Source of the DNA: Prevotella sp.
GTDB lineage: Bacteria; Bacteroidota; Bacteroidia; Bacteroidales; Bacteroidaceae
Direction: 5' to 3'
DNA length: 64,000 bases
Assembly (NCBI GenBank): GCA_017548605.1
Contig: JAFYZT010000027.1
Coordinates: forward strand, 62,001 to 126,000
Translations under genes and position numbers: made by a program
In this document: one piece after another, positions 1 through 64,000 of the stretch
How the letters are laid out: each line of letters starts with the position of its first letter
How positions within the stretch are numbered: position 1 is the first letter of the stretch
Notes under the pieces: model-generated
The model's database searches: none
Seen by the model: only the letters and a program-made list of their open reading frames with translations
Told to the model about the DNA's origin: nothing

Positions 1-1425
1 CTTCAAGAAATATTCTTCATTATCCTTCTTAACTATACCTATAAGCAGGTGTTTAGCAAGGTCTAAAGAATAATGTTTCTTGGGACGGTTTACCATCAAA
101 GTTTTTTCTTCATCATCAAACAGGCCTAAATCAAGCATTGGCTTAGCGTCACGATTTGTAAAAATTGGACGAGAAGAAAAAGGAGCCTCGTCATAGATGA
201 ACTGATAAAGGCTCTTGCCTATCTGCTCAACAATTCCACAAACTAGAGCATTCCCCATCAAAAAAGCACGTCTACCATCAGAAACTTCTGGATGCAACGT
301 GTGATTATCAGGGAACATGTTCATGCGTTCTAATTCAATAGGCAACAGGCGGCGATAGCGTCCAGATTTTGTTTTGACCACATGCTTGAAACGTGACGGA
401 GCCGTACCTCCTTCTCCTGTTATTATTGTTCGTGATGGCTGGTCTAGATAGTCTGGGAAAGCCATACCACCCTCAGAGAACAAGTACTTATACCCTTCTT
501 TAGAAACCCGTTCTATCTTCTTAGCTCCCTTTTCGTATTTCCATTTAGGCAGTTCATCCTCAGAGATAAAGAAGTCTTCTGGAACAAAGTTTTCATCCAC
601 GAGATTACCTCCTAATGTTTGACGTGGGCCATCATAGACGGCCTCCGCATCGACCGAATAGACATGACGATTTACCATCATGCCAGCATTGCCAAACGGG
701 CTGTCTTTCTTCCCTTTATTGAATCCATCGGAAATATCTTTGATTGAGCCCTCAATGTCAAATACAGACATAGTTCCAGCCTTCGCTCTAAACTCAAAAG
801 CCTTTGCCATTACACCATCAAACTCAACCCAGTCTTCCATTCGCTCTACTTTCTGAGCTACAATGGAATTCTTCAAATAACCTACGATATACGTTCTACG
901 TCTGCGCTGCGGCATACCATAATCAGCAGCGTTAATGATACGCCATTCAACATAATACCCCAAATCTGCCAACGATGCAAGGATAATAGCAAAGTCGCGT
1001 CCTCGTTGAGTTGCAGGCGAGTTGAGCAGGCGATCAACATTCTCGAAGAAAATGTACTGGGGACGTTTGTTGCCTTTCTCTTGAAGGATACGATAGATTT
1101 GCCACCAAAGAACACCTTTCTTTCCTTCAATACCACCTGATTTACTCAATGTAGCCGCAACTGAATAATCTTGGCAAGGGAAACCACCAACTAACAAATC
1201 ATGGTCAGGTATCTCTTTTGTTGGAACAAGATTAATATCTTTATTAGAATGTCCTTTCCCTCCGAAACGTGCCATATACACCAACGATGCATCTTGATGC
1301 TGAGTTGATGGCTCCCATTGGTTATTCCATATAGTTTCATAGGCATCAGAAGCACCTTCCAACCCAATACGAAAGCCACCTACGCCTGCAAATAGTTCTA
1401 CAACACGAATAGTATGTTTGGTCAT
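1..1425 (-). CDS. DNA (cytosine-5)-methyltransferase of a type II R-M system (C-terminus cut by window edge)
   Basis: The frame is open from the ATG at 1425-1423 to base 1 with no stop, so 475 codons are visible and the C-terminus is missing. All hallmark C5-methyltransferase motifs appear in order: the SAM-binding motif VELFAGVGGFRIGLEG (residues ~9-24), the catalytic PCQ loop GGFPCQDYS (Cys ~84), FFENVDRLL (motif VI), YGMPQRRRRTYIVGY (motif VIII), RTIITGEGG (motif IX) and LMGNALVCGIVEQIG (motif X). The enzyme should transfer methyl groups from SAM to cytosine C5 in the recognition site and protect the host from the endonuclease encoded just upstream. The start lies 2 bp after the endonuclease stop, so the two are almost certainly co-transcribed. 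Known Sau3AI-type systems pair a MutH-fold nuclease with exactly this methyltransferase class. GATC specificity is inferred from that pairing only. Confidence 0.93.
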   Translation of the reverse strand, partial: MTKHTIRVVELFAGVGGFRIGLEGASDAYETIWNNQWEPSTQHQDASLVYMARFGGKGHSNKDINLVPTKEIPDHDLLVGGFPCQDYSVAATLSKSGGIEGKKGVLWWQIYRILQEKGNKRPQYIFFENVDRLLNSPATQRGRDFAIILASLADLGYYVEWRIINAADYGMPQRRRRTYIVGYLKNSIVAQKVERMEDWVEFDGVMAKAFEFRAKAGTMSVFDIEGSIKDISDGFNKGKKDSPFGNAGMMVNRHVYSVDAEAVYDGPRQTLGGNLVDENFVPEDFFISEDELPKWKYEKGAKKIERVSKEGYKYLFSEGGMAFPDYLDQPSRTIITGEGGTAPSRFKHVVKTKSGRYRRLLPIELERMNMFPDNHTLHPEVSDGRRAFLMGNALVCGIVEQIGKSLYQFIYDEAPFSSRPIFTNRDAKPMLDLGLFDDEEKTLMVNRPKKHYSLDLAKHLLIGIVKKDNEEYFLK

Positions 1426-1427
1426 AA

Positions 1428-2834
1428 TTAATCTCCTTTGTAAGTATTTACTATTCCTCTTACATAATCATTATTGAACCAATAACAATATTTCTTTACT
1501 AATTTTCCGTCTATTGTTGTTGTTAAATCATCCGACTTTCTCCCTTTAGGACGAACATGGAACAATTTTCTGTCACGTCCTTTCCACCAATACTCTTCTG
1601 AAATTTGACCCAGCATAACATTTTTCTTAATATGATTCCAGTATTGTTCTGCCCAAGTTAAATCATTTTGGGGCATTGTCCAAAAGAAAACTTTATCAAG
1701 AAAAAAATCTCCTTCTCCTTGACTTTGCTCTTTAAACACAACAAACAAAAACCTACTTGAAAAAAGTTCATAAAGACGAGATTCGTACCAATTCTCACAT
1801 TGAGCTATTTCAATATAGTCTATATTTTCAAATGACATGGCTTCTTTGATATTACCATTCGCTTGCACTCGAATTGTTTTCATGGTCAGCCCTGCCTTTG
1901 TAAACTCTTCTGAAAGATTTACATTTGAACATTTTTCAGAAGCAACAATGGCATTAGCGATTATTGCGAATTTATTTTTGGGATTATTAGCAATATTGAC
2001 TTCTTTTATTCTTGCAATTTCTTCATAATTAACCTTTAAAAAAGGCTTAAAACGTGCTAAAATTATATCATCAAAACTATGCTCACGCAAATCGTTAGAT
2101 TGCACCAATTCACTTTGAATTCCCGAAATATTTGAAACGGCATTATTACCACTTGTAATTACATACTTAAGTATCGTGCGCATATAAGCCATTTTCAAGC
2201 TGAAAGCTCTTCTTGGTGCTCCTATAGAAGAATTTGGCTGAGTCATCAAGCTATCACCTTTTTGACCCTTCCGACATGCACCTAGGTACATTGTATCACC
2301 CTCTGACAATTCATGAGCGAGTCCATGTTTTATCTTATCTATAATAACATCATAATCATGGCGAATAATTAATAAATCCTTTTCTGGTATTTTCCATAGT
2401 ACAGAAAAAATGAACTCTAAATCAAGTTTATTGCAATTTGATTGATGTAAATAAAAGAGGAGGAGCATCAATTGACATTTAAGATAAAAATGAGAATGCT
2501 CAAAATCATCTTTTACCACATCACAATAATTAATCATATTGCAAACGAGTCGCTCCTTTATCTGATATTCATTTTGCCTATTCTTATTCAAAGGAGTACA
2601 TTTTAATTCTAATTTAGCCTCTGAAAAATCAGCTCCTGCATAATTATTTGTTTCTAGAAGGAAATACAAATTCTCAACCATTTGGCCAAGATTTCCCTTA
2701 CCTTTTTTGGGTTGATATCCTTCCCAAACAAATTCACGCAAGGTTTTACCTAATAATCCCTTGCTATACTCAAAAATACTAATTGGATTTTTGATGTCGT
2801 AGGGTAAGGTTTTATTTAAAATCTCATTTGCCAT
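1428..2834 (-). CDS. MutH/Sau3AI-family type II restriction endonuclease
   Basis: This 468-residue protein carries the MutH/Sau3AI catalytic arrangement near its N-terminus. Glu54 lies in KGKGNLGQMVEN, Asp69 in AGADFSEAKLELK, followed by Glu76-x-Lys78. The spacing nearly matches the E/D/ExK set known for MutH, and KERLVCNMINY follows as expected for the family. Length is close to Sau3AI, whose C-terminal half is a second, catalytically dead MutH-like allosteric domain; the same layout is likely here but was not verified. The predicted role is cleavage of unmethylated DNA, probably at GATC. It precedes the methyltransferase with a 2 bp gap. The gene is AT-richer than the ilv genes next door, consistent with acquisition by transfer. 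Function call is strong; recognition sequence is inference. Confidence 0.87.
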   Translation of the reverse strand: MANEILNKTLPYDIKNPISIFEYSKGLLGKTLREFVWEGYQPKKGKGNLGQMVENLYFLLETNNYAGADFSEAKLELKCTPLNKNRQNEYQIKERLVCNMINYCDVVKDDFEHSHFYLKCQLMLLLFYLHQSNCNKLDLEFIFSVLWKIPEKDLLIIRHDYDVIIDKIKHGLAHELSEGDTMYLGACRKGQKGDSLMTQPNSSIGAPRRAFSLKMAYMRTILKYVITSGNNAVSNISGIQSELVQSNDLREHSFDDIILARFKPFLKVNYEEIARIKEVNIANNPKNKFAIIANAIVASEKCSNVNLSEEFTKAGLTMKTIRVQANGNIKEAMSFENIDYIEIAQCENWYESRLYELFSSRFLFVVFKEQSQGEGDFFLDKVFFWTMPQNDLTWAEQYWNHIKKNVMLGQISEEYWWKGRDRKLFHVRPKGRKSDDLTTTIDGKLVKKYCYWFNNDYVRGIVNTYKGD

Positions 2835-2853
2835 AGAAAAAGTAATGTGGCTA

Positions 2854-2884
2854 CAAATTTACAAAAACTTTTGGAGAAAAAAGT
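2854..2884 (-). promoter_or_regulatory. Putative promoter of the restriction-modification pair
   Basis: On the minus strand TAAATTTG (2861-2854) matches the Bacteroidetes -7 consensus TAnnTTTG and would start transcription about 12 nt before the endonuclease ATG. The -33 region (around 2880) is only T-rich, without a clear TTTG. Confidence 0.4.
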
Positions 2885-3020
2885 AATTAAATAGAGAAAT
2901 CAAAACACTATATAAAATGACACGATAAATATTGAATATGGAGTAAGCGATGAAGAATAGACGATTAATAACGAAAAAAGTTGGAACAAGGGAAATTGGA
3001 CGGTGAATGAAAAAGGAAGA

Positions 3021-3054
3021 GAAAAAGAAATCCCTACAGCAGGGGCTGTAGGGA
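3021..3054 (-). terminator. Rho-independent terminator of ilvC
   Basis: A perfect 10 bp stem (TCCCTACAGC at 3031-3040 with GCTGTAGGGA at 3045-3054, 4-nt loop) is followed, reading the minus strand, by a T-rich run (complement of 3021-3030). It sits about 40 bp beyond the ilvC stop. Confidence 0.85.
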
Positions 3055-3093
3055 TTATCTTGCGGAAAGGGTATTGTATTATTTGATTTCTAC

Positions 3094-4137
3094 TTAGTTG
3101 TTTTCAGGACGGAGTTTACGCACTGTCTCGGCGGCACGCCACATCTCCTTGTTACGCATGGCCTCCAGTTCCTTGTTGAGGTTTTCGCGGTAGTCGGGTT
3201 TCGAGTTGCTGTCGATGGAGATTTGCGCCTCGGTACCATTCTGCACGGAGAGGTAAAGCCATTCCATGACCGGTTTGATGGCTTCGCGGAATCGCGGTGC
3301 CCAGTCGAGGGCGCCACGCTGTGCCGTAGTAGAGCAGTTGGCATACATCCAGTCCATACCCTTCTCGGCGAAGAGCGGACCGAGACTCTGTGTCAGTTCC
3401 TCTACCGTCTCATTGAACGCTTCTGATGGTGAGTGTCCATGTTCGCGGAGCACCTCATACTGTGCTTCGAGCAGCCCCTCGATGGCTCCCATGAGCGAGC
3501 CACGCTCACCAGTGAGGTCAGATGTCGCCTCGCGTTGGAACGTTGTCTTGAAGAGGTAGCCAGCGCCGATGCCGATGCCGAAGGCGATGGTTTTCTCCTC
3601 TGCCTTGCCTGTAGCATCCTGATAGACAGCATAGGAGCAGTTCAGTCCACGTCCTTCGAGGAACATCGTGCGGAGCGATGTGCCCGAACCTTTCGGAGCG
3701 ACGAGGATGACGTCGATATCCTCTGGCGGCACCACACCTGTGCGGTCGTTCCAGTTGATGGCGAAACCATGGGAATAGTATAATGTCTTACCTTTGGTGA
3801 GGTGCGGTTTAATTTTCGGCCATGCCTGAATCTGTCCCGCATCGGAGAGCAGCATACATACGATGGTACCTTTCTCTGCAGCCTCTTCAATGGAGAAGAG
3901 CGTCTTACCCGGCACCCATCCGTCGGCCACGGCCTTCTCGTAGGTCTTTCCTTCACGCTGTCCTACGATGACGTTGAAGCCGTTGTCGCGCAGGTTGCAT
4001 GCCTGTCCGGGGCCTTGGATACCGTAGCCGATGACCGCTATTGTTTCGTTTTTGAGCACTTCGCGTGCTTTCTCCAAAGAGAACTCTTTACTGGTGACCA
4101 CCGTTTCGATGACACCGCCGAAATTCATTTCTGCCAT
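3094..4137 (-). CDS. ilvC: Ketol-acid reductoisomerase (NADP-dependent)
   Basis: The 347-residue product converts acetolactate or acetohydroxybutyrate to the 2,3-dihydroxy acid with NAD(P)H and Mg2+, the second common step of valine/isoleucine synthesis. The N-terminal Rossmann loop reads AVIGYGIQGPGQACNLRD (residues ~34-51), the QGPGQ form common in Bacteroidetes rather than the usual SQGHA. The C-terminal knotted helical domain carries the metal-binding segment ATSDLTGERGSLMGAIEG and the conserved EA(Q/E)YEVL helix. Length fits the short class I enzyme with a Bacteroidetes-type C-terminal tail. It lies downstream of the thioesterase gene but is separated by 331 bp containing its own good promoter (4266-4297), and ends at a strong terminator, so it can be expressed independently of the rest of the ilv operon. 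Confidence 0.97.
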   Translation of the reverse strand: MAEMNFGGVIETVVTSKEFSLEKAREVLKNETIAVIGYGIQGPGQACNLRDNGFNVIVGQREGKTYEKAVADGWVPGKTLFSIEEAAEKGTIVCMLLSDAGQIQAWPKIKPHLTKGKTLYYSHGFAINWNDRTGVVPPEDIDVILVAPKGSGTSLRTMFLEGRGLNCSYAVYQDATGKAEEKTIAFGIGIGAGYLFKTTFQREATSDLTGERGSLMGAIEGLLEAQYEVLREHGHSPSEAFNETVEELTQSLGPLFAEKGMDWMYANCSTTAQRGALDWAPRFREAIKPVMEWLYLSVQNGTEAQISIDSNSKPDYRENLNKELEAMRNKEMWRAAETVRKLRPENN

Positions 4138-4265
4138 TTTTTATTATTTTTGGGAGTTAAAGGGGGAGTTATAATAACTCTTTAAACCTATGTTAATACT
4201 ATTGTTAGACGCTACCATTATATGGCAGCAAGCCATTTGTTTGATTTTGTTTGAAAAATCGGGTG

Positions 4266-4297
4266 CAAAGTTACAAATTATTACCGAAACGGCAAAA
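4266..4297 (-). promoter_or_regulatory. Promoter of ilvC
   Basis: On the minus strand TTTTTG (complement of 4293-4298) is followed 19 bp later by TAACTTTG (4273-4266), an almost ideal Bacteroidetes primary-sigma promoter. Predicted start near 4259, giving an approximately 120 nt leader before the ilvC ATG. Confidence 0.7.
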
Positions 4298-4324
4298 ATA
4301 ATTATGATTTTTTCAGGAGTTTGG

Positions 4325-4428
4325 GAGTTTAGGAGTTTAGGAGTTTGGACAATACCTATGGGGCCAATGAATTTTTAAGTCTAAACATGGAGTTTAGGAG
4401 TTTAGGAGTTTGGACAATACCTATGGGG
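4325..4428. repeat. 39 bp direct repeat (two copies) of GGAGTTTA-type units
   Basis: The 39 bp at 4325-4363 recurs exactly at 4390-4428, ending in GGACAATACCTATGGGG. A diverged relative lies at about 5790-5835 upstream of ilvN. The unit resembles other GGAGTT-rich spacers in this window (14940-14995, 30430-30470, 33090-33240). Confidence 0.8.
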
Positions 4429-4468
4429 AGGTTAGCACATCACTATAGAGTGAGACAAGTATGAATAA

Positions 4469-5245
4469 CTACTTAAATTGCGTAAACAGCATCCTACTTC
4501 TTGCCACCTCTACTTCGGGTTGTTCTGCCGATGCTTGTGCCGTGATACGGATGGAGAAGTCGTCAGGTTCGTTTTCACATTGATAGAACCGGAGCATCTC
4601 TCCCTCGTGCGCCTCCGCTACGTAAGCAATCTCGAACCGCTGGAGAAAATGTTGACGGTACCAGTCGAGGTTGAAGAGGTCGAGTACATGTTCGATGTAT
4701 TTGATACTGTTGACATGGCAGTTGATGTCGATGTCATCGTAGGATGCCTTCACCTCTGCTACGAGCGTAGCAGTGTCGGTAATCCTAACCCTGGAGCTTT
4801 TGTCGATGGGACAATCCAACTCCTTGGTGACATAGTTAGCAATATCGCCGTCGTGAATCTCCATGAGGTTGACGGGCTGTCGCGTCTCCGTGTCAATCAT
4901 CGCCCACACCGAGCGTCCATAACCATATACCTTCCCAGTTGATTGTTCTTCGACTTTGAAGTTACGGTTGGTGAAATAGCGCATGGCGCTTTCCACCCAC
5001 GTATAGACGAAGAAACGGTCGTAAGCCTCGGGCATCTCCACCATTTCAACCGCAAGTCGCGAGAGCACCCATGTCTTGTTGATGGTGTTGAGGTAGTTCA
5101 TGCCGAATCCCCTGTCGTTGGAATGGAAATCGGCCGCATTAAGCAGGTGATTTCCCAGGTGTCCCATAAACAGATGTTTTTGGAAATCGCAGTGGAACGG
5201 TTCCGCCATGAACGGGTATTTCCCTATCTTACTCAGTTGTTCCAT
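4469..5245 (-). CDS. Acyl-ACP thioesterase (FatA/FatB family)
   Basis: The predicted 258-residue enzyme hydrolyses acyl-ACP to free fatty acid and ACP in the cytoplasm. Two hot-dog domains are visible: the first has FHSNDRGFGMNYLN, and the second has the active-site helix DINCHVNSIKYIEHVLD with the N-x-H-x-N-x3-Y pattern of acyl-ACP thioesterases. An upstream in-frame extension to 5353 would overlap 125 bp of ilvN. I chose ATG 5245 because the domain starts there (MEQLSKIGKYPF) and it overlaps the ilvN 3' end by 17 bp, a typical coupling arrangement. Its position inside the ilv cluster recurs in Bacteroidetes and suggests a link between branched-chain precursors and fatty-acid release, but that link is inference. 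Confidence 0.88.
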   Translation of the reverse strand: MEQLSKIGKYPFMAEPFHCDFQKHLFMGHLGNHLLNAADFHSNDRGFGMNYLNTINKTWVLSRLAVEMVEMPEAYDRFFVYTWVESAMRYFTNRNFKVEEQSTGKVYGYGRSVWAMIDTETRQPVNLMEIHDGDIANYVTKELDCPIDKSSRVRITDTATLVAEVKASYDDIDINCHVNSIKYIEHVLDLFNLDWYRQHFLQRFEIAYVAEAHEGEMLRFYQCENEPDDFSIRITAQASAEQPEVEVARSRMLFTQFK

Positions 5246-5780
5246 TTGTGTTCTTCTCCTGTTCGTCCAAGAATTCGCTAACCGACTCGACAAAACTTCG
5301 GGTGATGGCGATGCGTCCGCTGCGCGTGTACTGCAACAGGCATCCGAAAGCATCGAGCTTATAATATAAGTTGGTGATATCCTCCGTCATACCACCCAAC
5401 ATGACCGCCGTATAGGTGGGGTTCACTTCGAGCACACGGGCATCGTTGCGGCGTATGGTGCGTGATATCTCCGGGTTTTCCAACACCTTGTCGGTAGATA
5501 GTTTATAGAGTGCCACCTCCTGAATAAAGAGTTGGTCGTCGGTGTAGTAATTCGCTTTTACCACATCGATTTTCTTCTCTATCTGTTTGGTGATTTTCTG
5601 TATCTGGTCTTCGTCGCTCCATGCCGTGATGGTATATTTGTGAATGCCCTTGATGGACGACGCCGACACGTTGAGGCTTTCGATGTTCACCTGTCGTCGG
5701 GTGAACACCGCTGTGATTTGGTTGAGTATGCCCGCCACATTCTCAGAGAAGACGAGCAGGGTGTATAGTTTTTTTTCCAT
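5229..5780 (-). CDS. ilvN: Acetolactate synthase small (regulatory) subunit
   Basis: The 183-residue protein starts with an ACT domain (LYTLLVFSENVAGILNQITA, residues ~5-24, then NIESLNVSAS), the valine-binding regulatory fold of acetohydroxyacid synthase small subunits. The C-terminal half (LYYKLDAFGCLLQYTRSGRIAI) matches the second small-subunit domain. It activates the IlvB catalytic subunit and confers end-product inhibition. The gene follows ilvB with a 104 bp gap and overlaps the thioesterase start by 17 bp. Length is usual for the family (160-185). Confidence 0.94.
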   Translation of the reverse strand: MEKKLYTLLVFSENVAGILNQITAVFTRRQVNIESLNVSASSIKGIHKYTITAWSDEDQIQKITKQIEKKIDVVKANYYTDDQLFIQEVALYKLSTDKVLENPEISRTIRRNDARVLEVNPTYTAVMLGGMTEDITNLYYKLDAFGCLLQYTRSGRIAITRSFVESVSEFLDEQEKNTNGTTE

Positions 5781-5884
5781 TTTTTTGGGAGTCTAGGAGT
5801 TTGGGAGTTTTGGAGTTTGGACATTACCAATCCCATTTCTTCTCCACCCTACAAGAAGACAATAGTCTGGAGGCGAATTGTGAA

Positions 5885-7594
5885 TTAGTTATTGTGAATT
5901 TCAAGCATCATGTCATCGACGTTGAGTCCCGGCGGGGTCATGGGTAACACATCGTCGTCTTCGCGTATGGCACATTCGAGGATAAAGGGACCTTTCGCTT
6001 CCATCATCTTCTCCACGGCCTCATCAAGATTTGCCCTGTCAATGACCACCTCGTAAGGAATGCCATATCCCTGAGCGATATGTTGATACGACGGGTTCAT
6101 CATCCGGGTGAAAGACTTCCTTTTGTTCCAGAACATATCCTGCCACTGACGGACATTTCCGAGATAGTTGTTGTTGAGCAGAATCATTTTTATCGGGGCC
6201 TGCTGTTCCATGATGGTACCCAACTCCTGGATGCACATCTGGAAGCCACCGTCGCCCATAAAGCAACAAATTGTACGTTCAGGCGCTCCGAAAGAGGCAC
6301 CGATGGCCGCCGGCATGCCATAGCCCATGGTACCCAGTCCTCCACTTGTGCAGATACTTCTGTTATGCAAGAATTTGAAATAGCGCGTGGCGAAGAGCTG
6401 GTTCTGTCCCACGTCGGTGACGAGCACCGCCTCGCCTTTCGTTGCTTCCGCTACCTTGTTCACCACCTCGCCCATGAGCAGCGGTCCTTCCTTGGGATGT
6501 ATGGCCGGTTCAATGACCTTCACCCGTTCTTTTTCCATCAACGGCTTGAACGAGTCGCGCCACTGCTGGTGATTGGCCACTCTGATCAATCGAGTGATGG
6601 CTGGCAGTGACACCTTACAGTCGGCAATGACAGCCACGTCGGTTTTTACGTTCTTGTCAATCTCACTCTCATCGATGTCAAGATGGATGACTTTCGCCTG
6701 TTTGGCATAAGTATTGAGGTTGCCCGTCACCCGGTCACTGAACCTCATGCCGATAGCGATGAGCACGTCGCACTCCTGTTCCTTGATGTTTGGCGCATAG
6801 TTGCCGTGCATGCCCAGCATGCCCATGTTGAGCGGATGGTTCGACGGCATGGCACTCAGTCCGAGCATCGTCCGTGCTGCCGGTATGTCACCCTTTTCAA
6901 GGAAAGCCAGCAGTTCTTGCTGCGCATGTCCCAGTTCCACCCCCTGCCCCACGAGAGCCAGCGGTCGCTGAGCGTTGTTGATGAGTTCCGCTGCCTGCTC
7001 CACCGCCGTTTCATTGAGTTTGGGGTATGCCACATAGGAACGCACCAAATCGACGTTACTGGGAACGAAATCAACCATTTCCGTCTGTGCATTTTTCGGG
7101 AAGTCGAGCACCACCGGTCCCGGTCGTCCACTGCGTGCGATGTAGAACGCACGGCTCACTGCCCATGCGATATCGTTGGCGTGCCGTATCTGGTAGCTCC
7201 ATTTCGATATTGGCTGGGCCACGCCCACGAGGTCAACCTCCTGGAAGGCATCCGTACCCAATGCACCAACCCCCACCTGACCCGCGATGACCACGATGGG
7301 GGTGGAGTCCATCATGGCGTCGGCCACTCCCGTGAGGGTGTTCGTTGCTCCGGGGCCGCTGGTGACAAGGCATACGCCCACTTCGCCTGAGACCCGTGCG
7401 AATCCTTCGGCGGCATGTGCTGCCCCTTGTTCGTGGCGAACGAGGATATGGTTAAACGCCTTTTTCGCTCCTCGCGTATAGTCGAAGAGCGCGTCATAGA
7501 CTGGCATGATGGCCCCACCGGGGTATCCGAAGATGGTTTTCACCCCTTCGTGCTTGAGAGCCATCATCATTGCTTCAGAACCTTTTACTTTCAT
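5885..7594 (-). CDS. ilvB: Acetolactate synthase large (catalytic) subunit
   Basis: This 569-residue thiamine-diphosphate enzyme condenses pyruvate with pyruvate or 2-oxobutyrate. The N-terminal TPP-binding region shows FGYPGGAIMPVYDAL (residues ~22-36) and the catalytic Glu in RHEQGAAHAAEGFAR (~53-67). The central domain has IGMRFSDRVTG. The C-terminal PP domain has GDGGFQMCIQELGTI followed by LLNNN, the Mg-TPP motif. It sits between ilvD and ilvN with a 96 bp upstream spacer holding a C-rich dispersed repeat. Length and motifs are fully typical, and no unusual substitutions were noticed. Confidence 0.97.
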   Translation of the reverse strand: MKVKGSEAMMMALKHEGVKTIFGYPGGAIMPVYDALFDYTRGAKKAFNHILVRHEQGAAHAAEGFARVSGEVGVCLVTSGPGATNTLTGVADAMMDSTPIVVIAGQVGVGALGTDAFQEVDLVGVAQPISKWSYQIRHANDIAWAVSRAFYIARSGRPGPVVLDFPKNAQTEMVDFVPSNVDLVRSYVAYPKLNETAVEQAAELINNAQRPLALVGQGVELGHAQQELLAFLEKGDIPAARTMLGLSAMPSNHPLNMGMLGMHGNYAPNIKEQECDVLIAIGMRFSDRVTGNLNTYAKQAKVIHLDIDESEIDKNVKTDVAVIADCKVSLPAITRLIRVANHQQWRDSFKPLMEKERVKVIEPAIHPKEGPLLMGEVVNKVAEATKGEAVLVTDVGQNQLFATRYFKFLHNRSICTSGGLGTMGYGMPAAIGASFGAPERTICCFMGDGGFQMCIQELGTIMEQQAPIKMILLNNNYLGNVRQWQDMFWNKRKSFTRMMNPSYQHIAQGYGIPYEVVIDRANLDEAVEKMMEAKGPFILECAIREDDDVLPMTPPGLNVDDMMLEIHNN

Positions 7595-7605
7595 GGGATA
7601 GGGAA

Positions 7606-7635
7606 CCTCCCCCTACCCCCTCCCAAGGAGGGGGA
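7606..7635. repeat. C-rich dispersed palindromic element between ilvB and ilvD
   Basis: CCTCCCCCTACCCC followed by CTCCCAAGGAGGGGGA: an inverted repeat of the same family as elements at 11885, 13977, 14012, 17190, 21283, 21356, 28097 and 33287. It lies inside the ilvD-ilvB transcript. Confidence 0.75.
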
Positions 7636-7690
7636 AAAGGGCTGGGATTTATTATTTTAAATAGTTATTGCTATGCACAACTTACAATGA

Positions 7691-9499
7691 TCAACGTTCA
7701 TCATCGAGGATGCGGACACCGCCTTTGTCGGCCGAGCTGACGCTCTGGGCATAGGCACGGAGGGCCTTTGAGACCGTACGGTTACGTTTCAGCGGCTGTT
7801 GGGGCCGGGCAGCCAGTTCCTCGTCGGAGAGTTTGACTCTGATTGAGCGTGAGGGGATGTCGATGACGATGATGTCGCCATCAACGATTTTACCGATGTT
7901 TCCACCGTTGGCCGCCTCGGGCGAGATATGTCCGATAGACAGTCCGCTGGTACCTCCAGAGAATCGTCCGTCGGTGATGAGCGCACATTCCTTACCCAGA
8001 TGCATCGATTTGATGTAGGACGTGGGGTAAAGCATCTCCTGCATTCCCGGACCACCTTTGGGACCTTCGTGTGTGATGACCACGCAGTCGCCACTCTTCA
8101 CTTTTCCGCCAAGGATACCCTCACAAGCGTCTTCCTGTGAGTCGAAGACCACTGCCGGTCCTTCAAAGTGCCACAGACTCTCGTCGACACCTGCCGTCTT
8201 CACCACACAGCCGTCCTGTGCGATGTTGCCAAAGAGGACAGCCAGTCCACCGTCTTTGGTGTAGGCATGTTCCAAATCGCGTATGCATCCATTTTCCCTG
8301 TCCTTATCAAGCGCCCATGTCTTTTTCTGACTGCCCATCTTGGTGGAGAACTTGCCGGCGGGAGCACTGGTATATATACGTTTGGCCTCATCATCCATCT
8401 TGGTTCCTGTGATGTCGTATTTTTCAATCGCCTGTTTGAGCGTCAGCCCATCAACACGAACCGCATCGCCTTCGATGAGTCCGCCCTTGTCGAGCTCATT
8501 GATGATGCCGAGGATGCCGCCCGCGCGGTTACACTCCTGGACGCTGTATTTCTGCGTGTTCGGTGCCAGTTTGCAGAGGCACGGCACTTTACGGGAGAGT
8601 TGGTCGATGTCGGCCATCTTGAAGTCAACACCCGCCTCCTGTGCCACTGCCAGCAGGTGGAGCACCGTATTGGTGGAGCCTCCCATGGCGATGTCGAGCG
8701 TCATGGCGTTGAGGAAAGCCTCGCGTGTGGCGATGCTTCTTGGAAGCACGCTCTCGTCACCATCTTCGTAATAGGCGAGCGCATTATTGACTATCTGACG
8801 TGCCGCGTCGCGGAAGAGCGTGATTCTGTTCTCATGAGTGGCGAGGATGGTGCCATTGCCCGGCAGTGCCAGTCCTATGGCCTCGGTGAGCGAATTCATC
8901 GAGTTGGCCGTGAACATGCCCGAGCAGCTGCCACAACCAGGACAGGCACACTGTTCGAGTTGTTTCAAGTCATCGTCGGACACCGTCGTGTCCGCTCCTT
9001 TTACCATGGCTGTCACGAGGTCAGCATTTTCTCCGTGCCAATGGCCCGCCTCCATGGGTCCACCACTGCAGAAGATGGCAGGGATGTTCAATCGCATGGC
9101 CGCCATGAGCATGCCCGGCGTCACCTTGTCGCAGTTGGAGATACATATCATGGCATCCGCCTTGTGGGCATTAACCATATATTCCACAGAATCGGCGATG
9201 ATGTCGCGCGAGGGCAGCGAATAGAGCATTCCGTCGTGCCCCATGGCGATGCCGTCGTCGATGGCGATGGTATTGAATTCTGCCGCATAGCAGCCCATGC
9301 TTTCTATTTCCTGTTTGACGATTTGTCCTATCTCATGCAAGTGCGTATGTCCAGGGACGAACTGAGTGAATGAGTTGACCACCGCAATGATGGGTTTTCC
9401 GAACTGCTCATGTTTCATGCCTGCCGCCACCCACAGGGCACGTGCTCCAGCCATTTTCCTGCCTTCGGTACATACGGCGCTTCTAAGTTGATGTTTCAT
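7691..9499 (-). CDS. ilvD: Dihydroxy-acid dehydratase
   Basis: The 602-residue enzyme dehydrates 2,3-dihydroxy-isovalerate or -methylvalerate to the 2-keto acid, the third common step of valine/isoleucine synthesis. The Fe-S cysteines are visible in [11 protein letters not shown] (Cys ~122) and [16 protein letters not shown] (~190-205), and the C-terminal signature [16 protein letters not shown] is intact. It is the first gene of the ilvD-ilvB-ilvN-thioesterase operon, with a good promoter about 100 bp upstream (9596-9629) and a small leader hairpin. Length is slightly above the bacterial average, as is common in Bacteroidetes. A 401-codon antisense frame (8168-9373, plus) is a shadow of its codon bias. 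Confidence 0.97.
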
Positions 9500-9537
9500 G
9501 ATGAGGGTTTGTTATAGTTACTATAGGAAGGATAGAT

Positions 9538-9568
9538 GCCATAGTCCTTGCAGGGACTGCACCATGGC
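9538..9568 (-). other. Leader hairpin upstream of ilvD
   Basis: GCCAT-AGTCC-(6 nt)-GGACT-(5 nt)-ATGGC forms a short interrupted hairpin between the predicted start site (~9589) and the ilvD ATG. No leader peptide rich in Val/Leu/Ile codons was seen, so classical attenuation is unsupported. Confidence 0.4.
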
Positions 9569-9595
9569 GCTTCTATTGGGGTGTTTTTGAATTGG

Positions 9596-9629
9596 CAAAG
9601 GTACGCAGTTTTTGTCTAATAGCCAACAA
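9596..9629 (-). promoter_or_regulatory. Promoter of the ilvD-ilvB-ilvN-thioesterase operon
   Basis: Minus strand: TTGTTGG (9629-9623), then 19 bp, then TACCTTTG (9603-9596), matching the Bacteroidetes TTTG / TAnnTTTG consensus. Leader length would be about 90 nt. Confidence 0.7.
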
Positions 9630-9721
9630 TTTGCTCGTTTTTTTGGGAAATGGCTGTCGATTAGGAAAGAGACGGCGAAAACGTTCAGTTGTAATGAATA
9701 TGCGAAAAAGGACGAAAGGAC

Positions 9722-9757
9722 GAAAAAAACAGGGTGGCTCTTGCGAGTCACCCTGTT
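9722..9757 (-). terminator. Rho-independent terminator of the ompA-like gene
   Basis: AACAGGGTG-G-CTC (loop TTGC) GAG-T-CACCCTGTT forms a ~13 bp stem with one G-T pair, followed on the minus strand by a run of seven T (complement of 9723-9729). It lies 25 bp after the stop at 9783. Confidence 0.88.
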
Positions 9758-9782
9758 GATGAGTTATTTGAATCCGTTAGGA

Positions 9783-10976
9783 TTATTTCTTGGTATTGTC
9801 GTTGAATGTAGCGACGCGGTTGAACTCAACCTGCTCGAAGAGCTTGTCGGTAGCACCCATACCAACAGCGGTGAGGCGGTCGGCAGAGATCTTGTACTTC
9901 TTGATGAGAGCCTGGCGAACCACTTCGGCGCGCTCGTTGGAGAGACGCTGGTTGATTTCAGCGCTGCCTTCAGGTGAAGCGTAACCGCGGATTTCCACCT
10001 TAGCCTCGGGATGGTTCTTCATGTAAGAAGCAATGAGCTCGATAGGAGCGTACTGAGCCGGGTCGATGACCGACTTGCCCTGACGGAAGAGCACGGTGGG
10101 CTGGAGGTTGGTAGCCGTCTCGTTCTTCACGATAACCGGTTCGCGGTTGAGGCAGTCGTTGAGCTGCTGCTGGAGATCGCGAATCTTACGGTCTTTGTCA
10201 GCAATCTGGCCGTCCTTGCCATTGAGGGCATTGCGGAGGTCGTTGATGGTAGCGTTGAGCGCATCGATTTCAGCCTGGTCGCGTCCCGGGCAGATGGTGA
10301 AGTTGTGAGTACCATTGGAGTTGCCGAATTTGTAAACGAGACCGATGTTCAGCTGTACAAACGAGTTGTTGATGTTGTACTTCGGCTGGTTTTCGTCGAT
10401 GGAACCACCCTCATAATAGTAGGGTTCTTCACTAAATCTATCTTCATTGTAGCCGTTGAGGAACACCCAAGTGATAGACGGTTCAAGATAGAACTGGAAC
10501 TGTTTTTTCGAACCGAAATTGAAAGTAAAGTCGACGCCTGCCTTTGAACTCATGCGGTTATCCGGATCATATCCATAAGCGTTGAAGGTATGGAACCATC
10601 CAAGTCCGTAGAGAGCGCTCACTTCGAAGGTGCGGGGTTCACCGGGATATCCACCGAACCAGTTGCTCAGGTTAACAGTACCCAGCAATGAGGTGTTCAG
10701 GAAACGTACGAATGTGCCAGTTGACTCACCCGGTTTGTTGGACAGGTAAGCGTTGCTTTCCACTGCGAGACCGAATACCGGAGTGAAATAACGACCGATG
10801 CGCAGTCCGAAGTTCGGATTGAGGTTCTTCATCCATGAATAGTCCGTAGTTTTCGTGCAGAGACCTCCATTGATACCAATGTAGAAATTGTCGAATGTCT
10901 TGCTTTCTGTAACGGTCTGTGCCGAAACAGACACTGCCATAGTAGCGGCAGCAAACAAAAGTGCTAATTTTTTCAT
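9783..10976 (-). CDS. OmpA-family outer-membrane protein with N-terminal beta-barrel
   Basis: The 397-residue protein has a clear signal peptide (MKKLALLFAAATMAVSVSAQ), a ~200-residue aromatic-rich beta-barrel region, a short predicted coiled coil (residues ~235-272: DALNATINDLRNALNGKDGQ and onward) and a C-terminal OmpA-like peptidoglycan-binding domain (VEIRGYASPEGSAEINQRLS, then LSNERAEVV and a final NRVATF). It should link the outer membrane to peptidoglycan and resembles the major Omp40-type proteins of Prevotella and Porphyromonas. It is monocistronic, with its own promoter (11021-11052) and terminator. No unusual features were seen. Confidence 0.93.
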   Translation of the reverse strand: MKKLALLFAAATMAVSVSAQTVTESKTFDNFYIGINGGLCTKTTDYSWMKNLNPNFGLRIGRYFTPVFGLAVESNAYLSNKPGESTGTFVRFLNTSLLGTVNLSNWFGGYPGEPRTFEVSALYGLGWFHTFNAYGYDPDNRMSSKAGVDFTFNFGSKKQFQFYLEPSITWVFLNGYNEDRFSEEPYYYEGGSIDENQPKYNINNSFVQLNIGLVYKFGNSNGTHNFTICPGRDQAEIDALNATINDLRNALNGKDGQIADKDRKIRDLQQQLNDCLNREPVIVKNETATNLQPTVLFRQGKSVIDPAQYAPIELIASYMKNHPEAKVEIRGYASPEGSAEINQRLSNERAEVVRQALIKKYKISADRLTAVGMGATDKLFEQVEFNRVATFNDNTKK

Positions 10977-11020
10977 GTTTAAATATTAAAAGATGTTATA
11001 AAATATCGCGTTATCGATTG

Positions 11021-11052
11021 CAAAATAATGTAAAAAAACTGAAACGTCCAAA
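11021..11052 (-). promoter_or_regulatory. Putative promoter of the ompA-like gene
   Basis: Minus strand TTTGG (11052-11048), 19 bp spacer, TTATTTTG (11028-11021): one mismatch to TAnnTTTG. The leader would be about 40 nt. Confidence 0.5.
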
Positions 11053-11155
11053 TTTTTTTTTCATTTTTTTTAGTTTTTGTCCCCTTTTCTTGTGCTTCAT
11101 CAAGGTTTTTCTTTGCTTTTGGCACCAAAAGGAAGGTTGTTTTCGTTTTTTTTCC

Positions 11156-11163
11156 TAATTTTG
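11156..11163 (+). promoter_or_regulatory. Putative -7 element of the cobU promoter
   Basis: TAATTTTG matches TAnnTTTG. The nearest TTG upstream is only 16 bp away, shorter than usual. If used, transcription begins about 11170 and the tandem-repeat tract lies in the cobU leader. Confidence 0.4.
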
Positions 11164-11169
11164 CAGATA

Positions 11170-11343
11170 GAAGGGGCAAGGGGCAGGGGGCAAGGAGCAG
11201 GGGGCAAGGAGCAGGGGGCAAGTTAGGTTGTAAGAGGTGAGGGGTGAGAGGTGAGGGGTGAATTTGGTTGTGAGGGGTGAGAGGTGAGGGGTGAATTTGG
11301 TTGTGAGGGGTGAGAGGTGAGAGGTGAGAGGTGAGGGGTGAGG
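11170..11343. repeat. G-rich minisatellite in the cobU leader
   Basis: Two tandem tracts are visible. First come repeats of GGGGCAAGGAGCAG type (about 11174-11220). Then a 33 bp unit (GAGGGGTGAGAGGTGAG plus GGGTGAATTTGGTTGT) is repeated two to three times and decays into GAGAGGT/GAGGGGT heptamers (about 11237-11343). The unit lacks the spacers of a CRISPR. Confidence 0.85.
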
Positions 11344-11362
11344 GAGATAGAAGACATCACTT

Positions 11363-11935
11363 ATGCGCAGAATTATCATGATTACAGGAGGCCAGCGTTC
11401 CGGCAAGAGCCGTTACGCAGAACAGTTGGCCGAAGAGTTGAGCGAGCGACCCATCTATATGGCCACCGCCCGTATCTGGGACGATGAGTTTGCCCACAGG
11501 GTAAAACGTCATCAGGAGCGTCGCGGCGACCGTTGGACAACCATTGAAGAAGAGAAATGGTTGAGCAAGCATGACGTGACGGGCAGAGTGGTTCTAGTGG
11601 ACTGCCTTACCCTGTGGTGTACGAACTTTTTCTTCGACAATCAGGATGATGTGCATGGATGCGATGTTGACAATCTGCTGCATGCCATGGAAGATGAGTT
11701 TGAGCGTTTCATTCGTCAGGATGCCACATTTATCTTCGTGACCAATGAGGTGGGCAGTGGTGGCGTGAGCGAGAATGCCCTCCAACGTCGTTTCACTGAT
11801 TTACAGGGATGGCTGAACCAATATGTGGCGAGTAAAGCTGATGAAGTGATTTTGATGGTGAGTGGCATTGCGGTAAAGATTAAAAACCTCCCCCTTGCCC
11901 CCTCCCAAGGAGGGGGAATCGTGGATGAGGGATAA
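11363..11935 (+). CDS. cobU: Adenosylcobinamide kinase / adenosylcobinamide-phosphate guanylyltransferase
   Basis: The 190-residue bifunctional enzyme phosphorylates adenosylcobinamide and then makes adenosylcobinamide-GDP. The P-loop is ITGGQRSGKSRYAEQ (residues ~7-21), followed by the family segments RVKRHQERRGDRWTTIEE, VLVDCLTLW and VTNEVGSGG. The normal family end is near LMVSGIAVKIK. The last ~17 residues (NLPLAPSQGGGIVDEG) are encoded by a C-rich dispersed intergenic repeat that has landed over the natural stop. First gene of a cobU-cobT-cobS-phosphatase set for attachment of the lower ligand. No cobalamin riboswitch was recognised upstream. Confidence 0.95.
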   Translation: MRRIIMITGGQRSGKSRYAEQLAEELSERPIYMATARIWDDEFAHRVKRHQERRGDRWTTIEEEKWLSKHDVTGRVVLVDCLTLWCTNFFFDNQDDVHGCDVDNLLHAMEDEFERFIRQDATFIFVTNEVGSGGVSENALQRRFTDLQGWLNQYVASKADEVILMVSGIAVKIKNLPLAPSQGGGIVDEG

Positions 11936-12150
11936 GCGATGAGAAATAGTGTATGAGTGATCACTAAACACTAAACACTCAACATTCGACAACGAATTTC
12001 ACTAATTACACAAATGATACATCATTCACGATAATTCACGAAAATTCGCGATTTATTCGCGGTAATTAACGTAAAGAACTCATCACTCATCACTCAATAA
12101 TTCTTCATCGCGAAGCGACAATTCAACATTCAAAAATCAACATTCAAACA
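11885..12150. repeat. Copy A of a ~270 bp duplicated intergenic element flanking cobT-cobS
   Basis: Begins with the C-rich palindromic element, then GATAAGCGATGAGAAATAGT, TGATCACTAAACACTAAACA, ATTCGCGATTTATTCGCGG, a CATCACTCATCACTCAATA tract and CATCGCGAAGCGACAATTCA. Essentially the same string occurs at 14012-14286 with a few substitutions and short indels. The start overlaps the end of cobU. Confidence 0.92.
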
Positions 12151-13218
12151 ATGAGGGAATACGATATAAGAAGGGTGGACCGCAGTATGGAGGCTGCGAT
12201 TCGCGACAAGATAGATAACCTGAACAAACCCAAAGGTTCATTGGGTATGTTGGAGGATTTGGCCTTGCAGATATGCTTGGTGCAGCAAACGTTGGAACCA
12301 CGGCTGTTGCACCCCTGCCATCTGTTACTGGGTGGCGACCATGGCATAGAGCGTGAGGGCGTGAGCGTGTCGCCACGTGAGGTGACATGGCAACAGATGG
12401 TGAATTTCACCTGTGGCGGTGGCGGCGTGAACATGTTCTGCCGCCAGCACGGTTTCGACTTGCAGATTATCGACGTGGGCGTGGACCATGACCTGAGCGG
12501 TGTGGCAGGCATCGTGGACAGGAAGATTGCCCGTGGCACCCGCAATTTCCTCTATGAAGCCGCCATGAGCGAGGAGGAACTGGAACGTTCTTTGTTCGTT
12601 GGAGCAGAGTTAGTTGACGGCTGCATCTCCAAGGGTTGCAATATTCTTTGTTTGGGCGAGATGGGCATAGGGAACACTTCACCGTCGAGCATCTGGATGT
12701 CGGAGATGGGTGGTCTGCCCTTGGACGACTGTATCGGTGCCGGTGCCGGCCTCGACGATGCAGGCATCATTAGGAAACGTGAGGTGTTACACCGTGCCGT
12801 GGAGCGTTACCATATTGAGTTGTCTGCTACGAGGATAACCGATGAGCGCGAGCGCATTCTCTTCTGCATCCGTCAGTTTGGCGGTTTTGAGATGACCACC
12901 GCCATCGGTGCCATGTTGCGGGCTGCAGAACGAGGAATACTCATTATGGTGGACGGTTTCATCATGACTGCCTCGATGTTAGCCGCCTCGCGTCTCTACC
13001 CTGCCGTGCTCGACTATGCCATCTTCGGCCATTGTGGCGATGAAGGCGGTCATGCCAAGATGCTGACACTGATGAATGCCCGGCCCTTGTTGCGACTGGG
13101 GTTGCGACTGGGTGAGGGGACGGGAGCCCTCTGTGCCTACCCCATCATCGAGAGCAGTGTTCGTATGATTAACGAAATGAACAATTTTAACCATGCGCAT
13201 ATCACTAAATACTTCTAA
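12151..13218 (+). CDS. cobT: Nicotinate-nucleotide:dimethylbenzimidazole phosphoribosyltransferase
   Basis: The 355-residue enzyme makes alpha-ribazole-5'-phosphate (or an analogue with another base) for the cobalamin lower ligand. It shows the family landmarks NKPKGSLGMLEDLA (residues ~29-42), GGDHGIEREGVS, TCGGGGVNMFCR, LGEMGIGNTSPSSIW and the C-terminal LGLRLGEGTGAL, whose Glu (~318) aligns with the catalytic base. Residue EMTTAIGAMLRAAE and the glycine-rich loops are intact. It overlaps cobS by 26 bp and starts immediately after repeat copy A. Confidence 0.95.
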   Translation: MREYDIRRVDRSMEAAIRDKIDNLNKPKGSLGMLEDLALQICLVQQTLEPRLLHPCHLLLGGDHGIEREGVSVSPREVTWQQMVNFTCGGGGVNMFCRQHGFDLQIIDVGVDHDLSGVAGIVDRKIARGTRNFLYEAAMSEEELERSLFVGAELVDGCISKGCNILCLGEMGIGNTSPSSIWMSEMGGLPLDDCIGAGAGLDDAGIIRKREVLHRAVERYHIELSATRITDERERILFCIRQFGGFEMTTAIGAMLRAAERGILIMVDGFIMTASMLAASRLYPAVLDYAIFGHCGDEGGHAKMLTLMNARPLLRLGLRLGEGTGALCAYPIIESSVRMINEMNNFNHAHITKYF

Positions 13219-13987
13219 ATGGTACCAGAACCTCTGGGCCGCCATGATTTTTTTCACGCGCCTACCCTTTTGGCGCTTGTACCAACCACCACACGATAGT
13301 TACAAAGCCGTGGTTGAGTTCTGGCCATTGACAGGGTGGCTCACCGCCGCCATTATGGCCGCGACCATCTATTTCGGAGCGATGGTGTTCCCATTGCCCC
13401 TGGCCATCGTGCTTGCCATTATCATGCGCACGTTGGTTACCGGTGCGCTGCATGAAGACGGACTGGCTGACTTCATTGACGGTTTCGGTGGTGGCGGCAG
13501 CAACCGCGAGCGTATACTGGACATCATGAAAGACTCGCACATCGGCACCTACGGTGTTCTCGGTCTCATCGCCTACGAGGCATTGTTGTTCTGGGCATTG
13601 TTCTCGATAGGCAGTGCTGAACTGGCCGCCCTGGCCGTCATCGCAGCCGACCCCTACAGCAAGATGCTCTCCGGTCAGCTGATACAGATGATGCCCTATG
13701 CCCGACGTGCCGAAGAAGCCAAGAACAAAGTGGTGTACCGCAAGGTAAGCATCGTTTCGGGAATCCTGCTGGCCATCCAAGGTCTGGCACCCGGATTGGT
13801 CGTATTGCTGTTTACCCCTTTGGGGGCGATGGGTCATTGGGAACTGCTCATCTTCGTACCCTGCCTGGTGATGTATTTCCTCTACCTGCTCATCTGGCAC
13901 CGGCTACACGGTTACACCGGCGACTGCTGCGGTGCTGTATGTCTGTTGGTGGAGCTGAGTGTGTACGTTTGCTTGGCCTCCCCCTAG
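13193..13987 (+). CDS. cobS: Adenosylcobinamide-GDP ribazoletransferase (cobalamin synthase)
   Basis: This 264-residue integral membrane protein joins adenosylcobinamide-GDP with alpha-ribazole(-phosphate), the final step of nucleotide-loop assembly. The metal-binding motif GALHEDGLADFIDGFGGG (residues ~83-100) is present, with several hydrophobic membrane segments, DPYSKMLSGQ, and a C-terminal HRLHGYTGDCCGAVCLLVE. The last residues (LASP) and the TAG stop lie within a C-rich dispersed repeat (13977 onward), so that repeat supplies the stop codon. It overlaps cobT by 26 bp, suggesting translational coupling. Confidence 0.95.
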   Translation: MRISLNTSKWYQNLWAAMIFFTRLPFWRLYQPPHDSYKAVVEFWPLTGWLTAAIMAATIYFGAMVFPLPLAIVLAIIMRTLVTGALHEDGLADFIDGFGGGGSNRERILDIMKDSHIGTYGVLGLIAYEALLFWALFSIGSAELAALAVIAADPYSKMLSGQLIQMMPYARRAEEAKNKVVYRKVSIVSGILLAIQGLAPGLVVLLFTPLGAMGHWELLIFVPCLVMYFLYLLIWHRLHGYTGDCCGAVCLLVELSVYVCLASP

Positions 13988-14010
13988 CCCCCTCCCAAGG
14001 AGGGGGGGAT
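13977..14010. repeat. C-rich dispersed palindromic element at the cobS stop
   Basis: CCTCCCCCTAGCCCC then CTCCCAAGGAGGGGGG; the cobS stop TAG lies inside it. A second element of the same type follows immediately as the head of repeat copy B. Confidence 0.8.
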
Positions 14011-14011
14011 G

Positions 14012-14286
14012 AACCTCCCCCTGCCCCCTCCCAAGGAGGGGGAATCGTGGAAGAGAGATAAGCGATGAGAAATAGTGTATGAGTGATCACTAAACACTAA
14101 ACACTCATTCAACATTCGACAACGAATTTCACTAATTACACAAATGGAACATAACTCACGATTAATTCACGAAAATTCGCGATTTATTCGCGGTAATTAA
14201 CGTAAAGAACTCATCACTCGTCACTCAATAAATCATCATCGCGAAGCGACAATTCAACATTCAAAATTCAACATTCAACATTCATC
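14012..14286. repeat. Copy B of the ~270 bp duplicated intergenic element
   Basis: Same order of blocks as copy A (11885-12150), differing by scattered substitutions and small insertions such as CTCATTCAACATT for CTCAACATT. It ends directly at the start codon of the phosphatase gene, just as copy A ends at the cobT start. Confidence 0.92.
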
Positions 14287-14814
14287 ATGAAAATCACCCT
14301 GATACGCCATACGAGTGTTGATGTGCCTAAGGGCACGTGCTACGGACAGAGCGACGTGGCCTGTGCCGCCACCTTCGGACAGGAAGCAGCGGAGGTGAAA
14401 CGACAGTTGGAAGGACTGTCGTTTGACAAGGTGTTCACTTCGCCACTGAGTCGTGCAGTGAGGTTGGCCACCTATTGCGGCTATCCTGATGCAGAGCGCG
14501 ACGAGCGGTTGATGGAGATGAACATGGGGGATTGGGAGATGCAACGATGGGATGACATCACCGACCCCTATCTGCAGGAATGGTATGCCGACTACCTGCA
14601 TCTGCCCACCGCTGGCGGGGAGGGTTTTCCTCAGTTACGTGCCCGTGTAAATGCTTTTCTGGACGAGCTACGTGAGAAAGAATACGAGCATGTGGCTATC
14701 TTCACTCACGGCGGAGTATTGGTTTGCGCTGGTTTGTATGCCGGATTATTTGAGGAAGAAGAAAGTTTTTCACATCAAGTGGGATATGGTGGCATTTTGT
14801 TAATAAATATATAA
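14287..14814 (+). CDS. Histidine phosphatase, probable alpha-ribazole phosphatase (CobC-like)
   Basis: The 175-residue protein is a branch-1 histidine phosphatase. The RHT catalytic motif is LIRHTSVDVPKGTCYGQSD (residues ~5-23), the second conserved region is FTSPLSRAVRLA, then a Glu in MEMNMGDWE, and the second catalytic His in FTHGGVLVCAG. The PxGxCYGxxD segment after RHT is characteristic of CobC-type alpha-ribazole-5'-phosphate phosphatases. That and its position after cobU-cobT-cobS support removal of the phosphate from alpha-ribazole phosphate or adenosylcobalamin phosphate. Other small-molecule phosphatases of the superfamily cannot be excluded. Confidence 0.85.
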   Translation: MKITLIRHTSVDVPKGTCYGQSDVACAATFGQEAAEVKRQLEGLSFDKVFTSPLSRAVRLATYCGYPDAERDERLMEMNMGDWEMQRWDDITDPYLQEWYADYLHLPTAGGEGFPQLRARVNAFLDELREKEYEHVAIFTHGGVLVCAGLYAGLFEEEESFSHQVGYGGILLINI

Positions 14815-14834
14815 ACTACTTAATTTTATTTAAT

Positions 14835-14880
14835 AACTAAATTATTTAGTTGCATACATAAATTCTTTTAGTTATATTTG
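14835..14880 (+). promoter_or_regulatory. Promoter and palindromic operator of the blaI-blaR1-like pair
   Basis: TTG (14850-14852), 20 bp spacer and TATATTTG (14873-14880) form a good promoter. A perfect inverted repeat AACTAAA-TTA-TTTAGTT (14835-14851) ends on the -33 TTG, a placement expected for a repressor such as the BlaI-type protein encoded next. The leader to the ATG at 15056 is about 170 nt and full of GAGTTAA repeats. Confidence 0.65.
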
Positions 14881-15055
14881 CACTCGATAAGACGCGCATT
14901 GATTGAATAAGAAGTTTTTAAGTTAATAAGTTAATGAGTTAATGAGTTTTTAAGTTGTTAAGCTTAGGAGTTAAGAAGTTAAGGAGTTAAGCCAATACTT
15001 TGCTATGCTATGAACTTGTCAACTCGTCAACTAATAAAATGAAAGATTAAGCCAA

Positions 15056-15424
15056 ATGAAGAAACTGACAAATAAGGAAAAAGAGATCATGGACCTGTAC
15101 TGGAAACATGGAGCCATGTTCGTGAGGGAACTGCTCGACCATTACGAGGAGCCGAAGCCCCATTTCAACACCCTCTCCACGATGGTGAGGCTATTGGAGA
15201 AGAACGGCTTTCTGGGTCATCGTCAATACGGCAACACCTACCAGTATTTCCCTCTCGTGAGCGAGAAGGAATATGGCGAGCGCAGCATCGCCCATGTCAT
15301 CTCCAGCTATTTCAACAATTCCTACATGAATGCCGTTTCGGCCTTTGTGAAGGAAGAGAAGATTTCGGTAGAAGAGCTTCGTCAGCTCATCGATGAGATA
15401 GAGAAGGCGAATGCCCGTAAATAA
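15056..15424 (+). CDS. BlaI/MecI/CopY-family transcriptional repressor
   Basis: The 122-residue protein has the penicillinase-repressor winged helix: MKKLTNKEKEIMDLYWKHG, RELLDHYEEPKPHFNTLSTM (recognition helix region) and RLLEKNGFLGHRQYGNTYQY (wing), followed by a C-terminal dimerisation region (YMNAVSAFVKEEKISVEEL). In characterised pairs the partner BlaR1 protease senses a signal and cleaves the repressor in its C-terminal part. It is 19 bp upstream of the BlaR1-like gene. The likely operator is the palindrome at 14835-14851. No beta-lactamase gene lies nearby, so the regulon is unknown. Confidence 0.92.
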   Translation: MKKLTNKEKEIMDLYWKHGAMFVRELLDHYEEPKPHFNTLSTMVRLLEKNGFLGHRQYGNTYQYFPLVSEKEYGERSIAHVISSYFNNSYMNAVSAFVKEEKISVEELRQLIDEIEKANARK

Positions 15425-15443
15425 CCATTAAATCTTTTTACCT

Positions 15444-17186
15444 ATGCTTGAATTTCTCATCTACGACCTCAAGGCAGCCTGTCTGATAGCCATATTCTAC
15501 ATGTTCTATCGGCTATTGTTGGCAAAAGAGACGCTGCACCAGATGAACCGTATCGTTCTGCTGGCCACCGCCCTGCTGTCATTCGTGTTGCCACTGTGCG
15601 TGTTCACCATCCATCGCGAGGTGACCGTGCAACCTGTAGCCGACATCCAGATTGGCGGTTTGCAGATGGAGGTCTTAGATGAAGGTGAAGGTTCGCAATG
15701 GTGGTTAACAGCATTGTCGGCGTTATTCATCGCCGGTGCTTCAGTAACCGTTCTGCGTTCACTGTATGCCGTTATTCAAGTTGTCAGACTGATTAAGAAG
15801 AGCGAGAAGCATCCTCAGGACGACGGTACCGTCATCGTGGTCAACGACCGCGTGGACTCACCGTTCAGTTGGATGCGTTACATAGTAATGAGCCGTAGTG
15901 ACTACGCCTCGCACGATGCCGCTATCCTCGCTCATGAGCGTGGCCACATCCGTCGTCATCACTCGTGGGATGTGCTGTTCACCGACCTCGTCACGCCCCT
16001 GCAGTGGTTCAATCCCGCGATATGGATGCTCAGGTCCGACCTGCGTTCCATTCACGAGTACGAAGCCGACCAGGAGGCACTCTCTCATGGCATCAACGCG
16101 CGTCAATATCAATTATTGTTAGTAACCAAGTCGTTGTCCACGGTCAGGTACTGCGTGGCCAACGGTATCAGTCACAGTACCCTCAAAAAACGAATCACCA
16201 TGATGTTGAAAAATCAATCAACTGCGATGCGTGGCATGAAAGTGCTGTTCGCATTGCCCATCATAGCCATTTCCTTAGCCCTGAATGCCAAAACCGAGAC
16301 CACCTATCTGATGGCGGACAACTCTGACGGGGCTGTAACCTCTACCGCCCTTCCCAACGGTACTTCCTCTGTACAAGAAGCCATATCGGAGGACGACGGT
16401 GACTATCTCTACATTGTCGATGGCAAGCAGATGACCGACATCAGCGGCATACCATCGAGTGACATCCAGAGTATGACAGTATTGAAAGGCGAGAAGGCCC
16501 GTCTTTTGGGTTACTCGCGCAATGTGGTCATTGTGAAACTGAAGAAGAGTAACCAAGCGACTGGGGAATTTTCCCCCTCCGAGGATGCTCTACCGATTTT
16601 CGATGTTTGCGAACAGATGCCCGAATATCCCGGCGGCATGTCGGAGATGATGAGATACATGATTGAAAACGTCCGCTATCCGAAGGAAGCCTTTGAGGCC
16701 AATGTACAAGGACGTGTGTTGGTGCAGTTCATCGTGAACGAGACAGGTGAGGTGAGCGACGCCTGCGTTGTGCAGGGCGTGGAGGAGCATCTGGACAAGG
16801 AGGCGTTGCGCGTCATCAGTTCGATGCCCGACTGGACTCCTGGCAAGCAAGGGGGCAAGGCTGTGAAGGTGAAATACACCATCCCCGTGTCATTTATGTT
16901 AGCGGGTGATGACACCCCGAAGCAGCAAGATAAAGATGCTGATGTTCAGACCATGGAAACGACGGTTAAGATTGACAATGGCGATGCCAGCGGAAAGACT
17001 ATCCGAGCCATCATGATCGACACCAGTGACAAAGACATGAAGACCGTCGTCTATATCGACGATGTGGAGACGAGCATGGAGGCGTTGACTGCCACGCCGC
17101 CGACATCCATCGACCATATTTCGGTAGACTCGAAGTCGGAAGGTGACGAGAAGACCCGCTCAATTAGGGTGTATACGAAGAAGTAA
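15444..17186 (+). CDS. BlaR1-type M56 sensor metallopeptidase with C-terminal TonB domain
   Basis: The 580-residue protein has several N-terminal membrane segments (residues ~1-115) and a cytoplasmic M56 zinc protease domain with HERGHIRRHHSW (His164, Glu165, His168) and a downstream EYEADQEA glutamate. A further membrane segment near VLFALPIIAISLAL (~273) leads to the periplasm. There, a TonB-receptor-plug-like stretch (YLYIVDGKQMTDISGIPSSD, about 335-375) is followed by a TonB C-terminal domain (FDVCEQMPEYPGGMSEMM to YTIPVSFML, about 385-490) and an acidic tail. Bacteroidetes often replace the penicillin-sensor domain of BlaR1 with TonB-like domains. Presumably it cleaves the adjacent BlaI-like repressor when its periplasmic part senses an unknown signal. 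Confidence 0.88.
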   Translation: MLEFLIYDLKAACLIAIFYMFYRLLLAKETLHQMNRIVLLATALLSFVLPLCVFTIHREVTVQPVADIQIGGLQMEVLDEGEGSQWWLTALSALFIAGASVTVLRSLYAVIQVVRLIKKSEKHPQDDGTVIVVNDRVDSPFSWMRYIVMSRSDYASHDAAILAHERGHIRRHHSWDVLFTDLVTPLQWFNPAIWMLRSDLRSIHEYEADQEALSHGINARQYQLLLVTKSLSTVRYCVANGISHSTLKKRITMMLKNQSTAMRGMKVLFALPIIAISLALNAKTETTYLMADNSDGAVTSTALPNGTSSVQEAISEDDGDYLYIVDGKQMTDISGIPSSDIQSMTVLKGEKARLLGYSRNVVIVKLKKSNQATGEFSPSEDALPIFDVCEQMPEYPGGMSEMMRYMIENVRYPKEAFEANVQGRVLVQFIVNETGEVSDACVVQGVEEHLDKEALRVISSMPDWTPGKQGGKAVKVKYTIPVSFMLAGDDTPKQQDKDADVQTMETTVKIDNGDASGKTIRAIMIDTSDKDMKTVVYIDDVETSMEALTATPPTSIDHISVDSKSEGDEKTRSIRVYTKK

Positions 17187-17189
17187 AAA

Positions 17190-17262
17190 ACCCACCCCGA
17201 CCCTCCCAAAGGGAGGGGGAATAAGCCTCCCCCTAGCCCCCTCCAAAAGAGGGGGGAATAAG
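17190..17262. repeat. C-rich dispersed elements (tandem pair) after the BlaR1-like gene
   Basis: Two C-rich inverted repeats in tandem: CCCACCCCGACCCTCCC... and CCTCCCCCTAGCCCC.... The same ~75 bp arrangement recurs nearly identically at 28097-28170, over 10 kb away. Confidence 0.85.
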
Positions 17263-17265
17263 CCT

Positions 17266-17305
17266 CCCGCAGCCCACTATTATTGGAGTGGGCTGCGGGA
17301 TTAAT
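17266..17305 (+). terminator. Strong hairpin terminating the blaI-blaR1-like operon
   Basis: A perfect 13 bp stem (CCCGCAGCCCACT at 17266-17278 with AGTGGGCTGCGGG at 17287-17299, 8-nt loop) is followed by ATTAATAATAATATTG, a weak T tract. Placement about 80 bp after the stop supports a terminator. Confidence 0.75.
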
Positions 17306-17418
17306 AATAATATTGTAAGGAATACTATACTATGAGAAAGAAACAGATAATGCCAAACCACCAAAGAAAATGACGCAAAAATTGCGACGTTATCAATGAC
17401 AAATCATCGAATCCCCAC

Positions 17419-17450
17419 AAAAAACCGGCAAAAAAGCTGGTTTTTCTTTT
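17419..17450. terminator. Second hairpin with T-rich flank in the blaR1-mntA spacer
   Basis: AAAAACCGGC-AAAAAA-GCTGGTTTTT (17420-17445) followed by CTTTT: a hairpin with A-rich and T-rich flanks, capable of terminating on either strand. It separates the BlaR1 operon from the toxin-antitoxin pair. Confidence 0.6.
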
Positions 17451-17578
17451 AACCGATACCTTTTATTCCTGCAAAGCACCTCATGGATTATAATCGGAAT
17501 TTATTGTAATTTTGCAGAAAATTCCGGAAAAACAATTCAAAAAAAGAGAATTAAATGTCTTTTATAACAAAAAAAATG

Positions 17579-17586
17579 TATATTTG
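17579..17586 (+). promoter_or_regulatory. Putative -7 element of the mntA-hepT promoter
   Basis: TATATTTG fits TAnnTTTG 40 bp before the ATG. The -33 region is only T-rich (TCTTTT). An alternative TAATTTTG lies at 17507-17514. Confidence 0.45.
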
Positions 17587-17625
17587 CACGGATATGACAA
17601 ATAATGACAAAATCATTGACTGATC

Positions 17626-17922
17626 ATGACAAACCTAGAAATCAAACAAACCATTGCTGATTACTTCAAATCACAACCTGTGAGCAAGGCATGGCTTTTC
17701 GGATCATTTGCTCGTGGCGACCAACGATCTGATAGTGATGTGGACATTCTCATCAGTTTCATTCCTGGCACTAAATTGGGATTGAAATTTTTTGGAATGA
17801 TCATCGACTTGGAAGATAGATTGCAACGTCCGGTTGACCTCGTTGTAGAAGGAGACTTGTTGCCATTTGCAAAAAAGACAGCTGACATTGATAAAATTCT
17901 GATTTATGAGAGAGGCAACTAG
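17626..17922 (+). CDS. mntA: MntA-type nucleotidyltransferase antitoxin
   Basis: This 98-residue minimal nucleotidyltransferase carries the GSx10DxD signature LFGSFARGDQRSDSDVDI, with Gly26-Ser27 and Asp38/Asp40 at the exact spacing. In characterised MntA-HepT pairs the antitoxin AMPylates a tyrosine of the HEPN toxin to silence it. The third carboxylate is probably in RPVDLVVEG. It overlaps the hepT gene by 17 bp. Both genes are AT-richer than the BlaR1 operon and begin the accessory stretch that runs to about 21 kb. Confidence 0.9.
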   Translation: MTNLEIKQTIADYFKSQPVSKAWLFGSFARGDQRSDSDVDILISFIPGTKLGLKFFGMIIDLEDRLQRPVDLVVEGDLLPFAKKTADIDKILIYERGN

Positions 17923-18241
17923 AGACAAGGACAGGTTGGAGCATATACTTGAAGCTATAGATAACGTGAATTCTTATACTGAAGGTATAAGCAAGGAAAT
18001 GCTCGCCTCTGATAAGCTACGCCTTCATGCTTGTGTATATAATGTACAAATTATTGGCGAAGCTGTATACAAGCTCACACAGGATTTCAAAGACAACCAT
18101 CCCGAGACACCATGGCGAATGATTGAAAAGATGCGCCACATTCTTGTACATGATTATTATCAAATCAACTTTAATATTCTCTGGCAAGTCATTGAGGATG
18201 ATTTGCCTAATCTAAAAGAACAGATTTCGGCATATATTTAG
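17906..18241 (+). CDS. hepT: HepT-type HEPN RNase toxin
   Basis: The 111-residue all-helical HEPN protein has the RNase motif Rx4HxY: MRHILVHDYYQ with Arg77, His82 and Tyr84. This is the motif whose tyrosine is AMPylated by MntA in studied homologues. An upstream conserved segment reads LHACVYNVQIIGEAVYKL. The toxin likely cleaves RNA unless modified by the adjacent MntA. Order (antitoxin first), overlap and length are typical, and both members look intact. It marks the last complete gene before a run of gene fragments. Confidence 0.9.
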   Translation: MREATRDKDRLEHILEAIDNVNSYTEGISKEMLASDKLRLHACVYNVQIIGEAVYKLTQDFKDNHPETPWRMIEKMRHILVHDYYQINFNILWQVIEDDLPNLKEQISAYI

Positions 18242-18249
18242 GAAGAACA

Positions 18250-18352
18250 CTCATTCACTAATAAGCCTATCGCAAAGCCCACCGTAGCGCAGTTAATACT
18301 GTTGTCGCTCGAAGAGAAAAAGATGACTCAGAAGCAGTTGGCTTGTTTCTGA
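18250..18352 (+). pseudogene. Truncated higA copy (first of three)
   Basis: Bases 18264-18343 encode KPTVAQLILLSLEEKKMTQK and then QLA, nearly identical to the middle of the intact antitoxin gene at 28632-28997, then break into CF-stop. The N-terminal half, the rest of the helix-turn-helix and the C-terminus are gone. The break is at GTTGGC (18337-18342), which it shares with the convergent SUMF1 fragment. Confidence 0.85.
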
Positions 18353-18606
18353 CCCACGGGGTGGGTCTTCGAGCCGCTATTGCCATCATACCACGCCACG
18401 GAACCGAGGTCGTTGCTGCCCGCATATTTGTAGCCACGGCTCTTGCTGCCCCCGCGCGGCATACTCCCACTCCGCCTCGGTGGGAAGGCGGAAAGGGCGG
18501 CCGGTGAGTTGGTTCAACTTCGTGATAAACTGTTGGCAGTCATTCCATGACACTTCTTCCACAGGAAGGTTTGAACCCTTGAAGAACGAAGGGTTAGTGC
18601 CCATTA
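18337..18606 (-). pseudogene. Frameshifted internal fragment of a SUMF1/formylglycine-generating-enzyme-like gene
   Basis: The minus strand reads [20 protein letters not shown], then [20 protein letters not shown] and [12 protein letters not shown], classic SUMF1-family sequence. The frame is lost at GCGCGGGGGCAGC (near 18455). Restoring two bases gives [20 protein letters not shown] and then [16 protein letters not shown], so a 2-nt deletion explains the break. Both gene ends are missing. The left end joins the higA fragment and the right end joins the ATPase gene. Confidence 0.85.
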
Positions 18607-19264
18607 AATAGTTCCTCCATCGTAATAGGTATCGGTGATATTTCTGAATACATATTCTCATTGAGTCCGTATGTGGTGACGAGGCTTACTTGGATACCAC
18701 CTTTGTGACCAGTTTCTTTTTGGAAGGTTTCCATACGCCGAACGATATTTCTATACTCTTTCTCATCAAGGGTATAGTCATCTTTTGAATATTTCATCTC
18801 ACAGATAGTAACGATACCGTCAGCGCGGTCTATAACCAAGTCAATTTGAACGGCAGGTTGGCTATTCTGACTGCGCCATGCATAGTATTCATGCCTGATG
18901 GCGTCAAGTCGCAAGCCATGTACAATCTGCCTTACATGCCATAGACAGACACGCTCAAAAGTCAGTCCATACCAATTATTTTGCTCTGGTGTACCGAGTG
19001 TGTTACGCCAGAAATGTTCATCCGTCACTCTACGTGTACCAAACCGATAGTAGAACAGAGAGTAGAAATCTATCAACTGGTATATGCCATTTTTCTGTAA
19101 TGTGCCGTTATTGTATCTGCGTACAAAGTCACAATGCTCCAAGTCATCCAGCATATCACAAAGATGACCATTGTCCGAAATTTTTAATTCCTTCGCTATT
19201 TCTGCACGTGTATATCCGTCACATCCTGGGCAAAAAGTTGTCATTTTTAACAGTTTTTGCCCGA
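18594..19264 (-). pseudogene. C-terminal half of an AAA-type ATPase with PD-(D/E)xK domain (5'-truncated)
   Basis: The 216-residue frame from 19244 (homology may begin about 19264) contains a winged-helix segment (YTRAEIAKELKISDNGHLCD), a linker helix region (NWYGLTFERVCLWHVRQI) and a nuclease-like core IDLVIDRADGIVTICEMKYS followed by VSLVTTYG. This matches the C-terminal half of the prokaryotic ATPase family found in Bacteroidetes, normally about 450-480 residues with an N-terminal P-loop ATPase. No P-loop is present here, and a TGA closes the frame just upstream. The last codons (FNGH-stop) overlap the start of the SUMF1 fragment through ATGGGCACTAA. Probably non-functional. Confidence 0.8.
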
Positions 19265-19367
19265 AATATCACTTCGCGAGATTCCAAAATCCAATTATTC
19301 CTTCAATAGTGGTACTTGAACATACCCCCCAAATAAGAGATTGGGACGCTTGATGATAAAAAGCAAA

Positions 19368-19438
19368 GAACTCGGGCATAAACCAAATGAAAATGCAAGT
19401 TTATGCCCAGTTATTATACATTTTAACAAACTGAGTTC
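19368..19438. repeat. Nested inverted repeats in a 340 bp gene-free stretch
   Basis: GAACTC (19368-19373) directly followed by GGGCATAAAC (19374-19383) pairs with GTTTATGCCC (19399-19408) and GAGTTC (19433-19438). The inner stem is a perfect 10 bp with a 15-nt loop; the outer arm is displaced by 24 bp. The flanking 19265-19585 region holds no other recognisable feature. Confidence 0.7.
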
Positions 19439-19585
19439 CTTCTTCATAACCTACTGACTTTTTACAACTTACCGACTAACAACACAAAAGTTTTGTATAA
19501 ATTTGTATAAACAAGTCGGCCTCTCTCCGAGCCAATGTATAACTTTGCACGCGGTTTTATATAACTGTAAGTGCTATAAACAACA

Positions 19586-19890
19586 ATGATTAGTATGATA
19601 GAAAGAAAAGACATCATCAGCGAATATGAACAGACAGTTTCCATTCGCGCTGTGGCCAGGAATCTTGGCATTCACCGCAAGACGGTGAAGAATTACGTCA
19701 ATGGGTATTTGGTTGCCAAGGCGGGAGGCGATGAGACGCTGACCGCCTACCTGAAGAGCGAGCCTTCGTACTAGGTTCCCCAAAGGGAGAGAACCGTCAT
19801 CACGGACGAGGTGTGTGAGTTTGTCAACACTTGCCTTCGTGACAATGAGGAGAAGTGCCGGAGGGGTGACAGGACGCAACCCGCCGAGCG
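19586..19890 (+). pseudogene. 5' fragment of an IS21-family istA transposase with in-frame amber stop
   Basis: MISMIERKDIISEYEQTVSI and then RAVARNLGIHRKTVKNYVNG is the N-terminal helix-turn-helix of IS21-type IstA. The frame meets TAG at 19772-19774 and then continues in the same frame with VPQRERTVITDEVCEFVNTC and LRDNEEKCRRGDR, also IstA-like. Homology ends about 19880-19890, where the reading frame runs into a higA fragment. The rest of istA and all of istB are missing. Confidence 0.82.
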
Positions 19891-20086
19891 CAAACAGCCA
19901 GAGCAGTTAATACTGTTGTCGCTCGAAGAGAAAAAGATGACTCAGAAGCAGTTGGCTATGGAAATCGGTGTCAGCCCATCGCGTATTAACGATTATATAT
20001 CCGGGCGAGCGGAACCGACGTTCAAAATAGCCCGTCAACTTTGCGCCACATTAGGCATCGCCCCTGCCGCTATGCTGGGCTGTTGA
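19811..20086 (+). pseudogene. istA::higA chimeric ORF (second higA copy, N-terminus replaced)
   Basis: From about 19902 the frame encodes the C-terminal two thirds of the HigA-type antitoxin (SLEEKKMTQKQLAMEIGVSP, SRINDYISGRAEP, ARQLCATLGIAPAAMLGC). This is near-identical to the intact copy at 28632-28997 over about 185 bp, with a complete helix-turn-helix. The first ~30 residues come from IstA, in frame. No toxin gene is adjacent. It could still yield a DNA-binding protein of about 91 residues. Whether it is expressed is unknown; IstA helix-turn-helix residues are not included because of the upstream amber stop. Confidence 0.75.
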
Positions 20087-20112
20087 ACATTACAACAGCC
20101 CAACATATGTTG
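20077..20112. terminator. Hairpin overlapping the stop of the chimeric higA
   Basis: GGGCTGTTG (20077-20085), 7-nt loop, CAACAGCCC (20093-20101): a perfect 9 bp stem containing the TGA stop, followed by the palindrome CAACATATGTTG (20101-20112). No T-run, so termination is only a guess. Confidence 0.45.
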
Positions 20113-20138
20113 TTCAACTCATTAACGAAATTTGAATA

Positions 20139-20927
20139 CTATTTTAGTGTCGCCCGATACTCTGTCGGGGTACAATCAAACTGCCCTAAATCACCAGGAA
20201 TGATTTCAACCTTTCCAACATGATTATCCATATCGAAATCATACACTCTGTAAAGATAGTACTGTTGTTTCATCTCGATGCTCTTTTTCAATTCATTCTC
20301 TGTAAAGTAAAAAGGAGTATGTTTATCATGTTTTGTTGTTTTCACTTCAATAAAACGTTCTTTTCCATTCTCATCAAATGAAAGGACATCATAGCCATAT
20401 CCGTCACCTTTTTCCTTGGCGATATGTTGTATTTTTTTCGCCAATTCGTCTTTTCCTACCTTTTTCAACCTATCCCGTTCATAAGAAACCACCCATTCTT
20501 CACCCGATCTACCAAGTGCCTCATTTTTAGCGTCTTCCATCGCATAATCTATTACTCTACCATTTCCTTGTTCTTTAGGTTCCTTTTTATCATCTAAAAA
20601 AGAATCTATAGATTTCCATAGTTCATTCAAAACAGCCCAATGGTAGTTATTATACCCACCTACACCTTGACTCCTATCTGATTTACAGTTATTTTTGAAT
20701 GCTTCGTAAGAAGGATACTTATCACATATTTTGAGAATAGTATCTAATGAGGTGACTTTCGAAACTTCATCAGAGAATGTTATCGATTTTCCATTTGTCG
20801 TTAACAACAAAGGTGCTGTTGTTTTCCCACTTTTCATTGTCAAAGATATTGGTTCTTTTGTATGTTTCACCTTAAGGACCAAATTGTTGTATGCCTCTTC
20901 TATTTTGGCTTTTAGTTCATCGTTCAT
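20139..20927 (-). CDS. DUF3883 (PD-(D/E)xK nuclease-like) domain protein
   Basis: The 262-residue protein has an uncharacterised N-terminal half and a C-terminal DUF3883 domain. The segments are ALGRSGEEWVVSYERDRL (residues ~138-155), IQHIAKEKGDGYGYDVLSFD, and RFIEVKTTKHDKHTPFYFTE, then YYLYRVYDFD. The GYDVLS...FIEVKTT pattern is the D...ExK core of the PD-(D/E)xK fold. DUF3883 domains are often appended to restriction enzymes and other defence proteins, so a DNA-targeting role is plausible but unproven. AT-rich and isolated between the gene-fragment mosaic and a 34 bp palindrome, it looks like part of the same accessory region. Confidence 0.8.
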   Translation of the reverse strand: MNDELKAKIEEAYNNLVLKVKHTKEPISLTMKSGKTTAPLLLTTNGKSITFSDEVSKVTSLDTILKICDKYPSYEAFKNNCKSDRSQGVGGYNNYHWAVLNELWKSIDSFLDDKKEPKEQGNGRVIDYAMEDAKNEALGRSGEEWVVSYERDRLKKVGKDELAKKIQHIAKEKGDGYGYDVLSFDENGKERFIEVKTTKHDKHTPFYFTENELKKSIEMKQQYYLYRVYDFDMDNHVGKVEIIPGDLGQFDCTPTEYRATLK

Positions 20928-20962
20928 ATTTTTTGTTCGTTTGTACTATTATTCTTATATTT

Positions 20963-20996
20963 CGGGTTACCATGTTTGCGCAAACATGGTAACCCG
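20963..20996. repeat. 34 bp perfect palindrome with no loop
   Basis: CGGGTTACCATGTTTGC (20963-20979) is followed immediately by its exact reverse complement (20980-20996). It lies 35 bp before the DUF3883 start and 55 bp after the stop of the 73-residue gene. It may be a bidirectional terminator, an operator or a recombination site. Confidence 0.85.
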
Positions 20997-21050
20997 GAGA
21001 CAATAATATCCCCTACAAGTATTATTGTTATCAGCAAGTATATATTATTC

Positions 21051-21272
21051 TTATAATGAATCCCATATAGTAGAAGAGAGTCTATCTTTTTCCGTTGGAT
21101 ACTCTTCTTCCCATAAGTTGGAACTGTTGGCAGCCGGTTCTTGAGAGCCGCTCTCGTCCACGCCGCCCCAGCCAGTGCCGTTGTCACCTGTCACGCTGCC
21201 GTCGAGCATGATACTATCGATGTCCATCATGCAGGTCTTCACCTGCGGTGCAATATATCTGTTTTTTTTCAT
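21051..21272 (-). CDS. Small Bacteroidales-type protein of unknown function (73 aa)
   Basis: Starting at ATG 21272 the frame encodes MKKNRYIAPQVKTCMMDIDS and a tail ending in EEEYPTEKDRLSSTIWDSL. The pattern (basic start, Y-x-x-P, hydrophobic short stretch with Met residues, a Gly/Ser/Asn/Asp-rich region including TGDNGTGWGGVDESGS, acidic Trp-containing end) recurs in short uncharacterised Prevotella/Bacteroides proteins often found near surface-protein genes. A longer start at 21320 would read through a C-rich repeat (AHPPLGRVGVG) and is rejected. It follows the giant surface protein in the same orientation. Confidence 0.6.
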   Translation of the reverse strand: MKKNRYIAPQVKTCMMDIDSIMLDGSVTGDNGTGWGGVDESGSQEPAANSSNLWEEEYPTEKDRLSSTIWDSL

Positions 21273-21282
21273 AATTGTTTTA

Positions 21283-21389
21283 CCCACCCCGACCCTCCCC
21301 AAGGGAGGGTGGGCTTTCATGGGCTTTGTTTATTGGTTAAACTTTTTGTTATCACTCCCCCCTCCCATAGGGAGGGGTTGGGGGTGGGT
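21283..21389. repeat. Two C-rich dispersed palindromic elements after the surface-protein gene
   Basis: 21283-21313 (CCCACCCCGACCCTCCCC then AAGGGAGGGTGGG) and 21356-21389 (CCCTCCCATAGGGAGGGG then TTGGGGGTGGG) are in opposite orientation, separated by 42 bp. They lie between the surface-protein stop and the 73-residue gene. Confidence 0.8.
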
Positions 21390-21390
21390 A

Positions 21391-24300
21391 TTACTTAATT
21401 ACCTGTTTCTTACCATTGATGATATAGATACCGCGAGGCAACTTCTTCAGGTCAATATCCTTGCCTACCAGTTGGCCCTGTATGGTATACACGGCACCAT
21501 CCGACAATGACTGGTTCAGGATTTCGCGTATGCCCGTGGTACCGTCGAACGAGAAACTGATGTTCGCGTTTGCCATGTCAGACAGCACATCCACGAACTC
21601 GAAGTAACCGCGGAAGGCCTTCATCTTCGTCAGACCGGTAGAATACCAGAACTTGTTGTTGCTGATGAAGAGACAGCTCTCCGGCACCGTCGTCTGGGCG
21701 TGGTACGTACCGTAGAACGTGCCGTACACCTTGCGCTGCCTGCCCGTCTTGCCGTTGTCGTATTCAGCGATAGCACTCTCCTCGTCGGGTTCAAGGATGC
21801 TTCTCACCGTGAACTCCTCGACAGGTTCCGACACCTTGATCAGGTAAGGATAGTTGGCGTAGAACCCTTCCTCGTCGATGTCGATGTCCGCGAAGTGGAC
21901 AAGAATACTTTTTACGTTGTCGTCATCGTCGTATTCCACGTCGTAGCTGTCGAATGCCTGCAGTTGCACGTCATCGCCAAACGAGGCGTACACCTGCTCA
22001 GCCGTCATGTTGAAGGGCAGACAGATGGTGCTCCACTGGTTGGCGGCTATCGTGCGTCTCACCTTGATGCTCACAGCGGCGTCCGTCGTCTCGATGTCGT
22101 CTTCGGAGTCCTCGTCAAGCACGATGGTGTTGTCGCCGATGGTCAGCTCGGTGGTCACCGTCTGACCCACCTCGGTGAGGTTGTTGTCGGCATCGGAGAA
22201 GGCCGCGTCGAGGATACTCATCTCATATACGCCATCGGCATAGTCCTCGGGGATGTTGACCGTGATCCGTGCCACCTCGCCCTCGTTGCCGCTGAAGGTG
22301 TAGGGCTTGCCTGTGTTCGGGTTGGCCGTCGAGGTGCCGCAGAGCACCTGTAGCGTGCCGTCAGCCTGCAGGGCGGAGTTGAAATAGTCGGTCTTGCGGG
22401 CCGTGGTGCGCTCCGTGCTCAGTTCGGCCATGAGGATGTCGTCCTCGTCGGTGGCCACCGTGATGCCTTCAGGCAGTTGCAGGCGGAACTCGAAGCCCGC
22501 CACGGGACTGCTGTTCTTCATCTGGATGGAGAGCGTCTGCTGCGTGCCCGGTGTGGCGGTTACGGGCTCCACATAGATGACGTCGGTCAGCGTCGATATA
22601 TCCGTCGCGGTTTTCCTCGGGCCCTTCTTCGGGGCTGCCGCCGGAGCGTTGCTGCTGGTCGACGAGTTCAGGATGATGTTGGCTATGCCGATGAAGTCGG
22701 ACACCTCGATGTTCTTGTTGTTGTTCAAGTCACCCGCCTTGAAGATGAACACTTGCGGCGGATTGCCGAGGATGTAGTTGGCCGTGGCGATGAAGTCGGC
22801 CACCTCCACTTTCTTGTTGCCGTTCACGTCGCCGAGGATGAAGTTGATGATGGAGAGCGTCGACTTCAGGTAGGCGGTGGTGTAGAGCGTGGAGTTCTTG
22901 TCGGTCAGGTTCACTTCCTTCAGGATAATGGGATTGTCGCCTTCCTCCATGTCCTCGCTGATGTTGAGCGTGATGGTTGCCACCTCGCCGTCGTTGCCTT
23001 CGAAGGTGTATCCCTTCGACGAGCCGCAGAGCACACGGATGCTGCCGTCGGCCTGTACGGTCGAGTTGAAGTAGTCGGTCTTGCGTGCCGTGGTGCGCTC
23101 GGTGCTCAGCTCTATCAGGCTGAAGCCGTCCTCGTCGGTGGCGATGGTCACGCCCTCGGGCAGGTAGAGGTCGAACTGATAACCCTGCACCTGGACTATG
23201 TTCTTCATTTTCACCGATAGCGTCACCTGGCTGCCGGCGGCACCCTCCACGCGCTCCAGATAGATGGTATTGGCGATGGTGCTGTAGTCGGTGTCCTCGC
23301 CGGCCGTCACTTTCTGACTCTCGAACTCCTCTATGGCGGCATTAATGTCGGCAGTGCACTGGCTGATGGCCTCGTCGCTCATCGTGCTGGATATTTGGGT
23401 CCTCACGCTATTGATGACCTCCAGGAGGGCGGCACGTGAGCCGGGTGCGTATTCGCCGATGTTCTCACCCTCAGTGCTGTTGTCGTAGAGAGCCTGAGCC
23501 TCATCCACCAACGCTTGCAACGCGGCAATGGCCGCCTCTTTGTTGGCCGTCACCGTCACCTGACAGGTGGCTGTCACACCTGAGCCGTCAGTGGCGGAAG
23601 CGGTGATGGTCGCCGTACCCACCGACACGGCGGTGACGACACCGTTCTCCACGGTGGCCACCTCTTCGTCACTGCTCGTCCAACTCAATTGTTTGTTGGT
23701 GGCCCCGAGTGGCATAACACTGGCTGAGATGGTCTCCTCCGAGCCAACGGCTATGATTAGGGTTGTCTTGTCAAAAGAGATTCCGGCCACAGGGGTACTC
23801 TCATCATTCCATAGCAAGAAGGGATAATTTGCTCCTTCGTCAATACCCCATACTGTTGAGAAATCCCATCCTAGGCCTAGGTAGGTGGAGGCACTCATTA
23901 GGTCGGACATCGTTTTGGCAATACCCTCTACCAAATCGTCTGTTTTCCTCTGCGGTACATTATTGAGCGAAACCTGCATTGTACTTAATGCATAATTGCT
24001 CAAATCCGGGTCAGCCGCACCATTCTTGAAACCGCCTATGACTCGACATCCCCAAGAAGACTGAGCAGACAGCGACAGGATATTGCAGGCAGCAACACAG
24101 TTTGTCAGACTTGCGTTTGCACCATCGAGTTCTCCGACGACTCCACCGCCATACATCACGCCCTCTATATTACCTGCAGCATAACACTTGTCAATACTAT
24201 TGAAGGTATATCCTACCAAGCCCGCACTAAACAATGTGCCCTTTACTACTGCAGTGCTATAACAATTATCAATAGGAGACAATGCATAACCCACCAAACC

Positions 24301-27213
24301 GCCTGTATAAGAATCATTACCTGTAACAGAAACATTTCCTGTGGATACTGATTGGCTAATAGCAGACTCGCTATAACCCACCAAACCACCTGCATATCCG
24401 TTGGAACCACTTTCTGTTAATGTCGTATTTGTAATAGACTTACTTATTGTTCCACCTATAGCATAGCCAATGAGTCCACCAACTCGGTTGTCTGCATTGG
24501 TTGATGTGATGGTAGCATCAGTGCGACATCTATCGATAGTACACTCTTCTGTCATGCCTGCCAGTCCACCGACAAATGCCTCTTCAGAACTTGACATCGC
24601 TGATCCTTCAAAAGAAACCTTATTGATTGCTGTGTTCAAGGTATAACCAACGACACCACCCACATGGACGGTACCTTCCACATCGCCCTTGACGTAACAA
24701 TTCTCTATTGTTCCATTGGCATTTCGTCCAATGAGGATACCCGTATAATCACCCCCTTTCACACTCTTTCCTGTTGCCACCTCAACATTCAGGTTTTTGA
24801 TTTGTCCTGAAGAAAAGTTTGAGAAAAGACCATTATAGTCATCTGTCGTATTTATCCATAATCCAGATATGGTATAAAATCCGCCATCTATATAGGTAGC
24901 ATCTCCACTGTTTCGACCAATAGGAATCCATCCCTGTTCCGGGTTATTCTCGTTAATCCACCGAGTCAAGTCAATGTCGTTCATCACCTTGTAATAACCC
25001 CTATTTGATGCTCCCTGTAAATCTTCTGCTGTATAAATGCGCCACGGGTCTTCTTCTGTTCCACTACCAGGATATCCAACTGTTGCTGTTGTAAAATATG
25101 AAGGAGCCTTTCCTTCCACGTCAGCATATATCTGGACGATTGCACCACTTTGTAGGGCTTCTGTATTGAAACTCCACTTGTAATTGCTGCTCTCAGTTGA
25201 CACCACATCTCTGTCTTTGTAATAAAGAAATACGGTTCCCCCATCGATACTCTTTCCCGAGATACTCGTGGCTTGTGAAACAAGATTACTCTCTATTATT
25301 GGTGGTGCTGTCTGGTATTTCTTATAGGGGAAACATTCCGTTTCAAGTATATTCCAATTCTCATCGAAGTTCCAACCCCATGAAACATAGTTGGCTTTCA
25401 ACTTCAAAGCAGAGGGACCAATACTTGTTCCATTCTGCAAGTCATCATCTATATCTTGTGCCACGCCGCTCAAAATTACCTTTGCCTGTGCCAATGCACG
25501 GTTTGATTCCGATGAGCCTAATGCACCGATGGTAGTATATTCTTCATCTATAAGACCATAAATGCGACCAACATTCGATGTGGTAGCAGAAATAGTGGAA
25601 ACGTTGGCGACGTTTGATTTTAAAGTGGTAACATTGTAAGAATCCCCTTCTATATCAGAATTAATTTGTCCGATGATACCACCAACATTTACCATACCGT
25701 ATATGTTAGCATATGAATAATTATTTAGAACATTTCCACCACTTTTATAGCCACACAACCCCCCTATATTATTCATACCATGAATTGTGCCACTATAATA
25801 ATTATTTGTTAATGAGTACGAGATCGTATTTCTAGTATAGGAATGACTAAAACTTAACGTATATTGCGGTACAGTATGTTGCCCAGTATAGACTCCATCT
25901 TTAAATAAATATTGATAATAAAACATATTGTTAAATTTCCCGCTGCTTTTTTCTGTTCTTGCATTTGGACTATATCCTGAAGTAGAGATGTCTGATCCTA
26001 TAATTCCCCCAACGAAATTAAGACCTTCCATATTACCAATAGAAGTACAATTATTGACTTGATATAATAAATTAGTACCGTTTAATATTGTTTCTTGTAT
26101 TGATAGTAACAATACACTATACGAGTTCGGAGGATTATCATTATATATTTTGTAAGTACTTAATTTTGGTTTTACATTCGCATCGATTACAGCCCCAATC
26201 AATCCCCCAACATAATTCTGACCTTGCATATCCCCGAAGTGACTGCAATTTTCCATTTCCTCAATACAACCACCTTTGCTCACGCCCACAATACCACCAG
26301 TGTAGTCGCCAGTTGCGGTGATAGTTCCCTTATGAAAGCAAGTGTTAAATGAAGATGTCGTATTCTCTAATGCTCCTGAAAAACCAGATACATATTGTGT
26401 TCCCTGCACATTACTCTCAACTGAACAGCGAATGAATGTACCTGTGGAACAACAACCGACAAAGCCTCCAGCATAATCCTGCCCACTAACATCTCCGATT
26501 TGTTTAATATCAGTAAGGGAAACGCTTGTCAACTTACCAGCAAAGCCACCAGCATAGTTTTCTGCATTTGTACGTTGTCCTGTCACACTACCTTGTTGCC
26601 AAGTACCACCTTCAGCCAATCCAACGAACCCACCAAGATAGTTTTGGGCACTTACTGATGTCTCAACACTAAAAGTGGAATAGTTGGTGTAAAGAGATTG
26701 ACCTATAAAACCACCAACATTGCTTGTTCCTTCTACTCCAGATGTTAGTGAAAGATTACAATTGGTTATTTCTGAACCAGCCGCATACCCGATGAAACCG
26801 CCGACATTAGAAGCACCCGTGACAGAGGTTCCTTCTATCGATAGGTTTTCTATCGTAGCCCCACTTAAATATCCGAAGAAACCTACGTAATCCGTTGATA
26901 CGCGTTTAATCATCAATCCCGATACTTTGTGGTTATTACCTAAAAAACTACCTTTAAATGGCATTGACTCAACACCTATAGGTAGCCATCCCTGACGTGG
27001 ATTGTTTTCAGCAATCCATTCAGATATGTCCAAGTCTTTCATCAACTTGAACACCACTCCCTCTTGATTGAGGAAATTAGACACTTGCGCCAGTTGCGTC
27101 TCATTGAAAATCAGATACGGGTCTTCTTCCGTTCCATTTCCAGATCCGCTAAACTGTGCGAATGATAGTAGCGAACAAAGTAACATTGTCGCTAATGTAA
27201 ATAGTCTTTTCAT
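21391..27213 (-). CDS. Giant T9SS-exported surface protein with GLUG repeats, BIG2, cohesin-like and dockerin modules
   Basis: This 1940-residue protein starts with a signal peptide (MKRLFTLATMLLCSLLSFAQ). Two related modules, each opening with GSGTEEDP, an ISEWI/LTRWI segment and ENNP-QGWxPIG, begin near residues 25 and 718 and are filled with GLUG-type repeats (for example GGFVGLAEGG, GGLVGYSES). There follow a BIG2 Ig-like domain (~1141-1219), a helical segment (~1222-1300), a cohesin-like domain (~1310-1450), a dockerin type I pair (GDVNGNKKVEVADFIATANY and GDLNNNKNIEVSDFIGIANI, ~1457-1516) and a second cohesin-like domain (~1541-1698). A beta-rich domain and a type IX secretion C-terminal signal ending PRGIYIINGKKQVIK complete it. 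It should be exported by the T9SS and attached to the cell surface; ligand unknown. It overlaps the upstream 147-residue gene by 4 bp. Confidence 0.9.
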   Translation of the reverse strand: MKRLFTLATMLLCSLLSFAQFSGSGNGTEEDPYLIFNETQLAQVSNFLNQEGVVFKLMKDLDISEWIAENNPRQGWLPIGVESMPFKGSFLGNNHKVSGLMIKRVSTDYVGFFGYLSGATIENLSIEGTSVTGASNVGGFIGYAAGSEITNCNLSLTSGVEGTSNVGGFIGQSLYTNYSTFSVETSVSAQNYLGGFVGLAEGGTWQQGSVTGQRTNAENYAGGFAGKLTSVSLTDIKQIGDVSGQDYAGGFVGCCSTGTFIRCSVESNVQGTQYVSGFSGALENTTSSFNTCFHKGTITATGDYTGGIVGVSKGGCIEEMENCSHFGDMQGQNYVGGLIGAVIDANVKPKLSTYKIYNDNPPNSYSVLLLSIQETILNGTNLLYQVNNCTSIGNMEGLNFVGGIIGSDISTSGYSPNARTEKSSGKFNNMFYYQYLFKDGVYTGQHTVPQYTLSFSHSYTRNTISYSLTNNYYSGTIHGMNNIGGLCGYKSGGNVLNNYSYANIYGMVNVGGIIGQINSDIEGDSYNVTTLKSNVANVSTISATTSNVGRIYGLIDEEYTTIGALGSSESNRALAQAKVILSGVAQDIDDDLQNGTSIGPSALKLKANYVSWGWNFDENWNILETECFPYKKYQTAPPIIESNLVSQATSISGKSIDGGTVFLYYKDRDVVSTESSNYKWSFNTEALQSGAIVQIYADVEGKAPSYFTTATVGYPGSGTEEDPWRIYTAEDLQGASNRGYYKVMNDIDLTRWINENNPEQGWIPIGRNSGDATYIDGGFYTISGLWINTTDDYNGLFSNFSSGQIKNLNVEVATGKSVKGGDYTGILIGRNANGTIENCYVKGDVEGTVHVGGVVGYTLNTAINKVSFEGSAMSSSEEAFVGGLAGMTEECTIDRCRTDATITSTNADNRVGGLIGYAIGGTISKSITNTTLTESGSNGYAGGLVGYSESAISQSVSTGNVSVTGNDSYTGGLVGYALSPIDNCYSTAVVKGTLFSAGLVGYTFNSIDKCYAAGNIEGVMYGGGVVGELDGANASLTNCVAACNILSLSAQSSWGCRVIGGFKNGAADPDLSNYALSTMQVSLNNVPQRKTDDLVEGIAKTMSDLMSASTYLGLGWDFSTVWGIDEGANYPFLLWNDESTPVAGISFDKTTLIIAVGSEETISASVMPLGATNKQLSWTSSDEEVATVENGVVTAVSVGTATITASATDGSGVTATCQVTVTANKEAAIAALQALVDEAQALYDNSTEGENIGEYAPGSRAALLEVINSVRTQISSTMSDEAISQCTADINAAIEEFESQKVTAGEDTDYSTIANTIYLERVEGAAGSQVTLSVKMKNIVQVQGYQFDLYLPEGVTIATDEDGFSLIELSTERTTARKTDYFNSTVQADGSIRVLCGSSKGYTFEGNDGEVATITLNISEDMEEGDNPIILKEVNLTDKNSTLYTTAYLKSTLSIINFILGDVNGNKKVEVADFIATANYILGNPPQVFIFKAGDLNNNKNIEVSDFIGIANIILNSSTSSNAPAAAPKKGPRKTATDISTLTDVIYVEPVTATPGTQQTLSIQMKNSSPVAGFEFRLQLPEGITVATDEDDILMAELSTERTTARKTDYFNSALQADGTLQVLCGTSTANPNTGKPYTFSGNEGEVARITVNIPEDYADGVYEMSILDAAFSDADNNLTEVGQTVTTELTIGDNTIVLDEDSEDDIETTDAAVSIKVRRTIAANQWSTICLPFNMTAEQVYASFGDDVQLQAFDSYDVEYDDDDNVKSILVHFADIDIDEEGFYANYPYLIKVSEPVEEFTVRSILEPDEESAIAEYDNGKTGRQRKVYGTFYGTYHAQTTVPESCLFISNNKFWYSTGLTKMKAFRGYFEFVDVLSDMANANISFSFDGTTGIREILNQSLSDGAVYTIQGQLVGKDIDLKKLPRGIYIINGKKQVIK

Positions 27214-27653
27214 AATTGTTTGGTTTTGTGTATATTCAGATTATCCTTTACGATTTGTAGTAATTCCAGTTTTTCTTCTTCATCACCCAAACGATTCAAT
27301 AATTCTATCCCTCTTGGTGTTGTATAAAGTTGTTTTAGATAATAGCCAAAGAATTTATCTACATCTTTAGGATTAAGAGATGCCGTTTTCATATAAAGTC
27401 CCAATTCTTCAAAAAAGCGGAGAAACACTTCCAATTGATACAAAGAGATGTTTTCTCCAATAGGTTCTTTTTCGCGAAGATACTTTACAACGGACTGCAT
27501 GTCTTCGTTTTTTTCGTATCGTCTGTTCAATTGAGAAAACAGTTTGTGATACTCTGTTTGTTTATGACTACGATAATCTTTTCTCGCTTGCCACAATGCG
27601 ACAATAGCCAAAAGCAATGTCACGCCTTCAATAATAATCTTAAGAATTCCCAT
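27210..27653 (-). CDS. Small membrane-anchored protein of unknown function
   Basis: The 147-residue protein begins with one membrane helix (GILKIIIEGVTLLLAIVALW, residues 2-21), followed by a charged, mainly helical cytoplasmic or periplasmic domain (KLFSQLNRRYEKNEDMQS, YQLEVFLRFFEELGLYMK). I do not recognise a family with certainty; the layout resembles small N-anchored helical proteins of the DUF4760 kind. Its TGA overlaps the ATG of the giant surface protein (ATGA), so the two are coupled. Transcription probably starts about 315 nt upstream at the promoter at 27978-28009. Confidence 0.65.
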   Translation of the reverse strand: MGILKIIIEGVTLLLAIVALWQARKDYRSHKQTEYHKLFSQLNRRYEKNEDMQSVVKYLREKEPIGENISLYQLEVFLRFFEELGLYMKTASLNPKDVDKFFGYYLKQLYTTPRGIELLNRLGDEEEKLELLQIVKDNLNIHKTKQL

Positions 27654-27699
27654 AAATAATAAAACTTAGGATCGTAAACAGTCTCTATTTTACGTCCTT

Positions 27700-27975
27700 C
27701 GGCTCAAAAGGTGTGGTTAGTAGAATATTGGTTGGTGAAGGCACAAAAAGAAAGGGTGAGCCTACTTTCGCTTATTCCAATGGTAGGCTCTCGACTGCCC
27801 GTGCAACGAATAAGAAAAGCCGCTCACACCTTAGACCTTATATGCATAGATATACATATAACCCATCTAAGGATGGCGTTTCCTGTATTCCAGTTGCACA
27901 GTGAGTTGTCGAGATTCACCATTGCGGAATAGCCAAAACGCTTCCTAATTATGTCTTGTCGTAATCATACGACTT
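27700..27975 (-). ncRNA. Candidate structured RNA or structured 5' leader
   Basis: No convincing gene occupies 27654-27975, but paired segments are dense. Domain 1: GCGTTT (27876-27881) pairs with AAACGC (27936-27941), and TATTCC (27886-27891) with GGAATA (27926-27931), around a symmetric 4x4 internal loop. Domain 2: AAGGTGTG(G) (27708-27716) pairs with (T)CACACCTT (27824-27832), enclosing GAGCCTAC/GTAGGCTC (27758-27765 with 27783-27790). A consensus-perfect promoter at 27978-28009 would transcribe it on the minus strand. It could be a free small RNA or the regulatory leader of the downstream membrane-protein/surface-protein pair. I could not match it to a known RNA family. Confidence 0.4.
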
Positions 27976-27977
27976 TG

Positions 27978-28009
27978 CAAATATAAGAAGTATTTCGCAG
28001 AAACGCAAA
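27978..28009 (-). promoter_or_regulatory. Strong promoter driving the structured leader and downstream genes
   Basis: Minus strand TTTTG (complement of 28006-28010), 20 bp spacer, TATATTTG (27985-27978). This is among the best consensus matches in the window. Predicted start about 27971. Confidence 0.7.
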
Positions 28010-28096
28010 AATGCGAGCGACTTTTTTCTTATTCCGTTCGCAAAAATATGGAAAAAAGATGAAAAGGGGTGCATCCAATTTGTCCAAATAATAGAA

Positions 28097-28199
28097 GACC
28101 CACCCCGACCCTCCCAAAGGGAGGGGGAATAAGCCTCCCCCTGGCCCCCTCCAAAAGAGGGGGATAGGCCTCCCCCTAGCCCCCTCCGGTAGAGGGGGG
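28097..28199. repeat. Three C-rich dispersed elements in tandem
   Basis: Three inverted-repeat units (CCCTCCCAAAGGGAGGG, CCCCTCCAAAAGAGGGGG, CCCCTCCGGTAGAGGGGG) in a row. The first two match 17190-17262 almost base for base. They separate the divergently transcribed surface-protein operon and higBA. Confidence 0.85.
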
Positions 28200-28278
28200 A
28201 AGGATGATTTATCAAGGAGGTGTTATTTGAAGGTAATTATATAAAAATTCAAAATTTGCGAAATTTTATATTGAAATA

Positions 28279-28309
28279 TTTTGAAATTCAAAATTTATAT
28301 CTATCTTTG
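28279..28309 (+). promoter_or_regulatory. higBA promoter with overlapping palindromic operator
   Basis: TTG (28281-28283), 18 bp spacer, TATCTTTG (28302-28309). A perfect 15 bp palindrome TTTTGAA-A-TTCAAAA (28279-28293) covers the -33 element, as expected for HigA autorepression. The predicted transcript start is only about 2-4 nt before the higB ATG. Confidence 0.65.
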
Positions 28310-28317
28310 CAAACAAT

Positions 28318-28617
28318 ATGAGAATTGTGTCACATAGAAAGCTCGTGGAATTCTATAGTTCAGAAGGACATGGAGACGCTCAATCCGCTCTAGAAAGATG
28401 GTATGATATTGCGGAAAGAGCACAGTGGAGGAACCTGTCTGACATTAAGGTCGATTTCCCTACCACGGATTATGTGGGCAACCAACATTATGTGTTCAAC
28501 ATCAAAGGGAACAAATATAGGCTGATCGTAGTTGTCAAATTCACCATCGGATATGTTTTCATCCGCTTTGTAGGCACACATAGCGAATACGACAAGATAG
28601 AAGCATCAACAATTTAA
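28318..28617 (+). CDS. higB: HigB-family mRNA interferase toxin
   Basis: The 99-residue protein has the HigB fold landmarks: MRIVSHRKLVEFYSSEGHGD, then WRNLSDIKVDFPTTDYVGNQ and the C-terminal core GNKYRLIVVVKFTIGYVFIR followed by FVGTHSEYDKI. HigB-type toxins cleave translated mRNA on the ribosome. Toxin-first order, 14 bp gap to the antitoxin and matching length all fit. The gene looks intact. Fragments related to its antitoxin partner, without a toxin, are found at 18.3 and 19.9 kb. Confidence 0.92.
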   Translation: MRIVSHRKLVEFYSSEGHGDAQSALERWYDIAERAQWRNLSDIKVDFPTTDYVGNQHYVFNIKGNKYRLIVVVKFTIGYVFIRFVGTHSEYDKIEASTI

Positions 28618-28631
28618 AAAGGAGGATTTTC

Positions 28632-28997
28632 ATGATGAATACCATTTCAAAAGAACAATATGAGTTTGCATTGGCACGCATAGAGGAACTGCTGCCGTTG
28701 GTTGACGATGAAACGCCGGCCAACGACCGCAATGCGATTGAACTGACCATGATGTCGGATTTAGTGATAGGATACGAGAAGGAACACTTCCCTATCACTA
28801 AGCCTACCGTCGCGCAGTTAATACAGTTGTCGCTCGAAGAGAAAAAGATGACTCAGAAGCAGTTGGCTTTGGAAATCGGTGTCAGCCCATCGCGTATCAA
28901 CGATTATATATCCGGGCGAGCGGAACCGACGCTCAAAATTGCACGTCAACTTTGCGCCACATTAGGCATCGCCCCCGCAGCCATGCTGGGGTGTTGA
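28632..28997 (+). CDS. higA: HigA-family antitoxin (XRE helix-turn-helix)
   Basis: The 121-residue antitoxin has an N-terminal toxin-neutralising helical region (YEFALARIEELLPLVDDETP) and a C-terminal XRE domain (QKQLALEIGVSPSRINDYIS, GRAEPTLKIARQLC). It follows the toxin with a clear GGAGG ribosome site (AAAAGGAGGATTTTC) before ATG 28632, with a second Met directly after. It likely represses its own promoter at the palindrome 28279-28293. Two partial copies elsewhere in the window are 90-plus percent similar by eye, so this locus or a relative has been a source of duplications. Confidence 0.93.
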   Translation: MMNTISKEQYEFALARIEELLPLVDDETPANDRNAIELTMMSDLVIGYEKEHFPITKPTVAQLIQLSLEEKKMTQKQLALEIGVSPSRINDYISGRAEPTLKIARQLCATLGIAPAAMLGC

Positions 28998-29034
28998 ATT
29001 ACTTTAACCATTTTCCGAGACAAGATGACTTTAT

Positions 29035-30357
29035 TCAGTTGAGCCCCCCCCCACCCTTTTTGGTGTTCTGCTTCATCTGGTAGTAAAGTTTGTCCTGGAG
29101 GTTGTTATTAACATCACTATACTGGTGGTAGAATGTGCGTTCGTCTATCTCGTATTCCCTGGAAAGTTGATTCCATAAGACACGTACTTTATCTCCACAT
29201 TGGTTCAGATAAGGAAGGTATAGGTTGTTATAGAGTTTTTCCGTGTGGTTATTCCAAGCGGAATCGCGCAAATGTCCCATCATCCGTTGGAAAATGGGTT
29301 CGACAACAGAACTGATCCGCTGCTTGATTTCTCCCGTGGTCATCGTTTTTGTTCTTGTCACCGTCCTACTCGCCGTTTCCGCTGCGACAGGCACGGAAGA
29401 AGGCCTGGACTGCAGCGAAGGATCAGAAGGCTCAGAAGGGGAAACCGTTGTAGCAGATACAGTTTGTGAAGAAGAGGTTGTTGAAGATGACAAGACAGTA
29501 TCGGCAGGCAACGTGTCCTTGGAAACCACCTCTTTCGAAATATGCTGCTGCACCTTGTCCTGTGTGGTGCAGGTACGTATGAAAATTACACAAAGAATGA
29601 CGGCCAACAACAGAAGGGCTGGAATGAGAATACGACGAAAGGTAAAGGAGCGGCTATGCAACTGCCGTGCAAGTTCACTGGTTGATGAGAAGCGATTGTC
29701 AGGATTCTGCGCTGTACACTTCTGAATGATGTCGCGATAGAATCGTTCACATGGTAGTACTTGCAGTATTTTTCCGATGGCATAGATATCTGTACGAGGA
29801 GTAGGTTTTTCGCCATACATATCAAATTGTTCCGGCGCGGCGTACTTATCCGTGCGTCCTGTGGTGTCGGGATAGGCATCGGTGTAGCAAAACCCCAAAT
29901 CAATCAGTTTCACCTCATGACCAATGCGCGTAAGCAGGATATTACTAGGTTTCAAGTCAAGATGGATAACTTGGTGTTCATGGAGATAGCCCACCACATC
30001 CAACAGTTGACGCAGGAAGCGGTCTGCATTGTCGCGATGTGTGAAATAATCAGGGTGGTTTTTGGTAAAAACATCCAACGTTTCGCCATCCACATAATCC
30101 ATCAAAATGGCATCGTCGGTCATAGATACGAAACGCACCAGATGAGGATGCTCGAATTGATAACCCGTCTCAAACTCTTTTTGCAGGGCCACCCGATAGC
30201 GAGGGTCGTCTCGCAGTTCTTCTTTCAGCCGTTTCAAGAAATGCAGTTTTCCATAAAGGCGTACACGGAAACAGTCGCATGTAGAGCCACCGATGGGGAG
30301 GGGTTCCGCATCGGGAAAAGAAAACTGGTGGTCGGAGAAGGAAGAGGAAAAGGACAT
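29035..30357 (-). CDS. Membrane-anchored Hanks-type serine/threonine protein kinase
   Basis: The 440-residue protein has a cytoplasmic kinase domain with the ATP-anchoring Lys in HFLKRLKEE (~Lys42), the catalytic loop HLDLKPSNILL (132-142; HLD in place of HRD), DLG for DFG (153-155), APE (174-176) and DIYAIGKILQ. One membrane helix (~242-262: RRILIPALLLLAVILCVIFI) is followed by a Ser/Thr-rich linker and a ~110-residue extracytoplasmic helical domain. All catalytic residues are present, so it is probably active. The 3' end runs through a G9 tract (C9 at 29044-29052 on the plus strand) encoding KKGGGGLN. It shares orientation with the 182-residue gene upstream. Confidence 0.88.
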   Translation of the reverse strand: MSFSSSFSDHQFSFPDAEPLPIGGSTCDCFRVRLYGKLHFLKRLKEELRDDPRYRVALQKEFETGYQFEHPHLVRFVSMTDDAILMDYVDGETLDVFTKNHPDYFTHRDNADRFLRQLLDVVGYLHEHQVIHLDLKPSNILLTRIGHEVKLIDLGFCYTDAYPDTTGRTDKYAAPEQFDMYGEKPTPRTDIYAIGKILQVLPCERFYRDIIQKCTAQNPDNRFSSTSELARQLHSRSFTFRRILIPALLLLAVILCVIFIRTCTTQDKVQQHISKEVVSKDTLPADTVLSSSTTSSSQTVSATTVSPSEPSDPSLQSRPSSVPVAAETASRTVTRTKTMTTGEIKQRISSVVEPIFQRMMGHLRDSAWNNHTEKLYNNLYLPYLNQCGDKVRVLWNQLSREYEIDERTFYHQYSDVNNNLQDKLYYQMKQNTKKGGGGLN

Positions 30358-30480
30358 TATAGAATTAAAAGATTAAAAAATTAAAAGATTAAAAGATTAA
30401 AAGACACGACTTTCGCAAGCTTCAGTTGTATGGAGTTAAAAGGAGTTAGAGGGAGTTAGAAGAAGTTATAAGCCAACAGC
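30358..30480. repeat. Low-complexity spacer of GATTAAAA and GGAGTTA units
   Basis: Tandem GATTAAAA(A) units (30365-30401) followed by GGAGTTA(AA/GA) units (30434-30465). No gene or clear regulatory site was seen. Confidence 0.7.
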
Positions 30481-30516
30481 ACGGAGTGCATCAACGTGGT
30501 CGGTTAGGTATTGCTC

Positions 30517-31065
30517 CTAACAAAGAGTCCAGGTGATGCCCTGAGCCTTGCCGGCAGTGAAGGAGCCGAGGTCGGCATTTTCCCTGAGCACATTGGTCAC
30601 GAACAATGGATAATTGTTGACGATATGGGAGATGGACAGCATGTCACCCACAAGTAGTTTGCTGTTCTCCGCTTCAATAACACGGAAATGCCCATCACCG
30701 AGATATTCCATACATACATGACGATTAGGGAGATAAGTGATGAGCACTTGTTGTCCAACAGACAGGTCGGCCATGCGCAATTCGCCATCGATAGTGTCGA
30801 ATGAAGAGTTGCTGCCCGTGTCGAGTTGTGAGAGTGTGTCCCAGTCGCCATAGCCCAAGTAGCGAGCCACCACATCGAGGGTGGAGATACGTGGGGAACG
30901 TTCATCATCGATGCTGCCCAAGAGTCTTTTGAGTGTGTTCACTCCGATATGTTCACCCGTTTGCGATTCGATGTCGAGCGCGAGACATTGTATGTCATAA
31001 GGTGTTCGCACGTCGTGACCGCATTTTTGTTGAAGTAGTTGAATGATTTTCTTAGAAAATATCAT
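30517..31065 (-). CDS. Protein of unknown function with putative N-terminal helix-turn-helix
   Basis: I do not recognise a named family. The 182-residue protein has an N-terminal helical part (FSKKIIQLLQQKCGHDVRTP, then TLKRLLGSIDDERSPRISTL and DVVARYLGYGDWDTLSQL) reminiscent of a degenerate XRE-like DNA-binding domain. A beta-rich C-terminal part follows (VGQQVLITYLPNRHVCMEYL, FRVIEAENSKLLVGDMLSIS). It lies 160 bp upstream of the Ser/Thr kinase in the same direction and has its own promoter (31113-31144). A regulatory link to the kinase is possible but only from context. Confidence 0.6.
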   Translation of the reverse strand: MIFSKKIIQLLQQKCGHDVRTPYDIQCLALDIESQTGEHIGVNTLKRLLGSIDDERSPRISTLDVVARYLGYGDWDTLSQLDTGSNSSFDTIDGELRMADLSVGQQVLITYLPNRHVCMEYLGDGHFRVIEAENSKLLVGDMLSISHIVNNYPLFVTNVLRENADLGSFTAGKAQGITWTLC

Positions 31066-31112
31066 GATAGTTCATTTTTTCCATATTTGGCACGTGGATA
31101 TCCACTATTCTG

Positions 31113-31144
31113 CAAAAGTAATGGAAAAAAGTGACTTATTCGAA
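31113..31144 (-). promoter_or_regulatory. Putative promoter of the 182-residue gene
   Basis: Minus strand TTCG (near 31144-31141), 20 bp, TACTTTTG (31120-31113). Directly downstream is the palindrome TGGATATCCA (31095-31104), a possible operator. Confidence 0.5.
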
Positions 31145-31171
31145 GTTTAGGGATATAATTTGTGTTTTGCG

Positions 31172-31747
31172 CTAATTGTATGACCGACAAACGGTGCAGA
31201 CGAAGTGAGGATAGACGGTTGTGTGGAAATGGTACTTGCCATTTCTGACTAAAGGAGAATTCAGCACTTCACGCATGTCAGAAGAAATACCCTCACTCGT
31301 CATTTTCAAAAAGCTTTCTTTCATGGTCCACAAGCGGAGGAAGGCAATGCACGGGTCGGGTGAAGAGGCTATCTGCTGCTGTTCTTCTTTATTCATAACG
31401 GCACTGACGAGTTCCTCATCGTAGCTGTCAAGACTCTCCACATCGATGCCCACGGGCGAGGAATCGACGATGCACGCCACCGCCTCACGACAATGGCTCA
31501 TATTGAAAAAGATATGTGGGTAGTCGGTAAGCAAGGGCTTGCCATGGCTGTCATAGTCGAACACCGGGGGGTCGGTGATGCCATACTCCACACTCAGTGC
31601 CCGCTGCAACAACCGGTAGGCACCCAACGAGAGTTGTTGGTCACGTTCCTGCCTGTAGCGGAGGGCATGGTCACGGCGTTGTTGGCTGACCGTGGCGAGT
31701 GCCTCATTGAGGTCAAAATCTTCTATTTGTTGGTCTATGTAAATCAC
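31172..31747 (-). CDS. 4'-phosphopantetheinyl transferase (Sfp-type)
   Basis: The 191-residue enzyme transfers 4'-phosphopantetheine from CoA to the conserved Ser of carrier proteins. Family motifs: KPLLTDYPHIFFNMSHCREA (residues ~70-89), the Mg2+-binding PVGIDVESL (~98-106) and RLWTMKESFLKMTSEGI (~138-154). Length is somewhat short for Sfp but usual for Bacteroidetes members. It overlaps the MATE gene by 4 bp and is the last gene of the NRPS locus. The obvious targets are the two PCP domains of the synthetase. Confidence 0.93.
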   Translation of the reverse strand: MIYIDQQIEDFDLNEALATVSQQRRDHALRYRQERDQQLSLGAYRLLQRALSVEYGITDPPVFDYDSHGKPLLTDYPHIFFNMSHCREAVACIVDSSPVGIDVESLDSYDEELVSAVMNKEEQQQIASSPDPCIAFLRLWTMKESFLKMTSEGISSDMREVLNSPLVRNGKYHFHTTVYPHFVCTVCRSYN

Positions 31748-33075
31748 AACTTAGATTTCTGCAGTTCGAAAGTCACATGGCTGGAACGGTGGAGAATGAA
31801 GATGGCTATCACCTCAATGAGATAGGCGATGAGGTAACTGTACCAAAGATACTGCGGCATCCACCGTGCCATGACCCACAGCACCGGGATGACGGTGAGC
31901 GACAGAGCAAAGGAGATGAACAGCGCCATGTGGTGATGATGATAGAGCTTATAGACAATCATCAACACATAGATATAGCAGAACGGGATAAAACTGAGGG
32001 CAAAGATACGCAAGGCATGGTTTCCTTCACTGATAAATGCCTGGTCGGAGGCACCAAACAACTGCACGATAGCCGTAGGCCATATCCACACGAAGAGACA
32101 GAGGGCAACCATGGCCACGGTGATGAACCGAAAGGCTTTTCGAAGTACCAGGCGCAATCCTTCACCATTACCTTTTCCCACCTGAATAGCCCCCAGCGAC
32201 TGTAATGTCTGGCAGGTACCCGAGAGGAAAAGGTTATATACCTGCAAAAGGTTCATACATACGGCAAAAGCAAAGATACCCGCTCGTCCCAGAGTTCCCA
32301 ACACGATGGTATTGGCGGAGAGCATCAACAACGTCAGGCTGATGGACGCTATGGCCAGTGGAGCCCCCTGAGAGAGAATTCTTTTCCACGATGACAACAA
32401 TCCCCGAGTAGAGAAATCAAGCGACAGACGGGAGGGCGTCTTCGGTTTCCACCAATGGCTGAGAAGGATGGCGATGCCAACGATATGTCCCACGACGGTG
32501 GCCGCCGACGAACCGGCTATTCCCCATCCGAACCACTGTATGAAGACAATGTCGAGACAGAGATTCACCGCATTGTCGATGATGACGGCCAGCGAAACCA
32601 GTTTCGGACTGCCATCCACGCCCACCATCGTCGATAAGCCCCACATGAGGATAAATGCCATATTACCCAGCAAGAGAATCTGCATATATTCCGAAGCCAA
32701 CGGCAGTATCTCCTCGTTATTGCACAGCAAACGTGCCGTCGCGCTCGGGAAAAGGATGCCCCCGAACACCGCCAGCAGCAATCCCAACCCCATACTGAGC
32801 ATGAAAGCGCGCGTGAAAAGTCGTTTGGCCTCACCGATATCGTTCTTTCCCTGCGCATAAGCCACAAGCATACCTGCTCCCGCATTGATGAGCAGTTGCA
32901 GGGTATAGATGAACTGGTTCACGGGCTTCGACAGGTTGATAGCACTCACTCCGTCGGCACTGATGAGATTGCCCACGATAATGCCATCAACCACATTTCC
33001 CAAACAACCCGAGAGGGCTACGAGGATATAAGCCCACAGGTAGTTATAGAACTGTTTGTTGAGATTCTGTTCCAT
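31744..33075 (-). CDS. MATE-family multidrug/metabolite efflux transporter
   Basis: The 443-residue membrane protein has about 12 hydrophobic segments in two similar halves. Typical MATE elements near the N-terminus include ALSGCLGNVVDGIIVGNLIS and a repeated QLLINAGAGMLVAYAQGK. The second half begins near SQGAPLAIASISLTLLMLSA. It uses H+ or Na+ gradients to export small molecules. It lies between the NRPS (345 bp upstream) and the phosphopantetheinyl transferase (4 bp overlap), so exporting the peptide product is a reasonable inference. Such transporters are otherwise common and the link is not proven. Confidence 0.9.
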   Translation of the reverse strand: MEQNLNKQFYNYLWAYILVALSGCLGNVVDGIIVGNLISADGVSAINLSKPVNQFIYTLQLLINAGAGMLVAYAQGKNDIGEAKRLFTRAFMLSMGLGLLLAVFGGILFPSATARLLCNNEEILPLASEYMQILLLGNMAFILMWGLSTMVGVDGSPKLVSLAVIIDNAVNLCLDIVFIQWFGWGIAGSSAATVVGHIVGIAILLSHWWKPKTPSRLSLDFSTRGLLSSWKRILSQGAPLAIASISLTLLMLSANTIVLGTLGRAGIFAFAVCMNLLQVYNLFLSGTCQTLQSLGAIQVGKGNGEGLRLVLRKAFRFITVAMVALCLFVWIWPTAIVQLFGASDQAFISEGNHALRIFALSFIPFCYIYVLMIVYKLYHHHHMALFISFALSLTVIPVLWVMARWMPQYLWYSYLIAYLIEVIAIFILHRSSHVTFELQKSKL

Positions 33076-33120
33076 TCGCTCTTCTCTTTTGTAGTTAAGG
33101 GGTTAAGAAGGGAGTTAAAG

Positions 33121-33197
33121 TGGAAGTTAATTCGCTTCGCTCATGGGAGTTTCTTTAATCGGGAGTTAAAATGGAAGTTAATTCGCTTCGCTCATGG
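33121..33197. repeat. 26 bp direct repeat in the NRPS-MATE spacer
   Basis: TGGAAGTTAATTCGCTTCGC followed by TCATGG occurs exactly at 33121-33146 and 33172-33197, embedded in GGAGTTAAA-type repeats. Confidence 0.85.
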
Positions 33198-33286
33198 AAG
33201 TTAAAGTGGAAGTTAAAATGGACATAACTCCGCCTACAACTTTTACCTTTTTACTCTTTTACCTTTTTACTCTTCCCTTCTATTCA

Positions 33287-33316
33287 TCTCCCCTCCCTTG
33301 GGAGGGTCAGGGTGGG
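33287..33316. repeat. C-rich dispersed palindromic element downstream of the NRPS gene
   Basis: CCCCTCCCTTGGGAGGG followed by TCAGGGTGGG. Inverted relative to the copies at 17190 and 28097. Located 105 bp after the NRPS stop on the minus strand. Confidence 0.75.
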
Positions 33317-33420
33317 TATTTTAACTTTCAAGACTATTGTCCTGCACGAAGTGCTTAACTTCCTTTTTTACTTCCTTTTATAACTTCCTTTTCTTCCTTT
33401 TTTACTTCCAAATACTCATA

Positions 33421-36400
33421 TCATTCAAAGAATCCGAAGCCACCGATGGCTGTGAGCATGCGCTCCACATAATCCCACGAGGTGGGCGACCAAGCGAATC
33501 CCAAACGATAGAGAACCTGTGTGGTATAATCGTTGTCGCGGGTCACGTCGGTCGTTTTCTGGCCATGGGCCATGTCCTTGTAGGCGAGCAAAGCAGCCAT
33601 CTGCTTGGCCTTCTGCGGGTCTTGTCCGGCCTCGTCCATTGCCTCTTGGAACTCCTCCTGCTCCACGAAGCGGATTCCACCCGTTACGGCGGTAAGGCCC
33701 GAGAGCACGTCGCCGAGGAACTGTCCATGGATATTGTAGGGATGGAACACGGTACACTCCTTCGGGGTAGTGGTCAACAGCACTATGGCATGGGCCACCT
33801 CGTTGATGGGCGAGAACTCTACTCGTTTGTTACGCATGGCATGCGGACAGCAGCCAAGCATGTTATAGATGCGGATGCGACCCATGAACGAATTGGTACT
33901 GAAGTTGGCCTGGAACTCACCATCGGTACTGCGGGCAGCGAGGTTGCCCACACGCATGATTTTCGCATTGAGGCCGTGTAAAGCAACGGCATCAAGGATG
34001 AGGCGCTCAGCCATATACTTCGAATAGATGTACTGGTTACCCAGATACTGTCCCATGTAAAGGCGCTGCTCAGTATAGATGTCATCCTTTATCTCACCAG
34101 CCCATATACCACGGGTACTGGCCGTAGAGATGTGAATGAGTTTAGCACCAGTCATTATGCAGAAATCTGCACAACGACGCGCACCACCAATGTTCACGTC
34201 CTCAATCTCCGTGCCTTCGGAGAAATGTTTCACGACAGCAGCGCAGTTATACACCGTGTCGATTTTCTTATCAGACATCAGAGCTACGAGGTCGTCGGTG
34301 ACATCACCCACCACCACATGCAGGCGTGTCCCAAACAGGCTCTTAAACGAATCGTCGAAATAATAGAAGAGAAGCGTACGCAGTCGGTTCTCCGCTTTCT
34401 CACAACTCTTTCCTCTCACCAGACAGTATATCTCCTGTGCATCGGAGTCGATGAGTTCACGCAGAATATGTATTCCCAGATAACCTGTGGAACCTGTTAT
34501 CAACACGTTGCCCAACTGTTGGCGCTCACCTGCACGGAAGAAGCCCAATGTGTTGCGCTGCAACAGATTATTGATGGCAGTGTAGTCGAAGTCGGCAACG
34601 GGATCGGGTTCACCTGACGAAGAACCGTCGGAAACGGTGGTTCCTGTGATGAGTGCCGCCAGTTTTCGTGGTGTCGGATTGGCAAAGACCTCACCATACG
34701 ACACATGGAGTCCGGCCTTGTCGGCCTCGATGATGACGCGTGTGACGACAAGCGAAGTTCCACCGAGTTCAAAGAAGTTGTCGGTAGCACCCACGCGGTC
34801 CATCTGCAGGATATTGGCAAAGATATCGCAGAAAGCACGTTCCGTGTCGTTGAGAGGAGCCTCGTAGTCACCACTGATGGCCAGCTGGGGTTCCGGCAGG
34901 GCCTTGAGGTCGGTCTTACCGTTGGGTGTCATCGGCATCTTCTCCAATTGCAGATAAGCCGTCGGCACCATGTACTGCGTGAGGCTCTTGCTTATCTCGG
35001 TCTTCATCTGAGTGATGTCGATGGGACGGTCAGCGGTGAAGTAGGCGCAGAGGTGTTCCTTTCCAGAGAGTTGACGAATCATGATGACCACGTTCTTCAC
35101 GCCCTCGACGCGGGCAATGACATTCTCCACCTCGCCAAGTTCAATGCGCAAGCCGCGCAGTTTGATTTGGTGGTCTTTGCGCCCAAGAATAAACACATCG
35201 CCATCAGACGCCCACTTGGCATAGTCGCCCGACTTGTAGACGCGTGTTCCGTGATAGTCGATGAAGCGCTCCCGGGTCATATCGTCCAAGTTGTTATAGC
35301 CCTGGCCAACACCCCGTCCGCCGATATACAACTCACCCACAACGCCCACGGGTAATTCATTGCCGTCGCTGTCAACGACAAACTCCTTGACATTGAGTTG
35401 AGGACGACCTACGGTGACACGATCGGCATGGGTCAATTCCTGGATATTCGATGACACGGTGGTTTCTGTTGGTCCATAAGTATTCAGGATGCGCGAAGGA
35501 GTACGCTGCTGCATCTGGTGAAGCAGACTCTCGGGCAGTTTCTCACCACCGAAACGGATGACAGGCACAGTACGGATGGCCTCCACGAATTCATCACTAT
35601 AAATCCATGTCTGCCACTGCGAAGGTGTTGCCGACACGTAACCAATATGGTGCTTGTGGATGAGTTCTGCCATATCAAGCGGGTTCTTGGTCTGTTCCTC
35701 ATTGGCCAACACCAGGGTGAGTCCATTGAACAGCGAGATAGCTATTTCGTGGAGCGAGGCGTCAAACGAGATGGTGGTAACACCCAGGATGCTCTCGGCA
35801 GCATTCGCCACAGCATAGGCCTCAACATTGGCTGGCAACGCCGTTGAGTAGTTACACATACCCTCATGACGCAGCATCACACCTTTAGGCCGACCTGTGG
35901 AACCACTGGTATAGATAAGATATGACAAATCATCGGGGGTAAGATTCACCTTCGGCTGCGTTATATCTTCATTCTTAAGCAGTTCTTCAGCCACCTCGGA
36001 GGTAATAATCAGTTTGGCACCACTATCCTCCAGAATCAATTTCACACGGTCGGCGGGATATTCGGGATCGCAAGGGATATAGGCAGCCCCTGCCTTCTGA
36101 ACGCCAAACATGGAGAGGATGAGCCGGCTTGTACGCGGCAACAGAAGGGCCACACGGTCGCCCTCACGAACGCCACGTTCCCTGAGAGCGTTGGCGATGC
36201 GGTTGGTAGCCTGGTCGAACTCGCGATAGGTAAACTGGGCATCGCAAGCGATGAGTGCCATACGGTCGGGCTGCGTCTGCGCATGATGAACGATACTCTC
36301 GTAGAACAGTTTGAAAGGAGCTTCACCTGTGCCGACCTGACGGATATGGCTCAACTGCTCTTCCTGAGCGGCACTGACAATAGACAACTGGCGCAATTTG

Positions 36401-39400
36401 CCATTCGGCTGGGCCATGATATGCTCCACTGTGGCGGCGATGCTCTCGGCGAGACCTTGCGCGGTTTCAGCGGTGTAAACAGCATCATCGTATTGTACCA
36501 AAATGCCACGCGACTCTATCTTGATATTGATTTTGAATTTGGGCACATTGAGTTCGAGCAATTCCTGACCAACGGGTTTGCCACCAACGGTGTATTCAGA
36601 CAACACACCCACTTGATAAGCGTAAGAGATGGCGGGATGGAAGCCGTAGTCGGCAGCGATACGTGCGAAGGGATAATTCTCGTGACGCAGTGTCTCGTCG
36701 AAGGTGTCGCTGACCTGGTGCAGGTAGTCGGCCACCGTCACATCGTCGATTTTAAGACCGAGGGCAAGGGTGTTGACGAACATTCCCACGGTATCGGCAA
36801 TCTGTAGGTTTGAGCGTCCGCTGCTGATGGTACTGATGTACACCTCACGATTGTTGGTGTAGCGAGAGATGACGTAACTGGCAGCGGCGAGGAACAGATG
36901 TGCCGGTGTTATCTCTTGCTGACGACAGAAAGCGGCAGCTTTGTCGTGATCCGTCGGACAGACAGCCTCGCCGATAAAGCCCTGTTCCTCCGTCTTGGGT
37001 AGGTCGGCAGGAATCTCACTCGCCCCTTCACAGGTCTGCAATTTCTCAGCAAAGAACTGCTGGGCATTGCAGAATTCCTCGGTAGTTTCCGCCTTCTGTT
37101 GATCTGCCACGAAATCGAGGTAATTGTATGTTTCCTTTTCTATGGTCTTTCCTTCCAACAACGAACATATCTGTCGGATGAACAAGTCGGCCGAACCGCC
37201 ATCGAACACCAGATGGTGAATATCCATCAACAGGTGAACCGCCGTTTCCGTTTTCACCACCTCAAATCGGTAAAGCGGTGCTTTCTGCAGGTTGAAGGGT
37301 TGTACAAACTCGTTCTTATATGTTTGCAGCTGTTCATCGGTCATCTCGCTGACCGCCCCACCCCGTTCTTCCTTGAAGGATAATGTGATGGCATCTTTGG
37401 TTGTCTGTACGATGGTGTCGCCCTCGGTAATGAAATGTATGCTCAGCTCCGGATGGCTTTTCACCACATTCTCCACAGCCGCTGCCAACTGCCAAGCGTC
37501 AGTACCTTGGGGGAAGGTGAGCAGATATGGAATATTATAAACTGTTGAAGTAGGATTTCTGAGACAGTCGAAATAGACACCCGTCTGAGCATACGACAAG
37601 GGAACGCTCGTTCTGCTTTCCTTTTCCTCTTGCTGTTGTTTCCCTGCCGATGAGCCAGTACCATCATTGGCAAGCATCTTTCTGATTATCTCATTTTCAA
37701 TGCTCTGCAATGTTCCACTCTTGACAAGTGACTTGGCATCGAGCGCCACATCATAGCGTTTGTTGATTAGAACAGCCAGTCGGATAGCAGAAATAGAGGT
37801 AAGCCCGGCATATCCCAATACTGTAGTAATGCCAAAATCGCTGTTGTTGACAATGCCAGCCACCAATTCGTGCAGTTCCTTCTCAAGCACATTCATGGGA
37901 ACATTTGTCTCTACGGGAGCCGCCGCTTTCTTCTCGGGCTTGGGCAATGCGCGTTTGTTCACCTTCTGGTTTTGGTTCAGCGGAATCGCCTCAATCTGCA
38001 TAGTTACAGCCGGCACCATGTAAGGCGGTTTCTGTTCGAGGATGAAATTGTTCAAAGCCTCAATATCTATCTGCTTGTCGCTCACAATATAGGCGGCGAT
38101 GAACTTGCCACCACCAGCGTTCTTTCCTTCATCGACATCGAAAGCCTGCACCGTAGCATCTTTAATGCCCGGGAACTCACGTATCACGGCCTCCACCTCC
38201 TTCAATTCGATGCGGAAACCACGAATCTTCACCTGCCCATCGCGTCGTCCCACGAACTGAATATTCCCGTCGGGCAGGAAACGGACAATGTCGCCGGTGC
38301 GGTAAACACGCACGTATTTATCAGCATTGACATCCTCAATACCAAGGAAAGGATTTTTAATATAAGCCTCATTGGTCTTTTCCGGTCTGTTCAGATAGCC
38401 CCTACTCACCTGCGGTCCTGCTACCCATAATTCACCGGCAGCACCCACAGGCTGGCGATTTCCTAACTTGTCAACCACATATAGACGCATATTGTCGAGA
38501 GCCTTACCGATGGGTATGTCCTTCATCTTCTTCTCCACGCAGTAGGTGGTGGTGAAGATGGTACACTCTGTGGGACCATAAACATTGTAGAACTTATAAC
38601 CCTTAGGCGGTGTGAGCGAAGCCAGTTTCTCTCCACCCGTGGAGAGGTATTTCAGCGAGTGATTCTCGATGGTTGTCGCGAACTGATAACCCACCTGGGT
38701 TGTCATGAAGGAGTGGGTAATACCATTCTCTTCGAAATACTCGTTCAGTGCTATAAGGTCAAGACGTATCTCCTCGGGAATAATATATACTGTTGCACCA
38801 CATGTCAATGCAGGATACATGTCCATCATACACGCATCGAAGCCATAACTGGCGTAGGCGGCCACATGATGTTCAGGGTGCAGGTCATAGAAACGCTGAT
38901 ACCAGTTGCAGAAAGCGACGAGGTTACCATGAGTGAGCTGGCATCCCTTGGGAATACCTGTGGAGCCCGATGTATAAAGGAGGATGAATAAGGCATCGGG
39001 AGAAATGGAAGAATGAAGATTGGGAATAGAAAATTTGCCGCTTACTTTTCCATCCTCTATCATTATCTCACCGTTCTCAATCAACACCTCCTCGCCCTTG
39101 TATTCGTCAACGATGGAACGCAGTTCCTCGTCGGCTATCAGCAACTTGGCATTGGCATCCTGCATCATGAAGTTCAGGCGTTCTTTGGGATAACTGGGGT
39201 CGAGAGGTTGGTAAGCACATCCTGCTTTCAGTATACCGAGTGAAGCGATAGCCATCCATTCGCATCTTGGAATGAGCACCGACACGACATCGCCTTCACC
39301 CAAGCCCTTTGCGTTGATATAGCTGGCGATACGATTGCTGATCTCATCCACTTCAGCATAAGTGTATTTCTTATCTTTATAGACAACAGCGACATTATCG

Positions 39401-40788
39401 GGTGTGGCCTTCGCCTGTTTCCCGAACAACGACACGATGGTCTGCGAGTCATCATAGTCGGAATCGGTCTGATTGAAGCCATTCAATGTCTGTATCTGCT
39501 GCGGTGTGGTGATATTTATTTCACGCAGGTATTTACTGGTCATCAAGCCCCTGACAACCGCTTCGTAACTCTCGAGGAACTGTCCCACCAACGCCTCGGA
39601 ATATTCGTTCGCGCGGAATTCGGCTTTCACCTGGTATTTACCATCACGAATGAACGCTTTCAGATACAACGGGGCATCGAGGGTGCTGTTGCCAATTCGT
39701 TCGGCCTTCATGGGTTTACCTCCCATCATATCATCGGCAAAAATGTTGGCATGCCATGCGAACATTGAGTTTGTCTGTAATTTCAGGTCTTCCATCACGT
39801 CGGCGTATGAATAGACCGAATGTTCCCTGCAACCACTCATCTGCTCCTGTCCAGCCATCAGGAAGTCATACACCTTCGTATCATCTTCGAACTTGGCATA
39901 TACGGGCAGTGTCTTCACGAACATACCCAATGTGTTGGCCAGCCGTTTGTCGCTTCGCCCGTTAAATACTGTAGTGAAAAGTGACTCCTGCTCGTTGTTG
40001 AATTTAGCCAGAAGGAAGGCGTAGGCAGACGTGAACAGTGTGCTTTTGAAGATGCCATTATCCTTGCAGAAAGCATCCACAGCGTTAGGTGCGATGTTCA
40101 ATGTGTACAAAAGGTGACCTTCGCTGACGGTCGGTTCTTCATGGTCAGGTATAAGTTGGGTGAAGAGGTCGCCACAGTCGAATGTCCGAGCATACCAGTC
40201 TTTGGCCTCGCCAAACACGGCCGACTGCCGCTCACCATCTTCTGCTGCAGCCACATCGGTCATAGAGCGTTGTTCTTTAGCCAACTCCATCCCTTGGTAA
40301 GCCTTGTCAATGTCGTTGAGCATCAGTTTCATCGACGTACCGTCGATGATAATATGATGATAATCAATGAAAAGATAAAGGCATTTGGCATCACGTAACA
40401 AACGAATGCGGAACAATCTATCACGATAAATATCGAAAGGTTCGACCAACGATGGTTTCATTGTCTCGATATCATCGATATCTTCCACATGGATAGTCCA
40501 TGGCTCGTGCTGGTCATCAACGACCTGCATGGGAACGCCATCATCATTCAATACGATGTGCGTGAAGAGAGTTGTTCTTCCATTCACAGCTGTCTCCAGC
40601 GCTTTGCACATGCGTTCCACATCGAGACCATTATCGAGTGTATACAAATAAGGCAGGTTATAACATATTTCTCCTTTACGATTGGCACATTCTGCATATA
40701 TGCCATACTGTGATTTGGTTAAAGAAACCATTTTTTTCATATCCTTTATTATATTGACGTTGCGTAAGTTATGTATTTGTATCGGCAT
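33421..40788 (-). CDS. Two-module non-ribosomal peptide synthetase with terminal reductase (C-A-PCP-C-A-PCP-R)
   Basis: The 2455-residue synthetase reads in order as follows. C1 has DYHHIIIDG (~142-150). A1 (~450-950) has LLYTSGSTGIPKG, YNVYGPTE and YRTGDIVRF. PCP1 has the modified site YAGLTSISAIRL (Ser ~1000). C2 (from ~1058) has HHLVFDG. A2 (~1490-1965) has LIYTSGSTGRPKG, NTYGPTE and YKSGDYAKW. PCP2 has FFELGGTSLVV (~2004). The NAD(P)-binding thioester reductase has TGSTGYLGIHILREL (~2099) and the YIYSKYMAER catalytic pair (~2256). There is no thioesterase or epimerase. The reductase should release the dipeptidyl thioester as aldehyde or alcohol; the starter C domain suggests N-acylation of residue 1. 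The start is probably ATG 40731 (MVSLTKSQYGIY), which has an AAGGA site at good spacing; 40740 and 40788 are alternatives. Intact and unbroken. Confidence 0.94.
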   Translation of the reverse strand: MPIQIHNLRNVNIIKDMKKMVSLTKSQYGIYAECANRKGEICYNLPYLYTLDNGLDVERMCKALETAVNGRTTLFTHIVLNDDGVPMQVVDDQHEPWTIHVEDIDDIETMKPSLVEPFDIYRDRLFRIRLLRDAKCLYLFIDYHHIIIDGTSMKLMLNDIDKAYQGMELAKEQRSMTDVAAAEDGERQSAVFGEAKDWYARTFDCGDLFTQLIPDHEEPTVSEGHLLYTLNIAPNAVDAFCKDNGIFKSTLFTSAYAFLLAKFNNEQESLFTTVFNGRSDKRLANTLGMFVKTLPVYAKFEDDTKVYDFLMAGQEQMSGCREHSVYSYADVMEDLKLQTNSMFAWHANIFADDMMGGKPMKAERIGNSTLDAPLYLKAFIRDGKYQVKAEFRANEYSEALVGQFLESYEAVVRGLMTSKYLREINITTPQQIQTLNGFNQTDSDYDDSQTIVSLFGKQAKATPDNVAVVYKDKKYTYAEVDEISNRIASYINAKGLGEGDVVSVLIPRCEWMAIASLGILKAGCAYQPLDPSYPKERLNFMMQDANAKLLIADEELRSIVDEYKGEEVLIENGEIMIEDGKVSGKFSIPNLHSSISPDALFILLYTSGSTGIPKGCQLTHGNLVAFCNWYQRFYDLHPEHHVAAYASYGFDACMMDMYPALTCGATVYIIPEEIRLDLIALNEYFEENGITHSFMTTQVGYQFATTIENHSLKYLSTGGEKLASLTPPKGYKFYNVYGPTECTIFTTTYCVEKKMKDIPIGKALDNMRLYVVDKLGNRQPVGAAGELWVAGPQVSRGYLNRPEKTNEAYIKNPFLGIEDVNADKYVRVYRTGDIVRFLPDGNIQFVGRRDGQVKIRGFRIELKEVEAVIREFPGIKDATVQAFDVDEGKNAGGGKFIAAYIVSDKQIDIEALNNFILEQKPPYMVPAVTMQIEAIPLNQNQKVNKRALPKPEKKAAAPVETNVPMNVLEKELHELVAGIVNNSDFGITTVLGYAGLTSISAIRLAVLINKRYDVALDAKSLVKSGTLQSIENEIIRKMLANDGTGSSAGKQQQEEKESRTSVPLSYAQTGVYFDCLRNPTSTVYNIPYLLTFPQGTDAWQLAAAVENVVKSHPELSIHFITEGDTIVQTTKDAITLSFKEERGGAVSEMTDEQLQTYKNEFVQPFNLQKAPLYRFEVVKTETAVHLLMDIHHLVFDGGSADLFIRQICSLLEGKTIEKETYNYLDFVADQQKAETTEEFCNAQQFFAEKLQTCEGASEIPADLPKTEEQGFIGEAVCPTDHDKAAAFCRQQEITPAHLFLAAASYVISRYTNNREVYISTISSGRSNLQIADTVGMFVNTLALGLKIDDVTVADYLHQVSDTFDETLRHENYPFARIAADYGFHPAISYAYQVGVLSEYTVGGKPVGQELLELNVPKFKINIKIESRGILVQYDDAVYTAETAQGLAESIAATVEHIMAQPNGKLRQLSIVSAAQEEQLSHIRQVGTGEAPFKLFYESIVHHAQTQPDRMALIACDAQFTYREFDQATNRIANALRERGVREGDRVALLLPRTSRLILSMFGVQKAGAAYIPCDPEYPADRVKLILEDSGAKLIITSEVAEELLKNEDITQPKVNLTPDDLSYLIYTSGSTGRPKGVMLRHEGMCNYSTALPANVEAYAVANAAESILGVTTISFDASLHEIAISLFNGLTLVLANEEQTKNPLDMAELIHKHHIGYVSATPSQWQTWIYSDEFVEAIRTVPVIRFGGEKLPESLLHQMQQRTPSRILNTYGPTETTVSSNIQELTHADRVTVGRPQLNVKEFVVDSDGNELPVGVVGELYIGGRGVGQGYNNLDDMTRERFIDYHGTRVYKSGDYAKWASDGDVFILGRKDHQIKLRGLRIELGEVENVIARVEGVKNVVIMIRQLSGKEHLCAYFTADRPIDITQMKTEISKSLTQYMVPTAYLQLEKMPMTPNGKTDLKALPEPQLAISGDYEAPLNDTERAFCDIFANILQMDRVGATDNFFELGGTSLVVTRVIIEADKAGLHVSYGEVFANPTPRKLAALITGTTVSDGSSSGEPDPVADFDYTAINNLLQRNTLGFFRAGERQQLGNVLITGSTGYLGIHILRELIDSDAQEIYCLVRGKSCEKAENRLRTLLFYYFDDSFKSLFGTRLHVVVGDVTDDLVALMSDKKIDTVYNCAAVVKHFSEGTEIEDVNIGGARRCADFCIMTGAKLIHISTASTRGIWAGEIKDDIYTEQRLYMGQYLGNQYIYSKYMAERLILDAVALHGLNAKIMRVGNLAARSTDGEFQANFSTNSFMGRIRIYNMLGCCPHAMRNKRVEFSPINEVAHAIVLLTTTPKECTVFHPYNIHGQFLGDVLSGLTAVTGGIRFVEQEEFQEAMDEAGQDPQKAKQMAALLAYKDMAHGQKTTDVTRDNDYTTQVLYRLGFAWSPTSWDYVERMLTAIGGFGFFE

Positions 40789-40800
40789 AAAATGGGGAAG

Positions 40801-42132
40801 TTACCATTTTGTTGAGAAGATACGGGGAGAGATGATGAGCGAGAACCATCCCCACCTCAGGCTCTCATTATGGTCTGCTCGTTTTAGTTTCTCCATCGTT
40901 TCCGTTCCCGTCATGTATGAGAAGCCTGCAGATAATTTCACATCATCCATTATCTGGTATGCCGCCTCAATGTCGATGTCATGTCCGAGTGTCATGTCGG
41001 TATCTTCCAGTTTTGTGGCGATTGCCATATAGTGGTATTTTGTTCTCAGAGTCAGACGGTCTATCGGTTTGTATTCTGCTCCGACATATACTTGTTGGAG
41101 TCCTGGTGTAAACCCGTCGAAATAGGTCTGCACATAGAAGTAATCCATCAAGCCATAAAACCGGTGGTGAGAGCCATAGACCGGGTTGAAGCCCTTGATT
41201 ACCTTGTGCTGCGTGTAACCTATCATCCCCTGAGCGGGCACGGCAAAGTACTTGTCACCGCTTAAGTAATCGTAGCCTGTTACCACGGCAAGCTGTCTGT
41301 TCAGTTGCTTACGGGCATAGAGACTGGCCATCCACGCGTCGATTTTTATGCCATCTTCGTTTTTACCCATCTGGTGGTAATACGAGGCCTCCACCTTCAG
41401 GTCCTTCGGGGCATAGCACACATAGGCACCCAACAACTGCTGGTATTCGGTACGTGGTGCTTTGTCACCTTCACCATCTTTCTCGCCCGCCTGCATACCG
41501 ATATTCATAAAGAGTAGCGAAGCGCCCAGCGGCATCTTGGGCAAATCGTAGTGATACCACAGCGTGTGCATGGTCTTATAAGCCTGTCCGCCATTCGTAT
41601 AATAAGTACCTCCGTAGGTGTTTTCTACATTCTGGTTAAAGGCCAATATGGCATGAGCCTTATGCCCGTGACCTTCATAGCCGAACCTGAAAACATCGTG
41701 AGTGAGCGATGCCATGGCCCAATCGTTGGTGCCGATGATACGTTCATCGTCATAAGCCAAGGCTTGCCGTCCTATCTGTGCGAACAGCCCGTTTTTCATA
41801 CTCAGTTTGGCCCATGCCTCATTGAGGTTGAAATTACCCTTTCCACTCTGGCCCCACACCCCATTATGCTGAGCAGTTACCTTGGTTTCCAATCCAGTAC
41901 GTTTGTAGTTCAGCGTGAGCCTTGTACGCTCCATGAGGAAATAGGCGTTTTCTTTGCTTTTCGTCTCTTCATTTGCCGGGTCAGATGCTTCAAGTCCTCC
42001 TAAGCGCATCTCCCCGTGACCAAGCATCTGCAAACTCACATCCAGTTGGTTGTCACCCTCTTGCTGTGCCATCGCAGGCATGGCGGCTAGCAACAACGAT
42101 AGGCATCCAATCGTTTTCCTTATATGTGTCAT
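40801..42132 (-). CDS. Outer-membrane porin (alginate-export-like beta-barrel)
   Basis: The 443-residue protein has a signal peptide (TIGCLSLLLAAMPAMAQQ) and an alternating aromatic, beta-strand-rich body. Landmarks include RTRLTLNYKRTGLETKVTAQ, the family-like VWGQSGKGNFNLNEAWAKLS, IGRQALAYDDERIIGTNDWA and a C-terminal strand ending SPRIFSTKW. This matches alginate-export-type porins of Bacteroidetes. It lies 12 bp upstream of the longest NRPS frame (about 70 bp before the preferred start) and 44 bp after the STAS gene, so it is likely co-transcribed with both. A role in product release across the outer membrane is plausible; nutrient uptake is the alternative. Confidence 0.8.
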   Translation of the reverse strand: MTHIRKTIGCLSLLLAAMPAMAQQEGDNQLDVSLQMLGHGEMRLGGLEASDPANEETKSKENAYFLMERTRLTLNYKRTGLETKVTAQHNGVWGQSGKGNFNLNEAWAKLSMKNGLFAQIGRQALAYDDERIIGTNDWAMASLTHDVFRFGYEGHGHKAHAILAFNQNVENTYGGTYYTNGGQAYKTMHTLWYHYDLPKMPLGASLLFMNIGMQAGEKDGEGDKAPRTEYQQLLGAYVCYAPKDLKVEASYYHQMGKNEDGIKIDAWMASLYARKQLNRQLAVVTGYDYLSGDKYFAVPAQGMIGYTQHKVIKGFNPVYGSHHRFYGLMDYFYVQTYFDGFTPGLQQVYVGAEYKPIDRLTLRTKYHYMAIATKLEDTDMTLGHDIDIEAAYQIMDDVKLSAGFSYMTGTETMEKLKRADHNESLRWGWFSLIISPRIFSTKW

Positions 42133-42175
42133 CTTTCCTTAATGTTGCGTGATATGCTACAAACGTATATTGTGA

Positions 42176-42478
42176 TTATTCGAATTCGAAGAGATTGACG
42201 AAGCCTGTGAGTTTGAACACGCTCATGATGTCTTCGTTCACATTCTGAAGCACCACCTTGCTTCCGCTGGCCTTGGCTCCTTTGAGAATGCTGATAAGAA
42301 TACGCAATCCGCTCGATGCAATGTAGTCCAAATGTGTGCAGTCGATGAACACATCTTTACCATTGCTGTTGTAGAGTTCTTGCAATTTCTTTTCCACTTC
42401 TGCGGCGGCCGAGGTGTCGAGTTCACCTTCCAATGTCACCACATATTTGTCTTCCATTTTTTGAATCGTTGTTTTCAT
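42176..42478 (-). CDS. STAS-domain anti-sigma-factor antagonist
   Basis: The 100-residue single-domain STAS protein has VTLEGELDTSAAAEVEKKL, then FIDCTHLDYIASSGLRILIS with the phosphorylatable Ser at ~55/56, and KVVLQNVNEDIMSVFKLTGF. In partner-switching systems such proteins are phosphorylated by an RsbW/SpoIIAB-type kinase and dephosphorylated by a PP2C/SpoIIE phosphatase. Both activities are predicted in the single protein encoded 47 bp upstream. No sigma factor of the sigma-B type is nearby, and Bacteroidetes generally lack one, so the target it competes for is unknown. Confidence 0.93.
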   Translation of the reverse strand: MKTTIQKMEDKYVVTLEGELDTSAAAEVEKKLQELYNSNGKDVFIDCTHLDYIASSGLRILISILKGAKASGSKVVLQNVNEDIMSVFKLTGFVNLFEFE

Positions 42479-42525
42479 TTTTTATATGGTTTAGAGTTTA
42501 ATATTCAGGGTTGAGGGATAAGGAC

Positions 42526-44784
42526 TTAGGATTGAGGGCTGGAATAATCCTTACGCATGGTAAGAACGTTTTTCCCATTTGTGCGCTCGTAGTTGATAGA
42601 GTCCATCAATTCGCGGACGAGGAAAATGCCCAGTCCTCCTACTGGTCTTTCTTCAGCTGTCAGCGTAGTGTCAGCGGTGGCAGCCTCTGTGGGATTAAAA
42701 GCTATGCCTGCATCGGAGATGATGAATTTCAATCGTTTTCCATTGGATGTTACCCTTATATCGATATTGCCAGAAGTACCCCGAGGATAAGCATACTCCA
42801 TCACGTTGACAACCGCTTCTTCCAAAGCGAGTTTGAGTTGATAGGTCAGCGGCTTTGATATATTCAGCCGTTGGGCGATATCCGAAATGAACGTGTTCAG
42901 CGTAGCTACCTGTTTCACATCGTTCTGCAGGACAAGCGTCTCATCAAGCAGATTCTGGTCGGCAACAGGAGCATAGCACAGCGCAAGGAGTGTCAGGTCG
43001 TCGCCCTGCTCAGCCGATTCCGCAAAGGTATTCTGCTTCTGAACCATATACTCTACCAAAGACTTAGAATCTATGGTGTCACAACCGGCCAGTGCGGACA
43101 TCATCCTCTTCGTGCCATATTGTTCGTTCCCCGGATTCCTCCCTTCCGTCAGCCCATCAGTGTAGAGGAAGAGTGCTGAACCACCCTGAAGGGTAATCTC
43201 CTGCATCTCATACTTGAAATCGTCGAACAGTCCGATGGGCAAGTTGGGCTTGGCATCAATGAAACGGCAGTCCATGATTGCATCCCTCTGGGGCTTTTCC
43301 TTCTTCCTGACGATGACAGGCAATTCATGGCCTGCATTGCAGTAACGCAGACGACCGGTAGGCAGGTCGAGCACACCCACGAACATCGTCACGAATATGT
43401 TCTCTCTATTGTTGCGGCAAGCCGTTTCATTGAGTTGTGTCATGATATGCGCAGGGTTGTTCTCCCTGGAGGCGATACTTCTGAACAGCGTTTTTATCAC
43501 AGCCATGATGAGTGCTGAGGGCACTCCTTTGCCGCTGACATCACCGATGCAGAAAAACAGTTTATCATCGCGCATGAAAGCGTTGTACAAATCGCCGCCC
43601 ACTTCCTTTGCCGGGATGAGCACACCCCACACGTTGAGGTCCTTCGTCTTTGCCAGTGAGGGATCTTCGATATTTATCATCGATTGTTGTATGCTACTGG
43701 CAATGCGCAACTCGCTGCCCATACGTTCCTGTTCGATGTTCTTTTTGTTGAGTTGACGTTCTTTACGGGCGAAGTTACCTATCATGAAAAGCAGTATGCC
43801 GATAGCCGACAACATGAGCAGACCAATATAGACACGTAGCTTGTTGAGTGCACCATACACTTCGTCGTCATGACACACCACAACAATCTGCCAACGTGGT
43901 TTTCCTTTCATGTTAGCATAGAACACCGTACCTTTCTGTCCATCATATTTGAAGCGCAACTTCTTGCTTCGGCCACTACGACTGAATTGGCGTTCCACCG
44001 TGCTGTCGTTGATGAGGTTGGCAATATAACTCGACGTCTTTTTACTGACCCGTTCTTCCGACGGTTCAATAATGGTCTTTCCGCTTTCGGTAAGCAGCAA
44101 ATTGAATGAAGAAGGATAGACATGTCTTTTCTCTATGGTATCCCTCAGCCATTCCAATGACACATCGATACCCACCACACCGGCCAAGGAGTCCTTTGCA
44201 TCGCATACTTTCATCACGTATGAGGTGATAATGGTCTGTGCACCCTCATTGTCAACATAGGGATCAACCCAGTGTGCCTTGCCTGATGTGATGATTTCTT
44301 TGTAGAAATCGTACTTTGTATAGTCATGATGGGCGCCGGCGATTTGGCTCATCACGATGCTGTCTTCATCAGCCACCCTCGCATAAGGCTCGTATAGTTT
44401 TCCCTTTTCCGGATAATAGTATGGATGAAACGCCATGAACCCGCCACACACATAACGGTTCTTCTCCACGAGACGTCGTACTGCGTGGTTCATTGAATCA
44501 GGATATGAGAGGCTACGCCGTATATCCCAAATATGGTTCTCGAGGATGTCCTCGGCCGAGTTGAGGGCACCTCGGGTAAGGATGGCTTTCATGGTGAGTT
44601 CGCTTTCCGCCCTTTTCTCCAGTTGCTCTTCCAACAAATCATAGGTGCTGTAGTGTTGAACTACAGAAACCAATTCGATGAGAAGAGCTGCCGTGATGAT
44701 AATCAGCAGTTCCTTCCTTTTCTTAAGCGAAGAGAAAAACTTTTTCAAATGAGTCATGAGTGTATGTAGTGTTATCTGCCTCAT
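42526..44784 (-). CDS. Sensor fusion: dCache-like periplasmic domain, SpoIIE/PP2C phosphatase and RsbW-like kinase
   Basis: This 752-residue protein has a membrane helix (residues ~24-41), a ~270-residue periplasmic sensor with Cache-like features (WVDPYVDNEGAQTIITSYVM, LAGVVGIDVSLEWLRDTIE) and a second helix (~315-335). A PP2C/SpoIIE phosphatase domain follows (KEVGGDLYNAF, LFFCIGDVSGKGVPSALIMA, LFLYTDGLTEGRN, QGDDLTLLAL), then a C-terminal HATPase of the RsbW/SpoIIAB type (LKLALEEAVVNVMEYAYP N-box, ISDAGIAFNP, GGLGIFLVRELMD). Metal- and ATP-binding residues look intact. Both opposing activities in one chain, next to a STAS gene, form a self-contained partner switch. The start at 44784 has AGGAG just upstream; ATG 44757 is an alternative. 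Confidence 0.9.
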   Translation of the reverse strand: MRQITLHTLMTHLKKFFSSLKKRKELLIIITAALLIELVSVVQHYSTYDLLEEQLEKRAESELTMKAILTRGALNSAEDILENHIWDIRRSLSYPDSMNHAVRRLVEKNRYVCGGFMAFHPYYYPEKGKLYEPYARVADEDSIVMSQIAGAHHDYTKYDFYKEIITSGKAHWVDPYVDNEGAQTIITSYVMKVCDAKDSLAGVVGIDVSLEWLRDTIEKRHVYPSSFNLLLTESGKTIIEPSEERVSKKTSSYIANLINDSTVERQFSRSGRSKKLRFKYDGQKGTVFYANMKGKPRWQIVVVCHDDEVYGALNKLRVYIGLLMLSAIGILLFMIGNFARKERQLNKKNIEQERMGSELRIASSIQQSMINIEDPSLAKTKDLNVWGVLIPAKEVGGDLYNAFMRDDKLFFCIGDVSGKGVPSALIMAVIKTLFRSIASRENNPAHIMTQLNETACRNNRENIFVTMFVGVLDLPTGRLRYCNAGHELPVIVRKKEKPQRDAIMDCRFIDAKPNLPIGLFDDFKYEMQEITLQGGSALFLYTDGLTEGRNPGNEQYGTKRMMSALAGCDTIDSKSLVEYMVQKQNTFAESAEQGDDLTLLALCYAPVADQNLLDETLVLQNDVKQVATLNTFISDIAQRLNISKPLTYQLKLALEEAVVNVMEYAYPRGTSGNIDIRVTSNGKRLKFIISDAGIAFNPTEAATADTTLTAEERPVGGLGIFLVRELMDSINYERTNGKNVLTMRKDYSSPQS

Positions 44785-44943
44785 TCTCCTTTACCGCCAC
44801 AAAGATAACAACAATTTTCCTAACATAATCCATACTGTTAAGTTTTTTCATGTAGGGAAAAAGAACCTGCCAGCGGTGCGAAGACTAACTAACGGTAGTC
44901 CCAATGACGGTTATACCGTATCGTCATATTTGGTTTGGCACAA

Positions 44944-44951
44944 CAAAAGTA
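44944..44951 (-). promoter_or_regulatory. Putative -7 element for the partner-switch/porin/NRPS transcript
   Basis: TACTTTTG on the minus strand fits TAnnTTTG. The -33 region is weak (CTTCG at about 20 bp). It would give a leader of about 150 nt to ATG 44784. Confidence 0.4.
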
Positions 44952-45023
44952 CATCATGTATTTGTGTTGCGAAGCACAAGAACCAACATTATGCTAAAAA
45001 CGTTGCGACGCATGGCCCCAAAA

Positions 45024-45059
45024 GCGACAAATCAGTAAGATATAGGCCCGATTTGTCGC
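45024..45059. repeat. Inverted repeat with perfect 10 bp arms
   Basis: GCGACAAATC (45024-45033) and GATTTGTCGC (45050-45059) with a 16-nt loop, in a divergent intergenic region between two promoters. It could be a terminator-like hairpin or a regulator site. Confidence 0.6.
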
Positions 45060-45184
45060 AGACTCTAGTATAAATGATAGATAAATTTCAGGTTTATAAA
45101 CCACTCAAGATAGTCAGCGTATATTTTGCCATCGTGGCATCAAAAAAACTTGCATGAATCATCTGCAATACCAAAAAAATTCCG

Positions 45185-45192
45185 TAACTTTG
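45185..45192 (+). promoter_or_regulatory. Putative -7 element upstream of the secreted-protein gene
   Basis: TAACTTTG fits TAnnTTTG; a weak TCTG lies 19 bp upstream. The leader to ATG 45312 or 45330 would be 110-130 nt. Confidence 0.4.
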
Positions 45193-45311
45193 TCCACGGT
45201 GATCATAGCGATAATTGTTTGTAAATGTAAACCTTTGGAATTCGGCACTATAAAGTAACCACGATTTTCGCTAATCACCCAATTATTAGACAGTTATATT
45301 TCATCAATATC

Positions 45312-46250
45312 ATGTTAACAATATCTACTATGCCAAGAAAAGTTAGTCTTTTATGCATCCTTTTGCTTTTGTGCACGGCCATTCAGGGACAAGACCCGTC
45401 ACAGGTAGAATTGTTGAGACAAGCCTATAATAAACACTCGACATCGTTACTGTATCAGTTTTTTGACAATTGGTCCAATGCTGTTTCATCTAACAAAAAT
45501 GAAGCAAAAAGCAAATGGGTGGCCGAGGCCCATAAGGTTTTTGCTGCTTTTTATCAACCTCTCCAACTGGATAGAATCGGGTGCAGAAGCGAGGATCAAG
45601 ACCTTTATAAAAACATCCCGTATTTTATAGTGCAAGATACATTGCAAGCGATTTACGTGACGGATACCATCCCTATCAGCCCCGACGAAATTGAGGCCTA
45701 TTACACAAATCGTATCAATCAGATGTTCTCGGAAGACAGTATTCGCAAAAAACAACTGGATATGCTCCGAAGATTCAAAGAAAGAGGAGAGTTGCTGTCC
45801 CCTAAATTTGATTTTGATTACTATGGTTTCTCTGGGGGAAAAATCCCAACCACCAAGGTGGATTCAGCTATTTCGTTTCGTCCTCCCGTAAACTTCCCCA
45901 ACAAGAGAATTGTTTATTTGACCACTGAGTACAAACAGTTGTTAGATGACTTTTTGGGTAATATACATGTTGATTTAGGACAAGAAAACATTATGCAAGT
46001 CGCCTATTCAAAAGGTGAAAGCCGAAAAAGGATGGAATTCATCAACAATGCCGTTCAGATATTCTATGGACACTGGGGAGGTTATTGGCAATATGAAACC
46101 TATCCCAAAGCCTCATCCATCGTTTTTGATTCCCAAATGCAACGTGCTGTAGTTTTCTTCCGATTCGTTTACGAGGGCGGTGAAGTAATCCTGGAAAAAC
46201 AGAATGGCGAATGGACTATTATCTCCGGCAAACTTACATGGATAGAATAG
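45312..46250 (+). CDS. Secreted protein of unknown function
   Basis: The 312-residue protein has a signal peptide (KVSLLCILLLLCTAIQGQ); the true start may be ATG 45330 (MPRKVSLL). The mature part is mostly polar with a helical first half (LLRQAYNKHSTSLLYQFFDN) and a beta-rich end (SSIVFDSQMQRAVVFFRFVY, GEWTIISGKLTWIE). I do not recognise a family; it resembles uncharacterised Bacteroidales periplasmic proteins. It precedes the efflux operon but is separated from it by 95 bp holding a promoter, so it need not be functionally tied to it. Confidence 0.75.
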   Translation: MLTISTMPRKVSLLCILLLLCTAIQGQDPSQVELLRQAYNKHSTSLLYQFFDNWSNAVSSNKNEAKSKWVAEAHKVFAAFYQPLQLDRIGCRSEDQDLYKNIPYFIVQDTLQAIYVTDTIPISPDEIEAYYTNRINQMFSEDSIRKKQLDMLRRFKERGELLSPKFDFDYYGFSGGKIPTTKVDSAISFRPPVNFPNKRIVYLTTEYKQLLDDFLGNIHVDLGQENIMQVAYSKGESRKRMEFINNAVQIFYGHWGGYWQYETYPKASSIVFDSQMQRAVVFFRFVYEGGEVILEKQNGEWTIISGKLTWIE

Positions 46251-46290
46251 GCATGTTTTATTCTATTTTTTCGGATAATCATTGAAAAAA

Positions 46291-46322
46291 TTTGGCCTTT
46301 TGTAGTAAAATAGGTATTTTTG
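46291..46322 (+). promoter_or_regulatory. Promoter of the TolC/ABC efflux operon
   Basis: TTTG (46291-46294), 20 bp spacer, TATTTTTG (46315-46322): an excellent consensus match. The predicted start near 46329 lies downstream of the ATG at 46292, which rules that ATG out as the tolC start. Confidence 0.72.
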
Positions 46323-46345
46323 CGATGATTTTCCAATATATTACT

Positions 46346-47689
46346 ATGAACAGGAAAAATATTTCTATGAAACTATTTGCATTGCTGTTATTCTTCCCCA
46401 TCAGCCTTTTTGCTCAGGAGACGGGCGGCTGGACGTTGGATGACTGCATCAGTTACGCTTTGGCCAACAACATCCAATTGAAGCGAAGCCACATTACACA
46501 ACTGAGTGCCCGTGAAGACATCTTGCAGTCGAAAGCTGCATTGCTGCCCTCGTTGAACGCTTCAACCAGCCAGAGTGTTACCTACCGGCCCTTCGTGGAG
46601 AGCGGTCAAAGCACTGTAGCCAACGGCTATGTGCAGAGCAGCATAGACAAGGTGTATTACAATGGCAGTTACGGTGTGAACGCCAACTGGACGGTGTGGG
46701 ACGGCATGCGCAGCAAGAACACCATCAAACTGAATGAGATGAGTGCTCGCATGGCGGAACTGGACTCCGCCGCTACGGCACAAAGCATACAGGAGCAGAT
46801 TACCCAACTGTATGTGCAGATACTCTACAGCAAGGAGAGCATCACGGTAAATGAACAGAGTCTGCGGGCCAGCAAGATGAATGAAGAACGTGGACAGACG
46901 ATGGTGCAAGTAGGCACGATGAGCAAGGCCGACCTGGCGCAACTTACTGCCCAGCGCGCCATGGATGAATACAACATCGTGGCTGCGGAAAGCGACGTGC
47001 GCAACTACCTCTTCCAGCTGAAACAGGTGTTGGAACTGAGCGACGGAACACCCTTCGACATCGCCTCGCCTAACATGGCTGACGAAGAGGCACTGCAGAC
47101 CATACCGGCACTGGCCGACGTGTATGCCAGCGCACTGGCTCACCGACCGGAGATAGAGAGTGCACGACTGGCCATCAGCAGCAGCGACCTCAGTCTCGAT
47201 ATAGCCCGTGCAGGGAGAAAACCTACCATCGGCTTACAGGGAAGCGTGGGAACGAACACCACCAGTATGTCGGACAACGCTTGGGGCACCCAACTGAAAA
47301 CCAACCTCGACGCCATGGTTGGCGCCACGTTGAGCATACCCATTTTTGACAACCGCCAAACGAAAACGGCCATCAACAAAGCCTTGTTACAACGTGAAAG
47401 CAGTCTCCTCGATTTACAAGACAAGGAGAAACAACTATATTCCACCATCGAAGGCTACTGGATTGGGGCCGTGAACAACCAGGCACGCTACAAGGCGGCA
47501 CGCACCGCCCTGCAAAGCGAACAAACCAGTTACGAACTGCTGAGCGAACAGTTCCGTCTGGGACTGAAAAACATCATCGAGTTGATGACAGGAAAGACCA
47601 ACCTTGTCACCGCTCAGATGAATGAACTCCAGAGCAAATACATGGCCATACTCAACATCTATATGCTGAGGTATTATCAGGGGTATTAA
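46346..47689 (+). CDS. TolC-family outer-membrane efflux protein
   Basis: Starting at ATG 46346 the product is 447 residues (ATG 46367, MKLFALLLFFPISLFAQ, is equally possible). A signal peptide is followed by two related outer-membrane-efflux-protein repeats: WTLDDCISYALANNIQLKRS early on and YASALAHRPEIESARLAISS in the second half, with long amphipathic helices (SIQEQITQLYVQILYSKESI; SEQFRLGLKNIIELMTGKTN). The longer reading from 46292 is rejected because it begins upstream of the promoter. First gene of TolC - membrane fusion protein - ABC ATPase - ABC permease - LytS/LytTR. It should form the outer-membrane duct of a MacAB-type tripartite exporter. Confidence 0.92.
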   Translation: MNRKNISMKLFALLLFFPISLFAQETGGWTLDDCISYALANNIQLKRSHITQLSAREDILQSKAALLPSLNASTSQSVTYRPFVESGQSTVANGYVQSSIDKVYYNGSYGVNANWTVWDGMRSKNTIKLNEMSARMAELDSAATAQSIQEQITQLYVQILYSKESITVNEQSLRASKMNEERGQTMVQVGTMSKADLAQLTAQRAMDEYNIVAAESDVRNYLFQLKQVLELSDGTPFDIASPNMADEEALQTIPALADVYASALAHRPEIESARLAISSSDLSLDIARAGRKPTIGLQGSVGTNTTSMSDNAWGTQLKTNLDAMVGATLSIPIFDNRQTKTAINKALLQRESSLLDLQDKEKQLYSTIEGYWIGAVNNQARYKAARTALQSEQTSYELLSEQFRLGLKNIIELMTGKTNLVTAQMNELQSKYMAILNIYMLRYYQGY

Positions 47690-47730
47690 GGGGCAAGGAG
47701 CAAGGAGCAAGAGGCAGGGAGCATGGAGCA

Positions 47731-47760
47731 AGATAACGAAATAACGTGATAACGAAAAAA
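47731..47760. repeat. GATAACG-type repeat spacer between tolC and the fusion-protein gene
   Basis: GATAACGAAATAACGTGATAACG fits the pattern of three spaced GATAACG/ATAACG units. Related spacers lie at 49731-49765 and, as a terminator, at 52798-52840. Confidence 0.7.
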
Positions 47761-47774
47761 ATCAAACTCAAAAT

Positions 47775-48950
47775 ATGAAAAAGAAATTTAGTAAGATTTG
47801 GATTTTCGTGGGACTTCTTTTGGTTGCCGGCATTGTATTATGGTTACTGAGCGGCAAGAAGAAAGAAGAGAAGGTGGAGTTCGTCACCGCCAAGGTAGAA
47901 CCCGCCAACATCCAAAACAGCGTCACCGCCACAGGCACGATAGAACCTGTAACGAGCGTCACCGTAGGTACACAGGTGTCGGGTATCGTGAGTAAACTCT
48001 ACGTTGATTACAACAGTGAGGTGAAGAAAGGCCAGGTGATAGCCGAGTTGGATAAAACAAACCTGACGAGTGAACTGAACACCGCCAAAGCCAACCTGTC
48101 GAGTGCGCAGAGCGCGTTGGACTACCAACAGGCCAACTACAACCGTTACCAGACCCTTTTCAAGAAAGGACTGATAGCCGCCACCGATTATGAGTCGGCC
48201 CGTTTGAGTTGGCAACAGGCGAAGGAACAGGTGTCCACTGCCCAGGAGCAAGTGCGCAGGGCTCAGACAAACCTCAGTTATGCCACCATCACATCGCCCA
48301 TCGACGGCATCGTCCTCTCGAAGTCGGTGGAAGAAGGCCAGACGGTAGCTGCCAGCTTCAACACCCCCGAGCTGTTCAAAATAGCCAAGGACTTGACCAA
48401 CATGCAGGTAGTGGCCAATGTTGACGAGGCCGACATCGGCAATGTGAAAGCCGGTGAGCGTGTCAGTTTCACTGTCGATGCCTTCCCCGAAGATGTGTTC
48501 GAGGGACATGTGACACAGGTGCGCCAGGAAGCCACGACGACCAACAATGTGGTGACCTACGAGGTGGTTATCAGCGCCCCCAATGGTGATATGAAACTGA
48601 AGCCTGGCCTGACCGCCTCCGTTACCATCTACACCGCCGAACGCCAAGGAGTGTTAAGTGTTCCCAGCAAAGCACTTAGGTTCACGCCTACGCAAGAGAC
48701 CGTCGGCGACAAGAAGATTGTTGACAGCAAAGGCAAGAACAAGGTGTGGACGCTCGAAGGCAACACGCTGACCGCTCACGATGTTCAAATAGGTATGAGC
48801 GATGGTACACACACCGAGATTTTGGGAGGTATCAGCCAGGGTAAAGATGTCATCACCGAATTGAAGGTGATAGGCGGTATGCCCGACATGGAAGGCAGTC
48901 AAGAGCGCAGTCTTTTCGGTCCTCCACGCAGAGAAAAAGAAAAGAAATAA
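47775..48950 (+). CDS. MacA-like periplasmic adaptor (membrane fusion protein)
   Basis: The 391-residue protein has an N-terminal membrane anchor (IWIFVGLLLVAGIVLWLLSG), a barrel-sandwich half-motif (VGTQVSGIVSKLYVDYNSEV, KKGQVIAELD), a helical hairpin (NLSSAQSALDYQQANYNRYQ to AQEQVRRAQTNLS) and the second half-motif (YATITSPIDGIVLSKSVEEG). A beta-barrel and a membrane-proximal domain follow (LKPGLTASVTIYTAERQGVL). This is the HlyD/MacA arrangement of tripartite ABC exporters. It is followed 2 bp later by the ABC ATPase. The C-terminal GPPRREKEKK tail is a charged extension. Confidence 0.93.
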   Translation: MKKKFSKIWIFVGLLLVAGIVLWLLSGKKKEEKVEFVTAKVEPANIQNSVTATGTIEPVTSVTVGTQVSGIVSKLYVDYNSEVKKGQVIAELDKTNLTSELNTAKANLSSAQSALDYQQANYNRYQTLFKKGLIAATDYESARLSWQQAKEQVSTAQEQVRRAQTNLSYATITSPIDGIVLSKSVEEGQTVAASFNTPELFKIAKDLTNMQVVANVDEADIGNVKAGERVSFTVDAFPEDVFEGHVTQVRQEATTTNNVVTYEVVISAPNGDMKLKPGLTASVTIYTAERQGVLSVPSKALRFTPTQETVGDKKIVDSKGKNKVWTLEGNTLTAHDVQIGMSDGTHTEILGGISQGKDVITELKVIGGMPDMEGSQERSLFGPPRREKEKK

Positions 48951-48952
48951 CC

Positions 48953-49711
48953 ATGGCGAACGAGAACAGAAAAGCGGTCATTGAGCTGCAAGATGTGCGT
49001 CGCAACTTCATCGTTGGTGAAGAGACGGTGCATGCCCTTCGTGGTGTTAGTTTCAAGATTTACGAGGGTGAGTTTGTGACCATCATGGGTAAGTCGGGCT
49101 CTGGCAAGTCAACACTGTTGAACCAGTTGGGATGCTTGGACACTCCGACGAGCGGTGAATATCTGCTTGACGGCATCAGCGTGCGTACGATGTCGAAGTC
49201 GCAACGTGCCGTGTTGCGCAATCGCAAGATAGGCTTCATTTTCCAGAACTATAACCTGTTGCCCAAAACCACGAGCGTGGAAAATGTGGAGCTGCCTTTG
49301 ATGTACAACAGCAGTATCAGGCCCAAAGAACGCCTCGAAAGAGCTATAAAAGCCTTGCAGGATGTGGGGCTGGGCGACCGTCTGTATCATAAGTCGAATC
49401 AGATGTCTGGTGGTCAGATGCAACGTGTGGCCATTGCCCGTGCCTTGGTGAACGACCCAGCCGTGATTTTGGCTGATGAGGCCACGGGTAACCTGGACAC
49501 ACGCACGAGTTTCGAGATTCTCGTGCTGTTCCAAAAACTGCACGCTGAGGGACGAACCATTATCTTCGTCACACATAACCCCGACATCGCCAACTATTCA
49601 AGTCGTAACATCATGCTTCGCGACGGTAAGGTAATCAGTGACACGACGAACGACCACATCCTCTCGGCCGCCGAAGGATTGGCTGCACTGCCAGTAAACA
49701 ACGATGAATGA
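48953..49711 (+). CDS. ABC transporter ATP-binding protein (MacB/LolD type)
   Basis: The 252-residue ATPase has Walker [11 protein letters not shown] (~45-54), Q-loop [10 protein letters not shown], signature [15 protein letters not shown], Walker [13 protein letters not shown] and the H-loop FVTHNPDIA. The family energises macrolide/peptide efflux or lipoprotein release. In MacB the ATPase and permease are fused; here they are separate genes, as is common in Bacteroidetes. The partners are the permease 91 bp downstream and the adaptor 2 bp upstream. Confidence 0.95.
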
Positions 49712-49730
49712 TTTGAAAAAATGAATTAAT

Positions 49731-49765
49731 CGTGATAACGATATTACGTGATAACGTTATACGAG
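49731..49765. repeat. GATAACG-type repeat spacer between the ABC ATPase and permease genes
   Basis: CGTGATAACGATATTACGTG followed by ATAACGTTATACG. Same repeat family as 47731-47760 and the terminator at 52798. Confidence 0.7.
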
Positions 49766-49802
49766 GACTTTATTACGACAACAATAACTCGACAAGAAAA
49801 CC

Positions 49803-51041
49803 ATGAATTGGGGTAATTTATTCAAGATAGCACTGCGGGCGATAGCCGCCAACAAAATGCGTTCGTTTCTGACCGCGTTAGGCATCATTATCGGCATAGC
49901 GTCGGTTATTACGATGTTGGCCGTCGGTCAAGGCACCAAACGGAGCATCCAAGCCAACATCTCTGAGATGGGTTCCAACATGATCATGATCAGTCCCGGT
50001 GCCGATATGCGTGGTGGTGTTCGTCAGGATGCCTCATCGATGGAAACGTTGAAGTTGGAAGACTTTGAGAGCATCAAAGAGAACTGTTCCTACGTGAAAG
50101 CCGTCAGTCCTTCGGTGACCAAAGGCGGCCAGTTCATTTATGGTAACAACAACGCCCCCTCATCGATGTATGGTGTGAACCAAGATTATTTGGAGATACG
50201 CCAGTTGACAGTGTCTGACGGCGAGATGTTCTCAGACGCTGACATCAAGTCGGCCGCCAAGGTGTGCATTCTTGGCCAGACCGTCGTTGACAACCTGTTT
50301 CCCGATGGTAGCGACCCCATTGGCAAGGTCATCCGTTTCAATGCCATCCCCTTCCGTGTGGTTGGTGTGTTGAAGAAGAAAGGATACAACTCGATGGGCA
50401 TGGACCAAGACGACTTGGTATTGGCGCCCTACACCACTGTGATGAAACGCATCTTGGCGCAGACTTATCTGGGCGGCATCCAATGTTCGGCTGTCACCGA
50501 GGGTGTGACGGACAAAGCCATCGAACAGATAACGGATCTTTTGCGCAGGAACCACAAGTTGAAAGATGCTGTAGATGACATGCCAGGTGATGAAGACGAT
50601 TTCAATATCCGTTCACAAGAAGAGTTGTCGAGTATGATGAACTCAACGACCGACATGCTCACTATCCTTTTAGGATGCGTGGCCGGCATCTCACTCATCG
50701 TGGGTGGTATCGGCATCATGAATATCATGTATGTGAGCGTCACGGAGCGCACACGTGAAATCGGTCTGCGCATGAGTGTCGGAGCCAGAGGTATAGACAT
50801 TCTGAACCAATTCCTTATCGAGGCCATACTATTGAGCGTCACTGGAGGTATCATCGGCGTATTGTTGGGAGTTGGTCTGTCGTATGCCATCAACACCTTC
50901 GCCCACTGGCCTACCTTCGTTCAACCATGGAGCATCGTGATGAGCTTCGCTGTATGTACACTCACCGGCATCTTCTTCGGATGGTATCCGGCAAAGAAAG
51001 CAGCACAACTCGACCCCATAGAAGCTATTCGTTATGAATAG
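49803..51041 (+). CDS. MacB-type ABC transporter permease
   Basis: The 412-residue protein has one N-terminal membrane helix (MRSFLTALGIIIGIASVITM), a large periplasmic MacB core domain (~45-270) and three C-terminal helices (LLGCVAGISLIVGGIGIMNI; FLIEAILLSVTGGIIGVLLG; VMSFAVCTLTGIFFGWYPAK). The GGIGIMNIMYVSVTERTREI and GLRMSVGAR segment is the FtsX/MacB family hallmark. It ends PAKKAAQLDPIEAIRYE, the typical MacB C-terminus, and overlaps the sensor kinase by 8 bp. Confidence 0.95.
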   Translation: MNWGNLFKIALRAIAANKMRSFLTALGIIIGIASVITMLAVGQGTKRSIQANISEMGSNMIMISPGADMRGGVRQDASSMETLKLEDFESIKENCSYVKAVSPSVTKGGQFIYGNNNAPSSMYGVNQDYLEIRQLTVSDGEMFSDADIKSAAKVCILGQTVVDNLFPDGSDPIGKVIRFNAIPFRVVGVLKKKGYNSMGMDQDDLVLAPYTTVMKRILAQTYLGGIQCSAVTEGVTDKAIEQITDLLRRNHKLKDAVDDMPGDEDDFNIRSQEELSSMMNSTTDMLTILLGCVAGISLIVGGIGIMNIMYVSVTERTREIGLRMSVGARGIDILNQFLIEAILLSVTGGIIGVLLGVGLSYAINTFAHWPTFVQPWSIVMSFAVCTLTGIFFGWYPAKKAAQLDPIEAIRYE

Positions 51042-52086
51042 GAATAAGACCGCAATATCTATCAATGTTCTCATCTGGGTGACCATTTTCCTGTCACCCA
51101 TACTCGTTTTGGGGTTGGACCAATCTTTATCGTGGCCTCGCTTTCTACGCGGTATAGGAATGCCTCTTGTTCTCTTGGTGGTCTATTATTTGAACTATTT
51201 GTGGTTGATTCCCAAATATTTCATACGTGGCAAACGGCGTTTTTTTGGACTATTCAATATTGCCTTGGTAATATCTCTGGCCGTCATCGTTCACTTTTGG
51301 TTCCAGTGGTTCAGTGCGAGGATGAATCTGTTGTCACAGGAAGAAAATGGCCTTGCCATGCAAGTCTTTCATATACTGTACTATATGTTCTGTTTGGGGG
51401 TTACGATAACCATCGCCACGAGCATTCGCATGTCCATTCAATGGGCAAAATCGGAGAAGGAGCGCGAAGAGGCATTGAATGCTTTGAAAGAGGCAGAATT
51501 GGAGAACCTGAGATACCAGATCAATCCCCATTTCATGCTCAACACACTGAACAACATCTACGCCCTCACTGCCTTTGACCAGCAGAAAGCACAGACAGCT
51601 ATCATGGAACTGAGCAAGATGATGCGCCACATTCTCTACGACAACAAAGAACCGTCCATCAGCCTGCGCAACGAGTTGGAATTTATCGACAACTACATCA
51701 ACCTCATGAAACTTCGTCTGAGCAGCGACGTGGAAATAGTGAAGGATTTCAACGTGCCGAAAAACTGTCAGGCTACCGTGGCTCCCCTCATCTTCATCTC
51801 GCTGATAGAAAATGCTTTCAAACATGGTATCAGCCCGACGAACAAGAGTTTCATCCACATCAACATTCAGGCCACCAACGAGAAGATTGTCTGTGAGATA
51901 AAGAACAGCAATTACCCTAAGACCGACAACGACCACAGCGGGCACGGTATCGGTCTGAAACAGGTTCAGCGACGCTTGGACCTCTCCTACCCCGGCCGTT
52001 ACTCATGGGAAAAAGAAATTGACGAAAAAACAAATATCTACAAATCTAAAATTACACTTTATGACACTCAACTGCATCATCATTGA
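51034..52086 (+). CDS. LytS/YehU-type sensor histidine kinase
   Basis: The 350-residue protein has four N-terminal membrane segments (residues ~8-130), a coiled linker (KSEKEREEALNALKEAELEN) and a His_kinase domain with the phospho-acceptor in LRYQINPHFMLNTLNNIYAL. The domain continues with FIDNYINLMKLRL, PLIFISLIENAFKHGISP (N-box) and the G-box GHGIGLKQVQRRLDL. It lacks a large sensor domain, suggesting that it monitors the membrane or the adjacent ABC transporter. It overlaps the permease (8 bp) and the response regulator (26 bp). Confidence 0.93.
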   Translation: MNRNKTAISINVLIWVTIFLSPILVLGLDQSLSWPRFLRGIGMPLVLLVVYYLNYLWLIPKYFIRGKRRFFGLFNIALVISLAVIVHFWFQWFSARMNLLSQEENGLAMQVFHILYYMFCLGVTITIATSIRMSIQWAKSEKEREEALNALKEAELENLRYQINPHFMLNTLNNIYALTAFDQQKAQTAIMELSKMMRHILYDNKEPSISLRNELEFIDNYINLMKLRLSSDVEIVKDFNVPKNCQATVAPLIFISLIENAFKHGISPTNKSFIHINIQATNEKIVCEIKNSNYPKTDNDHSGHGIGLKQVQRRLDLSYPGRYSWEKEIDEKTNIYKSKITLYDTQLHHH

Positions 52087-52771
52087 CGACGAGCCTTTGG
52101 CTGCCGAACTGTTGGCAAGCTATGCCAAACGCACCCCGTTTCTCAACTTGGTAGGCTACTACAACAGTGCTGTGAATGCCATCAAACCCATCCGTGAGAA
52201 TCAGGTGGACGTGATTTTCCTCGACATCCAGATGCCGGAACTGAGCGGTCTGGAATTTGCGAGCATCCTTCCCAAGACCACACGTATCGTGTTTACCACA
52301 GCCTTCAGCCAATATGCCATAGAAGGTTACAAGGTAAATGCCCTTGACTATCTGCTCAAGCCCATCAGCTATGACGATTTCCTGCGTTCGGCGAACAAGG
52401 CGTTGGACTGGTTTGCCAGCCAGATGAAACAGGAGACGTGGAACCAAGATCGTTTCATGTTCGTGAAGAGCGAATATAAATTAGTGCAAGTGCATTTCGA
52501 CGACATACTGTTCATCGAGGGACTGAAGGATTATGTGAAGATATACTTGGATCATAACAAGCAGCCCATTATGAGCCTGATGAACATGAAGAAAATCGAG
52601 GAAGCACTTCCCAAACCCGAATTCATGCGCACCCACCGTTCTTATATCGTCCACATGCCAAAGATACACATGGTGGACCGCTTCCGCATCGTTTTCGGCG
52701 ATATGTTCATCCCCATCAGCGAGAGCTACAAAGAAGAAGTGCAGCAATACCTGGACAGTCACACGTTCTGA
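52061..52771 (+). CDS. LytTR-family response regulator
   Basis: From ATG 52061 the product is 236 residues: a receiver domain with Asp9/Asp10 (IIIDDEPLAAELL), phospho-acceptor Asp55 (DVIFLDIQMPELSG), Lys in YLLKPISYDDF, and a LytTR DNA-binding domain (FVKSEYKLVQVHFDDILFIE, FMRTHRSYIVHMPKIHMVDR). The upstream in-frame ATG 52019 lies inside the kinase and is rejected because the receiver begins at the second Met. It probably controls the efflux operon that ends with it, although its binding site was not identified. A strong terminator follows. Confidence 0.93.
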   Translation: MTLNCIIIDDEPLAAELLASYAKRTPFLNLVGYYNSAVNAIKPIRENQVDVIFLDIQMPELSGLEFASILPKTTRIVFTTAFSQYAIEGYKVNALDYLLKPISYDDFLRSANKALDWFASQMKQETWNQDRFMFVKSEYKLVQVHFDDILFIEGLKDYVKIYLDHNKQPIMSLMNMKKIEEALPKPEFMRTHRSYIVHMPKIHMVDRFRIVFGDMFIPISESYKEEVQQYLDSHTF

Positions 52772-52797
52772 GCGTCTTTCACGCCATGACGAGAGTT

Positions 52798-52840
52798 TTC
52801 GTTATCACGTTATCACGAAATAACGTTATAACGAATTTTT
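52798..52840 (+). terminator. Rho-independent terminator of the efflux operon
   Basis: TTCGTTAT-c-ACGTTAT (52798-52813), 6-nt loop, ATAACGT-t-ATAACGAA (52820-52835), then TTTTT (52836-52840): a 15 bp stem with one mismatch followed by T5. It is built from the same GATAACG repeat seen in the operon spacers. Confidence 0.9.
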
Positions 52841-52849
52841 CGGATAAAG

Positions 52850-55800
52850 TCATTTCGTGATGATGCTCCTCAACTCGTCATAGTTCTTCACCACATCGTA
52901 GGTGACAGTGCTGTCTGAAATTGTGGCAAAGTGACGACGTGCACATTCGATCTTGATTTTCTCCGTGTCACGGTAGTCGTTAATTTCATCTTTGGCATAG
53001 CCCTTTGTTTCTGCCACGAAGTAGATGTGCTTGATGTCAGAGCCTTCGCGGAACACAATAGCCCAGTCGGGATTGTAATGACCTGCAGGGGTATTGATGT
53101 AGAAACCGCCAGGCAATTTCGTATAGACAGCCACCTCGTTTTGTGATTCGAGGTTCTTGGCAAAGTCCATCTCTATGCCTTGGGAGTCCACGACGACCAG
53201 ATCGTAGAGTGACTTTACTGATTCCATTGCATTGACTCCAAGTTTGCCTTTGAGTGCTGAGGCACTGAAGATGTCTGCATCAAACTTCTTCTCCAATTTG
53301 TGGTATGCCACATGTTCAATCACGGCGATGGCCTTACATTCATTGATGATGTTGCCAGCCTTGATGATGAACTCCTCAGGATTGGCTTTGAACTTTAAGA
53401 AAGTGCGAGGACTAATCTTTTGAAGGATGGTGACAATAGCCTTTCGAGTCAAGCCAGTATCTTCCACCAGCTTGCCGATAAGGTCGTATTTCACTTTATC
53501 ACCTACCAGTTCGTGAATGGTAGTAGTCTCGGCTCCTGTCTGTTTCATGGCTGTGCCAGCAGTCAGTTGTTCTCGGTTCTGTATTTTTTCCATCGTACCT
53601 GTCACCACTTGTATGTTGATGTTAGACACCTGCAAGTGGTTGTCAAGTTCAATGACAGCACGCTTAATAAGGTCATCCGTCTTGAAGTCAACGGTGTAGT
53701 ACGTTTTATGGTTGATCTTACTCCATAATGCTTGGAACTCCTTACGTTCAAACCTTTTGGAGTCAAACTTCGCCTCACGGGCATGTCTTGCGTCTTCAGG
53801 CTTAACAGAATCCGGATTGAATACAGCATCAAGACGATTCACGATATCCGTCTTGTATTCGTTGTATTCCTCTCCGAAGTCAAGCGTGCCTTGCTGCTTG
53901 TCATCGTGGTATTTCTGTGTAAGCTGTCCCTGACGATTTACATAGCCACTGCCCACCAGTGCGGAGAAGAGGAAGTTTGCGCCGAAATCGTCAATTTGCT
54001 GCTTTTCGCCACGAGCATTCGTGACAGTCATACCAGCGAACAGGCTTGGCTGCACCTTGATTGGGCGGTCGCCCACAGCATCGGCAATCTCCGTTTGCAG
54101 TTTTTGCGCAAAAGAGTTATAGGACTCACTGGCAATAACAGTCAGTTCGTTCACCTCAAACACTCTGCCATGCAGCACGTTCTCGTCCTGACGCTCACCT
54201 TGGTCATTCACACAAAGACGCATGCCACGACCCACCTCTTGACGCTTCTTTGTCTGATTGTCGCTATCCTTTAGCGTACAAATCTGGAAAACATTGGGGT
54301 TATCCCAACCCTCCTTCAGCGCAGAGTGAGAGAAGATGAAGCGTGTCGGCTCACTGAATGAAAGCAGACGTTCCTTATCCTTCATGATAAGATCATATGC
54401 GGAAGCATCATTACTGCTTTCATTGCGTAGTTCGGTAGCAGAAGGCTGGATAAACTTACCTCTCCTGTCACGCGAGAAGTAGCCATTGTGAACTTCCGAT
54501 GCGCTGAACTTTTTCAGGTATGCAACGTATTCGGGGTCATCAGCAAACTCCAGTTGCAGTTGTCCCACGATGTTGTTGTATTGTTCCTCGAAGATTTCTG
54601 CATAAGTGCCATTCCTTGTTGTCCCACCAGCTTCATATATGCGGTAGTTGTCCACATGGTCAATGAAGAATAGCGAAAGGCACTTGATACCCATCTTGAA
54701 TAATTTGCGTTCTTTTTCGATATGAGAGAGAATTGTTTCTCGTATCTGATGGCGGCGTACATAGATGTCGTTTACACGACCTACCATGTCACCTTCATTA
54801 AGAACTAAGCCATTCAGCAAACGGACGGTCCTGTTGAAGCCATCAATGCTTTCAATTCGATAGCTATTTGCGTATTCTTCCAAGCGGCCAGACTGCTGAT
54901 AGATGTCGAAGCCATCAGAAACAGTCTGAATCACCTGCTTCACAGAACTAGCCATTCTCTTATCGAAACCAATACGCGCCACGGGATTGCCTTTTGAAAG
55001 CTGAATGCTCTCCAGATAGACATATCCATTCGTAGCCGTTGTGCCTTGCTGATTGATGCCCTTCACAGAAATCTTCTTGACCAATTTCTTGTTGTAGGCA
55101 TCCATTGCATCAAGGCGATACACCATGTTCACAATGTCACCAGCTCTATGTGTAGCACTATAGAGAAGCGTGAACAATGGGTGGAACTCCTTCAGTCGGT
55201 TGCGTGTGGCATTATTCCTGTCTGCACCCAGCACTGACTGAGGCTCATCGATGATAAGAATAGGATTTGTGGCAGCAATCACATCGATAGGCTTGCGACT
55301 GCGGAAAGCATCCAACTTCATGTAGATGCGACGTGCATCCTCGCCACGAGCTGCAAAAGCCTGTGTATTGATAATCATGACATGCATATTGCTGTCACTG
55401 GCGAACTGGTCAATCTTTGTCAACTGCTTACTGTCATAGATGAACGACTGGATACGCTTACCATACTCAGCAGCGAAGTGTTCGCTCATTATCTCGAAGG
55501 AGCGGCAAACACCTTCACGGATAGCAATGCTCGGTACTACGATGATAAACTTACTCCAACCATAGAGTTTGTTCAACTCATACATCGTCTTTATGTAGGT
55601 GTAAGTTTTTCCCGTACCCGTTTCCATTTCGATAGTCAGGCGAAGGTCGTTGGTATCAATAGTTTCCGATGGTTTCAGCTGTGCCGGCATCTGTATCTGG
55701 CGTATCTGTTCCAGCAGCTGTTCTGCAGGAACGGTAATCGGCTGATTGCGGAAGCCCACCACATCGAACAAGTCCTGTGCGCCATCGGCACTACGTCCCA

Positions 55801-55921
55801 TATCGTGTGTAAACTCCAGCATTGCCTGATTACGCTGTCCGTGAAAAACATCCGTGACAGCCCTCGCTGCATCCGTCTGGAATTGCTGGTTCTTGAATTT
55901 TAATGTCAGTGTCTTTGTCAT
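52850..55921 (-). CDS. res: Type III restriction enzyme, Res subunit (helicase-nuclease)
   Basis: The 1023-residue protein has a superfamily 2 helicase core: Walker A EMETGTGKTYTYIKTMYEL (~98-116), the DEAD-box variant ILIIDEPQSVLGADR (~225-239), LLYSATHR, and motif VI region KKRQEVGRGMRLCVN. The C-terminal PD-(D/E)xK nuclease is HYNPDWAIVFREGSDIKHIY then FVAETKG (~935-965). With Mod it should cleave DNA 25-27 bp from inversely oriented unmethylated sites after ATP-driven communication. Full length for the family. It starts 14 bp after mod, is the last gene of the five-gene island, and converges on the efflux operon. Confidence 0.94.
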   Translation of the reverse strand: MTKTLTLKFKNQQFQTDAARAVTDVFHGQRNQAMLEFTHDMGRSADGAQDLFDVVGFRNQPITVPAEQLLEQIRQIQMPAQLKPSETIDTNDLRLTIEMETGTGKTYTYIKTMYELNKLYGWSKFIIVVPSIAIREGVCRSFEIMSEHFAAEYGKRIQSFIYDSKQLTKIDQFASDSNMHVMIINTQAFAARGEDARRIYMKLDAFRSRKPIDVIAATNPILIIDEPQSVLGADRNNATRNRLKEFHPLFTLLYSATHRAGDIVNMVYRLDAMDAYNKKLVKKISVKGINQQGTTATNGYVYLESIQLSKGNPVARIGFDKRMASSVKQVIQTVSDGFDIYQQSGRLEEYANSYRIESIDGFNRTVRLLNGLVLNEGDMVGRVNDIYVRRHQIRETILSHIEKERKLFKMGIKCLSLFFIDHVDNYRIYEAGGTTRNGTYAEIFEEQYNNIVGQLQLEFADDPEYVAYLKKFSASEVHNGYFSRDRRGKFIQPSATELRNESSNDASAYDLIMKDKERLLSFSEPTRFIFSHSALKEGWDNPNVFQICTLKDSDNQTKKRQEVGRGMRLCVNDQGERQDENVLHGRVFEVNELTVIASESYNSFAQKLQTEIADAVGDRPIKVQPSLFAGMTVTNARGEKQQIDDFGANFLFSALVGSGYVNRQGQLTQKYHDDKQQGTLDFGEEYNEYKTDIVNRLDAVFNPDSVKPEDARHAREAKFDSKRFERKEFQALWSKINHKTYYTVDFKTDDLIKRAVIELDNHLQVSNINIQVVTGTMEKIQNREQLTAGTAMKQTGAETTTIHELVGDKVKYDLIGKLVEDTGLTRKAIVTILQKISPRTFLKFKANPEEFIIKAGNIINECKAIAVIEHVAYHKLEKKFDADIFSASALKGKLGVNAMESVKSLYDLVVVDSQGIEMDFAKNLESQNEVAVYTKLPGGFYINTPAGHYNPDWAIVFREGSDIKHIYFVAETKGYAKDEINDYRDTEKIKIECARRHFATISDSTVTYDVVKNYDELRSIITK

Positions 55922-55935
55922 AATGAAATAAGGGA

Positions 55936-57945
55936 TTAAATGACACGAACATTATTTCTTACTTCTTCATCACTCCAGTCGCATTTCTGTTTGAAAAGCT
56001 CAAAGAGATTCATTTTATTTGCAGCTTCATTGAAACTACTGTCACGGAATACTACACGGACGGGAGAAAGTGCTGCAATAGCATCAATCACCTCTTCCGT
56101 GACATTGCCATCGAAGCAAGCCACGAGGTCGCCATCATTCACATTGTGGATGGTGCAGCCGTCCACCTTCTGCGATGCAAGAGGTAAGGACAGTTCCACG
56201 CCCCAACGAAGCATACAATCAAAGAGCAGGTCAAGGTCAGAACGATCATCCTTGATGTTGTCGAGTAAACCAGCCAGCATATCCTGTGAATAGTCCTTTG
56301 GTGCAAAAGCCACATCCTTATAGTTGCTGCTTTCGCACTTGAAAACGCGAAAGCCAGTATCAAGGTCTTGCGTGGTCAAGGGACTATCTTCTTTGATTTT
56401 CTTTCCAGCTCGACGGATACGCTCCTTACCGACCTCACATATATTTGTGAATCCTTCTTTCCTAAGCTCATTCTTTTCTTCAATCTCTTCGGGAATTTGG
56501 ATCATGATAAACGTCCTTTTTCCTCCATCAACTATGTTTTGCTGAAAAACAGCATGTGCAGTTGAAGCGGAACCAGAAAAGAAATCCATAACAATGCAAT
56601 CCTTGTCCTGTTGGAGATTTATTAAGTGGGTAAGCATTTTGACGGGTTTCTTTCCGCTATTAAATGGAATACCTCCTTCATGCCTAATGTTCCCAAAATC
56701 TGCACTATAATCATTAAAACATAAAATTGGCTTGAAACGTAATGAACCTGTACCATTTTTAATTTCTTCTACTCTTGAAAGTGGTACACCGGAAAACATC
56801 TTTCCTCTCGTTGCTGATGCTTTTTGCGGACCAGTATAGTAACGATACCCAAGACCATCTTCTCCTCTTCCTAAAACTTTATATAGACAGCCAAAACCAT
56901 CAATACTTACACGAGGCTCAACTACTTTTTGGAAAACTTGTCCATAACTCATGTTTGTATAAACACTTCCCGATATCCATGTGTCTTTAAGGTATGAAAG
57001 AGAACCTTCTTCATGTTTTGTTACTTCCCATTCTCCCTTTTTAAAAAGGATAACGTCTTGACCATTTATGTTGAATGGAGTGCCGGTACTAAGTTCTTTT
57101 ATTTCATACACAAACTTTTCCAACCCATACTGTTCTGTTGGTCTATTAGGACTAAATGTCTTTGCATTTTTAGCGTAAACTAAAACATATTCCAACATGG
57201 GCTTAAAAGGCTTTTCCTCGTTTAGACTTTTCTCTCCATATCTGACTTGAACATTCATTGTAGCTTGGTAATTATCACTACCAAAAATCTCGTCTGAGAT
57301 TTTCTTAAGGTTTTCATACTCATTATCGTCCATTGAGATGAATATGACACCATCTTCCGCCAGTAGAGTTCTAGCTATCATTAACCTTGCATATATCATC
57401 GAACACCAATCAGAATGGAATCGACCTTTGCTACTTGTCTCTGTATTTCTAAAATAACGGTTTCCTTCTTCGTCACTACTGGCTTCATCGTACTCTTCAA
57501 TAGATTGAGTAAAGTCATCATGATACACAAAATCATTGCCCGTGTTATAAGGCGGGTCTATATATATCATCTTAACCTTGCCCATATAGGAGTTCTGGAG
57601 CAGTTTCAGAACTTCGAGGTTATCACCCTCGATATATAGGTTTTGGGTTGTATCCCAATCAACACTTTCTTCTGGGCAAGGACGTAATGTCTTGTTGATT
57701 GGTGCAGCTGCCTCTTGAAGCGCAGCACGCTTACCCACCCAAGTAAAGTCATAGACTTCTGGGGCATCCTCTACGGCTTGGTCGCCGAGCAGTAAGCGTA
57801 ATTTATTGAAGTCAATCACACGGCGCACTTCACCATCTTCGCCCTTTGCCTCCGTGAAGCAGGAAGGAGCGATCTTATACAGTGCGTCAAGATTCAGTTC
57901 TGCGCCATTAGGCGTTTGCATGTCGATATGTTTAGCTTGTTCCAT
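55936..57945 (-). CDS. mod: Type III restriction-modification DNA N6-adenine methyltransferase, Mod subunit
   Basis: The 669-residue beta-class methyltransferase has the catalytic motif MIYIDPPYNTGNDFVYHDDF (~130-149), a central target-recognition region (~200-440) and then the SAM-binding motif VMDFFSGSASTAHAVFQ (~450-466), the order IV-TRD-I expected of Mod. It gives sequence specificity to the restriction complex and protects host DNA. The TRD stretch (about 56640-57420) is visibly AT-richer than both ends, a common sign of TRD exchange. No simple-sequence repeat suggesting phase variation was seen. Confidence 0.94.
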   Translation of the reverse strand: MEQAKHIDMQTPNGAELNLDALYKIAPSCFTEAKGEDGEVRRVIDFNKLRLLLGDQAVEDAPEVYDFTWVGKRAALQEAAAPINKTLRPCPEESVDWDTTQNLYIEGDNLEVLKLLQNSYMGKVKMIYIDPPYNTGNDFVYHDDFTQSIEEYDEASSDEEGNRYFRNTETSSKGRFHSDWCSMIYARLMIARTLLAEDGVIFISMDDNEYENLKKISDEIFGSDNYQATMNVQVRYGEKSLNEEKPFKPMLEYVLVYAKNAKTFSPNRPTEQYGLEKFVYEIKELSTGTPFNINGQDVILFKKGEWEVTKHEEGSLSYLKDTWISGSVYTNMSYGQVFQKVVEPRVSIDGFGCLYKVLGRGEDGLGYRYYTGPQKASATRGKMFSGVPLSRVEEIKNGTGSLRFKPILCFNDYSADFGNIRHEGGIPFNSGKKPVKMLTHLINLQQDKDCIVMDFFSGSASTAHAVFQQNIVDGGKRTFIMIQIPEEIEEKNELRKEGFTNICEVGKERIRRAGKKIKEDSPLTTQDLDTGFRVFKCESSNYKDVAFAPKDYSQDMLAGLLDNIKDDRSDLDLLFDCMLRWGVELSLPLASQKVDGCTIHNVNDGDLVACFDGNVTEEVIDAIAALSPVRVVFRDSSFNEAANKMNLFELFKQKCDWSDEEVRNNVRVI

Positions 57946-57955
57946 AACTATACGA

Positions 57956-58831
57956 CTATATTATTTTAAGTGTTATATCAATAGAATATGCATTTATATC
58001 TTTGTCAAGCAGAATGACTATATCTTCTGCGTTGATAATGGTATTCAAATTTATTCCAGCAATGCGCTCCGCATCGGCTCGAATTACGAGATTGTCAAAA
58101 TCAGACGGTAATCCTTTGGTGTCTTTATCGTAGATTTCCAATACAATGTTAGGTGTAATTGGATAATACAGAAAACATTTGCTTTCGTCAATGTTTCCAA
58201 TGGTAAAGCACTCCTGTTTTGGACCCTTCAATGGAATCCAAACGACGGGGTTGTCAGAAGTCAAGAACACATTTTCATCAGAACATCTAAACACCCATTG
58301 CCCTTTTACTAAATATGAGACCACCTTATTAAGCATGTGTGGGTTAAGATATGTAGAAAGAGCATGAACCAAAACAGGGTCTGATATTTCCTCTTTTGTG
58401 AATTCGTGGGTTATAGACGAAATCCCCTGGCGTATAAGTTTTTTCCCTTCGTAGTACTTTTTGAAGCGAGGAGTCCTATAGAACTGAATAAAGATCATTG
58501 AGGCAATAGACCTCCTCGTTTCTTCACTAAGAATGATTTTTGCTATTGAACTATTCTCTGCCAATGAATCTTTAATAGAAGCTTCAATCTTTGTAATCAT
58601 TGGTTCCAAAGGAGTTTCAACATTTTTGTCGAAAAAACCCTTCTCAATTTCAAATGTCTTCCACCAACTTTTCTGTGTAATAAGATAGAAGTATGTTTCT
58701 TGGCATATAGCATCAACAGTGCAGAAATTTTCTTCCTGCCTCTTTTTGCTATAAAAGTGTAAATGACCATTTTGTTTGAAATGGTTCAAATAGCATACTG
58801 GAATGAAATGATGTTTTTTATCTTTTGCCAT
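57956..58831 (-). CDS. DUF4238 protein of a defence island
   Basis: The 291-residue protein starts with AKDKKHHFIPVCYLNHFKQN, the K-x-H-H-(F/Y)-(I/V)-P-x-x-Y-L signature of DUF4238, a family of unknown function with HNH-like histidines, frequently seen near defence genes. Other features are EETRRSIASMIFIQFYRTPR, SDNPVVWIPLKG and CFLYYPITPNIVLEIYDK. Its ATG overlaps the DUF4391 stop (TAATG), and 10 bp separate it from mod, so it is built into the operon. AT-richer than helicase and DUF4391, it may be a later insertion. Confidence 0.82.
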   Translation of the reverse strand: MAKDKKHHFIPVCYLNHFKQNGHLHFYSKKRQEENFCTVDAICQETYFYLITQKSWWKTFEIEKGFFDKNVETPLEPMITKIEASIKDSLAENSSIAKIILSEETRRSIASMIFIQFYRTPRFKKYYEGKKLIRQGISSITHEFTKEEISDPVLVHALSTYLNPHMLNKVVSYLVKGQWVFRCSDENVFLTSDNPVVWIPLKGPKQECFTIGNIDESKCFLYYPITPNIVLEIYDKDTKGLPSDFDNLVIRADAERIAGINLNTIINAEDIVILLDKDINAYSIDITLKII

Positions 58832-59514
58832 TATTTCAACTCCTCCAGCTTCTTTTTGAGATTATCCAACTCCTTGCGCTTTGCCTTCACCTGCTTATTC
58901 ATAGCAAGTTGTCGGTCAAGCTGCGGCTCCTTGCGCATCCGCTTCTCTAAACTTTGCAGCTCCGCTTCAGCGGAAGCAATTTGTTTACGAAGAGCCACGA
59001 TGTCAGCCATGCTGCCAGCTTTGTGTTCGCCGATACCAGACACCTGTGCCACGAAGTTATCGTATATACGAGGCAATGACTGTCCTTGCACTGTCAGTTC
59101 AAGGTCAGCCAGTGGTACCCATGGCGAAGCAAATGCCTGTCGAATTCGGAACTTCGTGTGCGTGTCATCAGTCCAGTCCTTGTAGTTGATAAGCAGCATC
59201 GCGCTCTTATCATGTACCAGGACAAAAACAATGTGGTGCGGCATGTTCGTATCGATGAAAGAGAACAAGTCCGTAGGACAGTCAGGCTGTTTGAGGTTCA
59301 CCACAAAAACCTCAATCTCCTTCATCTCCTCAGTGTCAGTAACATTGAGGGACGAAGCTGAGAGTTTGTAAAGCCATGTGATGTTCACCACATCATTCAC
59401 GAAGCGAGACTTCATGAGAGGGTTTACCTCCATGAACTTGTAGAACATCGTTTTCGGCACAACACGGCTAACGATGGTGCTTTGTGGGTAATTCAGTATG
59501 TTATCCACGAGCAC
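58831..59514 (-). CDS. DUF4391 protein of a defence island
   Basis: The 227-residue protein matches DUF4391: DVVNITWLYKLSASSLNVTD, EIEVFVVNLKQPDCPTDLFS then IDTNMPHHIVFVLVHDKSAM, then WVPLADLELTVQG and a C-terminal coiled coil (~175-227) of KEPQLDRQLAMNKQVKAKRK type. DUF4391 genes commonly sit between a helicase gene and a mod gene in bacterial defence loci. The function is unknown; the beta-rich core followed by a coiled coil suggests an adaptor. It overlaps the helicase by 14 bp and the DUF4238 gene by 1 bp. Confidence 0.82.
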   Translation of the reverse strand: MLVDNILNYPQSTIVSRVVPKTMFYKFMEVNPLMKSRFVNDVVNITWLYKLSASSLNVTDTEEMKEIEVFVVNLKQPDCPTDLFSFIDTNMPHHIVFVLVHDKSAMLLINYKDWTDDTHTKFRIRQAFASPWVPLADLELTVQGQSLPRIYDNFVAQVSGIGEHKAGSMADIVALRKQIASAEAELQSLEKRMRKEPQLDRQLAMNKQVKAKRKELDNLKKKLEELK

Positions 59515-62500
59515 CTCCTTCCTTGATGACGAGGAAGCAAATCAGCTCGAAGTCATCAAGGCCCTTGATATCATCCACGAGAGCCGTTGTTTCTCCGAAT
59601 GAGAACAGACTTTCGAGGTCGCTTTCCTCTTTCTTTTCCACGATGGTACCGACAGCCTTTTGCAGCAGTTCGCTATACTGCTGCATCTTCCGTCCGTCGG
59701 CAGTTTCTTTATTGAAGGCATGGCACAGATCCAGGATAGGCTCCGTCCTGCCTTTGCATGAAAGACGCATGATGTCAAGCAGCCGTTTTGGTGAAAGATG
59801 GTTAATGATAGGCTCCCCACCATCAGACAGATACACCATATAGAACGGATGCAAGAGGTTCTGCCGTCCGATATTCACGGCGTTGTTTCTATTCTTCAGA
59901 ATGAAGATAACACCCGGCTTTGCTTGTTCACTGGAAGGAACAACGGCGCACATGCCGAATGGCGTGTGTTCAATATCGGGGTTGTCTTTCATGTACGCCA
60001 GCAAATCAAGACGGAACTCGTTCAATCCGAGGTCCATGATGTTGATGCCCGTGTCCATGTCTTCGAGGTCAACCACTTCCTCCTGAAGGCGTTGCAACTG
60101 GCTCTTGCGATAGTCAAGATCCGCCTGTTCCTCGTCAGAAAGCAGCACATTGCTATTACCTGCACCAGTGATGTTCACACCGGTCATTCGTGCTTCCACA
60201 CGTCCTTTCAGTCGCAAGTAATCATCCAGTTCAATGTCCGGCCAATAGTTTACCAGCTGTATCACCTCATTGCGTGAGCCGATACGATCGACACGACCGA
60301 ATCGCTGAATGATGCGGACGGGGTTCCAGTGAATATCGTAGTTAATGAGATAGTCACAGTCCTGCAAGTTCTGTCCCTCACTGATACAGTCCGTGGCGAT
60401 AAGCACATCTATCTGTCGCTTTTCGTTGGGCAGTAACTTGTCAGCCTCTTTCGATACGGGCGAGAATAGCGTCAATATACTATTGAAGTCAGCCCGAAAC
60501 CCTTTGATGGTTTCTTTCACGCCATTGCCTGTAACCAGCCCCGTATGTAATCCTGTTTTTTTCAATATTGTCGGAGCAAGGTTCTCATAAAGGTACTCAG
60601 CCGTATCAGAGAAAGCCGTGAAGATAATCACCTTCTTGTTTGTGCCATTGATAGGATGGTCAAACTTATACCGAAGATTCTCCACGAGCATCTGCAGTTT
60701 GCTGTCGTGCTCAGGCGTAATATCTTTGAGCATGACGAGTAGCAAGCCGATGATTTCCTGGTCGGCTTTCAGGTCACGCTTCCATGAGCGACAATCCATG
60801 TCGGCCAGCGACACGCGGGTTTTCTTTCCTCCCACGAGGAAGTCATTTTCGCTTTCATCGCCGTCCAGCATACCCTCCAGTGTCTGCAATGACAGACGGG
60901 CATCCTGCCGTGTTTCGAGGAAATTGTCAATAGCTTTCAGCGTCTCATCAATCTGCTCCTTCATTCGAGTCAGTGTCAGACGGAAAGAATTGACAGAAGA
61001 CTCCAGACGCTTCAGCAGATTGATAGCCATCAGTTTCTTCAAACCCTTTTCACGTCCAGACATACCGAGGTATGAGCCTTCACCGTCCTTGTCAATCTCA
61101 TACTTATAGCGCATGGATGGCAGTATATAGTCAGAAGGCGCATAAACACCTAAGTTCAATTCATCCAACTGACCAGAAATCTCCTTGTAGGTGATTGCTT
61201 CATCAAGGTCAGTGAGTTTTGGTCGCTTGGATATTGGACGCAGACGTGTCGGGAACTTACCGATGTCAGCCGTATCATAGTATTTTTCAATGTGCTTTCT
61301 GCTTCGTGCGATGGTAACAGCATCCAGCACTTGGAAGAAGTCAAATGAAAGCATGTCAAGCAGTCTTTCAGCAGTTCGCTCCTTCGGGTCATCGATATGT
61401 GCCCAAGCATTATATTGAGCCTGTGCGCTTCGGAAGATGTCCTCGATGGGGCGGTCCACATCCAACTTGTCGTTTATCAATGCCTGTTCACCCTCGTATG
61501 CTAACTGCAACTGGTTCTTCAGGTCGTTAAAGCGATTGTTGACCGGTGTAGCCGACAACATGAGCACCTTTGTCTTTACACCTGCTCGGATGACTTTGTT
61601 CATCAGACGAAGGTAGCGGTTCTCGCGTGGGTTCTCGTCGTCCTCGTCCGTGGTAATCTTACCACCATTGCGGAAGTTATGACTCTCATCGATAACTATC
61701 AGGTCATAGTTTCCCCAATTCAGCAGGGCGAGGTCGATACCGTTACTTTTACCTTGTTCACGGCTCAGGTCGGTGTGGAACAACACATCGTAACGGAGAC
61801 GGTCTTTCTCTAAAGGGTTATTCTTGTAGTTGCTCTTGTACGTATTCCAGTTGTCGTACAACTTCTTTGGGCATAGGACGAGAACGGACTTGTTGCGGTT
61901 CTCGTAGTATTTGATGACCGAAAGAGCGGTAAATGTCTTACCGAGACCCACGCTGTCAGCCAGTATGCAGCCGTTGTATGTCTCCAGTTTGTTGATGATG
62001 GCCAGCGCAGCGTCGCGTTGGAAATTGTAGAGCTTGTTCCATATCTGTGACGACTTGAAGCCTGTAGCCTCATTAGGTAGCACATCCTCGCTGATGTCCT
62101 CCAAGAACTCATTGAAAATGTTGTAAAGCGTGACAAAGTAGATGAAGTCAGGCGCATTCTCACGATAGACATTTTCGATATTCTCTATGATGGCTTCCGT
62201 AACATCGGCAAAGTTCTCTTTGTCCTGCCAGAAATCATTGAAGTTCTTCAGATAGGCATCACTGATGGGGGACGGCAACCGCTGTATAAGCTGGAATATG
62301 CTGTTACCACGTTCACAGCCCAGCTCCGTTGTCGTGAACTCATTGAACGGCATATATGTAGATTGTTCCTCATCGTTTTTTATATTGAGGAAGCCCGGCA
62401 TCTGCATCTGCGAGATATTCGTCTTGAAGCGTACCTTTTGCCGAATCCATTCTGCACATTCTTTTGCGATGGCACGCTGCGTAAGGTTGTTACGCAACTT

Positions 62501-62779
62501 GATTTCAAAGTCAGAGCCATACAGTGTGCGCTCTCTATTGAGCTTGGGGATGTAAAACTCGCGTTTCTGTTTCTTTGCCCGTTCTTTGTTGAACGTTGGA
62601 GAGGTAAAGATAAAACGCAATTCGTCCACCTTCTCCAACTCTTTCTGCAAAGCCTCGAATGCATAGATGGAGAATGAGGCAGCAGCCACCGACACTTTGG
62701 AGCCACGCTGTAGCGTTGCTTTCAAATTGTCGATAACCCTTCGGGTGATGTTGTCGAATTGTTCAGGCTGTTCCATCAT
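59501..62779 (-). CDS. SNF2-type helicase with N-terminal phospholipase-D-like domain
   Basis: This 1092-residue protein has a PLD-like N-terminal region (SKVSVAAASFSIYAFEALQK, LRFIFTSPTF). A superfamily 2/SNF2 motor follows: ILADSVGLGKTFTALSVIKY (Walker A, ~270-290), VIDESHNFRN (DExH, ~362-371), MLSATPVNNRFNDLKNQLQL (motif III). The C-lobe has VIFTAFSDTAEYLYENL, VLIATDCISEGQNLQDCDYL and RIIQRFGRVDRIGSRNEVIQ (motif VI). The arginine fingers and Walker residues are present. Helicases of this layout occur beside mod/res-type genes in defence islands. It is the first gene of the island, behind a promoter with an operator-like palindrome. I could not assign it to a named anti-phage system. Confidence 0.88.
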   Translation of the reverse strand: MMEQPEQFDNITRRVIDNLKATLQRGSKVSVAAASFSIYAFEALQKELEKVDELRFIFTSPTFNKERAKKQKREFYIPKLNRERTLYGSDFEIKLRNNLTQRAIAKECAEWIRQKVRFKTNISQMQMPGFLNIKNDEEQSTYMPFNEFTTTELGCERGNSIFQLIQRLPSPISDAYLKNFNDFWQDKENFADVTEAIIENIENVYRENAPDFIYFVTLYNIFNEFLEDISEDVLPNEATGFKSSQIWNKLYNFQRDAALAIINKLETYNGCILADSVGLGKTFTALSVIKYYENRNKSVLVLCPKKLYDNWNTYKSNYKNNPLEKDRLRYDVLFHTDLSREQGKSNGIDLALLNWGNYDLIVIDESHNFRNGGKITTDEDDENPRENRYLRLMNKVIRAGVKTKVLMLSATPVNNRFNDLKNQLQLAYEGEQALINDKLDVDRPIEDIFRSAQAQYNAWAHIDDPKERTAERLLDMLSFDFFQVLDAVTIARSRKHIEKYYDTADIGKFPTRLRPISKRPKLTDLDEAITYKEISGQLDELNLGVYAPSDYILPSMRYKYEIDKDGEGSYLGMSGREKGLKKLMAINLLKRLESSVNSFRLTLTRMKEQIDETLKAIDNFLETRQDARLSLQTLEGMLDGDESENDFLVGGKKTRVSLADMDCRSWKRDLKADQEIIGLLLVMLKDITPEHDSKLQMLVENLRYKFDHPINGTNKKVIIFTAFSDTAEYLYENLAPTILKKTGLHTGLVTGNGVKETIKGFRADFNSILTLFSPVSKEADKLLPNEKRQIDVLIATDCISEGQNLQDCDYLINYDIHWNPVRIIQRFGRVDRIGSRNEVIQLVNYWPDIELDDYLRLKGRVEARMTGVNITGAGNSNVLLSDEEQADLDYRKSQLQRLQEEVVDLEDMDTGINIMDLGLNEFRLDLLAYMKDNPDIEHTPFGMCAVVPSSEQAKPGVIFILKNRNNAVNIGRQNLLHPFYMVYLSDGGEPIINHLSPKRLLDIMRLSCKGRTEPILDLCHAFNKETADGRKMQQYSELLQKAVGTIVEKKEESDLESLFSFGETTALVDDIKGLDDFELICFLVIKEGGARG

Positions 62780-62939
62780 GGGCAGGGCAGGATTGCGGGA
62801 TGCGCCAACAGCCTGTTTCCTTCATGTATGGGTATGAAAAACGCGGGCCTACATGCCTGTCCGTCCGCTAATTGAGGCCCTCAGAAAGCCCTTACAGGTG
62901 AACGTTCAGGATGTCTGCCCACGCTGTATGATGGAGATA

Positions 62940-62990
62940 CCCGGGAAAGTGTGCGTGAGGATATGACATACCCTCGCAGCACACCCCGGG
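62940..62990 (-). other. Long imperfect hairpin in the helicase leader
   Basis: Stem segments CCCGGG (62940-62945/62985-62990), GTGTGC/GCACAC (62949-62954/62979-62984), GTGAGG/CCTCGC (62955-62960/62972-62977, one G-T) and TAT/ATA around a GAC loop stack into a ~20 bp hairpin with an AAA bulge. There is no T-run after it. It may be a structured leader RNA or a relic of an insertion. Confidence 0.6.
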
Positions 62991-63107
62991 ATACACTTCA
63001 CAGCATACCCGTAGCAGCCATCTTTACATTGCTAAGCCTGTAATTTGAATTTCTGAGGTTCCAATTAGCCTTAGACAAGCATCGATGACGCTTTTTTCCA
63101 AAAAGTA

Positions 63108-63133
63108 GTGTCAATAATGACACCGCAAATATA
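63108..63133 (-). promoter_or_regulatory. Promoter -7 element and operator-like palindrome of the defence island
   Basis: TATATTTG (63133-63126) matches TAnnTTTG, with no clear -33. The perfect inverted repeat GTGTCA-ATAA-TGACAC (63108-63123) covers the predicted start site (~63119), a classic repressor position. No regulator gene is encoded in the island itself. Confidence 0.6.
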
Positions 63134-63241
63134 AGCAAAAAAAACGACACCGCGCCTCTTTTGATAATCTTTTTTCGTTAATACGTAATTCCGTTATGAA
63201 TCACAACGGAACTAAATTCGTTATGACGAGGATATGGGGCA

Positions 63242-63982
63242 TCATATAATGCTTCTTGTTCCGTGGCATTCAGGATATGCAGAGCAACTCCAGAACTCTT
63301 TACCAGAATTCTGACCTTTCTTGGCCACCCGTTTAATCATGGGCTTGCCGCAAATCGGGCACGACGGAGCATCGCCTTGTTTGCTTTCTTCGATACGGTG
63401 GGCAAGACGTTCTGCCGTCAATGCCTCGGTGAAGCCTCCCTCCTCACGGAAAGCAGCCAACTGTTTCTCAATCTGCCGACTAAGCATCATAATCAGTCGG
63501 TTGCACAGCACAAGGATGCAGTTGGCCACAACCATCGAATCGTCCGAACAAAGCCATTTGTCAAAGCGGTGTTTCTGCGCCAAAATGTGGATGCTGCTCT
63601 GGTATTGCACATCATCTTTATAGGATGGTTTGTCCAACGTAATGCCTGCCACCTGCATATAGTCCGCTGAATGGGCAGACCACGGTAACTGCTCATGGCG
63701 GAGTAGCCAATTCAAGTAATCATTCGCCAATTCGGAAAGAGTGGCACGTGCCACATCGGTCAACTTCATTTCCGTTTCCTTTGAGGTGGAATGACGTGAG
63801 TTGCCCTCTGCAATATTGGCCGGAGCCGAACGGGCGGCTTGCGTCATCTGGTCATACTGCCGTCCACAAGGGTCAATGGAATGATGGAGGAAACGGGTGC
63901 AAAAATCCTGTGTTGCCAATTGTATAACGTTGGAGAGCACCCACGTATCAAGCCAATAATAACCGAATCGGGAAATTTGCAT
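63242..63982 (-). CDS. Four-helix-bundle protein with C-terminal topoisomerase-type zinc ribbon
   Basis: The 246-residue protein begins with a four-helix-bundle (23S-intervening-sequence/S23-like) region: FLHHSIDPCGRQYDQMTQAA, then ARSAPANIAEGNSRHSTSKE (the conserved N-I-A-E-G motif) and ATLSELANDYLNWLLRHEQL, extended by a helical suffix to about residue 200. It ends in a Cys4 zinc ribbon CPICGKPMIKRVAKKG then WSCSAYPECHGTR, like those at the C-terminus of topoisomerase I. This fusion suggests a nucleic-acid-binding role, but no activity is known. It precedes the defence island in the same orientation with a 460 bp gap. ATG 63982 is the only good start; its promoter is at or beyond the right edge. 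Confidence 0.8.
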   Translation of the reverse strand: MQISRFGYYWLDTWVLSNVIQLATQDFCTRFLHHSIDPCGRQYDQMTQAARSAPANIAEGNSRHSTSKETEMKLTDVARATLSELANDYLNWLLRHEQLPWSAHSADYMQVAGITLDKPSYKDDVQYQSSIHILAQKHRFDKWLCSDDSMVVANCILVLCNRLIMMLSRQIEKQLAAFREEGGFTEALTAERLAHRIEESKQGDAPSCPICGKPMIKRVAKKGQNSGKEFWSCSAYPECHGTRSII

Positions 63983-64000
63983 TTTTGAATGATTTTTGGG

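What the first reader, a model, noticed from the sequence alone, without database searches (positions are those of the whole stretch)
33421..40788. Two-module NRPS ending in a thioester reductase: a predicted peptide aldehyde or cyclic imine pathway
Seen: C-A-PCP-C-A-PCP-R with all catalytic motifs intact and no thioesterase. Known: reductase-terminated dimodular NRPSs release dipeptide aldehydes that can be protease inhibitors or cyclise to imines/pyrazinones, and such products are reported from gut bacteria, mostly Clostridia. Inferred: because the first module begins with a C domain and nothing lies upstream, the amine of residue 1 is probably acylated, which would block pyrazinone formation and leave a free aldehyde or alcohol. 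NRPSs are rare in Prevotella-like genomes.
Basis: partly seen in the sequence, partly recalled or inferred. Interest (0 to 1): 0.8.

Follow-up and report, generated by a model that had tools for sequence, protein, structure and literature searches.

The report
Rumen Prevotella lipopeptide-aldehyde synthetase operon
A Prevotella-type gut bacterium carries an assembly-line enzyme predicted to make small, probably fatty-acylated, two-residue peptide aldehydes (likely protease inhibitors), in an operon with a signalling switch, an outer-membrane protein, an exporter and an activating enzyme; relatives occur in many ruminant-associated genomes, and the part that sets the reactive end residue has been swapped among them.

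Summary
Window 33421-40788 (-) encodes a C-A-T-C-A-T-R synthetase with no thioesterase and intact catalytic motifs; T1 has GLTS, not GGxS. No ORF of this 92%-complete genome outside its two NRPS genes showed both an adenylating and a carrier domain, so an acyl-capped dipeptide aldehyde is likely. C1's subtype stayed open: C1 lies outside my LCL and DCL references, but so does C2. NRPSs are not rare here: 65 of 200 genus genomes matched.

(1) A conserved operon: Cache-PP2C-kinase fusion, STAS, outer-membrane barrel, NRPS, MATE, PPTase. Among orthologs with enough flank, STAS was present in 36 of 37 and MATE in 34 of 41. (2) The A2 pocket has Arg at one position in 49 of 51 orthologs and the other two have Lys elsewhere; my guess is an acidic aldehyde residue. 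(3) Module 2 has been swapped between relatives, with aliphatic-type or basic-type codes in others.

The kind is known (ruminopeptin-like, AusA-like); lineage, operon and module-2 shuffling are the variant. The product is untested.

The parts
42526..44784 (-). Cache sensor - PP2C (SpoIIE) phosphatase - HATPase (RsbW-like kinase) fusion, 752 aa; putative switch of the operon
   Evidence: Pfam SpoIIE 9.4e-51, HATPase_c_2 6.5e-28, PDC/Cache; metal Asp and N-box/G-box residues at least 95% conserved in 61 homologs; upstream of 34 of 37 orthologous NRPSs with enough flank, window included
42176..42478 (-). STAS-domain protein, 100 aa, putative phosphorylated partner of the fusion
   Evidence: Pfam STAS 4.6e-17; SSGLR at least 95% conserved in 42 homologs; upstream of 36 of 37
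40801..42132 (-). outer-membrane beta-barrel protein (Alginate_exp-like), 443 aa
   Evidence: Pfam Alginate_exp 6.3e-09; upstream of 31 of 37
33421..40788 (-). NRPS, C1-A1-T1-C2-A2-T2-R; probable start ATG at 40740
39469..40737 (-). C1 condensation domain, putative acyl-starter (subtype not settled)
   Evidence: HHIIIDG; own clade 100/100, but joined with C2 outside the references
37924..39468 (-). A1 adenylation domain, hand-read code DAMFSGVIFK (aliphatic, inferred)
   Evidence: code starts DAMF in 51 of 51 orthologs
36349..37611 (-). C2 condensation domain
   Evidence: HHLVFDG; tree
34894..36348 (-). A2 adenylation domain, hand-read code DAHSRGTVSK (acidic residue, inferred)
   Evidence: exchanged among relatives
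33421..34584 (-). terminal thioester reductase domain
   Evidence: NAD_binding_4 1.1e-36; 6vtj 1.7e-67, AusA R 4f6c 3.9e-32
31744..33075 (-). MATE efflux transporter
   Evidence: Pfam MatE 7.4e-26; within 4 kb downstream of 34 of 41 orthologous NRPSs
31172..31747 (-). 4'-phosphopantetheinyl transferase, overlaps the MATE gene by 4 nt
   Evidence: Pfam ACPS 7.1e-14; best NCBIfam AusB, 86 bits, below cut-off; within 4 kb downstream of 12 of 41

Best explanation
The locus is a six-gene operon that makes, regulates and exports a small acyl-dipeptide aldehyde. The PPTase arms T1 and T2 (inferred). C1 joins an acyl group from acyl-CoA or acyl-ACP to an aliphatic residue loaded by A1 (inferred). C2 couples this to the residue loaded by A2, probably acidic (Glu- or Asp-like; weak inference). 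R releases the chain with NAD(P)H as an aldehyde (established for R domains of this kind; an alcohol is not excluded). The MATE transporter and the outer-membrane barrel would carry it out (inferred). The Cache-PP2C-kinase fusion with its STAS partner would switch production in response to an external signal (inferred from domains and conserved linkage). A reversible inhibitor of competitors' or host proteases is the likeliest use. Relatives keep module 1 and exchange module 2, which would retarget the aldehyde residue to other protease classes.
For: Domains and motifs. Reductase related to 6vtj and the AusA R domain. Linkage among orthologs with enough flank, window included: SpoIIE 34 of 37, STAS 36 of 37, OMP 31 of 37 upstream on the same strand within 6.5 kb; MATE 34 of 41, PPTase 12 of 41 downstream within 4 kb; gene order varies while membership is kept (L035, L038, L052, L079, L087). 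The own genome has only two SpoIIE and two STAS genes, one pair here. No ORF outside the two NRPS genes has both A and T. No upstream NRPS ending in T: of 53 loci examined, 7 had NRPS-like hits upstream, 5 of them synthetases with an R hit at the end and 2 weak adenylating-enzyme hits (L042 beside a MenC-like gene, L041 unidentified). A2 Arg in 49 of 51 orthologs; the two exceptions have Lys at another pocket position. Module swap: L103 versus L073, C1 89, A1 86, T1 81 but C2 47, A2 32%. Precedent: N-octanoyl-Met-Phe-H, and ruminopeptin as N-acylated Leu-Glu aldehyde (PMC8518294, passages; PMC12327764, passages).
Against: C1's starter type is not shown: C2 falls outside the LCL references just as C1 does, and C1's best PDB profile hits are not the domains I recall as starters. 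On contig C32 of the own genome a stand-alone adenylating-enzyme hit (152271-152846) lies beside a stand-alone carrier (153262-153408), so loading in trans is not excluded. The A-domain codes match no code I can recall and were placed with a recalled GrsA register. SpoIIE plus STAS occurred in 15 of 15 stretches that I picked because their contigs had no NRPS match, 5 of 15 with OMP, so switch and barrel may serve something else. PPTase was found in only 12 of 41. Transcription and product are untested.
Confidence: 0.55

Rival explanations
1. C1 does not acylate; the free-amine dipeptide aldehyde is released and cyclises to a dihydropyrazinone or pyrazinone, as with aureusimine.
For: Closest named family is AusA, 1157 bits but under the cut-off of 2500, and AusB for the PPTase, 86 bits under 225.
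Against: C1 is present with its motif conserved: second His in 51 of 51 orthologs, first in 50 of 51. AusA's domain order A-T-C-A-T-R is recalled; the best stretch aligns our residues 19-1034 (module 1) with profile positions 993-1990. C1 varies fastest (57% mean identity) yet keeps its motif.
Confidence: 0.17
2. R carries out a four-electron reduction, or another enzyme reduces the aldehyde, and the product is an N-acyl dipeptide alcohol.
For: R domains of both kinds, and separate aldo-keto reductases, are known (PMC8949500, passages). A short-chain dehydrogenase gene recurs in the flanks of 5 loci (L031, L053, L063, L073, L089).
Against: That dehydrogenase lies thousands of bases away (minus strand in 4 of the 5) and is not among the genes of the operon; among the 25 largest neighbour clusters printed I recognised no aldo-keto reductase, but most were not annotated. 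The R domain resembles AusA's.
Confidence: 0.2
3. C1 is an elongation domain fed by another carrier, so the product is a longer peptide.
For: C1's best PDB profile hits are TycC and BacC condensation domains. Stand-alone carriers and adenylating enzymes exist in the genome, one such pair adjacent on C32.
Against: No ORF with A and T together outside the two NRPS genes; no upstream NRPS ending in T in 53 loci examined.
Confidence: 0.12
4. The SpoIIE, STAS and OMP genes are a conserved neighbourhood that does not act on the NRPS.
For: SpoIIE and STAS in 15 of 15 picked stretches on contigs without an NRPS match, with OMP in 5 (L106, L113, L114, L115, L116). SpoIIE-like fusions match in 120 of 200 genus genomes.
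Against: 34 of 37 and 36 of 37 linkage on one strand; shuffled orders with membership kept; only two such pairs in the own genome.
Confidence: 0.3

Closest known systems
Ruminopeptin (rup) and other gut N-acyl dipeptide aldehyde NRPSs such as BGC0001686
   Same: NRPS-made dipeptide aldehyde, N-acylated; [quoted passage not shown]
   Different: The passages name Clostridium and Ruminococcus as sources, not Bacteroidota. I had neither sequence, so homology and domain order were not compared.
AusA/AusB aureusimine system (NF047350, NF047349)
   Same: R-terminated NRPS with its own PPTase; R domain related.
   Different: Scores far below both family cut-offs; this synthetase begins with a C domain (AusA order recalled); AusAB makes pyrazinones.
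PCP-R structure 6vtj/6vtz (archaeal NRPS)
   Same: Closest solved reductase, 1.7e-67 over all 387 query residues.
   Different: That 6vtj is the archaeal didomain is recalled; only the title of its paper was seen, in a reference list. The rest of that synthetase was not compared.
SpoIIE/RsbW/STAS partner-switching modules
   Same: PP2C, kinase and STAS parts with conserved key residues.
   Different: Phosphatase and kinase are fused behind a Cache sensor and sit beside an NRPS; an output partner such as a sigma factor was not sought.

Membership tests
Reductase-terminated NRPS | C, A, T modules ending in R with Ser/Thr-Tyr-Lys, no TE | tested here: met
AusA aureusimine synthetase (NF047350) | score above curated cut-off of 2500 bits | tested here: not met
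   1157.3 bits
AusB PPTase (NF047349) | score above curated cut-off of 225 bits | tested here: not met
   86.3 bits
N-acyl dipeptide aldehyde synthetases (rup type) | starter C domain that accepts an acyl donor | tested here: inconclusive
   C1 outside LCL, DCL and E references, but so is C2, and no proven acyl-starter among them; PDB profile ranks favour other domains
N-acyl dipeptide aldehyde synthetases (rup type) | sequence homology to rup or BGC0001686 | not tested
   sequences not at hand; the pyrazinone paper was not held, the rup paper was not looked up
N-acyl dipeptide aldehyde synthetases (rup type) | aldehyde product | not testable with these tools
   needs an enzyme assay
Partner-switching module | PP2C phosphatase, HATPase kinase and phosphorylatable STAS protein | tested here: met
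   domains and conserved residues only
Partner-switching module | output target (such as a sigma factor) bound by kinase or STAS | not tested
   no candidate sought

The most novel reading that the evidence does not exclude
A ruminant-gut family of Bacteroidota acyl-dipeptide aldehydes in which nature keeps the acyl-aliphatic half fixed and swaps the module that sets the aldehyde residue (acidic, aliphatic or basic), giving inhibitors tuned to different protease classes, with synthesis and secretion under a Cache-sensing partner switch.
Probability: 0.3. Interest if true: 0.75.

Novelty: new variant of a known kind. Interest (0 to 1): 0.5.

Why it matters
Peptide aldehydes are potent protease inhibitors, and the gut producers named in the passages I read are Firmicutes. 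A widespread ruminant Prevotella family would put such inhibitors into protein breakdown in the rumen, where differences in feed efficiency have been linked to expressed Prevotella gene clusters including NRPSs (PMC8241843, passages). The natural module-2 swaps are a ready-made experiment in NRPS recombination. The linked Cache-PP2C-kinase and STAS genes give a testable route from signal to metabolite.

Tried and rejected
Considered and dropped as cluster members: the kinase gene at 29035-30357, the 182 aa gene at 30517-31065, the HTH gene at 28632, the genes at 27210 and 21391, and those at 45312 and 46292; with tblastn at E 1e-6 and over half covered, each was found in the window only. The genes beyond 46292 were not put through that test. 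PDB searches to type C1 were inconclusive; TycC tops the C2 list as well.

For the C-domain tree I used plasmid NRPSs as references and named their subtypes by position and neighbouring domains; no proven fatty-acyl starter was among them, Rhiz_8 and IHBpks_2015 are long branches of unsure place, and C2 lies outside the LCL references just as C1 does, so the tree does not mark C1 as a starter. My first neighbour count (SpoIIE 30 of 34, STAS 32 of 34, OMP 28 of 34, MATE 30 of 36, PPTase 11 of 36) left out L024, L025, L066 and L075, whose rows had been dropped as duplicates, and took the second synthetase of L054 for its ortholog; one search replaces it for the orthologs. Both use only L024-L103 and the window; loci with too little flank, and split genes without a full-length row (L044, L069, L095), are not counted. 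For the more distant relatives one search gave SpoIIE 9, STAS 13, OMP 5 of 19 and MATE 4, PPTase 0 of 16.

The 78 aligned full-length rows came from 108 ORFs (those of loci L005-L103 and the window) after dropping lengths outside 2351-2619 (83 left) and rows with identical last 600 residues; 51 count as orthologs by more than 60% identity to the window, 27 do not. Paper searches on rumen peptide aldehydes, Prevotella reductase NRPSs, acylated dipeptide aldehydes in the gut and SpoIIE/STAS partner switching in Bacteroidetes (no paper) showed no description of this system; I saw listings and some passages only, and most subscription papers are not held, so this is weak evidence of novelty.

Full report
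The observation. The reverse strand of the window carries one long gene at 33421-40788. Pfam finds Condensation, AMP-binding and PP-binding twice each and a terminal NAD_binding_4 reductase; no thioesterase is among the families listed. Catalytic motifs are present. T1 carries GLTS in place of GGxS, with the Ser conserved in 51 of 51 orthologs; the R-domain Tyr and Lys are also 51 of 51. The ATG at 40740, behind AAGGA, is a better start than the one at 40788: the eight best full-length matches in other genus genomes begin at query residues 12-18.

Where it lives. The named relatives are mostly Prevotella, Prevotellaceae or Bacteroidales MAGs; by my count of the titles, 56 of 80 loci bear ruminant-type names (36 RUG numbers and 20 with an animal or rumen named). 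RUG as rumen uncultured genome is recalled; the other 24 titles do not state a host. In the genus draw 65 of 200 genomes match at E<=1e-80, which includes more distant NRPSs. In the family draw 34 of 301 match at E<=1e-200, the own genome included; in the phylum draw 3 of 395, one of them the own genome and the other two partial at 31-32% identity (few genomes of the own family were in that draw). So NRPSs are not rare in this genus, and full-length relatives were seen only in its family. A rumen survey reports 5,346 NRPS clusters, 934 of them in Bacteroidaceae (PMC8241843, passages).

The operon. Searching the loci with the window's neighbours shows which genes recur: the SpoIIE fusion, STAS, outer-membrane protein, MATE and PPTase do; seven other neighbours tested do not. 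Among orthologs with enough flank, window included, upstream on the same strand within 6.5 kb: SpoIIE 34 of 37, STAS 36 of 37, OMP 31 of 37; downstream within 4 kb: MATE 34 of 41, PPTase 12 of 41. Among the more distant relatives the figures are lower: 9, 13 and 5 of 19, and 4 and 0 of 16. Some relatives have the same genes in another order (L035, L038, L052, L079, L087), which argues for selection on linkage rather than mere descent. Against a strict bond, SpoIIE with STAS was found in 15 of 15 stretches that I picked because their contigs had no NRPS match, 5 of them with OMP, and SpoIIE-like fusions match in 120 of 200 genus genomes at E<=1e-40. The own genome has just two SpoIIE and two STAS genes, paired at two places, one of them here. 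Key residues of phosphatase and kinase (61 rows), STAS (42) and PPTase (16) are conserved in at least 95% of the homologs clustered. I infer a partner switch with an external sensor; its output is unknown.

What module 1 does. The own genome (92% complete) shows 8 carrier matches: three in the two NRPS genes and five in stand-alone frames of 80-92 aa. None of the 11 adenylating-enzyme matches outside the NRPS genes lies in an ORF with a carrier; but one on C32 lies beside a stand-alone carrier, so loading in trans is not excluded. Of 53 loci examined, 7 have NRPS-like hits upstream: five synthetases with an R hit at their end, and weak adenylating hits in L041 and L042, the latter beside a MenC-like gene. 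No upstream synthetase ending in T was seen. In L040, L054 and L085 a gene starts just after or at the end of the NRPS gene that looks like an adenylating enzyme (Pfam AMP-binding 22.7 bits, under the cut-off, in L040; no Pfam hit in L054; the L085 protein was not scanned); it could activate an acyl group, a lead only. In a tree of 73 C-type domains C1 is one clade (100/100) and pairs weakly (82/44) with the first C of one-module C-A-T-R synthetases. C1, these and C2 form one clade (100/99) outside the LCL, DCL and E references. Since C2 is an elongation domain by position, this does not mark C1 as a starter, and no proven acyl-starter was included. The PDB profile ranking puts TycC and BacC first for C1; TycC is also first for C2. 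C1 is the least conserved domain among orthologs, 57% mean identity against 67-84% for the others, which could mean varied acyl groups (inference).

What module 2 does. Codes read by a GrsA register from memory: A1 DAMFSGVIFK, A2 DAHSRGTVSK. A1 begins DAMF in 51 of 51 orthologs. A2 is DAQSRGCVAK in 40, DAHSRGTVSK in 9 and DMKNMGTVSK in 2; the Arg is thus in 49 of 51, and the two exceptions have Lys at the 239 position. I read this as a positive charge kept for an acidic side chain, with modest confidence (about 0.5). Among the 27 other full-length rows, 21 have an A1-like aliphatic-type A2, 3 have DAEGTGVDDK with three acidic residues (basic substrate, inferred), and 3 have other codes (the three basic-type ones checked by motif anchors). 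L101 has a three-module synthetase whose codes are a DVEFSA type that I cannot assign, the Arg type and the basic type, in that order.

Swapping. L103 and L073 are 89, 86 and 81% identical in C1, A1 and T1 but 47 and 32% in C2 and A2, then 69 and 73% in T2 and R. In L073, L067 and L089 the A2 is 74-75% identical to the same protein's A1; in L091 65%, and in L054_b, L008 and L018 33-37%. Within orthologs, A2 is 89-93% identical to the window's in L042, L037, L026, L039 and L057, although C1 is only 50-67%; in L029 and L086 C1 is 67% but A2 68-69%. The aldehyde-residue module has moved independently of the acyl module.

Comparison with the known. The best family hit is AusA, below cut-off. The reductase resembles 6vtj and the AusA R domain. 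[quoted passage not shown] I did not read the primary papers; the pyrazinone paper was not held. The kind is therefore known; host lineage, operon and module shuffling make the variant.

Verdict. The likeliest product is an acyl-aliphatic-acidic dipeptide aldehyde, exported and switch-controlled. Chemistry and regulation are inferred.

Noticed in passing
G000:C19:85027-89109 (L104:7028-11110, +): A second NRPS in the same genome, one module C-A-T-R (1360 aa; Pfam), with an A-domain code read as DAECCGTVNK (basic substrate, inferred); no SpoIIE or STAS hit in the 18 kb stretch.
   Followed up: partly
G000:C36:252246-253515: The only other SpoIIE and STAS pair found in the genome, a possible paralogous switch.
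   Followed up: no
window 33076-33420: The gap between NRPS and MATE genes holds two near-identical 42-nt repeats (95%, spacing 51) and pyrimidine-rich repeats.
   Followed up: no
L040:14612-15964, L054:8375-9988, L085:17319-18671: An adenylating-enzyme-like gene directly after the NRPS in three relatives (68-77% identical to each other's L040 copy; weak Pfam AMP-binding in L040); perhaps an acyl-activating enzyme of the pathway.
   Followed up: partly
L101:9989-20480: Three-module C-A-T x3 -R synthetase (3497 aa frame) beside a two-module one.
   Followed up: partly
L054, L060, L067: Two R-terminated dimodular synthetases near each other on one strand with different A2 codes.
   Followed up: partly
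L088:17393-20569: A 1058 aa gene with AMP-binding, PP-binding, a weak Condensation match and a Thioesterase domain follows the R-terminated synthetase.
   Followed up: no
genus genomes: Many Prevotella-group genomes carry several PP2C-HATPase fusions that match only from about residue 340 on, so with other sensor parts: an apparent family of switches whose output I do not know.
   Followed up: no
window 46292-48950 (+): Outer membrane efflux protein (OEP) and HlyD-type membrane fusion protein genes run divergently from the operon.
   Followed up: no
window 21391-27213 (-): 1940 aa protein with GLUG repeats, Big_2 and a dockerin-like domain.
   Followed up: no
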